Origin: Trigonopsis variabilis
Taxonomy: Eukaryota > Ascomycota > Trigonopsidomycetes > Trigonopsidales > Trigonopsidaceae
Length of the DNA: 64,000 nt
Direction of reading: 5' to 3'
Assembly: GCA_003707065.3 (NCBI GenBank)
Contig: PPXM03000001.1
Coordinates: 1,612,001 to 1,676,000 of the forward strand
Part shown: positions 1-64,000 of the stretch, piece after piece
How the letters are laid out: each line of letters opens with the position of its first letter
How positions within the stretch are numbered: position 1 is the stretch's first letter
Translations under genes and position numbers: made by a program
The notes under the pieces: generated by a model
Told to the model about the DNA's origin: nothing
Databases searched by the model: none
What the model saw: only the letters and a program-made list of their open reading frames with translations

Positions 1-229
1 CAGACTAGAGACGAGACGAAGAAGTAGTATAGTGTGAGATTGTTCTTTCGGCAATGGTAGCCACCCCCACCTAGAATGTATCGATCGATTACCGATAACA
101 GAGCTCACGTGACGTGGAGATGACGTGCTCGCAGAGAGAAATTGACAAAGGGGAGTCGTCCGACGAGTGGAATGATTTATTCAAAAGCTTATTTATTGCG
201 GTTTCGGTATTAATCTCGGCAGTTGAGTA
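1..229. other. Intergenic/promoter segment
   Basis: No gene is visible. The segment is the upstream region of the 2OG-Fe(II) oxygenase and contains the shared CACGTGACGTG-type motif annotated separately at 102-116. Confidence 0.6.
102..116 (+). promoter_or_regulatory. Shared E-box/CRE composite motif, copy 1
   Basis: The 15-mer AGCTCACGTGACGTG lies 113 bp before the ATG of the 2OG oxygenase. It contains a palindromic CACGTG (bHLH type, as for Cbf1/Pho4-class factors) overlapping TGACGT (bZIP/CRE type). The same 15 bases recur at 2935-2949, upstream of the convergent hydrolase gene. Binding of any factor is inference. Confidence 0.5.
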
Positions 230-1360
230 ATGACGATCGAATCTCTTCCCATTCTGGATCTGGCCCTTGCTGAGGACCCCAAGACCAAACCCCAGTTCCT
301 ACATGATCTTCGAGAAGCCCTGTTTAGGATAGGCTTTCTTTACTTGATTAACCATGGTGTTGAAGACTTGGCTCGAACGCTGATGGAGCGTGCGCCGAGT
401 CTGTTTACCATCCCTCAAGAGGCCAAAGATGCGGTGGATATGATCAATAGCCCATATTTCGTGGGATATACGAAACTTGGAGCCGAGACGACAGCCTTTA
501 ACAAAGATTTCAGGGAGCAGTACGACTTTGGATCAGCAACCAAGACGATTTATCAGCCTGGCGACCCTGAGTGGAGGCGCATTGAAGGCCCCAGCATGTT
601 TCCTCAAGATCCTTCGATCCCAGACGTCGAGCAGTTGATCAAGACGTACCTGAGTGAGATGAACAAACTCTCTACTCGATTTCTAGAACTCGTCTCTGAA
701 AGTCTAAATCTTCCTCCTGATACGTTAGGGCAGTTCACCGGTCACATGAATCGAATGAAGATAGTGCGATACCCCCAGATCATATACGACGAACAGGAAA
801 CATCAGCCAGTGACAAGGCCATCAAAGCTAAGTCGTTGACGCTTCACGACGGACATAAAGCCCAAGGTGTCGGCCCCCACAAAGACTCTTCCAATCTCTT
901 CACGTTTGTCTTACAAGATGAAGTGGGTGGCTTAGAAGTTTTATCTTCCAATGGTTCTTGGATCCCTGCTACTCCCATGAAAGACTCGTTTGTGGTCAAT
1001 ATCGCTCAAGGATTCGAGGCGTTGACGGGAGGACGATGCGGAGCTACGACCCATCAAGTGGTATCGCCAGGAAATGTTGAACGGTACTCAATTCCTTACT
1101 TCCATGGCGTGCGGATGACTCTGACGCAGCAAGAGGTAGAGAACCAGCTCAAATTCATCGTTGACAAGATCCCTGAGCCCGTCGACCAGAAAAAGAGAGA
1201 GGTTGACGTCCCCAGTGAATTTATCCAGCCAGAATTTGCATGCTTTGGAGAAGCTCATCTTCGCAATCGCATTGTCAGCCATAAAGATGTCGGGGAAAGG
1301 TGGTACCCCCAGTTGTATAAAAAATATGTCACGGATAAGGGATTACAAAAGAACGACTAG
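230..1360 (+). CDS. 2-oxoglutarate/Fe(II)-dependent oxygenase, isopenicillin N synthase-like
   Basis: Single-exon gene for 376 residues, the usual size for the isopenicillin N synthase-like 2OG oxygenase superfamily. The N-terminal half matches the DIOX_N domain. The C-terminal jelly roll carries the iron ligands H217-x-D219 (in GPHKDSS) and H275 (in TTHQVVSPGN), and the 2-oxoglutarate-binding R285-x-S287 in RYSIPYF, so all catalytic residues are present. Family members oxidise small molecules or amino-acid derivatives in the cytosol; fission yeast Isp7 is a relative of this class. The substrate cannot be read from sequence. The gene converges on the alpha/beta hydrolase at 1437-2711, with only 76 bp between the stops, and the two upstream regions share a 15-mer, hinting at co-regulation. 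Confidence 0.88.
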   Translation: MTIESLPILDLALAEDPKTKPQFLHDLREALFRIGFLYLINHGVEDLARTLMERAPSLFTIPQEAKDAVDMINSPYFVGYTKLGAETTAFNKDFREQYDFGSATKTIYQPGDPEWRRIEGPSMFPQDPSIPDVEQLIKTYLSEMNKLSTRFLELVSESLNLPPDTLGQFTGHMNRMKIVRYPQIIYDEQETSASDKAIKAKSLTLHDGHKAQGVGPHKDSSNLFTFVLQDEVGGLEVLSSNGSWIPATPMKDSFVVNIAQGFEALTGGRCGATTHQVVSPGNVERYSIPYFHGVRMTLTQQEVENQLKFIVDKIPEPVDQKKREVDVPSEFIQPEFACFGEAHLRNRIVSHKDVGERWYPQLYKKYVTDKGLQKND

Positions 1361-1436
1361 GAATGTTAATATAAAATGATAATCAGCCTCAGTGTTTTCA
1401 ATCATCGTCCCAACTAGCATAACATCATCATCAAGA

Positions 1437-2711
1437 TCAGCATGATAGCGTATTCAGCTCCAAAATCGCAACCAGTAGTTCATCGGCCGCCTCGGTGGCG
1501 ATATTGTGGCCCACCGAAGGCAATCGCACAACATCATACATATAAGGAAAGTGGATTTTCTGTTCGTTGATAAATTTTTCAGGGGCATCGGGCGTTGCGT
1601 TTTCAGTTATGGATCCCTTGTCTCCGGTCTGAATCGATTCATCGGTGTAAATAGCCACTCCGGATGACAAACCAAAGAAGGCCCTGGTGGGAACAGTGAT
1701 GGTCTTCATGTTTGCTATCTTTCTCTCCATTTCCTCGTACTGTTCATCTCCCGCGGTGTTGCCAAAGCGGACGCGATAAGAATGGATGACGACATCGACA
1801 AAGTCGGGATTCTCAAACGACTTTGCCGTTTCTTCAAATTCATCATTTGTAAATCTCCATGAAGGAGACCAGGACTTCCATAATAGCTTACATAGCGCCT
1901 TTCGGTTTTGTTTCAATCCTTCCCGCCCGCGTTCCATATTGAAATACCACTGGTACCAGAGCTTCTGTTCTTCTTCTGGTAAAATAGGCAATTGCATAGT
2001 TTCAATGTGATGAATGTTGAATCCTTCTCCTGTCACTAGCCCTCGAACCCGGTCCGGATAAAGCCCTGCCACAATGCAGGCAGCTCGTCCACCCCAGTCG
2101 AAGCCCACAAGCAGAGCGCAGTCAATCTTCAAAGCATCCATTAGTTCAAGCAAATCTGATGCGAGTGCAGCCTGTTGTCCGCTTCTTAGAGTATTCTCAG
2201 ACAGAAACCGAGTCGGTCCGTATCCTCGTAAGTACGGAACAATTACTCGATAACTCAAGAACGATTGAGCCCACAAAGTCTCTGTCGACGCCGAAGCCGA
2301 GTAATGAGTGTCCAATGCCTTGACCAATTTATCATAGCACCGGGGGTCATAGGGAAACCCATGAAGAAGGATGATCACGTTGCTGCTATCACTCGTCCCA
2401 CTCTCCTCGTAACAGATCTCCAAATTCTTGGTCTTTACAAATTTCTTTTTCGACAAAGGGGGACCGCTAGGCGCATTCTTTGCGGTTCCTGTTGACATTC
2501 CACTCGGCGGCATCCACGGATAGGCTTGGGATAAGTGCAAGCGCTTGTGACCGGGAACCCTATCTGAGAATGTCATTGACGTTGCGCACGTAGCAACGAC
2601 GCTGAAGACGGTGAAGCTCATCGTATCGCTCAGTAACGATAAGCTCAACATCCGGGCAGTCCACCGGTACTTGTCGACGAACGAAACCAAGGAGAAATGA
2701 GCAATGACCAT
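1437..2711 (-). CDS. Alpha/beta hydrolase of the epoxide hydrolase type
   Basis: A 424-residue open frame with the alpha/beta hydrolase core. The oxyanion-hole motif HGFP is at 117-120, the nucleophile elbow VGFDWGG places Asp205 as nucleophile (Asp rather than Ser, as in soluble epoxide hydrolases and haloalkane dehalogenases), and the catalytic His is H402 in VGHN near the C terminus. The first ~90 residues are poorly conserved; residues 21-48 are hydrophobic and could be a signal anchor, or translation may start at a later Met (31 or 72). The likely reaction is hydrolysis of an epoxide to a diol; the natural substrate is unknown. It faces the 2OG oxygenase tail-to-tail. Confidence 0.75.
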   Translation of the reverse strand: MVIAHFSLVSFVDKYRWTARMLSLSLLSDTMSFTVFSVVATCATSMTFSDRVPGHKRLHLSQAYPWMPPSGMSTGTAKNAPSGPPLSKKKFVKTKNLEICYEESGTSDSSNVIILLHGFPYDPRCYDKLVKALDTHYSASASTETLWAQSFLSYRVIVPYLRGYGPTRFLSENTLRSGQQAALASDLLELMDALKIDCALLVGFDWGGRAACIVAGLYPDRVRGLVTGEGFNIHHIETMQLPILPEEEQKLWYQWYFNMERGREGLKQNRKALCKLLWKSWSPSWRFTNDEFEETAKSFENPDFVDVVIHSYRVRFGNTAGDEQYEEMERKIANMKTITVPTRAFFGLSSGVAIYTDESIQTGDKGSITENATPDAPEKFINEQKIHFPYMYDVVRLPSVGHNIATEAADELLVAILELNTLSC

Positions 2712-3387
2712 ACACGATTAACACATTTCATGATAGCTGAAAGAAATGAATAAAGTGTTGAGCAGCAAGGTCACCGTTTCACCAAGAAAGGCCTTAACAT
2801 TATGAAGACGCAATTTCATACCTGTTTCGGTCCACTATTCACCTGGTCAGTCCTAAATGTTGCTATAAATTAGTATATGTAATTGTCTATCCTTTAAGGT
2901 TCCTGTGCATAGCCCATCAAGACTCTCCCTCTGAAGCTCACGTGACGTGCCCTGGAAGCAGAGAAAGACCGTGCAATTGTCAATTACAGCTAGTTGTATG
3001 CACTCAGGTTATATAATATATCTGTGAGACCAAGTAGAATATTGAATGAAGCCAGGATTAGCGGTCTAGATGGAGAATATCCATTGTCACCACATGGCCT
3101 TGCCTAAGGTGCCTTTCGACACCGCCTTACGTTTATGATTGGTGCCATGATCTCGCCAGGGACATTCATTTTGATAATGCACATTGGATCACCATTAAAT
3201 CGCGACAAAATAAGACGACTCTTCACTGTGTGCACTAGTCATCCCTCGCCATGCTTCGCCGAATCCCTTCCCGATACCTTTGTAATGCCGTCCTTTCCAC
3301 TTGTCCTACATAGTTTCCATCCCTATCTCTCTGCAGTCCTTTGCATCTCGAAATCGGCCTTCATCGTATGATCAGCAGACATGTCAT
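2712..3387. other. Intergenic region between hydrolase and SUS1
   Basis: AT-rich, with no convincing gene; short open frames on the plus strand (for example 3135-3371) have no recognisable features. It holds the hydrolase promoter, including the shared 15-mer at 2935-2949, and the 3' flank of SUS1. Confidence 0.5.
2935..2949 (+). promoter_or_regulatory. Shared E-box/CRE composite motif, copy 2
   Basis: AGCTCACGTGACGTG, identical over 15 bases to 102-116, located 224 bp upstream of the minus-strand hydrolase start. Beyond the 15-mer the two contexts diverge, although both are followed by a GCAGAGA-like stretch. Confidence 0.5.
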
Positions 3388-3788
3388 CTAGATAGAGACC
3401 TTGTCTTGGAGAAATTGTCGGATCTGGGAGAGAATTTCCTGCTTGACATCCCCAGGAAGCAGTTCTTTTGTTAGAAAACATGATTCTCACTCTATCTACC
3501 TATGGCCTTGGGCTCTACTTGAGCAAGTAGCGAGTCAAAGGAAAGATTTTCCTGTTCTTGGGCACAATCTCTTCATCAGCATTATTAGTCGTCGTGATAA
3601 GCTCACCTCGAGCGTACTCTCCTAGCCGATCATACCATCCCTTCTCCTCTAGCTTGACCCGAAGCAAATTCGATATCCTCTCGGTCAGTCTTTCCGATTT
3701 CCTGGGTTTGCTCTTACCGATCATATTCGCCAGACTCTATAAACTTCTGATGAATAGAAATTCTCGTGTCATCTGCCTTATCCGCCAT
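3388..3788 (-). CDS. SUS1: Sus1/ENY2, SAGA deubiquitinase module and TREX-2 subunit
   Basis: Four exons joined by eye: 3788-3718, 3677-3607, 3556-3500 and 3464-3388, giving 91 residues (yeast Sus1 is 96). The product begins MADKADDTRISIHQKFIESG, continues with RISNLLRVKLEEKGW and LLAQVEPKA, and ends LSQIRQFLQDKVSI, matching the five-helix Sus1/ENY2 fold along its whole length. The family works in nuclear histone H2B deubiquitination (SAGA) and mRNA export at the pore (TREX-2). Introns are 40, 50 and 35 nt; the last carries a CTAAC branch site only five bases before the exon. The second intron has a less clear branch site, so its exact borders are the least certain part. No single open frame covers the gene, so simple ORF calling misses it. 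Confidence 0.88.
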
Positions 3789-4021
3789 GACCTCTAGTTT
3801 TCTAGTAAACCGCCAGGCGTTCACAGTGGTCGTGGTTCGTTGCGCGGCACGTGATATTGACAGAGTGTAGCGCTTTCCCAGGGAGCTGGGTGGATTGCCC
3901 GCGACTCTGGCTACGAACGGGACAGTATGAGTTAGAATCCAACAAGAGAAATTTAAACTCTCCTTATTATGCCCAATGTATATATGCTTCATTAAATGCA
4001 CTATCGGCGCCCTGCCAGTGC

Positions 4022-5683
4022 CTATCTTCCCCCTTTTTTAGCCTTGCCTTTTCCTCTAACCTGCTTGGGAGCCCCATGGCCTGTTTGCTTAAGATGATCA
4101 AACAGCTTGTTCCTGCTGAGGAATATAGAACCACAGGTGACGCACTTGCTGTCGCCTCCATTCTTGGGGTTGTCCAAGTTTTTCTTAATCCTCTTTTCCT
4201 TGGCTTTTGTCAGCTTGATCCCTCCTCGTCCCGAGACCTTGTAAGACTGCCCGTCTCCATTTAGCCCAGCCAATTCAGCCTCGATATCTCCAACCGTTGG
4301 ACGTTTCTGTAAGCTGTCATCTTCATCTTCATCTTCATCTTCAATGCTTCCCTTATCAGACACTTCTTGATCGCTGGGCTCAGGGGCTCCCGGTGTAACA
4401 GGTAAATCGTCCTTGTCTATCCCTTCAGCTTTATCAGATGCTTCCTGGTCAATTTCTCCCTCAATGTTAGCCCTGTCTATCTGGGTTGGCTTGTTTTCGT
4501 CGGTTTCACTAAGATCCATGTTTGACATTTCGTCAACCACGCTCTCAGCACCTGACAGTGATCCATCGTCTAGTCCTAACTCGATGCCCTCTCGGATAAG
4601 CTCCCTTCGTAATCGCCGAACGGCTTTTTGATGCTTTTTACTCTTTTCGTGAGCCAGGAATTGCTTTTCATTTTTGAATATCTTGTTGCAAGCCACGCAT
4701 TCGTACTCCTCCGCGATAGACTCTTCAGAAGAGTATCCGTCTTGGCCGTCTACTTCTTCTTCTTGTATCTTTGCCCATTCGGGTTCAAGATAGGCGTCGC
4801 GACGAGCCGCATGCGCAGCAAGATCTCTGCGTCGTTGTTCTTTGGAAGCTTCAAGAGCTTCTTGTTGTCGCTCTTCCTCACTCTGCTTATTTGCCTTGGC
4901 ACGAGGATCGCGCTTCCTTATGAAGGCAACGTATTCCCGTACTGTATCATTGTACTCCTTTTTAGCACTATCCCGTAACCTCTTATTCTCTTTTTCCATT
5001 GCCCTCCTCACCCTCCGATCAGGCGCATCTGAGTAACGAAATTTATCAGCCCAGGAGAAGTCCTGGCACGTGTTGAAAGAGTTCCAAGCGGAATAAAATG
5101 GTCGGACGTGGTATTTCCATGAGGACGTAGAGTCTCCAAATCCTGGCAATGGCTCTATGTCTTCACCATAGTACTCCTGTACCTCTCGCTCTTGTCGAGA
5201 AATCTCTGAAAATACTTTTCTTGCCACTGCGTAAAAGCCCTCTTCAGAGTCGTCCACTTTCCTGTACAAGGATGGGTCGAAAAACCTCAATAGTTCATTC
5301 ACTCGTACGCTATGTGGAGGCCCTGAACTAGGCGTTCCCGTTCCAGATTCGTTGTAGCCACCAGTTTCTCCATAAAGAATCTGCTCGCGATGGGAATCAT
5401 ACCATGCTCTCTTTTGCAGTTAGTATTAATCATGCAGGTACCTTCATACCTCGTCTGGATCCGACAAAACCTCGTATGCATTCTGAATCAACTGAAACTG
5501 TTCTGCAGCCTCTGCTTCTTTACCATGATTCCGATCGGGATGATAGACCAGAGCTTGCTTTCGATAAGCCTTCTTGATTTCATCGCCACTTGCGCTCCGC
5601 TCGACCCCCAAAAGCTCATAATAGCAGACTTTAGCAGGCTCGGCTGTATCCCCTGCCGTTTGAGAACTTTGGTTAGCTCCCAT
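4022..5683 (-). CDS. JJJ1: Jjj1-type J-domain co-chaperone with two C2H2 fingers
   Basis: Two exons, 5683-5450 and 5410-4022, separated by a 39-nt intron (GTATGAAG at the 5' end, TACTAAC near the 3' end), giving 540 residues. The J domain occupies about 20-80 with the HPD motif at 48-50. A charged, helical middle follows, then a C2H2 finger near 316-338 (CVAC...H...H) and a second near 502-524 (CVTC...H...H), and a basic tail. This order is that of yeast Jjj1 and human DNAJC21, the Hsp70 partner that helps remove Arx1 and recycle factors from cytoplasmic pre-60S ribosomes. An acidic stretch (DEDEDEDD) precedes the second finger. It is followed 233 bp downstream by SUS1 on the same strand. Confidence 0.92.
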
Positions 5684-5966
5684 AACCTCGAATAGGTGTC
5701 AAGATAGCGAGAAGCTGTCGTGGAATCGTTACCTTGCCCGAGAATTTTGAATTGGGACGTTACAAAATTCTGATCGCAGGGCATCGCACGCTTCATATTA
5801 GTCTGCTACTACACCAGCGATCTTTCACAAGTTTAAACGAACAAGTACTACTACATGTTGTTAGAGAAGAGGGAATAACCAAACAGCCTAATACTCTACG
5901 TCCACGGCGGTGGAAACAAAGAAACCGAACGTAAACGCCTATCATACAATTAGTCTATCTCATATC

Positions 5967-7550
5967 TTAGTCCGCCTCAAAGACAATAATATCATCGATA
6001 TAACTATCGGCTTTCTTCCAGATATCTTGCGGGACATTGAATGATCCTGGTTGGCTTTGTGGAGAAGGATTAGAAGCGTCATGGTACTAGAAGGTTAGAC
6101 GTGCTCTCCTTGAGTTAATGCTCACCTGCTGTAAGACTGGTTTTGGAAGGGCAGTGACGATATCAGCGACGATGGTCAAAGAGCACCGTTCAATAGTTTC
6201 TATCTTTGATAAGCTCTTTGTACCGCTTTGATCGGTGACACTCTCTGATTGATTCTGTCTGAAAATTTCAGCAGTCATCTTGAAAAGGTCACCCCGGATT
6301 TCATTCATACGTGGAAGAAACATCTTGTGTTTGCGGTTTATCTGAGCAAGCGACTTAAAGGCATCATTAAAAAGCTATGGGTTAGAAATAAATTTCAGAG
6401 TGGAATATACCATGGATATCATATCTTGCATGACAGACAGAAACTCGTCTTTCAGCGTCGCAGAGGACCAGCCATATTTCCATAAGTCCAAAGACTGAAA
6501 TGCCACCTTTGGGCGGTCAACAGCGGGAACATATATTTTTTCTTGATTGTTCGTAAAGCAGCGTAACATAAGCGAGTGCAAAGTGTCTGACACTTGAAGA
6601 GAGCATGCTTCAACAAAAGCAGAAGAGATGAAATGAGCCAAAATCTGGACCAAAGTCTTGGGATCTTTCTCCTTGTTCTCGTCATGGGCCAGTAGATCTT
6701 CGGGGTCAAAGTCATAGAATGGTTTCGAGGTTTGCCCACCGGGCTGTTCACCCAAAGCAAAAGCAACCCCAACGATAACAAACAAGTAGGGAATCGCATC
6801 GGTCAGAAAAAAGGGCAGAGCCTCATAGCTGGTAGGCTGTGGTATTCCATTCCATCTGAAAAACGAATACTGCTGCAGGTCCTTGATCTCGTGACCATGG
6901 ACTCGATCAAAATGGGGACTCAGGGTATTCCACGTTGGTAACCACTTCTTATTTCTATCTGCTTGTGCTCCATAGTATATTGCAATTTCCTCAGGCTCAT
7001 AATATATTTCTTCACCATCAATTGTGAATACTTCCAAGTCTGTAATTAGCCGCCTTAGGGACCTTTCCACCGGTGTTGGTTTCCTTGTCTTCTCTTCGCG
7101 ATGCAGCTCGGGCCTAAGGAATGCCATCTCTGTTTCATATCCATACCGCCCAACTTCCAATAGAGCGAAGATTCCAGGCGCGTATTTATGTCGACAAGTT
7201 ACCAATATACAAAATTCGCCCAATAGCTTAAACATTGAGTAATTCGGGAAATAGCATTTGGTTATATCAAACAAGAGTTCTTTCTGTGGATCGTAATCAT
7301 CTAATTGGCGATTCAGTCCATAGATGACTTGTTCATAAGCGCGCAGTTCTTTATACATCTCCACAAACGACTTTACACCTTCGCGTTGCCCATTGAAGGA
7401 GTAATCAAGTATTAAATTAGTCACGCACCAGTGAAAATACTCCAGTATCATGATAATTTCGTAGCATTTTTCCCATCTTGCTTCTTTACTGAGTTCACCC
7501 GAAGAGCGTTTCCCACCATTCCCGGACGCCGGTAAGGAAGACTCCGACAT
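5967..7550 (-). CDS. Unrecognised conserved-looking protein, 502 residues
   Basis: Three exons, 7550-6411, 6374-6126 and 6086-5967, with introns of 36 and 39 nt that both carry CTAAC just before the 3' AG. The frames join cleanly to 502 residues. The composition is that of a folded, mostly helical, soluble protein, rich in aromatic residues (Tyr, Trp, Phe). One hydrophobic segment near residue 265-280 (IPYLFVIVGVAFALG) could be a membrane segment or a buried helix. The C terminus is acidic, ending IIVFEAD. I do not recognise a family; peroxins 3 and 16 were considered and not supported. It lies between JJJ1 and VID27 in a run of minus-strand housekeeping genes. Confidence 0.75.
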
Positions 7551-8281
7551 TGTAGTATACCTACGCCGGTGCTGTTAGTGCCCTTTGCGTATGGGTCCAA
7601 GGGAAGTCAAGCACGATGCGATTGGCTCAGATGGCTGCCGTCTATTGATGTTGAAGCTCGTCGAGTTATAGTAACGCTGCGATTGTGTAACGGTTAATGT
7701 ACTCAGCGAGTACGTCCTGGTATATTCTTATTACACTACCACTTGAAATAGGAATCAATTAATTCAAACATAATACCCTGGTCTTCTGAAGGTTACGACT
7801 CATCAAGTAGAATTAGAGGGGGCAATTATCATGGAACAGCCGGAAGTGCTCGTTAGAGATGGACATGAGAGCCAGTTTGCAGGCTTCTCTTATAAGGCTT
7901 TAACAAGCTCCAAAATGGTGGAACCCTCCTCATAATGAATATCTACCACAATCTTTGGTGAAATATGTTACTAGCCTGTCCAAGCACCTATCAGAACGCT
8001 CCGCTACACCAGACTTCATCTGATTATACAACTCGCTACTTTACATCTATCCTCATGTCCTCAAATCCAACCAGCTGTTTACAATATGTGGTCAGGTAAG
8101 ATTGTCATCACAATTCAGTATGCATCTCACCAGTAAGCTTTCAACCACAGTATTGTTTGCTCATCCAATTGTCTCTCAACCTCCAAGCACGTACATCATT
8201 CATCTGCAATCAGCTGTCTTGACATACATATAGTCACAACTCCACATATCATACTCTCATATCATTATCAAGTCTTAGGTC
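7551..8281. other. Intergenic region
   Basis: Upstream region of the 502-aa gene and 3' flank of VID27. AT-rich with no coding signal or RNA gene that I can recognise. Confidence 0.5.
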
Positions 8282-10693
8282 TTAAAACGGGCTGTTCACA
8301 ATGCTATTGCGAGCGCTCCGGGCGAATCTCCGCACAGGAGTTGCTATTGATTCTCGTGTAGGCTTGCGCAGGCTTTGCTTATTCACCATTCCTACTTCAT
8401 TCTCCAGGGCCACAATCACGTTTTTGTCACTACCAAACCGGAAATTGTCCGCAGTAACCTTGTCTGAATAGCGTTTGAGAACATAGGGTATTGGATCACC
8501 GCGAAGAACTTTTTTGAACGACCAAGTTATCACAAACGGACCAGAACTAGACACAATAGTCGTCTCTTTGGCCCCGACACCGGTGTTAAAATGAGCTGCA
8601 GTCAGACACAAAGGAGTTTTGGTCTCAATTTGCATCGCAGCGACATGCTCAGGGCTGATCTGCAACCGTTTGGGTCGTGGTTTAGAGTCCTTTCCAAAGC
8701 TGGCCTTGAATCCCAAGCTTCCCTCATTCTTGCCGTCTTTGATCATGGAATCAATCAACAAGAGGTAGGTCTTGCATGTAGCCAACACCCATCGTCCATC
8801 AGCCGACGTATCCAATCCAAGGATAGGCTCACCAAGAGCCGGAATAGCAGTCTTGGCTCTAATACCCACTCTGTCATAGAGACGAATATCCCCTTTGTCA
8901 GAAGCAACTGCAATGAACCCTAGTTCAGTGGAACTCAAAGCTGAGAAGGCATTATTAGTAGCATATTGTTTGAACTGGCTATCAGCCACTTTAGCACCCG
9001 CAAGACGAGGGTCAACCTTGAATAAACTATTCTTGGATATTCCCAAGAACGTCTGTTCGCCCGTTAACTGGGAGAATTTCGCTGACGGAGCGAAAGATTT
9101 GACAGCCAAACCATCCCTCACTTGCCATTCGTCGACAATCTTGCCGTATTCAATGTCCATCCGATACAGTGACTCCAGATTCTTATCGTCCTGTACAATC
9201 ATCGACCGATCTTCAGTATGAAGCATGACTTTTTTCGGAGAGATACCTTTACCGCCAGTCGTGTGCAGTTTATCGATTGTGGCAGCATATTCGAGCCTGT
9301 TATTATCAGCGTGCTTGAATACCCCGATTTTATCCCCTCGGATGACGAATGATCGATCATTTTTAGTTCCAACAGCCAACTGACTGTTTTTACCCTCACC
9401 AATAAACCTATCATCAATCTCTTCATCTTCATCACTATCATAAGCCTGTTTAACACCAGGGGTTTGTTTGGGTTCAGGCTCTGTCTCAGGCTCTGTCTCT
9501 GAATCCGTCTCCGAATCTGGCTCATCGACTGCGTCACGCATCTCCAGGTCTTGAAATGCCTCGATGACATATTCACGGTCTTGCTCAGTGGTCTTGGCCC
9601 ACCTTTGTTTATTCAGTGACTCCCAGAGACCTCTCATCAGACCTTCTTGGAACCGTTCGAGGGAATCGGCATCTTTGAATTTCAGCAGCCATGACACAGC
9701 GGACGTTTCAGAGAAAAAGTTGAAAATAAAGGCCAGATGTTCATAGTTGAACACCGGATTCATTTCAGGCGTTAATTCGACACTGAGGAACGGCTTTCCG
9801 TTAAACTTTACGTCTAGCCAATACCTCCAATCACCCGTATCAGTGACTGATGCCTCGACAGAATTGGCCTGGATTATAAATGACTCCTTGTTGGGATCGA
9901 AGAGGTGAACTTCACAAGTCTCTTGAGTCAACACCGTCTCATCCGGCTTCTTTTCGTATGCTAAAGGGACAGCTTGTAGAGAGCTTTTGGGACTAGATAA
10001 GGAGGTCGGAGCAATCTGTCGCACGGGTGTCCTAGTGTCCGACTTCCTAGCGGTTTTCTTCGGGGTAGACGACTGAGAAACCGACGGTCGTCGCGACAAG
10101 TCATTCTTTTCTACCCACTTCTCATAATAGTCATCGCTTGACTCTGGAACAACAAATTCCTCCAGATTTTCGTCTCCATCATTAGGAGGCAGCTTCTTGT
10201 ACTTCCTTTCATATTGACATATAAGTAGTGTCCTAAAGAACTTATCAATCAAAGACTGCGGTACCGATTTATCAATAACAAACTTATACCAGCTATTAGC
10301 TTCCTCAGATAAATCTTTCCACACTAAACCTTCGCGCTGATCCTCTTTTTCAGTGATCAGTTGAATGCAGAGCGATTCATCAATCAGATATTCATCTTCG
10401 TCTTTGATTTCATTCTCATCTTCTGAGTCCTCTTCCAGCTGGTCTTCTCCTTCCTCGTAGATCCGCTCAATAACCAGTTGATAATGATGGGCAAGGCTGG
10501 TCCCTTGGATCTTCAAAGATGAATCTTTAAATCTATCTTTGTTACTATGGTATTCTTGAGAAAGAACTTACATGCACTCGGAATAGCCACGCGGGGAAGC
10601 CAGTGATCTAACCAGATGGAATTCTCCACTGGGCAAATTGATAACTGATTGGTCACCTGATGCAGCTCCCCATAGCTTTTTAATGATATTCAT
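8282..10693 (-). CDS. VID27: Vid27-family WD-like protein
   Basis: Two exons, 10693-10572 and 10532-8282, with a 39-nt intron (GTAAGTTC ... GTAACAAAGATAG); 790 residues, close to the 782 of yeast Vid27. Exon 1 encodes MNIIKKLWGAASG, and the join reads ECIFKDSSLKIQG, matching the family N terminus. The N-terminal PH-like region spans roughly 1-330, interrupted by acidic low-complexity stretches; a long Glu/Asp/Ser/Thr run near 390-420 precedes the C-terminal VID27 beta-propeller. The family is cytoplasmic and linked in yeast to vacuole import and degradation of gluconeogenic enzymes, with a poorly defined biochemical role. The first in-frame start of the large exon is not an ATG, which supports the upstream exon. 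Confidence 0.9.
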
Positions 10694-10981
10694 CGATCAA
10701 ACGAGATTAAAAGTGGCAAAGGAATCAAGTGCTTCTTTGTTTTGTTTTGTTGGGAGTTTGTCGTTCACCCATGACAACCACGTTCACCAATCCTGGGGGG
10801 CGAAGAATGCAGCTTGTCATCGACCATTTTGATCGTAAGGAGCTTGAAGGTCGCCAAGTACGTATTCTTTGTATTATACATGTGGCTCTTTCTCGCACTT
10901 AGCGTATTCCTGTTTGGTCTACGGTACTTTCACTATAGTTGTTAATATTAACATGTTGACCAGCCCGTCAAACTATCCTGT

Positions 10982-12723
10982 CTAAGCATCGATGAGGTTT
11001 TCCTCCGTATTGTCTGCTGTGTCTTTGTTGGACGATCTCTGAGGCTTCCGTTCACGAGAATAGAACTCGTTAATGATCTTCTCGGGAATCCGATTCAGAA
11101 GCTCCTTAGGATAGATTCGTAACAAGGACCAAGCAATGTCGAGAGACTCAAAAATCGTTCGCGATTCATAGGCTCCTTGAGTGATGAAGTTATGTTCAAA
11201 CTTATCCAAAAACTCAAGCGATAACTTGTCCTCTTGAGACAGAGCATCTTCACCAACAACAGCCTTCATGGCAGCAGCATCGTTACCAATGGCATACTTG
11301 GCATAGAGCTGATTGGACACATCACCGTGGTCCTTTCGAGTCATACCTTCGCCGATAGCTGACTTCATCAATCGAGAAAGTGAAGGCAAGACATTGATAG
11401 GAGGATAGATACCACGGTTATACAATTGTCGATCGACAAAGATTTGGCCTTCGGTAATGTAACCAGTAAGATCGGGAATAGGGTGGTTGATATCATCGTT
11501 AGGCATAGTCAAGATAGGAATTTGAGTAATGGAACCATTTCTTCCTTCAACCCGACCAGCCCGTTCATAAATAGTAGACAAATCAGTGTACATATAACCA
11601 GGATAACCTCGACGACCTGGGACCTCCTCTCTGGCCGCAGAGACTTCTCGAAGAGCATCAGCATAAGAACTCATGTCTGTGAGAATGGTAAGAACGTGAC
11701 GTTCGGTTTGATAAGCTAGATACTCAGCAGTAGTCAAAGCAAGACGAGGGGTAATGATTCGCTCAATCGTAGGGTCATTGGCCAAGTTCAAGAACAGAGT
11801 GACTCGTTCCAAAGATCCGTTTTCTTCGAAATCTTGTTTGAAGAATCGGCTGGTTTCTAGATTGACACCCATGGCAGCAAACACAATCGAGAAGTTTTCT
11901 TCATGACCATCGTGAACATCCTTGGTAGGACGTTTGACAAGACCGGCCTGACGACAGATTTGAGCAGCAATCTCATTGTGGGGGAGACCAGAGGCCGAGA
12001 AAATGGGGATCTTTTGACCACGAGCAATAGAGTTCATGGTATCAATAGTACTTATACCGGTGGAGATCATCTCTTCGGGATAAATACGAGCATAGGGATT
12101 GATAGGTGAGCCATTAATATCAATAAAATCCTCCGCAAACACCTTGGGACCATTATCGATCGGACGACCAGACCCATCAAAGACACGACCCAAGACGTCT
12201 TCCGAAACAGGAATCTTGAGGTTTTCACCAGTAAACTCAATTCTAGTCTTTTTGACATCAATTCCTGAGGTCCCTTCAAAGACCTGCATGTTAGCTCGGC
12301 CGTCTCCGATGAAAATGTTTAGCTCATACCTGGACAATGGCTCGACTTCCTCGAACCTCAAGCACTTGACCAGCACGGATGGACCCATCGGGTAAAGTGA
12401 GTTCGACGATTTCGTTATATCGAGGGAACTGTGGTTAGCATTCGATATCTTATCAACCAAAGAGTGAACTTACCTTCACCTTATCAAGAATAACCAAAGG
12501 ACCATTAACTCCGGCAACAGTGTTATATCTAAAGCATGAGATTCTTCTTCAATCGTAGTTTGTCGCTTACTTGATGCGAGGATTGACATTGTAATCTCGG
12601 GTGACGGCAGCAGCATTGATAATGGCTGGTCTTAGTTTATTCTCGGCAAACCGTTCACGTTCAATGAACGGAACTATACTGCATACCTGCTTCCTTGGGT
12701 CCAATGCGAGGGTCACCAGCCAT
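10982..12723 (-). CDS. VMA2: V-type proton ATPase subunit B
   Basis: Five exons: 12723-12687, 12625-12571, 12528-12474, 12428-12330 and 12283-10982; 515 residues (yeast Vma2 517). The joined N terminus reads [20 protein letters not shown] then [18 protein letters not shown] and [20 protein letters not shown], matching the family without gaps. Later landmarks include [11 protein letters not shown]-like [22 protein letters not shown] and [15 protein letters not shown]. It is the regulatory nucleotide-binding subunit of the V1 sector, which with subunit A drives proton pumping into vacuoles and endosomes. The four introns are 61, 42, 45 and 46 nt and all lie in the first ~80 codons. The C terminus is short and acidic. 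The upstream 626 bp is shared with the divergent cyclin gene. Confidence 0.96.
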
Positions 12724-13349
12724 GATGTCTTGGATTCAATTGTAAGGCAAGAGAAGCACAGGCCCTACTAAAGTGCGGCCTCTCAGATCTCCTTGACAAC
12801 GAACTGACCTGTCGTTAGGTCTAGGAACTGAAGACCTCTAAATTTATCTTTGTTCGATGGTCTAGAGCATGAAAATCTATGTATTACATTCATTTATGTG
12901 AATTGAAAGAGAAATGGGATATAAAGTGATTCCAACGGCAATAGTTGTCAAAATGTGACCGTGTGTGACCGTGTTCTGGTTAACACGTATCATCAGGGTC
13001 CAATTGCTATTACATATAATGGCTACCATTATAGATGAGAGGGCTGAGATCAATCTCCATGAAGGGTAGGAAGTAGGAAGAACCATGGCTCCCACTTATA
13101 ATAAGGCATAATAAATCCTCGACACCCCTACTGGCAAGCCACTCCGATAGTTCATCGGTAAGAAGAAAATGAATTGGCTCTAACCATATTATTTTCTCAG
13201 ACGGAGCTTTTCTCCCGTTGTTTGCAACAGATTAATTAGTGATGTGAGTATGAGGTAAGTGGAGGCGTCATGAAGATGCTTGTTACCACTCAGCTCGAGT
13301 TGTCCCACTTCCAACTCATTACACCACCCAAAGAGCATTCTCGCCCAGA
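12724..13349. other. Divergent intergenic region between VMA2 and the cyclin gene
   Basis: Probably contains both promoters. No small gene or RNA is recognisable. Confidence 0.5.
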
Positions 13350-14541
13350 ATGGATCCTCCGCAGAGGGAACTTGCCGGTGTTGAGGCGACGACACCATTG
13401 GTTGGAAATACCCCATTTAAAGCATACGATGGGGTTAATGAAAGAACGAGCCAGCCATATTCAAGGGAGCAGCAGCCCAAGTTGCAATGGTCTGGAGGAT
13501 CAGGATGCGAACCTATGGCCCAGGATAGTGCAACAGAGGAGCATGAGGAACTACGGAGTGGTGATAAACCAGGGGAAGTTATAAATAAAGAGGAACTGCC
13601 GTGGAAAGAAGATCCAAGTCTGCCTGTTTATAAGCCTCGATTGATCCAACAACCTAACGCGAGTCAGGGATCTATATACATTTATTCCCCGGATGGAACT
13701 AGACATTTAGATCTCCTGAATTGTCCTGTACAAGATTTACTTATAATGATGGCCAGTCTCCTTGAAAAGATTATTCGTTCTAATGATGCTTTCCACAGCA
13801 CCTATCACGTGGGCGCGTTGGGCGGTCTAAGTCGAGGACACAATCACGTGGACAGAGACCTATCTGCATCGGCCATCAAAGATCACGGCCATGGTCAAGG
13901 TGGGAACCCTAATAAAATCATTTTAAAACGAACATCCTTTGAGCGGTCGTTGACTGCTAATGTCCTTGCGTTTCACGGCCGAAATGTCCCAGCCATAACA
14001 TTACACCAATACTTTCAACGAATAATCCGCTATTGTCCTGCTACTAACGAAGTCTTTCTTTCCTTACTCATATATTTTGATCGCATTGCCCAAAAAGCAA
14101 ATAACGTCAATCTTCGAAGAAAGCATTCCACGCCTCCTCCTTCGTCAGAAAGCCCCAACCAAGGGGAAGAAGAGCTGATTCCATTTGTAATGGATAGCTA
14201 TAATATTCACCGGCTCGTTATTGCCGGTCTAACCGTGTCTTCAAAGTTTTTTAGTGACGTTTTTTATAAAAACTCTCGTTACGCAAAGGTGAGCAAGTTG
14301 TTGACGACGCGGTTCTAACAATACTTAGGTTGGAGGATTGCCTCTTGAAGAGCTCAATCATCTAGAATTGCAGTTTTTGGAGTTGAGTGATTTCGAATTA
14401 GCAATCTCTCTGGAAGAGCTGCAACGGTATGGAGATCTACTACTACGGTTCTGGGAACAAGAAACCAAACTCGCAGGTATACCGATCTCTGGAGCCAGCG
14501 ATGTACCTAAAACAGGCGATCTCCCAGTTCAATATTGTTAG
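13350..14541 (+). CDS. Pho80/Pcl-type cyclin
   Basis: Two exons, 13350-14288 and 14329-14541, split by a 40-nt intron (GTGAGCAA ... CTAACAATACTTAG); 383 residues. The first ~195 residues are variable and hydrophilic. From about 195 to 350 lies a Pho80-like cyclin box: the HQYFQRIIRYCP region, FLSLLIYFDRIA, then NIHRLVIAGLTVSSKFFSDVFYKNSRYAKVGG and LNHLELQFLELSDFELAI, the last joined across the intron. Such cyclins bind Pho85-class kinases and act in phosphate, glycogen or cell-cycle signalling. Which Pho85 cyclin it corresponds to cannot be decided here. Confidence 0.88.
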
Positions 14542-15061
14542 GTATCCGTTTAGTTGTCTAAACAGAAGTTTTTATGGGTTTTGTCTAATAGAGAGTTTTG
14601 TGTGCGTTTTCTTTTTTCATGACTTTGAAGGACTATTTATATTTTGATCTCGGCCTTGCAAAACTCCTTGATCCGGCGTTTCTGTGTATTTAATGGTGTA
14701 CCCATCAACCGGAGCGGCCCCAGCTCTGTCTTTTTGTCTACCCCCATGTTGCATACTTTTAAGTCGACAAGTCTAATGTCTAAATATAAACCTAATGGTT
14801 GATATAAAAATATTACGTGGTAGCGCTCACTGACAATGCCAGCGTTCTTGGTATCTTGCTCTCCATTCGTAATGCGCCGAACATCCTTGAAATCGCATCC
14901 ATGACTTCTTGCTACGTACAATCACCTTGACAAGCATAATCCAACATACAACTCATATACACAGTGATCTTGCACATTGACAGCGCTCACTGGGCACCTT
15001 TTCTTCGCACCCACCTCAACGATAATGCACAACCCACCAAATTTTTTGAATGTAGGTGTTT
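14542..15061. other. Intergenic region
   Basis: Between the cyclin and RPS28 3' ends. A 94-codon minus-strand open frame (14637-14921) is present but has no recognisable family, no intron that would improve it, and lies in the terminator region of both genes; I do not call it a gene. Confidence 0.45.
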
Positions 15062-15470
15062 TTAACGTAAGCGACGAGCCTCGCGTTCGGATTCGAGCAA
15101 GCAGAGAATGTCATTCTCACGGACGGGTCCCTTGACGTTTCGAATAATGCTTCGGCTTTGATCATCCATGAATTGGACTCGGACCTGGGTCACAGAACCA
15201 CGGGAGCCAGTTCGGCCAAGGACCTTAATCACTCGAGCAAGTTTAACAGGAGTCTTATTATCCTGTTTGTTAGTTTATTCTCTTCCATATTATCTGCTAT
15301 TTGCTCGGTTCTCTCTCCCATACAGATATTTCGCGAATCCCACCGATCTCGAGAGCATGGAGGTTTACTCTTGTCGATCCTTTTCCTCATCAAATATAAA
15401 TAATGTGTCGAGAAAGCGATATGAACGAATAGTTGTCGATTGAACGCGAGCTTCTTGCACGACTTACCAT
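15062..15470 (-). CDS. RPS28: 40S ribosomal protein eS28
   Basis: Exon 1 contributes only the start codon (15470-15468), directly followed by GTAAGTC. Exon 2 (15262-15062) supplies the remaining 66 residues, from [20 protein letters not shown] through the conserved [20 protein letters not shown] to ARRLR. The total of 67 residues equals yeast Rps28. eS28 is an OB-fold protein near the mRNA exit channel of the 40S subunit. The 205-nt intron ends ACTAACAAACAG and is several times longer than nearly all others here, as is common for ribosomal protein genes. Because exon 1 is a bare ATG, no ATG-initiated frame exists for this gene and ORF calling misses it. Confidence 0.95.
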
Positions 15471-17539
15471 TTTATTTGCCAAACAGGTGTAGAGTCAAGC
15501 TATGGAAAGTGTGGTATCAAAAGCGTCGGCTAGTTGCAGGGTTTACAGACACAGTCTCACATCACGTGTTTAGAATACCTTGCCCCATAGCAACGAGCGC
15601 TCGTGAGAGCAGCTACGGGACGTAAGCAACCACAGTAACCAGCTTTTATGTGGCTCTTTCATAGCATCATATCACTTATTCGTAGCCTGTTTTCTGCGCA
15701 GGATTTGTTGTGGAGCTTTCGGCTATGTAGTTCGGCCTTCTGTGTCACTAAGTTAGTGATAACATGGCCCAGATAAGGCTAATACTTAACAAGTCTACAA
15801 TGGAAGTAATAGCAATCAGAGAGATGGGAGAAAAAGTATAGATTCCAAGAAGAGAAGAATCTCTCGGATATTCCCCTCACTTGAAGTCCTCTCCAATATT
15901 ATCTACTCAAGATAGTCTTCAGAGCACAGAAATATTCTCTTCAATATGAGACAATCATTACCAATAATACCCATTAAAGCCCATAAACGAGCAAGTTGCT
16001 TTGAAATTGATTGAAAATGTGATTCGCGTCCAAGTAATTTTTTTTTTATCGACCATTTCTGAAGATCTACGTGTCTATTCCCTAAGATAGTCTTGAATTA
16101 CGACCAGAGCTAAGATAACTCGGACAAGAGGTATGATTTAGGTCCAAGACTCTATTATTGAGAGATTTATCCAAGAGATTATTAAGACTTCAATCAGTTT
16201 TGCTGAGGGTTGTGAAGGCCAGTGACGTAGAGATATGTGAATCGGTAACTATAGTTCCTATTTGGGAATTAATTGGTATCCACTTTCAATCTTCTAAGGA
16301 ATACTTTTACTTTCTGTTGCTTACATGGTGGAAAAACCCCACAAGAAAGTGTCATCATCTAGACGTATTATGGTTGCTCTCATGGACTTGAGCTCACCTT
16401 GGAGTACTTACACTCGAAGGCAATAAACAGACAGTGTATTTTCCTTTCCTAGATACCTCATCATATTGCTTGTGCAATGTATGATCGCTTCTTCAAGCGC
16501 CGTTATACAACGTTCTACGCCGTCAGTGCGATATCCAACATTTTCTTACATTCAAGATCAGACATATGTCATGTAAGTCTCGGTGCTTGTTTTCAGATAC
16601 ATAGCTCTTTCTAGAGTACATTCAATACCTTTTCAAAAGAGTCAGAGCCACGATACGCCATACCAATGTATCATCACTTGTTATAACGTGATTCAGTCAG
16701 GAGTAATGGATGTTCCATTTATTCAAAGCAGACATACCTGGCGGGCATGTTTGTGGATAAGGCCGACTTAGTCACAGTATATAGAAAAGCCAGATAACAT
16801 TGAGTTCTTGATTGATGTAGTCTTTGATGCTGAAGCAAGTCCCTCTTTAGGTGTCTGAACAGATCAACTGTCGCCAAACAGAACTTGGTATGGCGATGTC
16901 GGGATTTTTAATTGCCTGCAGGAATGGGAAGCTTCTGACAGATTAGAATATTTATCTCGAATGTGCAGAACTCGACTCGAGACATTTTTCTCAATACAAT
17001 ATAGAGGTCTCCGCGTAAGGATCAACCATTGGAAGGACCGGAACATTTTTCCTGAGCTCTGTTCTCATCATATCATTAGCTTGGCTAGAATCCAAGCTCT
17101 CTCATACATCTCCAGCGATATTCATAACGTTTTCTAACCTACCCTTTAATTGCCGAAACCTCGAAAATTTCCAGCAATATTAGGATATTCTAGAAAACTA
17201 GCCATATGGATAGCTTACAGGTCTTAAAACAAAGTCCTAGTGAGACTATTGTGAGCGACAGTAGTTCACAAAGGCATCTCAAGTGACATCTTTGATGGAA
17301 CAACAGAAGCTGTTATATTGTTATTTATAGCTTTTTAGTCTGCCTAGAATTCTAAAACTCGTGAAGCAGAAAGCAGTATCCTGTGCCATCTAACAAACTC
17401 ATCTCAATCTGCCCTGCTTACGTCGCGGTCACTAGCTCGGGAGTTACCTTACTCACGTGCCTCCAATCACGTGCCTATTGTAACGCAATGAAAAATTCCG
17501 ATTAGCTTGATTCTCGGTGAGTAACCAAACTAATTGAAG
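15471..17539. other. Gene-poor 2-kb region between RPS28 and HIS1
   Basis: AT-rich, no open frame over about 80 codons, and no tRNA, rRNA, transposon or tandem repeat recognisable. The left end should hold the RPS28 promoter and the right end the HIS1 promoter, including the paired CACGTG sites. A non-coding RNA cannot be excluded. Confidence 0.45.
17454..17473. promoter_or_regulatory. Paired CACGTG E-boxes upstream of HIS1
   Basis: CACGTG occurs at 17454-17459 and again at 17468-17473, 14 bp apart start to start and about 70 bp before the HIS1 ATG, both followed by CC. A bHLH factor (Cbf1 or Pho4 type) is the natural candidate; this is inference from the consensus. Confidence 0.4.
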
Positions 17540-18604
17540 ATGGATTTGGTCAACCATTTGAACGATAGATTACTATTTGCTGTTCCCAAGAGTAAGTTTC
17601 GCCTGGAATGAAGTGTTGTGCAAGAGCTGTTGAACGTTCGGCCAAGACCGAGCTAATAGTGACGGTGCTTTTCATAACACATGGCTTGTGGACTTTACTG
17701 ACTGTATTCCTTAGAGGGACGGCTTCACGAGCGATGTATTGAACTGCTTCAGGGCTCCGATATCCGGTTTCATCGTCACAACCGTCTTGATATAGCTCTC
17801 TCGACATCTTTACCAATTGCGTTGATTTTCCTTCCGGCCAGCGATATTCCTCGATTTGTGGGCGAGGGTCGAGTTAGCCTTGGTATAACTGGGCACGATC
17901 AAGTAGTCGAATCAGGTGCAGATGTTGAACAACTCTTTGATCTCGGATTTGGTAACTGCAAGATGCAGATCCAAGTTCCCCAGGACGGTCCGTTTAAGGA
18001 TCCTCAAGATTTGGTCGGCAAAAACATTGTTACATCGTTTACTTCTCTCACAGAGGAATATTTTGCTAAGCTCGAGGGTGTTGATCTAAGTAAAGGAGAG
18101 AAGATAGCCACAAAGATCAAGTTTGTTAGCGGCAGCGTTGAAGCTGCCTGTGCTTTGGGAGTTGCTGATGGAGTGGTCGATTTAGTTGGTAAGATAAATG
18201 ATCTCATGTTGATGTGTTTCTAACCTACAGAATCCGGTGAGACTATGCGAGCCGCTGGACTCAAAGCCATTGGAACCATCCTTAGCACCTCGGCCGTGCT
18301 GATTGCTTCCAAGAGACCTACTCATCCTGATCTAGTCAAGTTGATCACTTCCCGAGTCGAAGGCTTCTTGACTGCGCAAAAGTACGTCTTGTGCAACTAT
18401 AATGCCCCTCGGGCACAGCTGCCTGCGCTACTCAAGATCACTCCCGGACGACGAGCCGCTACTGTGTCTGCGTTGGATGAAGAAGGATGGATTGCAGTGT
18501 CAGCTATGGTTGAAGCTAAAGATGTTGCAGAGAAGATGGATCAACTCAAGACATTGGGTGCTGAAGATATTATCGTCTTCAGTATAAAGAACTGTCGAGC
18601 GTGA
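17540..18604 (+). CDS. HIS1: ATP phosphoribosyltransferase, first step of histidine synthesis
   Basis: Three exons, 17540-17591, 17715-18188 and 18231-18604; 299 residues (yeast His1 297). Exon 1 encodes MDLVNHLNDRLLFAVPK and the join gives PKKGRLHERCIELLQGSDI, the family N terminus. The catalytic domain continues with FLPASDIPRFVGEGRVSLGI and a PRPP-binding region around EAACALGVADGVVDLVESGE, the latter completed across the second intron. The C-terminal ACT-like regulatory domain, which binds histidine for feedback inhibition, covers about 215-299 and includes ITPGRRAATVSAL. The reaction joins ATP and PRPP to phosphoribosyl-ATP. The first intron (123 nt) is longer than most here; the second (42 nt) ends CTAACCTACAG. 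Confidence 0.95.
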
Positions 18605-18787
18605 GTTGGGGGTGCGAGTTGTATGGGACGAGATGTTAGTTAATAGAATAGATCAGACATTAAGCTATTGATATATTAGTACAGATAAACGTCAAACTTG
18701 TGGGACCACCAAAGTATAAAAACTCCATTAAATTAGTCATCAGTCGTATCGTCACTGCCACGGGCATGTTAGCAAACAAATACCAAA

Positions 18788-19715
18788 TCATAGGATACGT
18801 GTCAACACACGAGTAAATGGGTTTCGTGATGCCGAAAGAACAGTCTTTGATCCAATGACAGGTGGGTCGTATCTCTTGGACCGATCAATCAGCTGCCATA
18901 TTACATGCAAAAGCCGTTTTCGCCCGTCGATATCATTCAGATTGACACGCATGATATTCTGGAGAGGCTCAAAATCCTCTTGCCTGTTCTCATCGTTGGG
19001 AAGATGCTTCTCAATCTGGTCAAGCAGCCAGCTGCTAAGAATACATACAGCTACTCCGCATTCGTAGCTGTCTCGCTGCTGAGGAGTTTCACATTCGACA
19101 TATTCCAGCATCCTCTGGTTTCCTAGTTCCAATGATAGCAGTCTTTCAATCTTGCCTGTGATCTTCCTCGCAAGATCAGCGTTGGTGCCCCGGACAGTAT
19201 CATAATGGAAACTCTTTTGACGCACGACGTCCACAACCAACAAGGACCAATGAAAACCACCCTCAGCAACATCAAGCTGAGTATTGTCATTGACTGGCAT
19301 GAATATGAATTTCGCCTTGTTCAAAGGCGGTAAAGCTGACCGAAGGTCATCGACTTGTTCAGTCTGGGCCAGCAGAAAGACAATGCTAGGACGAAGCAAG
19401 ATGATTTCCTCGCTTGAATATACACTAGTAGAGGCACCTATCACCGTTTGCTCCAAGTACTCATACCAAAAACTCAAGTTATTATCATTCAGCCAGTTTC
19501 GGGGCCGCAGACAGTACAGATCCTGAGCTTGGTTAGTCGGATAATAAAATAAATCTTTATCCATATTCACTTACTCCTTTGTATACAGTTGCATCATGAT
19601 CTAGCGCCAGTTAGTCTCATCCTTTGTTGAAGCTGTCCAAGCCTTACTCACATTTAAGCACCGCATCTCCCTCATCTTCCCAGCCAGTCGCTCCCTTCAA
19701 CCGGAACTTTTTCAT
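18788..19715 (-). CDS. DEN1: NEDP1/SENP8-type deneddylase (Ulp1-family cysteine protease)
   Basis: Three exons, 19715-19652, 19600-19575 and 19522-18788; 274 residues. The joined N terminus reads LKYHDATVYKGDLYCLRPRN and leads into WLNDNNLSFWYEYLE, the typical NEDP1 entry. Catalytic residues are H121 (GGFHWSLLVV), D138 (HYDTVRGTN), Q179 and C185 (QQRDSYECG), with the six-residue Gln-to-Cys spacing of SENP8. The enzyme should remove Nedd8/Rub1 from conjugates or process its precursor. Fission yeast and filamentous fungi have such genes; budding yeast relies on Yuh1. Introns are 51 and 52 nt with GACTAAC branch sites. An in-frame Met inside the second intron can mislead start calling. Confidence 0.88.
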
Positions 19716-20628
19716 CAAACAGATTCAACCAGAGAAAAGCAAACTGTAGGGGTTGAATAAAGGGGTCGAGGCTGGGTGAGAGAAATTTACAGTTAGTGAC
19801 GTCGTCTTTGTGTGCGGCTGGGCCTGTGGACTCGACCCAGAAAACTAACACACCCACGCCATGGTCCTGATCTATCGTTCTATCTAAATGTGTGCTTGTT
19901 TTCGTGTTCCGGCCCGCTATGGAAAAGGCCTCCTTTTTGCCTGAAAATGCCAAAAGTAAGACTTACTTCTGACAGCGTTGATGGCGGCAGACTTACGTAC
20001 GAGTTGAAGAAATTTGGACATAAGCCTGACTATTCGGTACTCAAAGCCTGTGTAGATTAGGTTGGTCATGCAAAACCATGATAACCATGCCAAGTCGTGA
20101 GAATGTCTAATAGGCCCAATCTAGACATTTCAGAGCTGTAGGGGCGGTGTCACAACCTATTTCTCTGAATTCGGTCAAGCCCAGCAGACGTCATTTATAC
20201 CAGACTCTTGTAGTAGGTTATTAGATTTGTCATAGCGTCATCCTATCGTGCCGTCAAGGAAGAGGGGGATCACTTCCACTGGTTTACCTTGTGAGAACGA
20301 TGAGCTTACTTTTGACATGACTCATTATGCTCCCAAGTAGTCATTGTTTGCCGATCAAGGAGCTGATCTCAATGTGAGTTAGAGTTTGTACCCTAGTTTT
20401 CTACAGAAAACGTGATATCGTTTTGTATCCACCTTTATTGAGAATTTAAAAGTGTCTGGATCTAAACTTTCTTGACAGTTCTCACATGGGAAAAGGCCTG
20501 GAGGCTAAAGTGATGGACATCAGATGACTTTGTGCATGTCATGACATAATCATGGGCATGCGGGTGAGCCATGAAGACATCCTGTACCCGAGCTTGTCAA
20601 TTGTCTATAGAGATGACTTGCTGGTCAG
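19716..20628. other. Intergenic region between DEN1 and the 589-aa gene
   Basis: Probably a divergent promoter region of about 0.9 kb. A short plus-strand frame at about 19947-20060 (starting MPKVRLTSDSVDGG) is too weak to call. Confidence 0.4.
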
Positions 20629-22541
20629 ATGAACTTCACAACCATCCGTCCTGCTCCAGTTCCAGTATTATCACGCACTATGGCAGAATGTGTCTCTAAT
20701 AAGTTGAATACTTTCCTGAACAATGTCGTGCTAGAAATGAAATACTCACCAAGGTCACGCTTTGACAAGGATCTCAATGAGTTACTCTCCAGGTAAATAT
20801 GAATCCTGTGTCTTATGTTGACGATAGGCCCAAATATGAGGAAATTGTTCGATATCACGATTGGGCGACATCATTAATTAAATCTCCCTATGATCATCAA
20901 ATACAAGTACGGTTCGACTTAATATATTTGATATTAAGACTCTAGGTCCAGCGATTGATTTGTTCTTTCAATCAATTTCTAGAGATTTTGGCAAAAGCGG
21001 CCAGGGTTAGTTTCAATCCCAATATCTTTGGGTTACTCATTGATCTCCTTATCCTTTCTACTCAAATTGATAATGGACAAAGATGCCATCCAAGAGGATC
21101 ATTGATTTTATACGTACGTCGTCCAGAGGTTTTCGTTAACCCTTTAGCGATATTTGCCCTCCCGGGGTACAGCATACGATCAAAAGAATCTCAAATTCTC
21201 AGATTCGCTAAGTCATATCATAATTCAAGTTCTTTCTGTTTCTGTGTCTATGGGATTGAAGTGGAAACTCATTCGCTTACTTAATAAAGTTCTTGATCTT
21301 TTTCCAAGCATCTCTTGCGGGCTCACTCGAACTCTATTCAATAATCAAGTTGCCCTAACAAGGTTCGTTTCTGAAATCTTGTTGGGCAAAGACTTCACCC
21401 TTTTCTGTTATTGGATTGAGTTTATTGGAAAATTATTTGGAGAAAGTGCTTGTGGAAAATGTGATCGCAGACCTTTACGTAGAATGTTCCCAATAAATTC
21501 AGGTGACTATCTCTGGAAAGAATTTCCCATAGGCGTCAAAGCAACAAGCAGTGCCTGCTTAGATTACTTTGTCCTTGTCCGGTGTGAACAGGCTCTCGCT
21601 GGTACGCCTTTGTGAGTTTCAGTCTTAAGTTTGCCGCTAATTCAAGCTCAACATTGAGTCTCTTTAATCTCAAAGATCTTGAATTAACTTGTGATGATTT
21701 ACCTACGCTAAAGTTTAACTGCTGCGATCATGCTCTCCGAGCTCAGATATCTGATGATCGTCTCATCATTTGGATACCGAAGGAACCAATAAATTCGTCT
21801 AATGATGCATCGTTAACTCTAATACCTCTAGAGATTATACTTTCAACGGTACAAGAATTGTCATTGACTAGTGATACCCTCAGTCTCACCCTCGACAGCA
21901 GACCCTCACCCCATAGGTATGTGATTTCTACCACGACCAGAGCGTGGTTGACTGCAAGGGTGTGCATTAAAGTAGTCACAAAAGTTATTGATGAGATATC
22001 GAGAAAGATAGACGGGTGGAGTCTACCGGCGAAACCCGAACGCGCCGCAGTATGTGTAAAACAGAAGTCGTTTCTCTCTTCTGAACAAAATAAAGATATC
22101 CTTGACTATCCAGATCATGAGACTACTCCAGAAGAATCGATGAGATCTTCACAGCCTAGTCTAGTACCTGATAGTATGGCGACATCAGATCACCATTGGG
22201 AAACCATAGATTCTTCGATCTCAATTCCTGATACGCTGAAAATCAAGAAAGATCTTGATTCAGATTGCGAAATCATCACAGACCCACGTGGTCATGACGA
22301 ATTCCTGCTATCGACGATTGCAGAAACTACACCAGAATGCAGACCTAAATCGATATCCTTGCCGCAAAATCAAGATACCAACGTCGCCGGAGAAAAGTGT
22401 TTCCGAGCTAAAAAGCGAAGAAGAAAAAGGATCTGTCCCAGAGAAATAAGAGAGATATTGTCGACAGAGCTATTTGGCAAAAGACCTAGACGTAATACGA
22501 TGAGAAACTCGTCGACACAATTGCCAAGCCTGGAGATATAA
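20629..22541 (+). CDS. Unrecognised 589-aa nuclear-type protein with four tiny introns
   Basis: Five exons joined by frame: 20629-20792, 20828-20906, 20946-21113, 21148-21611 and 21647-22541, with introns of 35, 39, 34 and 35 nt. Residues 1-290 look all-helical and repeat-like (ARM/HEAT character). Residues about 292-420 alternate short hydrophobic strands and end in a helix, as in a PH-like domain. Residues 420-540 are disordered and Ser/Glu/Asp-rich, and the tail is strongly basic (KKRRRKR). Helical N terminus, PH-like module, disordered region and basic tail resemble meiotic axis proteins (Red1/Rec10/SYCP2), but I see no diagnostic motif or C-terminal coiled coil, so this is a hypothesis only. 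The splice and branch signals are weaker than in neighbouring genes. Confidence 0.7.
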
Positions 22542-22783
22542 AGCAACAGTCAGTGAGAGAGAAAACGAAGCAACAAATGCAGTCAAAGTTTACGGATCTC
22601 GATGCACTTTAAAGCTTATGGTCTTGTTGTATTAAGAATAATCATTTTGTTCTAAATTTTCATTTCAATATTTTCCGACTGACTGACATTATCGTAACGA
22701 ACGCATCGTGAGTAGTCCCATGAACTTTGTATTGCGCTTGTAGCGCTGCGACCAAAATTTCTCCCAACGAGACAAGATCAGAA

Positions 22784-24350
22784 ATGACTGATCCGGACAA
22801 TTGGGGAGATGCAGCCCCTGGAACATACGATGAGGACGATTTTGATTCATCTGAAGAAGAAGAATTAGAGACTCAGTTCATGCCAAGCGACGAGCGAGGC
22901 CAAGGTAAGTGGTTGAGGTGTGTGGATGAATAGCGCTAACAGGATAGAGGGAGGACGAAGGAACCCGCAGGGAAGAGTGACAAGAGCTGTGGATGATGCG
23001 GGCCGATCACAGCGAGAGCAAGGAGAGAGAGTGGGACGGCACAATCTGGAAGCGATAGAGCAAGGCCCCAAGAAAATGGCGAGTAGAGTACGAGACAAGG
23101 CTGATCGGGCTACGGTAGAGCAGGTACTTGATCCACGGACCCGGAAGATCTTGTCCAAGATGATGAATAATGGAGAAGTCGAGGAGATCTATGGGTGCAT
23201 TAGCACCGGTAAAGAGGCCAATGTCTATCATGCGCGGACAAAAGAGGACGAGGACCGAGCAATAAAAATCTATAAGACGTCCATCTTGGTATTCAAAGAT
23301 AGAGATCGGTATGTTAGCGGAGAGTTTCGATTTCGACAAGGATACAGCAGGCATAACCCCCGAAAGATGGTCAAATTGTGGGCAGAGAAAGAATTAAGGA
23401 ACCTGAAGCGACTGTGGAATGCAGAGATACCATGTCCAAAACCGATATCGGTTCATTTTCATGTATTATTGATGGGCTACCTTGGAGAAAGTAATGGGAA
23501 GGCATTCCCGCGGTTACGTGATGCAAAAATTGAACCCTCCGAATGGGATGCACTGTATTTACAGCTATTATCATACATGAGGATTATGTATCATCAGTGT
23601 CGGCTGGTGCATGCCGACCTGAGCGAGTACAATATCCTATACTATGATGGAACGCTTTACATTATTGATGTATCTCAGTCGGTAGAGCATGACCATCCCC
23701 ATAGCATGGATTTCCTCCGAATGGATATCAAAAACGTGAATGACTTCTTTGCAAAGCAAGGTGTAGAGCTATTTTCGCAACGTCAGTTGTTTGATCTGAT
23801 CATCAGGCCCGAGCTGGACGTTCCTATCAGTGACAAAAGATTAGCTACGATGCAGCAGTATTCTGAATTAATAAAGTACCTAGAGCAGTGCGAGCGAATG
23901 GCTAGTGATACGGAGAAAGAAGCAATTGAGGATAATGTCTTCAGGTCTCTATATATCCCACGAAACTTGAATCAGATCTACGATTTTGAAGAGCACCAAG
24001 AGAAAGCTCAACGAGGTGAGCTCGAGGAGATGGACAAAGTGGCCGAGACGCTCCTTGCTAAAGCAGTCGAAGAGGCTTATAGCAATGGCGAGATTGACGA
24101 GGAAGTGAGTGAAAATGATGATAGTGACGATACAGACTTATCGCAGGAGGGCGATAGTGAAGAAGGGCACGATGAAGATGACGAAGGCCTATCGAAGGCA
24201 CAGACAAAACTGAAGCGATTCCAAGACAAAGAAGCCCGGAAAGCACACAAACAACAAGTGAAGCAAGAGGCCCAAGAGAAACGAAAAACCAAGATGAAGA
24301 AACACGTCAAGAAGAAGTTGGTGCAAAAGAAGTCGAAAGCTACAAAGTGA
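22784..24350 (+). CDS. RIO1: Rio1 atypical protein kinase
   Basis: Two exons, 22784-22904 and 22948-24350, with a 43-nt intron (GTAAGTGG ... GCTAACAGGATAG); 507 residues. The flexible phosphate-binding loop reads STGKEANVYHA at 126-136, the Rio1 subfamily signature. The catalytic loop is LVHADLSEYN with D264 and N269, and the metal-binding Asp is D281 in YIIDVSQSVEHDHPH. The C-terminal 130 residues are acidic and then lysine-rich, as in yeast Rio1. The kinase/ATPase acts in final cytoplasmic 40S maturation (20S pre-rRNA processing and release of factors). All active-site residues are intact. Confidence 0.96.
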
Positions 24351-24501
24351 TGTACGTTAGAGCGAGTATCAGTTTTGATAACTTAGGCGGCTAGGCCTAT
24401 ACGTTTGCTGGGGAACCTAGAATAGAGTATAAGTTAACATAAGTAAAAAGTATACCGGATCGTACATAAGAGTGTCTCGGCCTCCTGAGCCGTTTGGTAG
24501 C

Positions 24502-25179
24502 TCAAAACACGATAAAGGGATAAAGATCTACTTGATGATGAGTGTGCTCCCTTAGAAACACCTGCTCCATCGTCTTTGAGTTTTGGCTTGATTCTTCAAG
24601 CTCTCGCTGCATTGCTTTGAGAAACGAGTACCGGCGCTTAAACACCCCAAGAGCAAATCTACTAGCAGGCAGCTTCCCTTTACATTTCCATCGCTCTAGA
24701 ACAAGGTCAAGGTTTCCCATGATCAGAGCTTCAAATAACCGGGTTTCAATCCGCACTTCGTACACGAGTGTCCCATCTTTCGTCACACAAGGATTGAAAA
24801 TATCGACACCGAGAACAATATGGTGGGGTAGTTGTTTCTGGCGCATTCGGTATGCTTTCTTGGGAGCAGCAAAGTACTGCGGAAACGTCTCGGTAATGAC
24901 AGTCCAGGAAATCTCATTCTTCTTGGTCTTCCGCTCTCCCCAGCAGCCTTTTTGATCCAATGCGGTATATCTGTTAACTCTCTTATCTGGACTATGCGTG
25001 AAAAGGTATCTAGTCGCATTTGGTAGAGGCATCCTACTCGAGAGATCGTACTCTCCCGTCTCCCACGAATCTAGGTATCTTGCTCCCGCATTCACAACCG
25101 CCTCCCCAATGCCTTCGAGCCATATGCTGGGAAGACTCGTATGGTATTTAAGAAAGTTCCTCTCGAGACGTTGCTCCAT
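24502..25179 (-). CDS. Unrecognised 225-aa protein
   Basis: Single open frame with an ATG start at 25179. The product is basic and compact, with many Arg/Lys and aromatic residues, no signal peptide, membrane segment or repeat. A conserved-looking core runs from about 60 to 190 (SPDKRVNRYTALD, HHIVLGVDIFNP, YEVRIETRLFEALIMGNLD). The mixed strand/helix pattern suggests a folded alpha/beta domain. A PRELI/MSF1 lipid-transfer relationship was considered, but the motifs do not match. The gene converges on RIO1 (152 bp between stops). Additional 5' exons cannot be excluded. Confidence 0.6.
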   Translation of the reverse strand: MEQRLERNFLKYHTSLPSIWLEGIGEAVVNAGARYLDSWETGEYDLSSRMPLPNATRYLFTHSPDKRVNRYTALDQKGCWGERKTKKNEISWTVITETFPQYFAAPKKAYRMRQKQLPHHIVLGVDIFNPCVTKDGTLVYEVRIETRLFEALIMGNLDLVLERWKCKGKLPASRFALGVFKRRYSFLKAMQRELEESSQNSKTMEQVFLREHTHHQVDLYPFIVF

Positions 25180-25401
25180 GGTAGCTAGACGCGACGGATG
25201 GTTTCACCACGCACTCAAAGCGCTACAGCGTTGTGTAGTCCTCGCTAGCGACGCGGGCCTCGATCGTATGGATGACAGAGTAAACTGCATGGCATTCTGC
25301 TGGTCACCGAATAGACCCGAGATCTAGTTAGAAGTGGCGAAGCTACGAGGTTTGGTTTGTTGTTTATATCTACGCCTGAGAATGACATTACCCGATTGCC
25401 T

Positions 25402-26844
25402 CTATAAACCTTTGCCCGAATGATTTGATTTAGACTTGAGAGCCATCATGGCTTGGTCTAACACGTCCTGACGGACCGCCCGGCCTGCCTTGGCGGGATC
25501 TCCTATGACTTTCCATTCATAACGAGGGACGTCTACATCTAAGCCCTGCCAGAGATCAGAGGGAATAAACTGTCCGTAGTCAGAAATGAAGGCCATTCTC
25601 GCTTCGATCTCCTGCTTACACATAGCGTCCAGTTCGGCAGCGACGCTTTCGGCTTTGGAGGACATTCGTTTGACTGCTCCTTTCCGGCGACTCAGTTCAA
25701 CGACAAGTGCTTGGAAGGCCTGTAGAAACATGCCATAATGGGTCGCTAAAGCCTTTATGTCTTCCAGAGCGTCTGTGACCCGTTCGCTCCGCTCGTCTAG
25801 ATTGCCTATGCTGCTTTCGAGCCACTTGACGATTTCTCGCAGACTCTTGGGATCTTCGTGGCCTCCAACTGAGCCGGCAGGAAGTGTGTCCTTACCTATA
25901 GATACACACTGGTTGAAAGCGACGGAGCAGTCACCCAACGCGCTATCTGCAATTATGCATATTCGATCAATCAAGGCTTTCAGTTCCACCATTGCATCGA
26001 GCCGTCCCTCTAGTTCTGAAAGCACATTAGGCAGGTCGCGAGAGTCCGTTTCAAGCACAGTAACCAGCTCATTCCATTCATCTTGATTGAGAACTTCAGT
26101 CGGGGACGAGGATGGGTTGACACTGGCCAGAATATCTGCTATTCCAGAGGGTGTTGAGGACGTCGAGGCGATATGTTGCAAACAACACGCACATTGATCG
26201 TAGTGCTTGGTCAGAGATTCCAGCATTTGCGCCAGTTCATTGGTGTGCACTTCCATTTCCGCCAGATCCCCAATCATGCTCGACACGAGAGGTGGATCGT
26301 CGTATGCTGGGCCAAGAGCCAGTTTATTTATCAAGTCTTGTGTTAATTTCTTTAGATTATCTGCTTTAAGTTCCAGCCGATTCGTTATAAGCTCGTAGCG
26401 GTGGACTTGGGAAGTAAAGGTCGTCAAGGTCGTTTCTGCTTCTTGCTTCGCTTCAATCTGGCTCTCCTCCTGGATGAAATGTCGCAAGTTGGATTCAAGA
26501 ATATCGTTATCACGTTCATAGACACTCGTCGACGTTCGCTCTAGGGCCAGCGCAGCTGAATCTAGATCCTGAATCGCCTGCTTCACCTCGTTGGTCGACG
26601 AATAGACTTGGTCACTATATTTTGACAGCATCCGTCGGTACCGGCCCGCCAAAGAATCTAGTCGTGACGATTGATCCTGGAGTCCTCTGGTGACAAAAAC
26701 AGCAGTGGCCAATGACGCCTTTGAGCGCTCAATCGCAGCCTTTGCTCCTGCTAATAAATCATTCGCTTTAGAACATGATGATTGAGCGGACGCAAGAGCA
26801 TTTCTAGACGCAACAAACCATCCAATCTCTCGCTCAAGGCTCAT
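25402..26844 (-). CDS. ATG17: Atg17, autophagy scaffold
   Basis: Single exon. The first in-frame ATG is at 26844 and gives 480 residues; the frame extends five codons further upstream only through a non-ATG start. The protein is almost entirely helical and coiled-coil forming, as expected for the crescent-shaped Atg17 dimer. Recognisable landmarks are the N-terminal FVASRNALASAQ, the LTKHYDQC segment near residue 215, and the C-terminal signature FISDYGQFIPSDLWQGLDVD followed by VPRYE. Atg17 bridges Atg1-Atg13 and the Atg29/31 or Atg101-type partners at the pre-autophagosomal structure and organises Atg9 vesicles. Sequence conservation of this family is low, but the C-terminal block is diagnostic. 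Confidence 0.85.
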   Translation of the reverse strand: MSLEREIGWFVASRNALASAQSSCSKANDLLAGAKAAIERSKASLATAVFVTRGLQDQSSRLDSLAGRYRRMLSKYSDQVYSSTNEVKQAIQDLDSAALALERTSTSVYERDNDILESNLRHFIQEESQIEAKQEAETTLTTFTSQVHRYELITNRLELKADNLKKLTQDLINKLALGPAYDDPPLVSSMIGDLAEMEVHTNELAQMLESLTKHYDQCACCLQHIASTSSTPSGIADILASVNPSSSPTEVLNQDEWNELVTVLETDSRDLPNVLSELEGRLDAMVELKALIDRICIIADSALGDCSVAFNQCVSIGKDTLPAGSVGGHEDPKSLREIVKWLESSIGNLDERSERVTDALEDIKALATHYGMFLQAFQALVVELSRRKGAVKRMSSKAESVAAELDAMCKQEIEARMAFISDYGQFIPSDLWQGLDVDVPRYEWKVIGDPAKAGRAVRQDVLDQAMMALKSKSNHSGKGL

Positions 26845-27338
26845 CACCCGGTCAAGCAAAATTCTTTTCCAAAACGTCCAGGCTGATTGGAACTCGCCGC
26901 TATCGGGTGAATACGCAGTCTCCCTTGACTAAAGCTTGCCTAGGCTTTTGGCAGTAGATATAAATAAGGAATAGACAGGTTTAAACGAGACAGCGAGTGT
27001 TCAGACCGTTACATGGTGAATTAGCTGTAACGGTGATCGGCTGGGCCTACACTATGTCAGTGCAGAAGAATTGTCCTTGATTGAGTCTGCGTAGTGGATA
27101 CGGTTAGACTATTAGTCATAATAACATGTTCCATACAATAAAGCTCAATGACGTGTTCTGTAAAGTCGGCTGTATATACATCATCCAGCAGCCACGATCT
27201 TTGTACGATGACGAGTTAAAGATGGCTGGAGAAGTGGCCGATGGCAGCACTTGAAGGCGTATGGCAAGCTGCTCGCTATGGTGGGGCCTGATCTGTAAGG
27301 CATTAATATTTTAAGCTCACTGGGCAGTCTAATATACA
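26845..27338. other. Intergenic region
   Basis: ATG17 promoter and SYF2 3' flank. An imperfect inverted repeat near 27188-27232 (CCAGC..CACGATCTT versus AAGATGGCTGG) could form a hairpin; no RNA gene is evident. Confidence 0.4.
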
Positions 27339-28290
27339 CTAAATCGCAGTTCCCCTTTCAAAAGCATCTCGCACATCCTTGGTATACTTGTCGTAGAACC
27401 GAGACAGCTTTTCGTTGAATTTCTTGTTTCTCTCGTTGACTAGAAGGTCAGTAATTTCAGCATATAAACAACTCACTATAAGTGACATCTTCTTCCCGAT
27501 GTCCTCCTTTGCGCTTGCGAAGGCGCTGCTGTTCGTTCTTCTTGAGTTGATCAACCAACCGGTCAACATCTTCTTTCCGGGGTTTATTCTTATAAAAATC
27601 AAGATCTTTGAGGGCTTGCTGGAAATCGGCCTCCATCTCTTGCTCGTCTTCAACCGGAACAAGGTCTCCGTACTTATCATAAGTCATCAACTGCTTTCCC
27701 TGATGGTCCCTGGCACCTAGTTTCCCTTTTGCTTGGAGGTATCGCTCAACATCTGGCTTGAACTCCTTCATATCCTTTTCGTACGACTGATAGGCGCTCT
27801 GTGAGTAATCAGCAAACTTGGCTCCTTCAATCCGTCGCCGTTTCTCCTCCATCTTCTTATCCCATTCTTCACTCTCTTCCACTGTCCAGTCCCACGCTCG
27901 ATACCGCTCGTAATCCTTCCCTTCACTTTCCAATTCAGCCTTGATCAGCTCCGCCTCCGCTTGGTCTTTCTTTCGCTCCAGTTTAGCCACTCCTGCTCGG
28001 TCTGTCTTCAGCCGCCGATACTCGTCATACATATCTTTGCGATTGTCGGCAATACTCTTGTTCATCCGGCCTCGAAGCTGCTGTAATCGCTCTTCCCGTT
28101 CTTTCATTTTACGTTTAAACTCTTGATCCTCAGCGGCACCGTCTTTTAGGGGAGCTTCTACCTTCTCTTTCGTCGCTTCTATTTCCTTTTTTGTCGCTTC
28201 AGCAGCCTGGCCAGCAGCTGTGTCGGGTTTGCTAGCCTTTTCGCCATCCTCCTTCACCTTAGAGGCGGTCTTGCTTCTGGTCTTCACCAT
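27339..28290 (-). CDS. SYF2: Syf2, spliceosomal NineTeen-complex-associated factor
   Basis: Two exons, 28290-27477 and 27439-27339, with a 37-nt intron (GTGAGTTG ... TACTGACCTTCTAG); 304 residues. The start is placed at the ATG of [11 protein letters not shown]; the frame extends upstream but without family support. The N-terminal third is charged and low in complexity. The conserved Syf2 domain runs from about 90 to the end, including [22 protein letters not shown] and the C-terminal block [20 protein letters not shown] completed across the intron, ending ERGTAI. Syf2 binds Clf1/Syf1 in the spliceosome and also links to cell-cycle progression. It is divergent from YAF9, with 113 bp between the start codons. 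Confidence 0.94.
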
Positions 28291-28403
28291 TAATATGACC
28301 AGGCAGACAATTAAAGGTAGCACAAAGTAGAGAGGTAACTGACGTTGAGGTGTTGCTACTGAGCCAGAGTGTTACGCGCACTTCTTCATTGATCCTTACC
28401 ATC

Positions 28404-29141
28404 ATGTCGGCGCCTATAGCAAACAAGCGGATAAAAGTGAGTTGAACCTGGCATGAGGACTCATTCTGACTACAGAACATCTCGATGTGTCGCCCTTTTC
28501 TGTATGGGAACTCTGCGGTGCCCTTGGGAGACAAGAAAGGCCCAGATACTCCTCCCGACCATACTCATTCGTGGACTGTCTTTCTCCGTGGCGTCAATGG
28601 AGAAGATCTATCTTATTACATCAAGCGGGTGGTGTTTCGGTTGCATGAGACGTATCCCAATGCTGCGAGAAGTAAGTCTTGGGCCGTTCTGGTTTGCTAA
28701 TCGTTTGCAGGTGTAGAAAGCCCCCCTTTTGAAGTTTCCGAGACGGGCTGGGGAGAGTTTGAAATCGCTATCAAGGTTTTTTTTATTCCCGAGGCTAATG
28801 AAAAAAGCGTGACTCTTTATCATCATCTCAAATTACATCCTTATGGACCCAACCAGGAATCTCAGCGTCAAGGCAAGATGGCCGTAGAGAGCATGTTATA
28901 TGACGAGTTCGTGTTCAATGAGCCTACTGAAAGCCTGTTCAATATTTTGGTTACGAAACCTTTGGCGATTCCCGCCAAACGGACGCCCACAGTTCCTTTC
29001 AGCCAACAGACGGAACACGAAGAACTGGACAAGATAGGAGCCGTCCTGGACGAAATAAGAAAACAAACAGAAGAAAAGAAAAAGGAGCTGCTGGCTTTAG
29101 AAAAGGAGAAGGCTGAAATGTCCTCTGTCAAGGCAGCATAA
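28404..29141 (+). CDS. YAF9: Yaf9, YEATS-domain subunit of SWR1 and NuA4
   Basis: Three exons, 28404-28436, 28476-28671 and 28711-29141; 219 residues (yeast Yaf9 226). The joined product starts MSAPIANKRIKNISMCRPFL and carries a full YEATS domain: HTHSWTVFLRG, YIKRVVFRLHETYPN, SPPFEVSETGWGEFEI, then YHHLKLHPYG. A C-terminal coiled coil (about 175-215) is the usual interface to Swc4/Eaf2. The YEATS pocket reads acetylated or crotonylated histone H3, guiding H2A.Z deposition and H4 acetylation in the nucleus. Both introns are 39 nt. Confidence 0.95.
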
Positions 29142-30050
29142 ACGTCCCTTATATCTAACGTTGTCTATTATATACCTTAAGCCAGCCTGTTGCGCTCTCG
29201 ATTCTCATCCTCACACTGTCTCTGGTAGACATCGACGGCGCCAAGGAGTTAGGCCAAGTCCATGAGGCAATCAATCGTGCTATGAATGTTGCGCGATATC
29301 TGCATATGAACTTGCAAAGATAATCACCGGATGCTTTACTAGAGTTGGTGACATAGTCACTATTTGGAGTCAGTTAGCCCTCCTAGCCAATTCTATCCCA
29401 CTATATAATTGTCTACATCTGTATATAATCTCTCTCTGACCGGTTATCTTAGACCAGATAGACTATAATATAGTACTTTGTTGCCTGTAATTTCGACGCA
29501 TGTAGTATAAAGAAAGCTTGTAGGTCGTCACTGAGACGATCGTCAAGTGATCGCACGCCTAACTCACATCCCATTACGACCTGCACGCTCGATCTATACG
29601 CTATCACCTATGCCCTTTCCACACAAAGACGGCGGCAGAAATCGGATCAGATGATTAAAGACAATGAAAGAAAGGACTCGCAGAACATGCAAGTAATCTA
29701 CGCGTAGCAAGTGATGACGTAATATACGCTGTTCGTTGTGGAAATGCCCAAGATCTTTTCATGGTAGAATGAATTGAGCTATTAAATCGAACTGCCGACG
29801 ACATTCTAGACCTATCGTACTATAAATACCGTACCTTGCCTTCTAGTTTCTATGCTCATCCAAACAGAGATAGAATTTGTGTCTCTTCAAAGAGTAAAGA
29901 GACACAGCACCAAACTGGTTCTCGGTCACTTAGCCATCGTCGCTCTTATGCAGTCCTTTGTCTTCAGGGGTATCGGAATATAAAGTCTCACAGTTGTCCC
30001 ATTCTGGTGGCCTTCCACCATTCAACCTGTCTCAATTGAAGAAACTAGCG
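29142..30050. other. Intergenic region between YAF9 and RNH1
   Basis: About 0.9 kb with no convincing coding frame, repeat or RNA gene. It should contain the RNH1 promoter. Confidence 0.45.
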
Positions 30051-30852
30051 ATGGCAAGAAAGTACTATGCAGTTCGAGTAGGCCATCGTAAAGGAATCTA
30101 TGACAACTGGCCTGAAACCCAGGCTCAAGTCAGTCGATACCCTGGCGCTCAACACAAATCGTTTCAATCTTATGATGATGCTGTGGCGTATATGAGCGAA
30201 GGGGCTGGACCTTCGAGGAGATCGTCTTCGAGGAGATCGTCTGGTTCGGTCGCTGATGTCTCTTACTTTGCCGGGGTTGAATGTGCTTTAAAAGGTGAGT
30301 GATTCGGTAAAGTTTCATCTAACTGTAGAACGTATTTCGGGTTCGGTAGGGTCGGATGGAGTCTCTGAAACCTCTTCTACCATTGTAACCACTGTCTATA
30401 CTGATGGAGCCTGCAGTTCTAATGGTAAATTTGGTGCCCGTGCTGGGGTTGGGGTTTTTTTTGGTCCTCAGTCACCAAGAAATATTTCTGAAAGGCTTCC
30501 AGGGCCCGTTCAAACCAATCAACGAGCCGAATTGACAGCCATTCTTCGGGCCCTAGAGGTTTCTCGTTCGGGGGAAAGTTTACGAATCCTGACAGATTCT
30601 CAATACGCCATTAAATGCTGCACAGTATGGAGCGAGAAATGGAAGCAAAATGGCTGGAGAAACGCTACCAATCATGCTGTGCAGAATGCGGATCTCGTGA
30701 AGGACATCCTTGCACAGATCGAGCGCAAACGTCAGGCTGGTGCTTCGGTTGAGTTGGATTACGTCCCAGGCCATTCTGGCCATGCGTCTAATGAGGCTGC
30801 AGATAGTCTAGCTGTCCAGGGCACAAGACTAGCTAACGTATATACAGACTAG
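30051..30852 (+). CDS. RNH1: Ribonuclease H1
   Basis: Two exons, 30051-30294 and 30329-30852, with a 34-nt intron ending TCTAACTGTAG; 255 residues. Residues 1-50 form the RNA:DNA hybrid-binding domain (YYAVRVGHRKGIYDNWPE, then KSFQSYDDAVAYM). A Ser/Arg linker is followed by the RNase H fold with the four acidic catalytic residues D107 (YTDGAC), E149 (QRAEL), D171 (LTDSQYA) and D240 (NEAAD), plus the GHSGH loop. It removes RNA from RNA:DNA hybrids, including R-loops. An in-frame upstream extension exists but MARKYY is the natural start; the extension is not clearly a mitochondrial presequence. The context is ordinary host sequence, with no retroelement parts nearby. Confidence 0.94.
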
Positions 30853-31100
30853 GTTGAGTTGATAAGAAACACTGTATTTTCTAGAGGTACACAGTAGCTG
30901 AGCAGAAGACCACTTTGTATAATGGCCAATAAGTCAGCCTGATCTTTATAACAATCCAGTTCAATTGCTCATGAATCCCACACAAAATCGAGGCTCATAT
31001 ATGCATCACCCTCGAAACATAACGAGCCCAGGGAATCAATCGCGTAGACCTCTGCTGGAGTTCTGCTACTTAGGAATGCAAAGTTAAACGGTCGAACGCG

Positions 31101-32966
31101 CTACTTCTTCTTTCGAAACGCTTTTAGGGGATCGACTTTGGCCTTTTTCCCACCAGGAAGACGCTTATGCCGCCGAGCTTTGCGGATTCGGTTCTCAGAC
31201 GTTTTGGCAAATCCCACCTTTCCCAGTCGAGTCAGACTATTTCCGTCACTGGCGGCACCAGACTGAGGGAGTAAATATTTAGGAACATGTTTCAAGTGTG
31301 GCTGAGACCGGATTGTATGCAAATCGACATCGTGGCGGAGCTGCTCCATATCTTGGCTGTTGCCCTCAAAGTGGTCCTTCAGGCGCTCACTCATCAACAG
31401 CTCGTGGCCCAGCTCCTTGGTCCTCGTCTCCCGAATGATTGTCGAAGTCACAGCCCGGAAAGCGTCTGTGGCTCGGTACCGGAAGGCATCGACCTGGGCC
31501 ATGTCGAACTTGTACTCTTTGATTTCACGGCCGAGCTTCTGCTGGACCTGGATAATCTTCTTGAGGACTTTCTCGTCGCGCCGAGCAGTGGGACACGAGG
31601 CAGTCTTGTTCTGCCCCCACTGGTCTCGAGGCACGACGAACGAGAGCGAGGTGCCCGACTTGCCAGCGCGGCCAGTGCGGCCGATGCGATGCGTATAAGA
31701 CTTGGAGGATGTGGGAAGATCAAAGTTTAGCACGCAGGCGATATTTTCGAAATCCACTCCTCGCGACACTCCATACTCTCGATCCTTTGCTTTCTTCTTG
31801 GGCGCTGGAGTGGAGTCGGTGGCGGCTGCCTGGTGAAGGTCATCGGCAGAGATTTCGTCCGTGGCAATCATGAGGCTGTGAAGACCTTTATTGAATTCTT
31901 GGATGATGTGAAGGCGGGAATTGACGGGAAGCTCCGAGTTCAAGATGCAGGATCGAATACCGTACTGCTGTAAGAATAGCTTCAAGCGGTAGCCTCGATC
32001 GACCGTATTAACAAAAATGATGACTTTTCCTTTGATGAGTCCCAGTTTGAAGATGACATAGGCAAGGAGAAATTTGTCAAACTCGGAGCATGTAACGTAG
32101 TACTGAACGATTTCACTCGTGGATTGAGAATCGCTGGCATTGTCAGACAACCTCAGCACGGCGGGATTCTTAGAAAACATGCCTTTGAGCCGGTCAATCT
32201 CGCTATTCAACGTTGCCGACATGAGCCAAGTCTGGACTGACGGGTTCAGTTTCTGGCAGATCTGATCGAGATCCTCTTCAAACCCATACGAAAAGATCAA
32301 GTCTGCCTCATCAATGACCAAGCACTGTAGACTCGCCAAGCTAAAGTCTTTAGAGTTTATATGGACGCACACCCGCGAAGGGGTACTAATGCACAGCTGA
32401 GGGTTTTGAGCCAGAAGCCCTCGTTGGACCTGGTCACTTGTCGGCTGCGCCAGATTGACCCACCGCACCTTGGTTTGGCAATAATGTATCAACTTCTCCA
32501 ACGCACGACTGACTTGTTCCGCCAGCTCGCGCGACGGCACCAGTATTAATCCTTTGATCCCTTGACTGCCGCTGTCCTCGCTCTCCAATATCCTCTGAAC
32601 TACCGGTATCAAGTATGCAAGTGTCTTTCCACTTCCTGTGCCGGCCCTGGCCACAATATCCTTGCCTTCCCGTAGAGCAAGAGGTATGGCTGTCTCTTGA
32701 ATCAAAGTGGGCCGGTCAAACTGAAACTCGGTCTTTATAGCTTGACTTAGCCTCGAATCCAGTTCAAAATCAATGAATCCTTTCCGCTCGTCGTCTTTTT
32801 CTTCGCCTTTTCCCTCTTCTGGCGACTCGTCCTCTTCCAATCGCACCTCTTCTCTGCTCTCTTCTCCCTGCTCCTCCGCAGCTGATGCATCTTGGTCCGA
32901 ATTCATGATCTCCTCATCATCTGACACCTCCTGGCCGTATGCTATCTCGTCTTCTTTACCAGTCAT
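31101..32966 (-). CDS. DBP9: DEAD-box RNA helicase Dbp9/DDX56
   Basis: Single exon, 621 residues. An acidic N-terminal extension (1-62) precedes the helicase core: the F...PT.IQ Q-motif at about 81-90, Walker A AGTGSGKT at 108-115, DEAD at 219-222, SAT in motif III, and HRIGRTGRAGKSGT in motif VI. The Dbp9 subfamily is indicated by the long insert before motif V (ATDEISADD...DREYGVSRGVDFENI), the HVPKYLLP segment near residue 565 and the lysine-rich C-terminal tail. Members act in the nucleolus in pre-60S assembly and 27S pre-rRNA processing. All helicase motifs are intact. Confidence 0.95.
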   Translation of the reverse strand: MTGKEDEIAYGQEVSDDEEIMNSDQDASAAEEQGEESREEVRLEEDESPEEGKGEEKDDERKGFIDFELDSRLSQAIKTEFQFDRPTLIQETAIPLALREGKDIVARAGTGSGKTLAYLIPVVQRILESEDSGSQGIKGLILVPSRELAEQVSRALEKLIHYCQTKVRWVNLAQPTSDQVQRGLLAQNPQLCISTPSRVCVHINSKDFSLASLQCLVIDEADLIFSYGFEEDLDQICQKLNPSVQTWLMSATLNSEIDRLKGMFSKNPAVLRLSDNASDSQSTSEIVQYYVTCSEFDKFLLAYVIFKLGLIKGKVIIFVNTVDRGYRLKLFLQQYGIRSCILNSELPVNSRLHIIQEFNKGLHSLMIATDEISADDLHQAAATDSTPAPKKKAKDREYGVSRGVDFENIACVLNFDLPTSSKSYTHRIGRTGRAGKSGTSLSFVVPRDQWGQNKTASCPTARRDEKVLKKIIQVQQKLGREIKEYKFDMAQVDAFRYRATDAFRAVTSTIIRETRTKELGHELLMSERLKDHFEGNSQDMEQLRHDVDLHTIRSQPHLKHVPKYLLPQSGAASDGNSLTRLGKVGFAKTSENRIRKARRHKRLPGGKKAKVDPLKAFRKKK

Positions 32967-34232
32967 GACGAGAAGGGAATTTTTTTCTCGCTGGCAACGT
33001 TACCGCTGTAACGCTGCTGGGAGTTTATTGGGAGCAATCGCTCTCTGCGGTATACAACGTTCCCGTTCTATACCGGACTCCTCAGTATATGTCATACCAC
33101 CAGCCCACGCTGTCATCTGTCTTTTCGCCATTCTGTAGGTGAAATGTATTACCGTGGGAATCTAGGGCCTTTGAGTGGTGGGTCACATTGATAAGAGAAG
33201 CGTTTACGCTCTCTAAATGAAGTTCCTTTCTGTTCTGCCACTCTGCCTAATTCTCCCTGTTCTCTCCATGACAACGGCCAAAGCACTTCGATATAGATGC
33301 AAGCGTCCCATGACCGTGCGGAGTAGCTGGCAACTCGCAACTCTCTTCTTTGATAAGCAAACGTTCCCGCCCGCATTGTGTGTCAAAGTGACTACGATAC
33401 GAAACGTAGACGTTACACTACTTTCCTATTCTGGATCCGCCTAGGCTCTTTGCGATGTCGCTCTTGGTCTTCTTCCTTCGTCTGACGCATCTTTTTGATC
33501 GGCTCGCTTGAAAGAATGACCTTAGTCAGCTAGAGTTGCTGCAAGAACGGCGATAGGCTTCGCACCGTTGTGTGGAGCCAAACGTAGATCAGATCATCAC
33601 TAAGCCGGATATGGCTTCCACCTCGACTAGCCGAATTGGTCCGTTTGGGCAAAGACACTAATTTGGGTCGTCCGCGGCTAAAACTGTCGGAATACTACCT
33701 GCTTAGGAGCCGAATTAGAAGTCGAATCAGTCTTTAGCTCGGCGTAGGACTTTGCAAGAAAAACAGGACTGGTCGGGCCCGGCTGACATCGCTCTGTTGG
33801 CATACGCATATCTACATCATAGGTCACACAGTATATACATTTTTATCAGTACAACGCACCTTAGACTGGTGGACGTCTCATCAGGCACACTCATGATTCA
33901 ACAGATTCCGGCTTGTACACTTGCTTGGCCTCTGCGCCAGCTCATATCGACTACAAGAGACCAAGCATAACGGGAAAAACAGACCTCAACCGTTAGATCA
34001 AGATTCGTACCAATGGTCGAAAACGATAGCGGACATAAAAACACATGAACGGCATAGGCTTCATGATAATAAAAGAAAAAGCAACCTAAATAGCAAGATA
34101 AACCCTAAGCGGTTAGTTTCCATGTAGCTGCGCACAGATACCTTGAATCCCAACTCTCTAACCCTTTAAAATTAATATACTCTATTCCATGCACATTATC
34201 CCAAACCAAGATCCCAATTGAGATGATGGTCT
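32967..34232. other. Intergenic region between DBP9 and the GAC1-like gene
   Basis: About 1.27 kb. Contains the DBP9 promoter, one candidate small secreted-protein frame (33217-33444, listed separately), and AT-rich sequence with nothing else recognisable. Confidence 0.45.
33217..33444 (+). CDS. Candidate small secreted protein (weak)
   Basis: A 75-codon ATG-initiated frame whose first 22 residues look like a signal peptide: MKFLSV followed by the hydrophobic LPLCLILPVL and a small-residue region (SMTTAKA). The mature part would be about 53 residues with two cysteines. There is no family match and codon bias cannot be judged at this length. It may be chance or an exon of a longer gene. Confidence 0.22.
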   Translation: MKFLSVLPLCLILPVLSMTTAKALRYRCKRPMTVRSSWQLATLFFDKQTFPPALCVKVTTIRNVDVTLLSYSGSA

Positions 34233-37028
34233 CTATACTCCTGATTTAAGAGCCTCTTCCTTTAGAGGCGTTTGAGATAAAGGAGCACTTGGCGGCGTCA
34301 GCGCATCAATTGGAGTGCCCATGATGCTCCTTGCAATCGGGCTGCTCCCGCTAACAACACCAGTCTTTTCATTTCCCAGTACCTCTTCCGTCTTTGCTGC
34401 CAATCGTTCAAATCCCGCACTCGACGCAGGCTTTTGCAGGAACGGTCTCGACTGCTGCGGTTGGAAAAAGCAGTAGTTTTGCAGAAAATGCTGATAACTA
34501 GACGAACTCATCAGCGGATGTTTCTCTGCAACATCATTCGGATTCACTTCCATCTCATCGACCGGGCGAATTCCTTCCTTTGGCTCGACTGGCCGGAGGC
34601 TCTCGAGCTTCAACTGCTCCAACTTTTGAATGAACTCGGGCGTGATCACATCATCAGGTGACGGAGCATTGTTTGTAGGGGAAGTATTTTCAATGTAAAA
34701 CGTGGCGCGAGGCTCCGTAGTAGTAGTCTCGATTTTTGGACCGGCTGGCTTATCGGTTTGCTGGGGTAAGCCATTGAAGCCAAAGGGGCGGGGCATTCGT
34801 CCAGACCGATCTCGGGTGGGAGCAGTGATTGCTTCGTTCAAAGACTGACTGAAATCGTATCGTGCACTAAATGACGACGCATTGGTCTTCACCCCAACAC
34901 CAGGGGAGGCAGGACGACTGTAAGAAGGAAGCGAAGTATCAGAGAACGACGTCATGCGATACTTCCTTCCAAAGATCCCACCCCACTCGTCACTTGAATC
35001 TGAGTCAAACAAAGGCCCAGGCGAAGGAGCAGGGCTTGGAAAGTCCATTGGAGGCCAAGACTCTCGCTTGAAATGGCCCTGGCTGGGAGATTCGGATGAC
35101 AGAGATCGCCCACTGGCATGTCGACTTCTGGGCAGCGACTTCTTTCGCGATTTAGCCAATACCTTTTTGAATCCAACTTGATAATTGGATGAGTGGTTAT
35201 TATCCCAAAACTCCAGTCCGCCAACCGAGTAACGGACACAGAAAAATAACCGCTGCTTATCAAGAGATGCTAGGTTATCAAGAGAAATGACAAAAAGAAA
35301 CGTGTCATGACTATCAGGATCGGCCTTTTCTTCACTGCTAGAGGCTGCAGAAGGTGATAACCCATGTGCTCGTCCAGAGCGCTTGAGCTCACCCACATAC
35401 TCTGCTCGAACTTCAGAGACAGTTTTCCAATAATCAAACGTAAATTTGACCGTGATAGTCTTCTCAAAAGCTAGATTTTTCACCACGATGCGGCCAAGAA
35501 GGCGTCTGCGGTCAGGAGACAAGTAGACCTTGTCGACGTAGACGGGTTGGAGTTTGCGATCGACGTCATTTGAAGAGGGGAAATTCGGTAAATCAAGAGC
35601 CCAGTCGTACTGTGGTTCGTCGTCTTCTTCTGATTCGGAGTCAAAGTAGGACTTTTTCTGGAACTTGGTGGGTGAGGATGACGCGGAGACGGCAGTTGGC
35701 CGTTCGGTGAAGAGGAAATGACGGACGTGCTCCAGCTTGGAATCAAAATGGACGTTCTTTGAGTAGGTCGGTGTCGATGGAACACTCGAGGGCCGCTTGG
35801 TGGCTGATCCGGCAGCCTTCAAGCTAGGCTTGACTAGTTCGCCAGATTTCTTGCGAATCATTCTTGTTGACCGGACAGGCATGCCATCTTTGGATGTTTC
35901 GGAATTGATCGTTTCCGTTGACGACACTGGCGCCAGGTCCGACAAAAAACCATTCGCGGTGGAAAAGGCAATGTCGTCCAGATTCAACGACTTGGTTTTG
36001 TTTTCATTATCTCCTTGACGATGGTTTCTAATTCCGGACAAGGAAAGGATCTTTTTGGCGATGTTTTGAGGCTTGGGATGCAAGAGACTCGCTCCGTCAT
36101 CATGGGTAGCGGTCTTGGAGTCATCACTTGATTCAGAAACAAACGGATCGTCAGCGGAAAAATGAGTCGTAGTATATGAGGGTGTGATGGCGGAAGGAGG
36201 AGTCGGTCTGGACGGGTCGAAATCGGCCTGGGGACGGTTTTCTGAGGAGGGTTGAGAGCATAAAGGGGGAGTATTTCGGTGGAGGTCTCCTTTCTCGTCC
36301 ACGGTAAGATCACATAAATCCACAGACGAAGATTGGCGGAGTTGACGGCGCAGAGAATCGGTAAGAATTCCAGACCCTCTCCGGCGATGCCTCTTCACTT
36401 CCGGAAGACCTGCAGGCGGGACTTGGACATTCTTAGTGGCATTCGGCAGCTTTTCGAGGCCCGCGACGGCAAGCTCAGGCTTTGAAGGGAGGTCCGATGA
36501 CCGGGGTGGGTCTAATTTTGCCTTATCAATGGCTGAATAAGAGGCCGCAGATGGGCCTGGCGGGGGGGAGGAAGACGGCCCACCCACGGTATGAGGTAAC
36601 GTCAGCCGGCGAGACTCGTTGGCAATCGTTTTTGCGGAAGAGGAAGATGATGAGGATGACGGAAGAAGCCCAAGGGTGGACGTGGAGGTTGTCAGTTGAC
36701 CTAGGTTCTCGCTCAAGTGTGGCGTGTCCAAAGGGGAAACCTGCAACGAGGGTTCTGGCCCCTCAGATTTCGTGTCTGACCCATGAGACATGTCGTCATC
36801 TTTGGGGACGAGAGCACGAGAGGACAGACAAGGAAGCGAAGTTGTAGACGAAAATGACGGTTTTATTCCTTCTTTTGTGTCACCATTGTTGATCGTCTTA
36901 AAGGAGCCAGTCTTGGGCACTTGGTCTTCGAGAGGGTAGACAACGGAGGTGACGCTCGACACGCGCGGCGACACCTTTCTTGACCTAGACTTCTTTGGCG
37001 GTTTCCCAGAGCAATGACGAGGATGGGT
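34233..37028 (-). CDS. GAC1: Gac1-type PP1 regulatory subunit with CBM21 domain (5' end unresolved)
   Basis: The main exon runs from an apparent 3' splice site at 37028 (TTCTCTTAG) to the stop at 34233, at least 931 residues. It contains the PP1-docking RVxF-type motif KNVHFD, then the CBM21 glycogen-targeting domain (VYVDKVYLSPDRRRLLGRIV, FDYWKTVSEVRAEY, LEFWDNNHSSNYQV), surrounded by long Ser/Pro-rich disordered regions. The family directs Glc7/PP1 to glycogen synthase and other targets. No ATG opens this exon. Upstream, a candidate first exon (37294-37238, starting MAICPSMLAPQALD) is followed by a 64-nt intron and a second exon from 37173, but I could not find a good 5' splice site joining that exon in frame to 37028. 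Confidence 0.85.
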   Translation of the reverse strand, partial: THPRHCSGKPPKKSRSRKVSPRVSSVTSVVYPLEDQVPKTGSFKTINNGDTKEGIKPSFSSTTSLPCLSSRALVPKDDDMSHGSDTKSEGPEPSLQVSPLDTPHLSENLGQLTTSTSTLGLLPSSSSSSSSAKTIANESRRLTLPHTVGGPSSSPPPGPSAASYSAIDKAKLDPPRSSDLPSKPELAVAGLEKLPNATKNVQVPPAGLPEVKRHRRRGSGILTDSLRRQLRQSSSVDLCDLTVDEKGDLHRNTPPLCSQPSSENRPQADFDPSRPTPPSAITPSYTTTHFSADDPFVSESSDDSKTATHDDGASLLHPKPQNIAKKILSLSGIRNHRQGDNENKTKSLNLDDIAFSTANGFLSDLAPVSSTETINSETSKDGMPVRSTRMIRKKSGELVKPSLKAAGSATKRPSSVPSTPTYSKNVHFDSKLEHVRHFLFTERPTAVSASSSPTKFQKKSYFDSESEEDDEPQYDWALDLPNFPSSNDVDRKLQPVYVDKVYLSPDRRRLLGRIVVKNLAFEKTITVKFTFDYWKTVSEVRAEYVGELKRSGRAHGLSPSAASSSEEKADPDSHDTFLFVISLDNLASLDKQRLFFCVRYSVGGLEFWDNNHSSNYQVGFKKVLAKSRKKSLPRSRHASGRSLSSESPSQGHFKRESWPPMDFPSPAPSPGPLFDSDSSDEWGGIFGRKYRMTSFSDTSLPSYSRPASPGVGVKTNASSFSARYDFSQSLNEAITAPTRDRSGRMPRPFGFNGLPQQTDKPAGPKIETTTTEPRATFYIENTSPTNNAPSPDDVITPEFIQKLEQLKLESLRPVEPKEGIRPVDEMEVNPNDVAEKHPLMSSSSYQHFLQNYCFFQPQQSRPFLQKPASSAGFERLAAKTEEVLGNEKTGVVSGSSPIARSIMGTPIDALTPPSAPLSQTPLKEEALKSGV

Positions 37029-37294
37029 CTAAGAGAACGTAAAATAACAGTTTCAAGACTAGGAAGAATAAGCCAAAGACGAGATCTAGCGCGAGACTTG
37101 TGTCTGAGCCAGCCGACTGGGGTCGGGAGCCTCGAGACAGATCACGAGCCGGAGCCTTGCTGTCAATTCTTCCCTAGCATGAAACGATTATAGATGGACG
37201 TGTTAGTCGAAAGCACCTCAACAACGATCGGACTTACCATAGTATAGTGAATATCCAAGGCTTGAGGAGCGAGCATGGAAGGACAAATTGCCAT

Positions 37295-39642
37295 GGATCG
37301 CAAAGTAGCTATTCAGTATGAGACCAAACAGTAGTGATATCGCAGCGACTGGTTAGCGGATGCGGAAACAGGCTGCGGTGAGAGTCGATTTGAAGGACCC
37401 AAAGTCGAGAGGGCAAGATATAAATCAAAAGGTCGAGTGAAAAAATGATATAAAGCTCCGAATATACCGAGGAAAGAAGAAGGATGAGGAGAATGTCAAG
37501 GATGAAAAGAAAAAGTGGAGACAAGCAGACAGATAAATGATCTAGACTTGAGGAGCTGTTGGGATGATTGACCACCGAAAAGTGGGACGACCTGCGGCAC
37601 ACTTCTGGCAGCACTGGCCAGATCTACTCGCGGGCCGTAATGGGTTATACCCAAACCGGAAGTCAGTAACGTTTCATCCGAGGCGATTAATTCCACGGAG
37701 AAAGCACAATGGGCAGTCTTAGCGAGCCTACACCTACATATTCCCACTCACTTTCTCAATGCCACCAACCAAGGCGTTTTTGGATGGCCCATGCTCGAGT
37801 TAACGCTGTGCCTGAGGCCAAGACGCCGGTCACTTCGAGCTGGTCAGATGACTGGACGCGTTGTGACACGTCAATAGTGGTCGAAAGCTCGCTTGTTAAA
37901 GACATTTCCGCTCGGCAGTGACGACAGATGCGGAGAACAAATATATAAAAATCGCTTTTTTTCAACCTGGTCCACCGCAATTCCCGGTACTCGGCCGATC
38001 TTCAAGAATAAACGACATTCAAGGAGGGGCCCAAGGGGGCCGTCTAAATTATCTTGAATACTCATCATGTGCGCAGGTTACCAAACGAGGAATCGAAATG
38101 ATAACCTAATTGGGAAATCATCTCGAACCCCACCTCAATGCCATCGTATCCATGCCTGATAGGTTTTCCCTCATATTCCGTTTCGGGAAACGGCGACCTT
38201 ATATCCTGGAGTGCCCCACTGTTGCAAAAATTTTCTCCCACGTTATGCAAAGAATAGAATTCATTCTCGCGCTACATAATTAAGGTTCTTAAGGGAAATT
38301 AACTTTAGATGAATGTGGGACTCAAGTCATTATCTGTCATTGTGTTCGTTGTACCCGAGATTAGCCGACGCGGTTCGACCCGGTGTCGCTTTTAAAGGCA
38401 CGTTGGCAGGCCTGTTTGCGTCGTTAATTAACTCGATGCCCAAAGGACGTGTTTGCAGCAGAAAGCGGCACTGATCTAGAGCTGGCGAGGGAGAAGGAAA
38501 ATTCAAAAAAGACACCGAAATCGGTTATTAATTATGACTATCGCGAAAATATCAATTAGTCTTCGCCCTTCTCCACCGCGCATCTGGTAGTCATTCCCAA
38601 GCGTAGCAGCCCCCAAAAAATTTATATTACATAAGCTACCAAACGAGGAGAGGCTGCTGGCTCGGGCTCAGATCTTCCAGGCCATCCGAGAGACTCGTTC
38701 AAGAGATTAGTTTGACCTAACTTCTTTCAGTTTTCGTGCTTTTCTTGTTTTAAATCAACATAAAAACAGTATATTCCACCTAATCCGCGACGAGTCATCT
38801 GCGCATCGCACGTTATCAGATAGAAGTATTACATAAGATTTGCAGTAACAGCAAGCCAAATGTCATACTCGTCTCCTTTCCATATGTATACGCGAGCACA
38901 GATACTGTGATTTATTCATATTAATAATTGGCTTAATCTTTTCTTTTGCATTCCACTTGTCTTTGGATGATCCTTACTTACTTATTTCGTCTGTCTTTTC
39001 AGCCGCGGCCTGCTATTCCGGACCTCGGTTTAGTTTCCTTCCGAGAAAGCTATTTTTCATAATGACCTCAATGGCTTCAATGGCCTGATTGTTATTGTGG
39101 GTTGCCTAATCTGACTGATTCGGCCTGAGTGATTTACAGACGTTGGATCATTCTTTCTGAAAACCCTTTAGGCTTGTCACAAGGCGCTCGTCCGTCTAGC
39201 TTACGTCTTCTACATAGCCGGCGGATCACGACTCTCTCCCTCGTCTCCTCCGTCTATCTTCCTAGCCGTCAGATTCGCCTCTCACATAAGACGGGATTTG
39301 CAAGGAGCCAGTCCCCTCTGGCAGGGGCCAATTCTCTTTTATGATGATGTCAACATCTACCGTATTGTCATGTCCTCAACCAGATGGCAGGACGTGCTGG
39401 GCTCATCGCTACAACGCTACCGTGACTGACAACGACTAGAGCCTTCCAGACGTGCAGATCTCACCAAGTACGTCTGGATGACATTACCACATAAGACCAT
39501 TTGGGACGGTTTGGATTACTAGAGGTGCGCTCAAGATACTGCTTTATGACCATCGCTACGAGAATATAGAATACCCACAAACCTATGATAACAATGCAAC
39601 CAAACCCCGATAAAAAGTAACCTTCACCCCCCAGATTGATAT
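37295..39642. other. Gene-poor 2.3-kb region between GAC1-like gene and MET30
   Basis: Only short frames occur. The left part should hold the GAC1 promoter. A GGTTCGACCCGG stretch near 38372 resembles a tRNA B box, but the flanks do not fold into a T-arm. No repeat or mobile element was recognised; a long non-coding RNA remains possible. Confidence 0.4.
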
Positions 39643-41562
39643 CTAGATAAAAGAATACATACGGATTGTTCCGTTGGCGCCATTACTAACGATGCGCGAA
39701 TCCGTCATGGCAACACAGATAACCGGCTCGGCCGCTCCAACAATGGTTTGAATGCACTTTCCAGAATGCAACTCCCACACTTTAACAGATTGGTCATGTG
39801 CACATGATATGATGCGAAAGGTATCGACTGCAATGTCCCAAACCCCCTCGACGTGGCCAAATAGCGTCTGAACACACTCCCCGGTGCTTACTCGCCAGAT
39901 CTTGATGGTATTATCAGTCGAGCACGTCAACACATACGTAGGCCGCTTTGAAAGATTCTCTTCGTACTCCTTGCGACGTCGTTGGCTCTCTTCGTCAGTC
40001 AACAGCTCCCGCTCGGCAACGGTCAAGCCCAAATCACTAGACCCCTCTCCAGTCGACTGCGGTTCTTCGCTGCTGGCGCTGGTCCCAGACTTGCCAGCGA
40101 TTTCGTGGATATGGTCCTCTGAAAAGGTGATGGGAATCGCCCGTTGAACAGGCCCATTGTGCCCATTGGCGTCTCGCCCAAAGATCCGTACACACTTGCG
40201 GTCAGTCAGGTCCCACATGCGAATGGTGAAATCATCGCTGGCAGAGTAAAGAGTATTGGATGGAGTGTGGAGACGGACCGAGTTCACCCACTCAGTGTGC
40301 CCTCGTAGCGTGTAGAAGGTCTGGTTCTTGAAATTCCACACCTTGATGGTCTTGTCGGCCGAGCCCGATACAATGACGTTGTCGTCAAAGTCCAGCGAGC
40401 AAATGATATCGTTGTGAGCTCTCAGAGTGGAAATACAGTTTCCTGTATGATAATCCCAAATAAGCATGACTCCATCAGTCGTGCCAGTGATCAGTTTACT
40501 GGCATCGAACTTTAACGCCCGGACACCGGCAGTGTGGCCGGTCAAAGTACGCAGTAATTCCCCACTCTCGACGTCCCAGACTTTGACAGTGGTGTCAAAC
40601 GAGCCGCTGATCAGAATTGACCCATCAATCTGCAGACAGGTGACACCTTGGGTGTGCCCTTTGAACTCTCGGAGGGTGTAACGACCGTGCCGCCAATTCT
40701 GTTCAACGTTCCATCGTTCTCGATACACTTCTTTCCAGGGGCGGGTTTTTCGAGATGGCTTGAATGCAATGTCGGACGAGGGAGCAGGAGTAGCCGAAGA
40801 TGAAGAAGCAGGTGTAGTGGTGGAAAGAATGGGGGTGGCATTGCCAGAAGGTCTATCTGGGGTCATACATACTCGTTTGGTAGACCCTTGGTAATGTTCT
40901 TGTTCAGATGATCGCTTCTTCGCTTGTTGTCCTAGAAATTGTATTCGATTCTCCATATCGACCTTGGTCGACCGTAGCCGCTTGCGTTCAAGCAAAGGCA
41001 GGCCCCATCCGCACTTTGTACACTTTCGATCGATGTGCTGCTCGCACATTCGATGCCAAACGACATCATCATCGGCAAGTTCTCTCCATCGACGAGACAC
41101 TTGAGCAGCCTGGCAGAGGGAGGACGTATCAAGGGACGAGAGGATCTTGAACGCAATTTCAATCGGAAGCGCAGTAATAAAGTCGATTCTGATAAGATCC
41201 TGAACTAGCGAGGATACAAAAGATAGCTGAGGAAGACAACACTGAGCCAAGATTCCTTGTATTATAACGTTCCGCTGAATAGGAGGCGACGAGGAAAACG
41301 CCTGCCAAATATTGGATATACTTTGCTGATCGGACTTGGGAAAGACCTCCAGCTTGCTTTGCAAGTTCCCAAGCAGAGTCTCGTCGGCGCTTCGCTTGCA
41401 ATGAGTGTTTGGGTCGTGTCGATAGCAAAACTTGCGGGGCTCGGACCGCTGGACCAGATTCAGGTCGGAGTCTTTGACCTTGATAGGTTCTTCCTTGTCG
41501 CCGTCATGGGGATTCCCACTCTGCGAAATTGATCGAAGGTTCTCGACAATCTTTTCACTCAT
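39643..41562 (-). CDS. MET30: Met30/SconB F-box WD40 protein
   Basis: Single exon; the first in-frame ATG at 41562 gives 639 residues. The F-box lies at about 124-170 (DFITALPIEIAFKILSSLDT), followed by a CxxC-containing linker (KCTKCGWGLPLLERKRLR) typical of Met30/SconB. A WD40 propeller then runs from about 300 to the C terminus, with repeats such as GHTQGVTCLQIDGSILISGS, GHTAGVRALKFD and GHVEGVWDIAVDTFRIIS. It should be the substrate receptor of an SCF ubiquitin ligase controlling Met4-class activators, hence sulfur assimilation and heavy-metal response. A conserved upstream N-terminal block (CYRHDPNTHCKR) matches the family. Confidence 0.93.
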   Translation of the reverse strand: MSEKIVENLRSISQSGNPHDGDKEEPIKVKDSDLNLVQRSEPRKFCYRHDPNTHCKRSADETLLGNLQSKLEVFPKSDQQSISNIWQAFSSSPPIQRNVIIQGILAQCCLPQLSFVSSLVQDLIRIDFITALPIEIAFKILSSLDTSSLCQAAQVSRRWRELADDDVVWHRMCEQHIDRKCTKCGWGLPLLERKRLRSTKVDMENRIQFLGQQAKKRSSEQEHYQGSTKRVCMTPDRPSGNATPILSTTTPASSSSATPAPSSDIAFKPSRKTRPWKEVYRERWNVEQNWRHGRYTLREFKGHTQGVTCLQIDGSILISGSFDTTVKVWDVESGELLRTLTGHTAGVRALKFDASKLITGTTDGVMLIWDYHTGNCISTLRAHNDIICSLDFDDNVIVSGSADKTIKVWNFKNQTFYTLRGHTEWVNSVRLHTPSNTLYSASDDFTIRMWDLTDRKCVRIFGRDANGHNGPVQRAIPITFSEDHIHEIAGKSGTSASSEEPQSTGEGSSDLGLTVAERELLTDEESQRRRKEYEENLSKRPTYVLTCSTDNTIKIWRVSTGECVQTLFGHVEGVWDIAVDTFRIISCAHDQSVKVWELHSGKCIQTIVGAAEPVICVAMTDSRIVSNGANGTIRMYSFI

Positions 41563-42427
41563 TCGTACAAGGTTCAAACAAAGCCAGAGACGGTTGGTTG
41601 CTAGGCAAAGACGGCAAGACCGGTTGTTCAGGACTTAGAGAGAGAAAGTTGAAAACCAGATCAAGATAGGTATATATCGCGTTCCCACTATATAGAACTA
41701 TTTACTCGAGAACTTGCGCCATCGGTACCAATGTAACCGCTTGTTACCTCACTATTAGACTTTCTCGCTATTGTGCCACGTCACGTGAAGATTCGTGATT
41801 GGCGGGTGGCGCCTCGGTAGCGGCTCGCCGGTAGAAACGCCCAAGGAGACGAGGATCAAGCGGTGAAACATTTCTCTAATAAGACTGTACCTTCTTGACA
41901 TGAACTTTATTTACGTGTTGCTTGATAATTAGATGTTGTGTTTCTCGCCTGGGAGTCTAAAACGATGCGAAGACTTGAGGAACCTAGTCAGCGAACAGTC
42001 TCGTCAATAGGAACTTTTGATCGAATTTCTCGCAGCTTGGTTGACAATACATTGCTATCGGGCTGACTTGTTCTGTGATGATGATGAGTCTACTATCTCG
42101 GTTCGTTGAGTAAGAGCCCAGAGCATCAGAGTCCTTCGTCTGTCACTGCTCGTGAACTTGTACTGCACATCTTGCTCTTTTATCACTGATCGCTTGGTTA
42201 ATCTGGCTGGTCATTGATGACTGGATGCAACTTAACTACCCATCTAAGCTAGCAGACCATGTTACCCGCTCGATCTGATTCTGTATCATACCACTAGGCG
42301 TTGTCTCATCCTGCTGCTTTTATCTTTACTGTTTGCACATTATAGCTAGGCTTCTGGGGAGATCCCGTGGCTGCAGGAGCACGATTTTGGACGATTTTGA
42401 AGATCGAGTATCTTGTCGATAAGATAA
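41563..42427. other. Divergent intergenic region between MET30 and the P450 gene
   Basis: Contains both promoters. A CACGTG site lies at about 41783 (GTCACGTGAA) about 220 bp upstream of the MET30 start; such sites are the core of Cbf1-dependent sulfur-gene promoters. No gene is seen. Confidence 0.45.
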
Positions 42428-44045
42428 ATGCTTGGGACTTTAGTGGACTCTGTTTATTACCACGTATCTCGTGCCGGCCTCTTCAGCTATTTGCTGGTTT
42501 TGTACACTGCCGTGGCTCTGGGATGGCTGATTACGTATGAAGCAAAGAGACATCGAGGACGAATTCGAGGGTTTTCGGGACCGACTGGCTTGCCTATAGT
42601 TGGGAATATCCATCAGATACGATCCAATGCAGCCGAAACCTACAGACGGTGGTCTCAAACGTACGGCCCTGTCTTCCAGATCCAGCTTGGAAATGTGCCT
42701 GTTCTAATTGTCAATTCTGCAAAGGCTGCCCATCATCTGTTCATTTCGAACTTGGGCGCTACCAATTCTCGCCCTGAATTCTATACCTTTCACAAAGTGA
42801 TATCCTCGACAGCCGGCTTTACCATTGGAACTTCTCCCTATAGCGAATCGTTGAAACGACGACGGAAATGCGCTGCCTCGTCGGTCAACCGGCCTGCCGT
42901 TCTGTCTTATATGCCCATTATTGATTTGGAGACGTTTGAGTTTATAAAGAATGCATTTACTGAAGGTCAGCAAGGTCGATTGTTGGTCGATCCCCTCTTT
43001 CTGGTCCAACGTTTGAGCGTGAACTTGAGCCTGACGTTAAACTGGGGTACCCGGTTCGATCTTAGCAATGACAAAGAGTTGTTTCATGAAATCATTGAAG
43101 TCGAAGATTATATAAGCAGGTAATTCCCACTAGACTAGGGGAGATGGCTGACTACTTAGATCGCGCAGTACCACGGGAAATATGCAAGACTATATCCCTT
43201 TACTAAGGCTCCTACCGGGTGTAAACAAGAAAGCCGAGGAAATGAGACATAAACGAGACAAATATATCAGTGCATTGAACGCAGGCCTTGAGCAGCGCAT
43301 TAGAGACGGCACCCATCGTCCTTGTATCCAAGCGAACGTGTTGCTTGACCCAGAGTCCAAGCTGACTCCTACAGAGCTCAATTCAATATCCTTGACTCTG
43401 TTGGCTGGCGGACTTGATACCATCAGTGCCGTTGTGTTCTGGTCGGTGGCACTGTTGGCCACTCGGCGCGATATCCAAGAAAAGGCCTTGATCGAGTTGT
43501 CCCAGTATTATGACCTGCGTAATCCTCTGGTCGACATCTCAGACGATACCCGCTGTCCCTATATCATGGCCTTGGTGAAGGAATGTCTCCGCTACTTTAC
43601 CGTCCTCCGTCTCTCGCTACCGAGAAGGACTACCAAGGACGTTGTCTACGAAAACAAACTCATACCTGCAGGCACTGTGATATTCCTGAACGCTTGGGCG
43701 TGTAATAACGACCCTGAACTATGGACTGATCCTCACGTCTTCCGCCCTGAGCGCTTCTTGGAACACCCTGATGCCCCTATCTTTAGCTTTGGTCAAGGCG
43801 CGCGAATGTGTGTAGGGTCTTTGTTGGCCTACTGCGAGCTGCATCATTTGTTTGCCAGGCTCATTGCCTGTTTTGATATCCAGGCTCCTCGACCTATCAA
43901 CTGCCATCCCGTTCTGGGAATGGATGATCCCCGAGGATTGGTGAGCTTGTGCGCTCCTTACAAGGTCCGCTTCCTACCTCGCGACCTGTGCAGTCTGGAG
44001 CGAGCGCTGATCACCCACGGCGAGAATCTGGCCCATCCTCTCTAA
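42428..44045 (+). CDS. CYP504-type cytochrome P450 (phenylacetate hydroxylase family)
   Basis: Two exons, 42428-43119 and 43160-44045, with a 40-nt intron ending GGCTGACTACTTAG; 525 residues. There is an N-terminal membrane anchor at about 17-36, then a proline-rich hinge (FSGPTGLPIVGNIHQI). The oxygen-binding I-helix reads AGGLDTIS, the ExxR helix KECLRYF, and the heme-binding loop FSFGQGARMCVG with C448. CYP504 hallmarks include LSVNLSLTLNWGTRFD, SSTAGFTIGTSPYSESLKRR and, across the intron, SRSTTGNMQDYIPLLRLLPG. Aspergillus relatives (phacA, phacB) hydroxylate phenylacetate or 3-hydroxyphenylacetate on the way to homogentisate, at the ER. Which of the two activities applies is not decided by sequence reading. 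No other homogentisate-pathway gene lies nearby. Confidence 0.88.
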
Positions 44046-44268
44046 GACAACGCAAGGTGGTTTTCCTCCACTTTCTGACAAACTGTGTATGTACGAATAG
44101 GATACGCTGAGATACGACATCTGTAGACTCAAAATTGGGTTGTAAACTGCGCACGAGTCAGGGGTGGCTGGACGGTGTGCCCCTGAAGCCAAAGGCGCTA
44201 CACCTGCGCTACAAAATTATGGATCGCCTCTGCTGGCAACACCGGTCATTGCCACACCAAGAGGCAAC

Positions 44269-44952
44269 ATGAGCTTGTCCCCGCCAAATGACAGTGGAGC
44301 GAAAGCGACGGCATCTGTGAAGTTAGTTCTCTTAGGAGAGGCTGCTGTCGGCAAGTCGAGCTTGCTGCTGCGGTTTGTAAGCAATGATTTCCAAGAGAAC
44401 AAGGAGCCGACGATTGGGGCTGCGTTTATGACCCAGAAGTGCCAGTTGGAGAATAGGACGGTCAAGTTTGAGATTTGGGATACAGCAGGACAAGAGCGGT
44501 TTGCATCATTAGCGCCCATGTACTATCGGAACGCCCAGGCAGCGCTGGTTGTCTACGACGTGACCAAGCCGTCGTCATTTGTCAAGGCTCGGCACTGGGT
44601 CAGCGAGTTACATGCGCAGGCAAGCCCGGGTATTGTGATTGCTCTTGTGGGGAATAAGATCGACATGTGTTTGGGAGATGGACAGGGAGATGAAGGAGTC
44701 GATAATCGCAAGGTGTCTCGTGCCGAAGGCCAGCAGCTTGCCGACGAGGAAGGGTTACTATTTTTTGAGGCCTCTGCCAAGACTGGAGAGAACGTCCAGG
44801 ATATTTTCATGGCTATTGCGCAAAAGATCCCAGAGGATGTTGCACCGACCAGGCGAGCGCCAGCTCGACAGGGAGGCCACAGTGACGGCGGAGCGGTTGA
44901 CTTGACCAGTCGCAGGGACGAGTCAGGCCCCGAATCTTCTTGTGCGTGCTAA
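44269..44952 (+). CDS. VPS21: Rab5-family GTPase
   Basis: Single exon; the first ATG in frame (44269) gives 227 residues, although the frame stays open upstream through a non-ATG start. All Rab G motifs are present: P-loop GEAAVGKS at 23-30, DTAGQE at 71-76, NKID at 129-132 and EASAKTG further on. The effector region [11 protein letters not shown] is characteristic of Rab5/Vps21/Ypt5. The C terminus ends CAC, a geranylgeranylation signal. It should control early endosome fusion and endosomal sorting. An unusual feature is the acidic, glycine-rich insert after NKIDM ([11 protein letters not shown]), which some fungal Rab5 proteins also show. Confidence 0.93.
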
Positions 44953-45108
44953 TTCTTTGCTCTTTTTTTCCTTTCCTCACATACGATGATAGAGGATCTG
45001 TGTTGGGTAATAGTAGTTGATAGGACCTCTGTTTGCTCTATGGCGGTTTCTCTTGTAGCGCTCACCTTCTCCCACTCGCCATCGTCCACACTCGACTAAT
45101 CTTTCTTG

Positions 45109-46021
45109 ATGCCTTCTCGACTCAAGTTCAAAGGCGACAAATCCAGTCGTAAGAAAGGCATCAGTAAACGGCGAGAAGCGTCGTCTGGGCTATCGCGATA
45201 TCTCGAGCCGTCGACCAAGAGCAATGACGCTGAGGACGATGATTCTTGGGTCACTGCTCAAAGTCCAGATGAATTGAAAGGACCAGCAATGTTGGTTGCT
45301 ACTCCGGTAACTAAGGTTTGATTCTTTATTGGCATATTAACTTGAAGGACTCGTCCATCCCCTTCTGTCTAGCGTGCGACGCTTCGGGCAAGCTATTCCT
45401 TACGCCAGGATTTGATCTTTTGGACGACGACCCGCAAACTGCCGAGCCAAATTCGGTTCAGCAAGTCTTTATTCTTTACAAACTGCCTACTAGTGATGGA
45501 CGGTTGTCAATCAAGACCTATGACGGTAAATACGTCGGGCAAGATGGAGAATCAGGCTTGGATGGAACGAATGAAGCAGTAGGATTGGAACAGCAGTTTG
45601 AATTTACTCAGCTGCCGGATGGCTGGGCTATCACGACTCCCAAAGGGAAGTATCTATCCTGTGGCACCAAGGACTTTAAGGCCCCCGAAATAGTCGACAA
45701 AGAGACCATAGGGCCATCAGAGACTTTCACGTAAGTTTTTGCAATAAATAATAAACAATCTGACCAAGAAAGCATCAGGATCCAGGCAAGAAACCGTCCC
45801 AAAGCGAAAGAGACAGTGGCCCAAGTCATGGAGACCAAGATCTCGCGCCAGGAATTAGAACGACGCGCTGGCCAAAGCTTGGATTCAGATACCGTTCGAC
45901 TGCTAAGAAAAGCCCATAAAGGTGAAACTTTGCGGGGTCTGTTGTCTAACTGATAGATGGGCGGCTCAACGAGGCCCTTATTGACGTTCGAGAAAAGCTA
46001 AAGAGCGATCATCGGTGTTGA
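45109..46021 (+). CDS. FRG1: FRG1-like actin/RNA-associated protein
   Basis: Four exons, 45109-45306, 45348-45730, 45773-45921 and 45957-46021; 264 residues (human FRG1 258). A basic N terminus with SRLKFKGDKSSRKKG is followed by the fascin-like beta-trefoil (about 67-195: FCLACDASGKLFL, LSIKTYDGKYVGQDGESG, GWAITTPKGKYLSCG). The C-terminal helical extension (ETKISRQELERRAG and after) is completed by exon 4. FRG1 is a nuclear/nucleolar protein associated with spliceosomes and actin; S. cerevisiae lacks it. Introns are 41, 42 and 35 nt; the first has two possible 5' sites 9 bp apart (GTAACT or GTTTGA), both keeping the frame. The stop lies 3 bp from that of NPR2. Confidence 0.88.
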
Positions 46022-46024
46022 TAC

Positions 46025-47265
46025 TCATGAGTTTATGTATTGCCATCCACCGCTTTCGCTTAAAAGGTCTTTAATGTCCTTGACCGAAGTGTGGAGCTCA
46101 GTGTTTAAGGAATCGAGATGCCGCGGCGTCTTGCTCAACCGCGCGAGCGCAGGCGGTAGATTTTCGGAAGCGAAATCTGAATCAGTGGCTGGGTAGGTGA
46201 AGGAGCGATAAATGATGCCCTTGATGACCCCAAAGGAGATGAACCGTCGCACGTCGACTCCTATCAGTTTGTCGTTATGCTCTAGGACCCACTGTCTTAC
46301 AGTCTGGCCTTGCCTTAGCGATCTATAGAGGTAGAATAGATCGACTGCGGGTTTTCTTCGGGCACCTGGCATGGCCACATAAGTCGCGCACTCGAGTGCC
46401 ATTTCAGGGCTCTGTAAGAAAGCACTGATATCTGCGGTTGGTGCGTAGATATTGGAGAATTGAAAAATGTCTATGACGATGATGCAGCCGTAGTACATTA
46501 GGTGTTGGACACATTTGCGGGTAATTGTATAATCTGCCTTTGCTTTCTCGGCGATCTTGGCCAGCGAGCTCACGCCATCGATAAGCGGGATGATCTTTTC
46601 CATGGTAGGGTCCCAGTTCGCGTCCTTGAGGAGATCAAGGCGTACCGTGGAGATTGGGACGTGGTGAGGCTTGATGAGAGGAGGAGGGGGATTCTGCGGA
46701 AAGAGCTTGATATTCAACGTGTTGGAGTCGTCGATCGGAATCATACACTCGCAGTAATTGTTTAAGTCGATAAACGTCTGCTTGACCATACTTTCCACCA
46801 CAACCCCGTTGTCCTCATTGGACAGGAACCCCGTCTGCTCTTCCAGGACTTTGAATTGACTGGCGTACTTTCGCACAACGGGAGCAAACGGCTCGATTCC
46901 CGAGTCATTGTCGATGAACACAAACGCAAAGTTAAAGGTGAAGAAGTTGCGGTCGTAGCCAGGGCCAGGGAGGTAGACCGGGTAAGACATGATGATAAAG
47001 CCATTGTGTTTAAGGACAAGCAGCCGATTGCATATCTCTGGGCGAGGAATCAAGTAATTCTTGATCGAGTCAAAGTCCACCAGCGGAGTCATGCCGTCTG
47101 GGTTGCCTGCTGTTATTGACCCGGCAGGCATTTCGTAGACGACCTTTGGGCCTTCAGTGGGATGGAAAATCGCATAGAAACAGGATTGGATCTGGGCAAA
47201 TCCTAGACTTAGCGCAAACAACCCCAGATCTTACCTCCAGGGCCTTCGTCGTAGTCGCCATTCAT
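46025..47265 (-). CDS. NPR2: Npr2, SEACIT/GATOR1 subunit
   Basis: Two exons, 47265-47235 and 47202-46025, separated by a 32-nt intron (GTAAGATC ... GCTAAGTCTAG), the shortest I resolve in this window; 402 residues. The product begins MNGDYDEGPGGFAQIQSCFY, matching the FAQI...F.P.EGP start of the family. The longin-like N domain includes ICNRLLVLKHNGFIIMSYPV and FTFNFAFVF; the C-terminal winged-helix part includes IPLIDGVSSLAKIAEKAKAD and DVRRFISFGVIKGIIYR. Npr2 with Npr3 and Iml1 forms the GAP that turns off Rag/Gtr GTPases and TORC1 under nitrogen starvation. It ends 3 bp from FRG1 and starts 82 bp from the divergent RRM gene. Confidence 0.94.
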
Positions 47266-47347
47266 CTGCAAGCCAAGAGAAGACGAGCGCTACCGAGGTT
47301 TAGAAAGGATCGTGGCAACCATCGTCTCTGCCACTGAGCTGTTAGCC

Positions 47348-48073
47348 ATGTCTCAAGGATCGTCCACCAACGTATCCAAACCGGCGTTTAAGTTCTCGTT
47401 CAACAAGGTCTCCAAGGCGCAGATTAGTAAGGAGCGAGACGATGGGAAGAACGAAGTGAAAGAGAGAGAAGAGACGACTTCTCGGGTTCAGTACGATGGC
47501 CGACACATCAGCCCTGGGCACGATGATATTCGCCAGGATAGATCTCGCATAGCTAGTCCACGCCCGGATATTGCTCGGAAGAGCAAAGAAGCAGTCAAAT
47601 TTCTCGACGCTCCGGCCCTAAAAGACACCATAGTAAGTGGATGGGCGGGAGAGGGCAAGAAAGAAGGCAAATCAGAGAAAAAAGACAAGAATGGCGAGCC
47701 CACAGGGGTGCTGCGGGAAGGAGGAGGTAAATTATGGCGGGATCCGAAGTTGGATGAATGGGATCCGTCCCATTTCAGGTTATTTGTGGGCAATCTGGGA
47801 GGAGATGTGACGGATGATGGGTTGTTCCGAGCGTTCAAAAAGTATCCCTCGTGTGCAAAAGCGCGGGTTGTGTGGGATAAAAAGATGGGCAAGAGTAAAG
47901 GGTACGGGTTTGTGGCATTCGAAGACCCTGAAGACTACTTTCAGGCCTTTAAGGAGATGAACGGGAAGTACGTTGGCCAGCATCCGATTCTACTACGCAA
48001 AAGCACGACTGAACTGAAACCAAAGACCGACAACAAGAACAGACGAGCCAAAAAATGGAAAGGACCAAGGTAG
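47348..48073 (+). CDS. RBM42-type RNA-binding protein with one RRM
   Basis: Single exon; the first ATG (47348, MSQGSSTNVSKPAFKFSF) gives 241 residues. The N-terminal ~135 residues are charged and disordered. The RRM spans about 141-218 with RNP2 RLFVGNLGGDV and RNP1 KSKGYGFVAFEDP. The block before it (LWRDPKLDEWDPSHF) and after it (EMNGKYVGQHPILLRKST) is the RBM42 signature, and a basic tail follows. RBM42 orthologues bind hnRNP K or spliceosomal tri-snRNP in animals; their fungal role is little studied. S. cerevisiae has no obvious orthologue. It is divergent from NPR2. Confidence 0.88.
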   Translation: MSQGSSTNVSKPAFKFSFNKVSKAQISKERDDGKNEVKEREETTSRVQYDGRHISPGHDDIRQDRSRIASPRPDIARKSKEAVKFLDAPALKDTIVSGWAGEGKKEGKSEKKDKNGEPTGVLREGGGKLWRDPKLDEWDPSHFRLFVGNLGGDVTDDGLFRAFKKYPSCAKARVVWDKKMGKSKGYGFVAFEDPEDYFQAFKEMNGKYVGQHPILLRKSTTELKPKTDNKNRRAKKWKGPR

Positions 48074-48756
48074 AGTGATCTTGTACTTTGGCGATCGCAC
48101 GTTGGCGAACGCCCCTTGACTTTTTACGATAGACATCGATCGAATATACGTGACATATACTTGACATATGACTCCTATGGTTCTCATGCTTGATGCCATT
48201 CTGATATCTTCTTAGACACGGTATCGTCTCTTTGACTAGTTGGTCTCTGTTCGAACTAATGACTAGATTTATAAGAATCACTCTGCTCAATCTTGAGGTG
48301 ATTAAACAATGGATTGGGTTGATTAAATAATCTAAATGATCCCAAATACTGTAAATCGATACTCCAGTACGCTTCTCGAGTACCCTTCCAGCTGCTGGTA
48401 ATTCAGGAATGCTATTAACCTATCCGTGGCGGCTCTCATCTCAGCAGTATATCAATAGTATACACGCAGCCTTTGACTTGCTGCAATGTTTCTAGCTTAG
48501 TCTATAGAGACTGCAGATATAGAGATCGCAGAGTACCCATCACCGTAGCCAGTGTAACTAGTGGAGCCCACGACCTTTACACTATTTTGCCTCCTTCTCT
48601 CCATCCTACGTGGACATTCTATCTTGATAACAGCACTAGACCATCATCCTCACTAGTGTTTTTAGCGCAGGCACGCGACCACCAGTCGTTGCTACCCGGT
48701 ACCTGTGTTGACAGGTCCTTTCTAGTCCCCCTTTCCGTCCCTTTCTGGTCCGCGCC
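48074..48756. other. Intergenic region upstream of PSD1
   Basis: About 0.68 kb holding the PSD1 promoter; no other feature recognised. Confidence 0.45.
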
Positions 48757-50433
48757 ATGCTTAGACAGCCTCTTCCAAACCAGTTCAGGACATCCCTGGG
48801 CCGTCTTTCGCGGCCCCGACTAGTAAGAAACGTTTTTTGGCGGCGTCGGTCGCTCCTCGAGGGCTTTGCAATTCCTCGACCGCTGACTCAACTGGCGGGA
48901 GCCAGCCGTCAGTCTCTTTCTCGCCATGTGGCTGCGATTCCCAAGAAGCTCCAGGACGCCAATCGATCCAAATTATCGCAGGGCTTGCGTCGCGCGCTGA
49001 GTCGGTCCATCCATACAAAACACCCTTTTCATGGCAAGCTCCGTCTTGGAGTGTTTAGCAAACGGCGGGGTGCATCGACCAGCAGCCATAAAGGTCCTAC
49101 AAAAGTCGGCTCTATAGCGCGATGGTGGCCTGCTCCTCTTGTTCTGCTGGTGCTCGTGGCTCTGCATCAACTGCGGAATCAAAAGCACAAGCAAGACACG
49201 CCCATTGAAGCACGACCTGCCGGGCCGTGGAAGGTGTTCTTTTACTCGACTCTTCCGCTGAGAGCAGCTTCGCGGTTATGGGGACGGATCAATGGCATCG
49301 ATCTACCAGTGTGGTTACGCGAGCCGGGATTCAAGCTCTATGCAGCGTTGTTTGGGGTGAATCTGGACGAGGTTGGAGAAGAAGACTTGCGAAAGTACCA
49401 CAACTTGGCTGAGTTTTTCTATCGGGAGCTTAAACCAGGGGCTCGACCCATAGCAGATGCTGTCATGGTTTCCCCGGCTGATGGTCAGGTTCTTCACCTT
49501 GGATTGATCCAAGGGCGTCAGATTGAACAGGTCAAGGGTTTGACGTATTCAATTGACGACTTTCTGGGGACCCACACCAACCTCCATGCTCCCAACTGTG
49601 AAGTTGTGACCTTTCCGCCTAAAGATGAGCGGATTCTGTCTCGTGATAAAGATTTCGCGGTGGTGAATGGAATACCTTATACATTAGATGATTTAATCGG
49701 TACGGAGAAGCGCGGGAAGAAGGTCAAATCTACAGATGGTGAGGCGACGGTGTCGGCAGGAGACGCCAGCGGCCGCAGCCCTAAAACTGAAGATACTCTC
49801 CATGTCAGCCAGTCGCTGCTCAGTGGTGTTCCTACACGCACCAAGCAGCTGTATTTTGCCGTCATCTATCTTGCTCCAGGCGACTACCATCGGTTCCACT
49901 CTCCAGTCAGTTGGGTCGTCGAGACCCGGCGGCATTTCACTGGCGAGCTCTTCTCGGTCCATCCCTACTTTCAATATCGGCTAGCAAACCTGTTTGTTCT
50001 CAATGAACGCGTTGCTCTGCTCGGAAAATGGAAATATGGCTTCTTCTCCATGACCCCTGTAGGGGCCACTAACGTGGGCTCGATCCGCATCAATTTCGAC
50101 AAGTTCCTGCGGACCAACACGTATTACGCCCGTGCTGCCGAACAAGAAGAAGACGCGGCCCAGAAGCAGCTCGAGGGTAGCAGCTCGTCAAGCGCCGTCC
50201 AGCGAGTGCGAGAAAAGAAGCATACCTGCTACGAGGCCACGTATCGAGAGGCCAGCAAGGTCTTGGGAGGATACCCAGTGACCAAGGGAGCCGAGATGGG
50301 CGGATTCAACCTGGGGTCGACTGTGGTCTTGGTGTTTGAGGCCCCGTCGTCGTTTGAGTTCACCGTCAAGCCGGGAGAGCACGTCAAAGTAGGCCAGAAG
50401 CTGGGAGAGCTGGAGATGAAAAAGACAAAGTAG
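48757..50433 (+). CDS. PSD1: Mitochondrial phosphatidylserine decarboxylase
   Basis: Single exon, 558 residues. A long Arg/Ser-rich presequence (about 1-110) predicts mitochondrial import, followed by one membrane helix at about 122-140 (WWPAPLVLLVLVALHQL). The decarboxylase domain includes SPADGQVLHLG, APGDYHRFHSP (catalytic His), VGATNVGSIRI and the autocleavage motif LGST at 519-522, where the Ser becomes the pyruvoyl group that splits the precursor into beta and alpha chains. It makes phosphatidylethanolamine from phosphatidylserine at the inner membrane. Low-complexity inserts occur near 330-350 and 455-475. It converges on the aquaglyceroporin gene. Confidence 0.95.
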   Translation: MLRQPLPNQFRTSLGRLSRPRLVRNVFWRRRSLLEGFAIPRPLTQLAGASRQSLSRHVAAIPKKLQDANRSKLSQGLRRALSRSIHTKHPFHGKLRLGVFSKRRGASTSSHKGPTKVGSIARWWPAPLVLLVLVALHQLRNQKHKQDTPIEARPAGPWKVFFYSTLPLRAASRLWGRINGIDLPVWLREPGFKLYAALFGVNLDEVGEEDLRKYHNLAEFFYRELKPGARPIADAVMVSPADGQVLHLGLIQGRQIEQVKGLTYSIDDFLGTHTNLHAPNCEVVTFPPKDERILSRDKDFAVVNGIPYTLDDLIGTEKRGKKVKSTDGEATVSAGDASGRSPKTEDTLHVSQSLLSGVPTRTKQLYFAVIYLAPGDYHRFHSPVSWVVETRRHFTGELFSVHPYFQYRLANLFVLNERVALLGKWKYGFFSMTPVGATNVGSIRINFDKFLRTNTYYARAAEQEEDAAQKQLEGSSSSSAVQRVREKKHTCYEATYREASKVLGGYPVTKGAEMGGFNLGSTVVLVFEAPSSFEFTVKPGEHVKVGQKLGELEMKKTK

Positions 50434-50509
50434 CGTGAGGTAGTAATAAGCGGACTGAAGTTGAGCGAGCGAGCGAGCGTAGACTCTGTGGGAATAGCAG
50501 AGATTATTA

Positions 50510-50566
50510 GAGCGCATATTAGGATAGCGCAGGTTAGGATAGCGTAGGATAAGACAGCGCAGAGCA
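50510..50566. repeat. Short imperfect tandem repeat downstream of PSD1
   Basis: Three to four imperfect copies of a ~16-bp unit built on AGGATAGCGCAGGTT, in the short region between PSD1 and the aquaglyceroporin gene. A simple minisatellite seed with no evident function. Confidence 0.55.
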
Positions 50567-50716
50567 CGTATGTAGTCTACATCCAATCGTTGTTGTTACT
50601 GTGAATGACAGTCGCTAGCATCCATACGAGGCATGTACTACGACATACTACGACACAGACAACCTTTGCATATAATGAATAACCAAGAAGCCAAGAACAT
50701 GATATTCCTAATTCCC

Positions 50717-51838
50717 TCACTCTATATGACTAAACTCCATTTTGTTATGGTGCTGGCTTCCGCCCATGAGATCGCCGGCGTCTACCTGACTGCGCATTTC
50801 GGAAATGGGATGGATCTGGTCATTGTGGCCACTGGCCTGGCTGGACGAGCTGCCTGGTTGGGCGGGCTGGGCAGGAGGCTCGATGTAGTTGTATTGGAGG
50901 CCGTCGTCGGACGAGGCCTTGCTGAGCTGGTAGGCCTTATCGAGCTCGCCCTGGTCCTGGCGGCCAATCTTCGCAGACCAGTAGCGGTAGTAGCCCTGGA
51001 AGCCAAAGTAGGGCTGGTTGACGGGGGAGATCTCGCCGGTATAGCAGAAGACGTCATAGATCAGGCCTCCAGTCAGGGTGCCGAGGAAAGAGGCCACGGG
51101 AGCGACCCAGAAGTAGTAGTCGCCTGCTCGCCACACGTCCAGGCCGTAGCCCGCCATCCAGGTGAACAGACGGGGGAAGAGGTCACGGGCCATGTTGATG
51201 GCGTAGCCGGTTTCCCAGCCCAAGCCGGCACCGATCGAAAAGATCAAAAACATGATGATGAGAGGGCCCAAGCCGCCAGCAGGGTTGTTGTTTTCGTCGC
51301 CAATGGCGAAGATAAGCAGCTGGAGTACGACTGAGCAGAGGAACTCGGAGAAGAACTGGCCGCGTTTGGTCAAAAAGTCCTGGGGATAGGTGCAGAAAAT
51401 GGACGCGGTTTCGGTGTCGCCAAATACGGTTCTGATGCCCCTGCCGCCCTCGTAAACGTCGATCGCAGACCGATAGTTGCCATACACAAGTGCAGCGCCG
51501 GTGAGACCACCCAGACACTGGGCAATCATGTATGGAACGAATTTTTTCCAAGGGAATTTACGGAAGACGCAGTTTGCAAGGGTGACGGCCGGGTTGAGGT
51601 GGCCTCCGGAAATGCCACCAGAGACGTAGACGCCAAACATGACGCCAGTACCCCAGAGCCAGGAGATGGACTGGTAATTGCCAGCTGCGCCTTTGGATAG
51701 AGTGACTTGGGCGACGACACCGTCGCCAATAAGCACCAGAATACAGGTGCCAAGGAACTCTGCCAGTGGCTCTCGATACCGCCGGCGGAAACGGACCATG
51801 AAAGGTTCATCGGTTTTCGGAACAAGCTCGAATTTCAT
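50717..51838 (-). CDS. Aquaglyceroporin (MIP family, Fps1/GlpF-like)
   Basis: Single exon, 373 residues: six membrane helices between about 25 and 285, and an 85-100-residue cytosolic C-terminal tail rich in Ser/Gln/Pro. The first pore motif is HLNPAVTLA (N82-P83-A84). The second is INMARDLFPRL (N215-M216-A217-R218-D219): Pro is replaced by Met, while the Arg of the selectivity filter and the following Asp of glycerol-conducting channels are kept. The wide extracellular loop before it (GWETGY) is also of glycerol-channel type. It should conduct glycerol across the plasma membrane. The gene lies back-to-back with glycerol kinase over 1.5 kb of shared upstream DNA, which fits glycerol uptake. 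Confidence 0.92.
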   Translation of the reverse strand: MKFELVPKTDEPFMVRFRRRYREPLAEFLGTCILVLIGDGVVAQVTLSKGAAGNYQSISWLWGTGVMFGVYVSGGISGGHLNPAVTLANCVFRKFPWKKFVPYMIAQCLGGLTGAALVYGNYRSAIDVYEGGRGIRTVFGDTETASIFCTYPQDFLTKRGQFFSEFLCSVVLQLLIFAIGDENNNPAGGLGPLIIMFLIFSIGAGLGWETGYAINMARDLFPRLFTWMAGYGLDVWRAGDYYFWVAPVASFLGTLTGGLIYDVFCYTGEISPVNQPYFGFQGYYRYWSAKIGRQDQGELDKAYQLSKASSDDGLQYNYIEPPAQPAQPGSSSSQASGHNDQIHPISEMRSQVDAGDLMGGSQHHNKMEFSHIE

Positions 51839-53334
51839 TGCAAGCTCTAGACGATTGTAGTAGGATCAGGAGGGACAGTCAACGATGTGCTGGCACGACT
51901 AGATAAAGGGATAAAGACAGGAGACGTGTCAGGCAAGGTTGATGGATATGGACAAGATTTTTGCTGAGGCGCAATAACCCCACCATGGGACGTGCCGGGA
52001 TATTTGGTGCCCGGCGCCGTGCCACCTGCCTGATTAGGAAAGTGGTCAGGCGGAGAAGCGACTCGAGGGTCCTGGATCTACAATTGGAGATTATTCAGCG
52101 CCGGTTTTCGGGATATTACTCTACAATTTGATCCTGGAACTGGGGTGTGTGATGCATGTCCACCAGTTTTGCTTCCTCCGGGTGGTTTGGTTACGTCCGA
52201 AACAACGGCCCGACGCCAGCAAAGTGGCATGCCCAGCCTTGATCTGCCGTCGGAGTAACTCCCAGATGAGCCATGGACGCACTGCCCGGGCCCGGCAGCG
52301 CGGAAAGACTGTAAAAGGACAAACAAAAGAGATCCGGCGCTAAGATGAAGGGGATTGTTTGGCTACGATGAATGGAGAGCCAAAAAAGGCGGGGAAGACT
52401 CGTGAGCGCTACAGGGCTTCGGGTATGCGTGCCGATCGAGAGTGACCAAAAGAGGACACGAAAAGAACGGATGAGGCGAGCCTGGGGTAGAGATGGCCAG
52501 ATAGCGCAGGTCCGACGAGCACTGGAACCAAACGTGCCAAGCTAAGTCGTAGGAGCGGACAAGCAGCGGTGAGATTCGTCAGATAGTTTTGGCATTTGCG
52601 ACGTGACAGAGGGGAAGTTCCAGGTAGATAAGACTTGTAAGCTGTCCACGCAAGCTTCTGACATCATGCTTTATATGGTAATTGCTGGCTTTTCCGAGGC
52701 GCTTCTTACTAATTGTCGTTGTCCTCGGGTTTAAGGGAGATGGGTTAAAAGCAGTCGTAGTCTATTCTACTCGAAGCATCGACCACCACCGCTCGAGGCT
52801 TGGTTGTGCGCGAGGCTTGGTTCTAGGGTACGGGACCTGAAACTTACTTAGGACTGAGTCTGCCAGCGCCAGAACTAGGATCAGAATGCGGATCAGAACT
52901 TGAATCCCAGGATAGATCCAGGATAGAACCACTGCTTGGCTAGAACAAGCAGTGCGCTCGCCTTCGGAAAAGAAACTACAAAGCTACGGAAAAACCCATG
53001 CCGGCACAAAGAACCAAAGAGGCTTATTGTCGGGTACGGCTAAGGAGATAATGTTCAACTCGGGCAAGGTCTGGGGAAAGACGGCTGAGAGTAAAGTTAA
53101 AAGTGAGCCGGTGCGTCGTCATTGGTACGGCGCCCCGGGGAAACGTAGCAGCCACTTTCCCAAACGGGCTAGCCGGGACTGGAGCAGCCTATGACGAGCC
53201 GTAGCCGGGGTCGGAAGGGAAAGCTAACTTAGCCCCGCATTGGTCCGCAAGTTTGGCATGGATAGATTTATGCCCCCCACTCGAACCAAGCGATATATAA
53301 ACCCTCGGCCCCTCGAACCAGTCGCCTAGCAATC
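51839..53334. promoter_or_regulatory. Shared divergent upstream region of aquaglyceroporin and GUT1
   Basis: About 1.5 kb between two divergent start codons, with no coding signal; rather GC-rich, with several G-rich blocks (for example ACTGGGGTGTGTG near 52139). It probably holds the control elements of both glycerol genes. I could not assign specific factor sites with confidence. Confidence 0.5.
53294..53300 (+). promoter_or_regulatory. TATA box of GUT1
   Basis: TATATAA 35 bp before the GUT1 ATG, in an otherwise GC-rich stretch. If used, the transcript would have a very short 5' leader, unless initiation at distant sites applies as in budding yeast. Confidence 0.5.
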
Positions 53335-54916
53335 ATGACTTTCACTCCTTTGGTAGGCGCCATCGATCAAGGCACCACGTCGACGCGTTTCATGGTGTTT
53401 GACGACAAGGGCAAGCCCATCGCGTCGCACCAAATCGAATTCACCCAGATCTACCCCAAGCCAGGGTGAGTAACTTTGCGTGCAAAGGCTAATCGTCAGT
53501 TGGGTCGAGCACGATCCCCAGGAACTCGTGGAATCGGCCATTGAATGCATGAACCATGTCGGCCGCGACCTACGTGCCATGAACATCCTCCACCACCAGA
53601 TTCGTGCCATTGGCATCACCAATCAGCGTGAGACGACCGTGCTGTGGGACGTAGACACTGGCATGCCTCTCTACAACGCCATTGTCTGGTCGGATGCCCG
53701 TACTGCTGGAACTGTTGCCCAGCTGCAGGCCAAAGAGGGATCAGACAAGGTGCACGAGCTTTGCGGATTGCCGTTGTCGACCTACTTTGCCGCCGTCAAG
53801 GTGCGCTGGCTGCTCGACAACGTCAAGGACGTCAAGGACTCGTACGATCGCGGCAAGCTGTGCTTTGGCACCATCGACTCGTGGCTCCTGTACAACTTGT
53901 CGGGCGGTCTGAACGGCGGAAAACACATCACTGACGTGTCCAACGCCTCGCGATCGATGTTTATGAACATTCGCACCCGCGAGTACGACGACCGGCTGAT
54001 CAAGTTCTTTGGCGTCGAGAAGCTCATCCTCCCCCAGATCGTCTCGTCGTCCGAGGTCTACTGCCGCCTGGGAACCGGTCCTCTGGCTGGTATTCCCATT
54101 GCTGGCTGTCTGGGTGACCAGGCTGCCGCTCTGATCGGCCAGAAGGCCTACTACGCCGGCTCTGCCAAAAACACCTACGGCACCGGCTGCTTCTTGCTCT
54201 ACAATACCGGCCACGACGCCATTCTGTCTGAAAACGGGCTGCTGACCACCATTGCGTTCCAGGGCAAGGGCCAGGAGCCCATCTATGCGCTCGAAGGCTC
54301 GATTGCCGTTGCGGGATCGGCCATCAAGTGGGCACGAGACAACCTGGAACTGATCTCGTCGGCCCAGGAAATCGGCGAGCTGGCTGGATCGGTCAAAGAC
54401 ACCGCTGGCGTGGTCTTTGTCACCGCTCTCAGCGGCCTGTTTGCCCCTTACTGGCGCGACGACGCTCGTGGTACCATTCTTGGTCTCACCCAGTTCACCA
54501 AGCGTGCCCACATCTGCCGTGCCATTATCGAGGCCATCTGCTTCCAGACCAAGGCCATTCTCATGGCCATGGAAAAGGACTCGAAAAAGCCTTTCCGCCG
54601 CCTGCAAGTCGACGGTGGAGTCACCAACTCGGAGGAGGCGATGCAGATCCAGTCCGACATCCTCGGCATCGAGGTCGAGCGACCTGCCATGCGGGAAACT
54701 ACTGCGCTGGGCTCAGCCATTGCTGCAGGCCTTGCTGTGGGCGTGTGGAAGGACTTTGACGATCTCCAGGACGTCAACAGCGAGGGCAAGACCACCTTTT
54801 CGCCCCAGATCTCAGATAAACGCCGGGCCAAGATGTTCAGACTATGGAATCGCGGTATAGAGCGAGCAGTGGGCTGGGTCCAGGAGGAAGACACAGAGGA
54901 CGAAGATGATGAATAA
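53335..54916 (+). CDS. GUT1: Glycerol kinase
   Basis: Two exons, 53335-53465 and 53500-54916, with a 34-nt intron (GTGAGTAA ... GGCTAATCGTCAG); 515 residues. FGGY-family features: the N-terminal phosphate loop [28 protein letters not shown], the sugar/glycerol-binding region [29 protein letters not shown], and the C-terminal [20 protein letters not shown] with [13 protein letters not shown]. The enzyme makes glycerol 3-phosphate from glycerol and ATP in the cytosol. The C-terminal tail is acidic ([10 protein letters not shown]). Third codon positions are strongly C/G-biased compared with genes in the left part of the window, which leaves long meaningless open frames on the opposite strand. 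Its neighbours are the aquaglyceroporin (divergent) and GUT2 (same direction). Confidence 0.97.
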
Positions 54917-55423
54917 ATGATGACTGTCACGTGTACATACAAAGTATACCTGTAATCGCAACGTAGGAAACAAGTACTACTAAGGATAGCTGTAATGCAA
55001 CGGAGGGTTCCAGTGGCACAGCACCACATAAGCACCACAAAAGCACCAGAAATAAGTATCGCCGCTGTACCACTGCCGCCATTGTAAATTAACAACTCGC
55101 GCCACTTTGAGTCATGCTTGTGACGTAACTTCGGAAACAACAAATGATCTTGCTCCGATCCCGGAGAGATCTGCCCCACTTTCCTATTCGAGGCATATCC
55201 GACTCTCGATGCTGAGCGCAGGCAGAGCTCAGTCAAACGAAAACGCAGCGCTGAGGGCGGTAGAGGTCCATTTTCCGCTCTACACCGACTAGACTGCTCG
55301 AGTGCAAGATGGCGATGGCCAGTACCGAGCAAGGGTCGACAGCAGGGGTGGATCTTGGCAGGGTTACCCTGTCCGGGTCGTCAGGAGAAAAAGTGAGCCT
55401 ATGCACCAAACCTCATCCTCGAC
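54917..55423. other. Intergenic region between GUT1 and GUT2
   Basis: About 0.5 kb, containing the GUT1 terminator and GUT2 promoter; a CACGTG site lies at about 54929. The genes are therefore separately transcribed in the usual fungal manner. Confidence 0.5.
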
Positions 55424-57325
55424 ATGTTTGCAAGTGGAACAAAGATGTGGAGCCGACTGAGCAGTCGGCGAGCATTGGCTATTGCAGGATGTGCCGCTAT
55501 TGGCACTTACACGCTGATGAATCACTACATTCCCTACGCCCAGGCGGACGAGCTCAAGACCAAGAAGATCCCGGGCCCGTTCAAGCCCCTACCGAAAAGA
55601 GAAGAGTTCATCAACCGACTGCGGTCAGGCGAAGAGTTTGACATGGTCATTATCGGCGGAGGCGCCACTGGAACGGGCGTGGCCGTCGACGCTGCCAGCC
55701 GTGGGCTCAAGGTGTGCCTTGTCGAGCGCGACGACTTTGCCTGTGGAACGTCGTCTCGATCGACCAAGCTGGTCCATGGAGGCGTGCGCTACCTCGAAAA
55801 GGCCATCTTCAATCTGGACTACTCGCAGTACAAGCTAGTCAAAGAGGCGTTGCATGAGCGCAAGTACTTTCTGGATATAGCCCCCCACCTTAGTTTTGCG
55901 TTACCAATCATCATCCCGGTGTATAAACTCTGGCAGGTTCCATATTTCTGGGCTGGCACCAAATGCTACGACATCTTGTCGGGATCGCAGTCCATTGGAG
56001 GCTCGTTTTGGATGAGCCGGAAAGACGTGATTGAGAACTTCCCGTTGATGAACCATGACAACCTCAAAGGCGCCCTGACTTACTATGATGGATCCCACAA
56101 CGACTCGCGCATGAACGTGGCGTTGGCCACCACCGCTGCCGACCATGGAGCCGTGGTGCTGAACCACTTTGAGGTCACCAGCCTGGAGAAGAACGGCCAG
56201 GGCCGCTTGATTGGCTTGACTGGCGTCGATAAGGAGTCTGCCGACGGAAACGAGACGTTCAACATCAAGGCAAAGTCCATTGTCAATGCTACCGGTCCCT
56301 TCTGCGACGCCATCCGCAAGATGGACGATCCCAAGACTCGAGACATCGTTGCTCCTTCCTCTGGTGTCCATGTGATCCTGCCCTCTTACTTTGGCTCGTC
56401 CAAATACGGACTGATCGACCCCAAGACGTCTGACGGCCGGGTCATTTTCTTCCTGCCCTGGCAGGGCAAGACCATTGCCGGCACCACGGACTCTCCTTGC
56501 AAGATTGACGCGAATCCCATTCCCACCGAGGCCGACATCGACTGGATCCTCAACGAGGTAAACAACTACGTTGGTGGCACCATCAAGGCCACCCGCAACG
56601 ACGTCCAGGCTGCCTGGGCCGGCATCCGACCTCTGGTGCGGGACCCCAAGGCCAAAAACACCGAATCGCTGGTGCGAAACCACTTGATTGACATCTCTGA
56701 GAGCGGGCTGCTGACTATTTCTGGCGGAAAGTGGACGACGTACCGAGAAATGGCTGAGGAGACCGTTGACGAAGCCATCAAGGATAACGGTCTCAAAGCC
56801 GGTCCCTGCATCACCAAGACGCTAAAACTGACTGGTGCTGATGAATATTACGACTTGCTTTACATCAAACTCGCTCAGGAGACTGGAATCGACCCTGAGG
56901 TCGCTCGCCACCTCGCTCACAACTACGGCGACCGTGCTTTTGAAGTGGTCGATCTCTCTGAGCCCTCCAAAAACACTCGATGGCCTCTCCGGGGCTCGAG
57001 GCTAGTCGAAACACTCCCATTCATCGACGGAGAAGTTCGATTCGCCGCCAGACACGAGTACGCCACGACCACGGTCGACGTCATTGCTAGACGCATGCGC
57101 CTGGCCTTTTTGAACTCGAGCGCTGCCCTAGAGGTCTTGCCGCGAGTCATTGATATCCTTGCCCAGGAACTCAAATGGGACTCGAAGCGCCAGCAGCAGG
57201 AGTGGGACGAAACCGTCAAGTACTTGTGGACCATGGGCTTGCCTCCTCGCTCGTGGACCCGTGCACAGGTCGAAAACGGAGAGTTTGTTCGATACGAGGT
57301 CTCTTCCAACCCTGAGCTGCTTTAA
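55424..57325 (+). CDS. GUT2: Mitochondrial FAD-dependent glycerol-3-phosphate dehydrogenase
   Basis: Single exon, 633 residues (yeast Gut2 649). Residues 1-45 form a mitochondrial presequence with Arg/Ser (MWSRLSSRRALA) and a short hydrophobic anchor (IAGCAAIGTYTLM). The FAD-binding Rossmann motif is IIGGGATGTG with G78, G80 and G83, followed by ERDDFACGTSSRSTKLVHGG, a hallmark of the family. The core continues with FFLPWQGKTIAGTTDSP and SGGKWTTYREMA, and a C-terminal helical cap domain (about 500-620) is present. It oxidises glycerol 3-phosphate to dihydroxyacetone phosphate on the outer face of the inner membrane and passes electrons to ubiquinone, completing glycerol use and the glycerol-phosphate shuttle. 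Confidence 0.97.
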   Translation: MFASGTKMWSRLSSRRALAIAGCAAIGTYTLMNHYIPYAQADELKTKKIPGPFKPLPKREEFINRLRSGEEFDMVIIGGGATGTGVAVDAASRGLKVCLVERDDFACGTSSRSTKLVHGGVRYLEKAIFNLDYSQYKLVKEALHERKYFLDIAPHLSFALPIIIPVYKLWQVPYFWAGTKCYDILSGSQSIGGSFWMSRKDVIENFPLMNHDNLKGALTYYDGSHNDSRMNVALATTAADHGAVVLNHFEVTSLEKNGQGRLIGLTGVDKESADGNETFNIKAKSIVNATGPFCDAIRKMDDPKTRDIVAPSSGVHVILPSYFGSSKYGLIDPKTSDGRVIFFLPWQGKTIAGTTDSPCKIDANPIPTEADIDWILNEVNNYVGGTIKATRNDVQAAWAGIRPLVRDPKAKNTESLVRNHLIDISESGLLTISGGKWTTYREMAEETVDEAIKDNGLKAGPCITKTLKLTGADEYYDLLYIKLAQETGIDPEVARHLAHNYGDRAFEVVDLSEPSKNTRWPLRGSRLVETLPFIDGEVRFAARHEYATTTVDVIARRMRLAFLNSSAALEVLPRVIDILAQELKWDSKRQQQEWDETVKYLWTMGLPPRSWTRAQVENGEFVRYEVSSNPELL

Positions 57326-57381
57326 TGAGATAGATGGATTTGTTGTCTAATTTTGTAGCGCAACAGTAGTATTTAACTTTC

Positions 57382-57478
57382 GTATGCTGACTTTGTATGC
57401 TGACCTTGTATGCTAACTTCTGTATGCTAACTTCCGTATGCTAACTTCTTTATGCTAAATTCCGTATGCTAACTTCCC
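57382..57478 (+). repeat. 13-14-bp tandem repeat with branch-site-like units
   Basis: Seven consecutive units of 13-14 bp, consensus GTATGCTAACTTCY. The units carry TGCTGAC (two), TGCTAAC (four) and TGCTAAA (one). TGCTAAC and TGCTGAC match the intron branch-site sequences used throughout this window, which is annotated as an observation, not a function. Confidence 0.85.
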
Positions 57479-57509
57479 CTCGTACTATCTCACCTTTCTA
57501 TCACTCATA

Positions 57510-57793
57510 GAGCCACTCATCTAAGAGCCATTAACCTAAGAACCATTAATCTAAGAACCATTAATCTAAGAGCCATTCATCTAAGAGCCATTCATCCAAG
57601 AGCCATTCATCTAAGAGCCATTCATCTAAGAGCCATTCATCCAAGAGCCATTCATCTAAGAGCCATTCATCTAAGAGCCATTCATCCAAGAGCCATCCAT
57701 CTAAGAGCCATTCATCTAAGAGCCATTCATCCAAGAGCCATTCATCTAAGAGCCATTCATCTAAGAGCCATTCATCCAAGAGCCATCCATCTC
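57510..57793 (+). repeat. 15-bp minisatellite with 45/90-bp higher-order pattern
   Basis: About 19 tandem copies of GAGCCATTCATCTAA. The first copies vary (CATTAACCTAA, CATTAATCTAA); later copies alternate CATCTAA, CATCTAA, CATCCAA with period 45 bp, and the variant CCATCCATCT recurs exactly 90 bp apart, so the array grew by duplicating multi-unit blocks. The opposite-strand open frame (repeating DEWLL) is a by-product of the 15-bp period and is not called as a gene. Confidence 0.95.
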
Positions 57794-57900
57794 ATTGGCA
57801 TGTCGTTGTGGCTCAGTGTGGAGATGCCACCGTCGCTGTCGTTGTCGCTACTAGTCCATTTGCCTTCATCACCTCACCACATTCGCCTTCACCATTCGCC

Positions 57901-60900
57901 ATGTCTGACGGTAAGATCAAGACAAAGACGCTGCTAACTAAAGAAACCTTTGAGCAGATCAGAAAGGCTCAGGCGGAACGGAATGCCCTGAACGGCAAAG
58001 GTCCCCAGCAGCGTCAGGGTCAGAGCTTGATGGAGGCTGCTGACGAGGACGTGTATGGGTCACGAGACAAATTTGCAGGATACGAGCAAAGTATAGGCAT
58101 AGAGGATGGATCTAGTGATGAGGAAGCTGGAGAAGGACGACGTCTGGTGGGACAATATACGGCTCCTCAAGAGTTTTTACAAGAGGTTGCCGAGCAAGAC
58201 GAGGGTGGGCAAGAATTCGAAGATGACGAGATAACGCGGCGGAAAAAGGCTCGTACGATCGCCGATCGAGAAGGCAAATATCATTTACAGCGATTCAATA
58301 GGGAACTCGGGCCTCTAGGAGAAGAAGGGCCGGATATGGAGCGACGGCTGGCTGAACAGGATTTGGCTCGCGAGGAGGATCGAGTGGAAAAAGAGCTTCA
58401 GAGGAAACGTTTGGAAGAGCTGATCAAGAGTGATATCGAAGCGCTCCGACCTGAGATCAAGAGCGAAGAGGAGCCTGCCAAGAAGCGGCGGTGGGACGTG
58501 GGTCCTCAGCCAGAGGAGGAAAGTGGCACTAAAAAGAAGAGAAGCCGATGGGATCAGGCGCCTGAAGAAGAAACTAAACCAGTTGTTAATGTATCGCAGT
58601 CGATTACAGACGAGGAACTGGATTTGTTGCTGCCTAGCCAAGGGTACGAGATTGTGTCTGTGCCCCCCGACTACGTGCCGATTGTGACTCCTGCCAAAAA
58701 AGCAGTCAACGCTCCGGCTCCCAGTGGAGGGTTTATGATGGATTCCAACGAACCCACTGGCGCTGCTGCTACTCAGGGAAACCGCCCGATCCCCAAAGAT
58801 ATCCCGGGGGTTGGAGAGCTCCAGTTCTTCAAGGAATCAGACATGAAATACTTTGACAAATTGCTGGATAACTCCAATGAAGCCGATCTGTCTATAGATG
58901 AGCTCAGGGAACGCAAGATTATGCGCCTGATTCTCAAAGTCAAGAACGGAACGCCGCCAATGAGAAAGGGAGCTTTACGCCAGCTGACTGATAACGCTAG
59001 GCAGTTTGGTGCCGAGGCCCTGTTTAAGCAGATTCTGCCGCTGCTGATGGAACGGACACTGGAAGATCAAGAGAGGCACTTGCTGGTGAAGATTATCGAT
59101 CGTGTCTTGTACAAGCTCGACGAAATGGTCCGTCCGTATACTCACAACATCCTCGTCGTCATCTCGCCCTTGCTGATCGACGAGGATTATTACGCTCGAC
59201 AAGAGGGTCGTGAAATTATATCGAATCTGGCCAAGGCGGCTGGGCTGGCCAACATGATTGCAACGTTGCGCCCAGATATTGATAACAATGACGAGTATGT
59301 TCGAAACATCACCGCAAGAACGTTTGCTGTGGTTGCCAGTGCCCTGGGGATCCCAAGCTTGCTGCCCTTTCTGCGTGCCGTTTGCCGGTCCAAAAAGACG
59401 TGGTATGCCCGTCACACGGGCGCCAAGATCGTCCAGCAAATCGCCATTTTGCTTGGTCCCGGTATTTTGCCTCATTTGAACGGACTGGTGGACTGTGTAG
59501 CAAACTCAATCACTGACGAGCAACAAAAAGTTCGAACCATGGGCGCTCTCGCGCTAGCTGCTTTAGCAGAAGGGTCTGCTCCTTATGGAATTGAAGCCTT
59601 TGATCCTGTACTGGAACCGCTATGGCTCGGAGTGCGACGCAATCGCGGTAAATGGCTGGCAGCATTCCTCAAGTGCATTGGCTTTATCATACCGCTGATG
59701 GACCCCGAATATGCAAGCTACTACACAAAAGAAGTGATGGGTATTCTTTTGCGCGAGTTCCGATCGCCAGACGAGGAAATGAAAAAGATTGTGCTCAAAG
59801 TGGTCCAGCAATGCGCAGCGACCGAAGGCGTGACTGCCCAGTACCTCCGTGATGAGGTCATGGGAGGCTTTTTCCGCTCATTCTGGGTGCGACGCATGTC
59901 TCTCGATCGGCGAAACTATCGTCAAGTCGTCGAGACGACCGTTGCCTTGTCTGATAAAGTCGGCGTGTCCGAGATTGTCACTCGGCTGGTGGATGTTCTC
60001 AAAGATGACTCGGAGTCGTATCGCAAGATGGGAGTCGAGACGATTGAGAAAGTGATTGCAAAATACGGCGCTGCTGATATTTCCGAGCGCCTCGAGGAGC
60101 GGTTGATCGATGGCATCCTGTTTGCCTTCCAAGAACAGACGATCGAAGACCAGGCGATTTTGAACGGTTTTGGTACCATTGTCAATGCGCTCGGGCTGAG
60201 GACGAAACCGTACTTGCCCCAGATTGTGTCTACGATTCTTTGGCGGCTCAATAACAAATCACCCACTGTCCGTCAGCAGGCTGCTGATTTAGTTAGTCGC
60301 ATAGCCATTGTGATGAGGAACTGCGGCGAAGAAGCGCTGATGAGTAAACTTGGCGTGGTTCTCTACGAGTATCTGGGCGAAGAGTATCCCGACGTCCTCG
60401 GGTCCATCCTTGGAGCTCTGCGCAGTATTGTGACCGTGGTGGGCATTTCGTCAATGCAGCCGCCAATCAAGGATCTCCTACCCCGTCTCACTCCCATTCT
60501 GCGGAATCGGTTCGAAAAAGTCCAGGAAAACACTATCGATCTAGTTGGTCGAATCGCCGATCGAGGCGCCCAGTATGTCAGTGCGCGAGAATGGATGAGG
60601 ATCTGTTTTGAGCTGCTGGATATGCTCAAAGCCCATAAAAAAGGGATTCGAAGAGCAGCCAACAACACGTTTGGTTATATAGCCAAGGCCATCGGGCCTC
60701 AGGATGTGTTGGTCACGTTGCTCAATAACCTGCGGGTGCAGGAGCGGCAATCTCGTGTTTGTACTGCGGTTGCGATCGGAATCGTCGCCGAGACTTGTGC
60801 TCCATTCACCGTCTTGCCCGCGCTGATGAATGAATACAGAGTACCCGAGGCCAACGTCCAGCATGGTGTGCTCAAGGCCATGACGTTTTTGTTTGAGTAC

Positions 60901-61335
60901 ATTGGAGAAATGGCAAAGGACTACGTGTACGCAGTGACTCCGTTGTTGGAGGATGCGTTGATCGACCGAGACCCCGTCCACCGGCAGACGGCGGCCAGCG
61001 TGGTCAAACACATTGCGATTGGATGCACTGGTCTGGGACTGGAGGATGCGATGGTCCACTTGCTCAATCTTGTCTGGCCAAACATATTCGAGACCTCCCC
61101 TCACGTCATTGACCGGGTGATTGATGGAATCGACGGCATTCGGAATGCAGTGGGTGCAGGCATTGTTCTCAACTACACCTGGGCAGGGCTGTTCCAGGCA
61201 GCGCGCAAGGTTCGAGAGCCTTACTGGCGAGTCTACAACTCGGCCTATGTGCAGAGTGCGGACGCCATGGTTCCGTACTATCCAGAGCTACCAGAAGAGA
61301 ATCTCCGGCGGCGAGAGTTGGACATCTTTATCTAA
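57901..61335 (+). CDS. HSH155: SF3B1/Prp10/Hsh155, branch-site U2 snRNP HEAT protein
   Basis: Single exon; the ATG at 57901 ([20 protein letters not shown]) gives 1144 residues. The disordered N-terminal ~330 residues hold RWD-type ligand motifs ([16 protein letters not shown]) that bind U2AF-homology motifs, then the Cus1/p14-interacting region ([20 protein letters not shown]). From about 350 to the end are 20 HEAT repeats very close to human SF3B1. Positions corresponding to the human hotspots R625, N626, H662, K666 and K700 are all present; the K700 equivalent is K543 in DEQQKVRT. The pladienolide-contact segment reads VSRIAIVM. It clamps the U2 snRNA/branch-site duplex in the nucleus. The gene has no intron. 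Confidence 0.97.
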
Positions 61336-61495
61336 AAACTTCAAGAGGACAGATTGTACGTTTAGAAGAGTTGTGTTGTGAAACATCGCGTAGCCACTCC
61401 TCCGCTTAACGCTCTACGACTCCTGTTCTAGGTGACGCTCTACGAGTCTGTTCTAGACACTCCTGTGCAAATGCTAAAAAGTACAACGCCTAACC

Positions 61496-63320
61496 CTAGA
61501 AATCATCTTGCTCGAACGGACAGTCAACGCTCGTATGGCCCATTCGCTCGCAGAGACCGCACCACAGCTCCCGGCCAGCTGCAGGGTCGACTTTAGGAAC
61601 AAAGGCTGGCAGCGGTCCGGTAGGGGCTCCACTGTCGTTAAGGTCTAGTTGGGTAAACTCATGGTCATTGGATAACGATGCGGTACGGTTGGTGATGGAG
61701 GGAGAGAGTGCAAGAGGCGATTCGACAAAAGGGGAGGACGAGGGAAGGTCATCGGTGTGGGCGGAGGCCTGGGGCTGGGATTCGGGTCCGAGGCCGTCTA
61801 TTTCGACTGGAGGGATGGGATCGCGAGACTGCATGGAGGACACGAGGTCGTTCAGCCGTTTCACTTCGGCTTCGAGCTCCTGCTCGTGAAAGACTTTGGC
61901 CTCGATCACGTTTTCGAGCGCTTCGATATCAGCGTGGAGCTTGTCGGCCGAGTTGGAGTCAGCAACCAGCATGGCCGATTGGCGTTCCGACAAGCGTTTC
62001 GAGCTTCGAAGATAGTCATTGTCGTTTTTGAGGCTGTCGATGATTTCCTGCAGGTCTCGAATCTGCGCATCTTTCTCTCTTAGCAGCTCCTCTGCCTCGG
62101 TGCTGCGAACGGCCTGGAGGTCTTGTTCGAGCGACTTGATGCGGTCCTGGAGCACCACGACCTTGTCGTCGTCGCCAACGCTTCTAGTCTGTCCTCCGGC
62201 CTCCAAGCGCAGCTCCTGGAGCCGTTGGTTGAACAGCGCTTCGTTCTGGATCATGGTGCCTTCGAGCGTGGCGATTGTATCCCTGAATTCACTCCGCTTG
62301 GCCTCAAAGTCGGCGATGGCGGATGACAGCCGGTTGTCTTTTTCGGCCAGGGCGTCTTTGAGGTCTTCAATCTCTTGCATCATCTCCCTTTCGAGCGCCA
62401 CTCGCTGCTGGAACTCGGTATTGTGGTCTTTGGCCATCTGTTGGAACTTTGCCACGGCCGCAGTGGTTCCTGCAAGAACCTTTGACTGTCGTTGGAGCTC
62501 GTTTTCCTTCTCTTCGAGCAGGGCTTTCATTTTACTGAGCAAATCGGTAGACTTTGTGAGATCTTGCTGGATCCGGCTTGCCCTTATCTTATCGTCGTCG
62601 CCACCAGGCGTGGCAAAAGCTCCGCTTTTTCTTACTCGGTTTGGGGTCCCTCCTGCCGGCGACTGGATCGTAGGCCGTCTGACTGGAGTGGACGACCGCA
62701 TCGTTGACACTGACGACCGCCGCGATAAGGACTGGGGAGACTGGGGTATTGTTTGAGATTTTCGAGGCGACGCTGATCTTGACGGCTGGGAGGATCTGTT
62801 GAGATCGACGATCTTGTCGAGATTGACAAAGAGTCCAGACAAGTCCCCGCATTCAAAGTAGGCAACACTATCGTTAGTATGAGCTATCTCACGCAGACTA
62901 TCAGACGTAGACACTACACTGCACGAGATAAGAGGAACAGAAGACATTTCCACAATCTATCACACTGTATACGCATGAATCAGATGGTGGGCAGCACGAG
63001 ACCTTCCCTAGCACGAGTCCTGGCCGACGTCTGCACTGAACCCACGCATGCACTTACCCGTCGACTGATCCATTGTTTTTTCCTTTTCCAGTCCCTTCGC
63101 CGGTCAGCTCGAGGCCGCAGAACTGTCCTTTCTTGCCCAGAATCGACCCGATATAGCGGATGTAGCCATAGAAGCCGTTGGGAGCCTGGACGATATCGCC
63201 CAGGTGGACGGTCTGGGTGTCGTCGCACGCTTTCGACGGAGGCGCGACTGGGGCAGTAGGTGAAGCCTGACTCATCGACGAGAACGACAGGCGAGACGAC
63301 GCAGAGTAGGCTGCCGTCAT
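61496..63320 (-). CDS. BIK1: CLIP-170/Bik1/Tip1-type microtubule plus-end protein
   Basis: Two exons, 63320-63058 and 62867-61496, with a 190-nt intron (GTAAGTGC ... CATACTAACGATAG); 544 residues if translation begins at MTAAYSASSRLSF, or 15 fewer from the next Met. The CAP-Gly domain (about 33-105) is assembled across the intron: VHLGDIVQAPNGFYGYIRYI, GQFCGLEL, GKNNGSVDG then VAYFECGDLSGLFV. A Ser/Arg-rich linker leads to a long coiled coil (about 200-440). The C terminus has a CCHC zinc knuckle, CGLCERMGHTSVDC, that in this family binds dynein/dynactin or Kip2-type partners and EB1 tails. It tracks microtubule plus ends. The 5' limit of the coding region is uncertain because the frame is open upstream. 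Confidence 0.9.
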
Positions 63321-64000
63321 GCGTGGTAGAAGACAAAGGGCAACTTGACGAATGACGGCCACGTGACCGCGCGCGCAACAGTAAACAGTGAGATGAGGGC
63401 GTGGGAACGCAGGACGGAATGGGGGTAGGCAGGAATGTGTGATGACGAGGTGGAATTTGTGAGAAGTAGGCAAGCAGTGGTGGGAATAGTAGGGGTAGGG
63501 AAGGATAGTATCGAGAGGAGGGGCGAACCCGGACGAACTAGGGTGAGGAGAGCATGGGGTCGTGAGGTAAGGGGGTGTATTTGACTGTGGATCTAATGGT
63601 GGATCTAGTGGTGCATGCATGTATCTAGAGCTGGTGAGATCAGGTGAGAGAGTGTTCCATTCGTATGCCATGCTGAGGTGTGTTCCATCAACGGTATAGT
63701 CTCCTCCTGGGGAGAAACATGGTGATTTGGACTGATTTCTTGTAGACCATGACATATAACGACGATAATAACTACATAGATGCCCTTTTCCCCGCAAGAG
63801 GTATGTTGTTTTTTTTTCTGCTGTGGTCGACAAACGCATGCTCGTATGCATGCTCCGCACGCATACTTCACCCTACAACATTGACTCCATAATTATCATT
63901 TATATATACATCATTAACATAAGAGACCCGCTCTTTATCTTCAAGCCATAATGGTGGCCGAACCTAGAATCAAACAAATCATGAGACCCCCAAGACTGAC
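63321..64000. other. Upstream region of the CAP-Gly gene
   Basis: Promoter-side DNA. The frame of exon 1 stays open for about 180 codons upstream, but the translation there is low-complexity (Ser/Pro/His/Thr-rich) and unlike the family. CACGTG occurs at 63360. The last ~130 bp show nothing recognisable. Confidence 0.4.

What the first reader, a model, noticed from the sequence alone, without database searches (positions are those of the whole stretch)
50717..57325. A fungal glycerol-use gene cluster: channel, kinase and dehydrogenase side by side
Three consecutive genes encode the whole glycerol route from outside the cell to dihydroxyacetone phosphate: aquaglyceroporin (minus), glycerol kinase (plus) and mitochondrial FAD glycerol-3-phosphate dehydrogenase (plus). 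In bacteria the same three functions form glpF-glpK-glpD operons. In S. cerevisiae FPS1, GUT1 and GUT2 lie on different chromosomes. Here the proteins are clearly eukaryotic (intron in GUT1, presequence and anchor in GUT2, long cytosolic tail on the channel), so the cluster looks like convergent assembly rather than transfer of an operon. The 1.5-kb divergent region between channel and kinase could act as a shared control region.
Basis: partly seen in the sequence, partly recalled or inferred. Interest (0 to 1): 0.78.

Follow-up and report, generated by a model that had tools for sequence, protein, structure and literature searches.

The report
Yeast glycerol-use genes sit together
Three neighbouring genes in a yeast-like fungus together bring glycerol into the cell and turn it into fuel; two of the three have already been reported close together in another yeast, while the third gene, and a short DNA word found in front of all three, look new here.

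Summary
Consecutive genes encode a major-intrinsic-protein channel (50717-51838, minus), a glycerol kinase (53335-53465 joined to 53500-54916, plus, 34-nt intron) and an FAD glycerol-3-phosphate dehydrogenase (55424-57325, plus). Kinase and channel are eukaryotic in kind and the layout is not a bacterial glp operon, so operon transfer is unlikely. The core is not newly seen: Liu et al. 2013 reported that the glycerol-induced channel and kinase genes of Pachysolen tannophilus lie close together, and locus numbers put the pair side by side in Komagataella phaffii and probably Yarrowia lipolytica. In Yarrowia both are strongly glycerol-induced, while GUT2 bears another chromosome's letter. GUT2 joining the pair seems new. 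A 9-base word, CCACTTTCC, lies in the same orientation at -207, -183 and -248 from the three start codons; 0 of 1771 control gene trios from the window share a sense 9-mer within 300 bp. It was found post hoc, and four further copies lie inside ORFs. The divergent region is also rich in repeated 7-mers. The channel is not Fps1-like: filter W/G/Y/R and second motif NMA fit alpha aquaglyceroporins. Verdict: a variant of a known yeast gene pair, of moderate interest, with a testable regulatory prediction.

The parts
50717..51838 (-). aquaglyceroporin gene (MIP family, 373 aa), filter W/G/Y/R, first motif NPA, second motif NMA
   Evidence: Pfam MIP; alignment with E. coli GlpF; PDB ranking aquaporin 7, 3, 10, then GlpF
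51839..53334 (.). 1496-bp divergent region between channel and kinase start codons, rich in repeated 7-mers
52037..52045 (-). CCACTTTCC, starting 207 bp before the channel ATG, sense orientation (candidate shared control word)
53152..53160 (+). CCACTTTCC, starting 183 bp before the kinase ATG, sense orientation (candidate shared control word)
53294..53299 (+). TATATA at -41 from the kinase ATG (possible TATA box)
   Evidence: TATA-like words are no commoner than expected in the region
53335..53465 (+). glycerol kinase (GUT1) exon 1
   Evidence: spliced frame gives 515 aa, residues 6-511 of which align with the solved kinase 6zq4
53466..53499 (+). 34-nt intron, GTGAGT ... GCTAAT CGT CAG
   Evidence: removal gives KPG^WVEHDP, continuous with relatives
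53500..54916 (+). glycerol kinase (GUT1) exon 2
   Evidence: Pfam FGGY_N and FGGY_C
55176..55184 (+). CCACTTTCC, starting 248 bp before the dehydrogenase ATG, sense orientation (candidate shared control word)
55424..57325 (+). FAD-dependent glycerol-3-phosphate dehydrogenase (GUT2), 633 aa
   Evidence: Pfam DAO and DAO_C; the four PDB matches are glycerol-3-phosphate dehydrogenases and oxidases (bacterial, as recalled)

Best explanation
This is a fungal glycerol-assimilation gene cluster. An old channel-kinase pair, also seen in other glycerol-using yeasts, has been joined by the gene of the next pathway step. The channel lets glycerol in, the kinase traps it as glycerol-3-phosphate, and the mitochondrial dehydrogenase oxidises that to dihydroxyacetone phosphate and feeds electrons to the respiratory chain. 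The genes are probably induced together by glycerol from separate promoters, possibly through a common activator that binds CCACTTTCC about 180-250 bp before each start codon. Shown here: gene identities, order, spacing and the shared word. Inferred: transport and enzyme activities, glycerol induction in this species, and any role of the word.
For: Gene identities. Three steps of one pathway in a row. Close location and co-induction in Pachysolen: PtFPS2 19.6-fold, PtGUT1 17.6-fold, PtGUT2 4.2-fold on glycerol. In Yarrowia, channel and kinase bear close locus numbers and both are strongly induced by glycerol, GUT2 more weakly. In Komagataella, PAS_chr4_0784 is a channel needed for glycerol accumulation and PAS_chr4_0783 a kinase needed for growth on glycerol. 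Shared word: 0 of 1771 control trios (23 ORFs of the window) share a sense 9-mer within 250, 300 or 400 bp, 10 of 20000 Markov shuffles do within 300 bp; up to one mismatch, 5 copies in the 2003 bp of these two gaps (3 exact) against 5 in 17055 bp of other noncoding DNA, none exact. The longer word CCACTTTCCYAWWCRR, written from these three sites, fits nothing else in the window exactly. Repeated 7-mers are in excess in the divergent region (23 against 9.2, 0 of 1000 shuffles).
Against: No expression data for this organism. No fungal genome collection was on hand, so the three-gene order is seen once. The word was found after looking at several word lengths and comparisons. Allowing either strand within 600, 600 and 507 bp, 1.1% of shuffles share some 9-mer, and so do 1.55% of 2000 random trios of other noncoding stretches; with 500 bp, 1 of 1771 control trios does. 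At 8 bases, 14 of 1771 control trios share one within 300 bp and 1 reaches the target's two. CCACTTTCC occurs 7 times in the window against 0.48 expected, and 4 of these lie inside long ORFs, so it is commoner than chance outside promoters too. Pairwise counts of shared 8-mers and 9-mers between the three upstream regions are not above chance, p 0.11 to 0.31. The top repeated words of the divergent region are mostly not found upstream of GUT2.
Confidence: 0.62

Rival explanations
1. Only the channel-kinase pair is a functional unit, inherited from an older yeast ancestor; GUT2 came to lie beside it by an ordinary rearrangement and is regulated on its own.
For: The pair recurs in Pachysolen and by locus number in Komagataella and Yarrowia, with GUT2 bearing the letter of another chromosome in Yarrowia; GUT2 is more weakly induced in both Yarrowia and Pachysolen. 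GUT2 has its own 507-bp upstream region, which holds few of the words repeated in the divergent region.
Against: GUT2 is the next step of the same pathway, which makes a chance neighbour unlikely (about 3e-4 for one named neighbour among 6000 assumed genes), and its upstream region shares the 9-mer in the same orientation.
Confidence: 0.27
2. The cluster descends from a bacterial glpF-glpK-glpD operon acquired whole.
For: Bacteria do group these genes: of 80 bacterial loci with a GlpD relative, 40 have a GlpK relative in the flanks held (up to 6 kb) and 4 of these also a channel relative. The PDB matches of the dehydrogenase include no eukaryotic one (organisms recalled).
Against: Kinase groups with 6zq4 (Chaetomium, recalled), 54% identity against at most 48% for 38 bacterial rows, support 100/100, with a warning about long branches. 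Channel scores about 190 bits against aquaporins 7 and 3 and about 147 against GlpF. Intron, divergent channel gene and gaps of 0.5 and 1.5 kb. With no eukaryotic dehydrogenase among the PDB matches, cannot favour bacteria.
Confidence: 0.03
3. The neighbourhood is a coincidence without function.
For: The three-gene order is seen in one genome; many pathways could have been noticed.
Against: Probability about 6e-8 for this exact trio under random order with 6000 assumed genes, and the pair recurs in another yeast.
Confidence: 0.06

Closest known systems
PtFPS2-PtGUT1 pair of Pachysolen tannophilus (Liu et al. 2013, PMC3610204; Discussion read in full, other passages seen)
   Same: A short glycerol channel gene and the glycerol kinase gene lie close together and are the two most glycerol-induced genes of the set tested.
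   Different: The parts seen do not place GUT2 beside the pair, nor mention a shared sequence word; orientation not seen.
AGP1 (PAS_chr4_0784) and glycerol kinase (PAS_chr4_0783) of Komagataella phaffii (PMC5696491, PMC5147967; passages seen)
   Same: Consecutive locus numbers; channel needed for glycerol accumulation, kinase needed for growth on glycerol.
   Different: Orientation and GUT2 position not seen; from memory GUT2 is on another chromosome.
YALI0F00462g/YALI1_F00616g and YALI0F00484g/YALI1_F00654g of Yarrowia lipolytica (PMC10935855, PMC5009880, PMC6893183; passages seen)
   Same: Channel and kinase with close locus numbers on one chromosome, both strongly glycerol-induced.
   Different: GUT2 is YALI1_B18499g in one paper and YALI0B02948g in another, both lettered B, not F. 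That the YALI0 and YALI1 channel numbers are one gene is my inference.
bacterial glp operons (E. coli glpF-glpK, MG1655)
   Same: Same functions grouped (40 of 80 GlpD loci have GlpK nearby).
   Different: Co-directional, with 22 bp between glpF and glpK in E. coli; here divergent, wide gaps, intron.

Membership tests
Fps1-like aquaglyceroporin | filter W / L,I,M,N / T,C,A,S / R (25 of 26 in PMC4236510 Table 1) | tested here: not met
   Window channel reads W/G/Y/R by alignment with GlpF (GlpF filter positions recalled)
[quoted passage not shown] cerevisiae) | tested here: not met
   373 aa in all, about 20 before and 100 after the core
alpha-cluster fungal aquaglyceroporin | filter W/G/Y,W,F/R (46 of 48) with a substituted NPA motif (95.8%), the second one | tested here: met
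   W/G/Y/R and NMA; the beta cluster and 8 of 42 Yfl054-like channels share the filter, and no tree was made, so this rests on motifs
glycerol kinase (FGGY) | FGGY_N and FGGY_C domains, near full-length match to a solved glycerol kinase | tested here: met
   (6zq4, 621 bits, query residues 6-511)
mitochondrial FAD glycerol-3-phosphate dehydrogenase | DAO and DAO_C domains | tested here: met
mitochondrial FAD glycerol-3-phosphate dehydrogenase | mitochondrial presequence and membrane anchor | tested here: inconclusive
   basic N-terminus (4 K/R, 0 D/E in 30 residues), weak hydrophobic stretch
bacterial glp operon | genes in one direction with short gaps | tested here: not met
   channel divergent; gaps 1496 and 507 bp
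yeast channel-kinase glycerol pair | aquaglyceroporin gene next to glycerol kinase gene | tested here: met
   'located closely together' for Pachysolen
yeast channel-kinase glycerol pair | both genes induced on glycerol | not testable with these tools
   no expression data for this organism

The most novel reading that the evidence does not exclude
A eukaryotic three-gene glycerol regulon, assembled from an ancient channel-kinase pair plus GUT2 and driven by a dedicated activator that binds CCACTTTCC (perhaps CCACTTTCCYAWWCRR) at a similar place and the same orientation before each gene; the same word, and its activator, should then be found before FPS/AGP1 and GUT1 in Yarrowia, Komagataella and Pachysolen.
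Probability: 0.25. Interest if true: 0.6.

Novelty: new variant of a known kind. Interest (0 to 1): 0.42.

Why it matters
Clusters of primary-metabolism genes in fungi are cases in which gene order evolves for function. Here a known two-gene neighbourhood of glycerol-using yeasts appears extended to the whole route into central metabolism. If the shared word is real, it offers a handle on glycerol induction in such yeasts; the Yarrowia RNA-seq paper says that the mechanisms behind the prioritised use of glycerol have not been elucidated (passage seen).

Tried and rejected
No whole genome is held for the window, so own-genome searches were not possible. One viral-contig scan for GUT2 relatives found nothing. 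The genome-contig scan kept 80 loci of 95 relatives, all from prokaryote records. No tRNA was found in the window.

Named motifs in the divergent region: AGGGG, CCN6CGG and CGGN11CCG are at chance against dinucleotide shuffles. SYGGGG has 10 copies against 4.5 (p 0.01, one of ten patterns tried, not corrected) and SYGGRG p 0.07. TTGGRG, CATGTG, CCAAT, TATA-like and GATA words were compared with other noncoding DNA only and are near expectation. The larger excesses partly reflect the higher G+C of this region (0.53 against 0.44). Five 7-mers picked from the data have p 0 to 0.008 each, but a 7-mer seen four times occurs in 40% of shuffles. The number of 7-mers seen three times or more is in excess: 23 against 9.2, 0 of 1000 shuffles, while three other noncoding stretches of the same length give 76, 39 and 104 of 300 shuffles as high. 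So the region may hold repeated control elements, but I do not claim a named repressor cluster.

Operon transfer, chance neighbourhood and Fps1 membership were considered and set aside, as given in the rivals and membership rows.

Papers: only the held open PubMed Central library was searched. For glycerol gene clusters or neighbouring glycerol genes in fungi or yeasts; by its titles, (six cluster phrases) listed 13 papers on bacteria, archaea or microbial communities. For locus numbers. No listed paper holds both YALI0 numbers or both PAS_chr4 numbers. PMC6893183 holds both YALI1 numbers but not the words adjacent, neighbo-, next to or located. In these searches I saw no paper describing the three-gene order; I did not open most listed papers and did not search for the word CCACTTTCC. 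Klein et al. 2016 (PMC5779717) is not held; their 2017 review was not looked up.

Full report
What is there. The three genes are real, adjacent and intact. The channel gene lies at 50717-51838 on the minus strand (373 aa; Pfam MIP, E 3.5e-49). The kinase starts at ATG 53335, runs to 53465, is interrupted by a 34-nt intron (GTGAGT...GCTAATCGTCAG) and continues from 53500 to 54916 (515 aa; FGGY_N, FGGY_C). The dehydrogenase lies at 55424-57325 (633 aa; DAO and DAO_C). The spliced kinase aligns from residue 6 to 511 with the solved kinase 6zq4 (Chaetomium thermophilum, organism recalled; 621 bits), ahead of the next solved kinase (520 bits). The gaps are 1496 and 507 bp. The divergent gap holds no ORF of 100 aa or more; two ORFs that overlap the second gap, and one opposite the channel, have no Pfam match.

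Neighbourhood. On the left are NPR2, an RRM protein and a phosphatidylserine decarboxylase; on the right SF3B1 as one 1175-aa open frame, and a CAP-Gly protein. Several long genes have unbroken frames, and the intron-like stretches found by pattern are short with the branch motif close to the acceptor, as the pattern required. I infer a yeast-like ascomycete; the species was not identified, and no fungal genome collection was available.

The channel. Aligned with E. coli GlpF, its selectivity filter reads W/G/Y/R (GlpF positions recalled) and its second NPA motif is NMA. In Table 1 of PMC4236510 (passages seen) Fps1-like channels have L/I/M/N and T/C/A/S at the second and third positions (25 of 26), while alpha-cluster channels have W/G/Y,W,F/R (46 of 48) with NPA substitution in 95.8%. 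So it is best called alpha-type. The beta cluster (20 of 24) and 8 of 42 Yfl054-like channels share the filter, so this is a motif-based call without a tree. It lacks the long N-terminal extension of S. cerevisiae Fps1. That fits the short uptake channels of Pachysolen (323 and 389 aa).

Origin. A tree of 41 kinases (window, 6zq4, E. coli, and 38 of the 40 bacterial GlpK found beside GlpD relatives; two partial ones were dropped) puts the window with 6zq4 at 100/100, with 54% identity against at most 48% for the 38 bacterial rows. The program warns that long branches meet. The channel scores about 190 bits against aquaporins 7 and 3 and about 147 against GlpF. No eukaryotic relative of the dehydrogenase was among the four PDB matches (organisms recalled), so its descent is untested. 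The divergent channel gene, the gaps and the intron do not look like an operon. In bacteria the association is common: 40 of 80 GlpD loci have GlpK and 4 have also a channel in the flanks held, a lower bound because many contigs end early.

What is already known. Liu et al. [quoted passage not shown] PtGUT2 rose 4.2-fold. In Komagataella phaffii the channel Agp1 is PAS_chr4_0784 and the glycerol kinase PAS_chr4_0783. In Yarrowia lipolytica the numbers are YALI0F00462g (channel) and YALI0F00484g (kinase), and in the other annotation YALI1_F00616g and YALI1_F00654g, both strongly induced by glycerol, with GUT2 as YALI1_B18499g and more weakly induced. Adjacency in these two species is read from numbers (a YALI0 step of 22 per gene is recalled), not from maps, and orientation was not seen. 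So the core pair is old and partly described; GUT2 beside it is the new element as far as I could see.

Shared word. I compared the upstream regions. Named motifs in the divergent region are mostly near chance or explained in part by its higher G+C; SYGGGG is mildly enriched (10 against 4.5, p 0.01 before correction). The region does hold more repeated 7-mers than expected (23 seen three times or more, 9.2 in shuffles, 0 of 1000 as high), unlike three other noncoding stretches, but the top ones are mostly absent before GUT2. One 9-mer, CCACTTTCC, occurs once before each of the three genes, always in the gene's own direction, starting 207, 183 and 248 bp before the ATG. No sense 9-mer is shared within 300 bp by any of 1771 trios of 23 other ORFs of the window (starts taken as the first ATG), and by 10 of 20000 Markov shuffles; with 500 bp one of 1771 control trios shares one, and at 8 bases 14 of 1771 do within 300 bp. 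Allowing one mismatch there are 5 copies in 2003 bp here (3 exact) and 5 in 17055 bp of other noncoding sequence (none exact). A 16-base version written from the three sites has no other exact match, which is partly circular. Against it: the search was post hoc; looser tests give 1.1% and 1.55%; pairwise word sharing is not above chance; and four more copies lie inside long ORFs, giving 7 in all where 0.48 are expected. I treat it as a good lead, not as shown.

Conclusion. Most likely this is a co-regulated glycerol-uptake cluster of a yeast: an old channel-kinase pair extended by GUT2.

Noticed in passing
window 1-64000: G+C rises along the window from 0.43-0.47 in the first 24 kb to 0.51-0.55 after 44 kb; the glycerol block lies in the richest part.
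   Followed up: no
window 53466-53499, 30295-30328, 12429-12473: Very short candidate introns (34-45 nt) with CTAAC/CTAAT close to the acceptor; only the one in the kinase was checked by translation.
   Followed up: partly
window 53099-53109 and 55389-55399: The 11-mer AAAAGTGAGCC occurs only twice in the window, once before the kinase and once just before the dehydrogenase ATG (0.04 expected); chosen after the fact.
   Followed up: partly
window 51839-53334: The divergent region holds 23 distinct 7-mers seen three times or more (9.2 in shuffles, 0 of 1000 as high), such as GAACCAA four times.
   Followed up: partly
window 14316-17701 and 37029-39645: Two long stretches (3386 and 2617 bp) without any open frame of 130 codons or more.
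   Followed up: no
window 42428-44042: Cytochrome P450 split over two open frames (42428-43120 and 43152-44042), probably joined by an intron or a shift.
   Followed up: no
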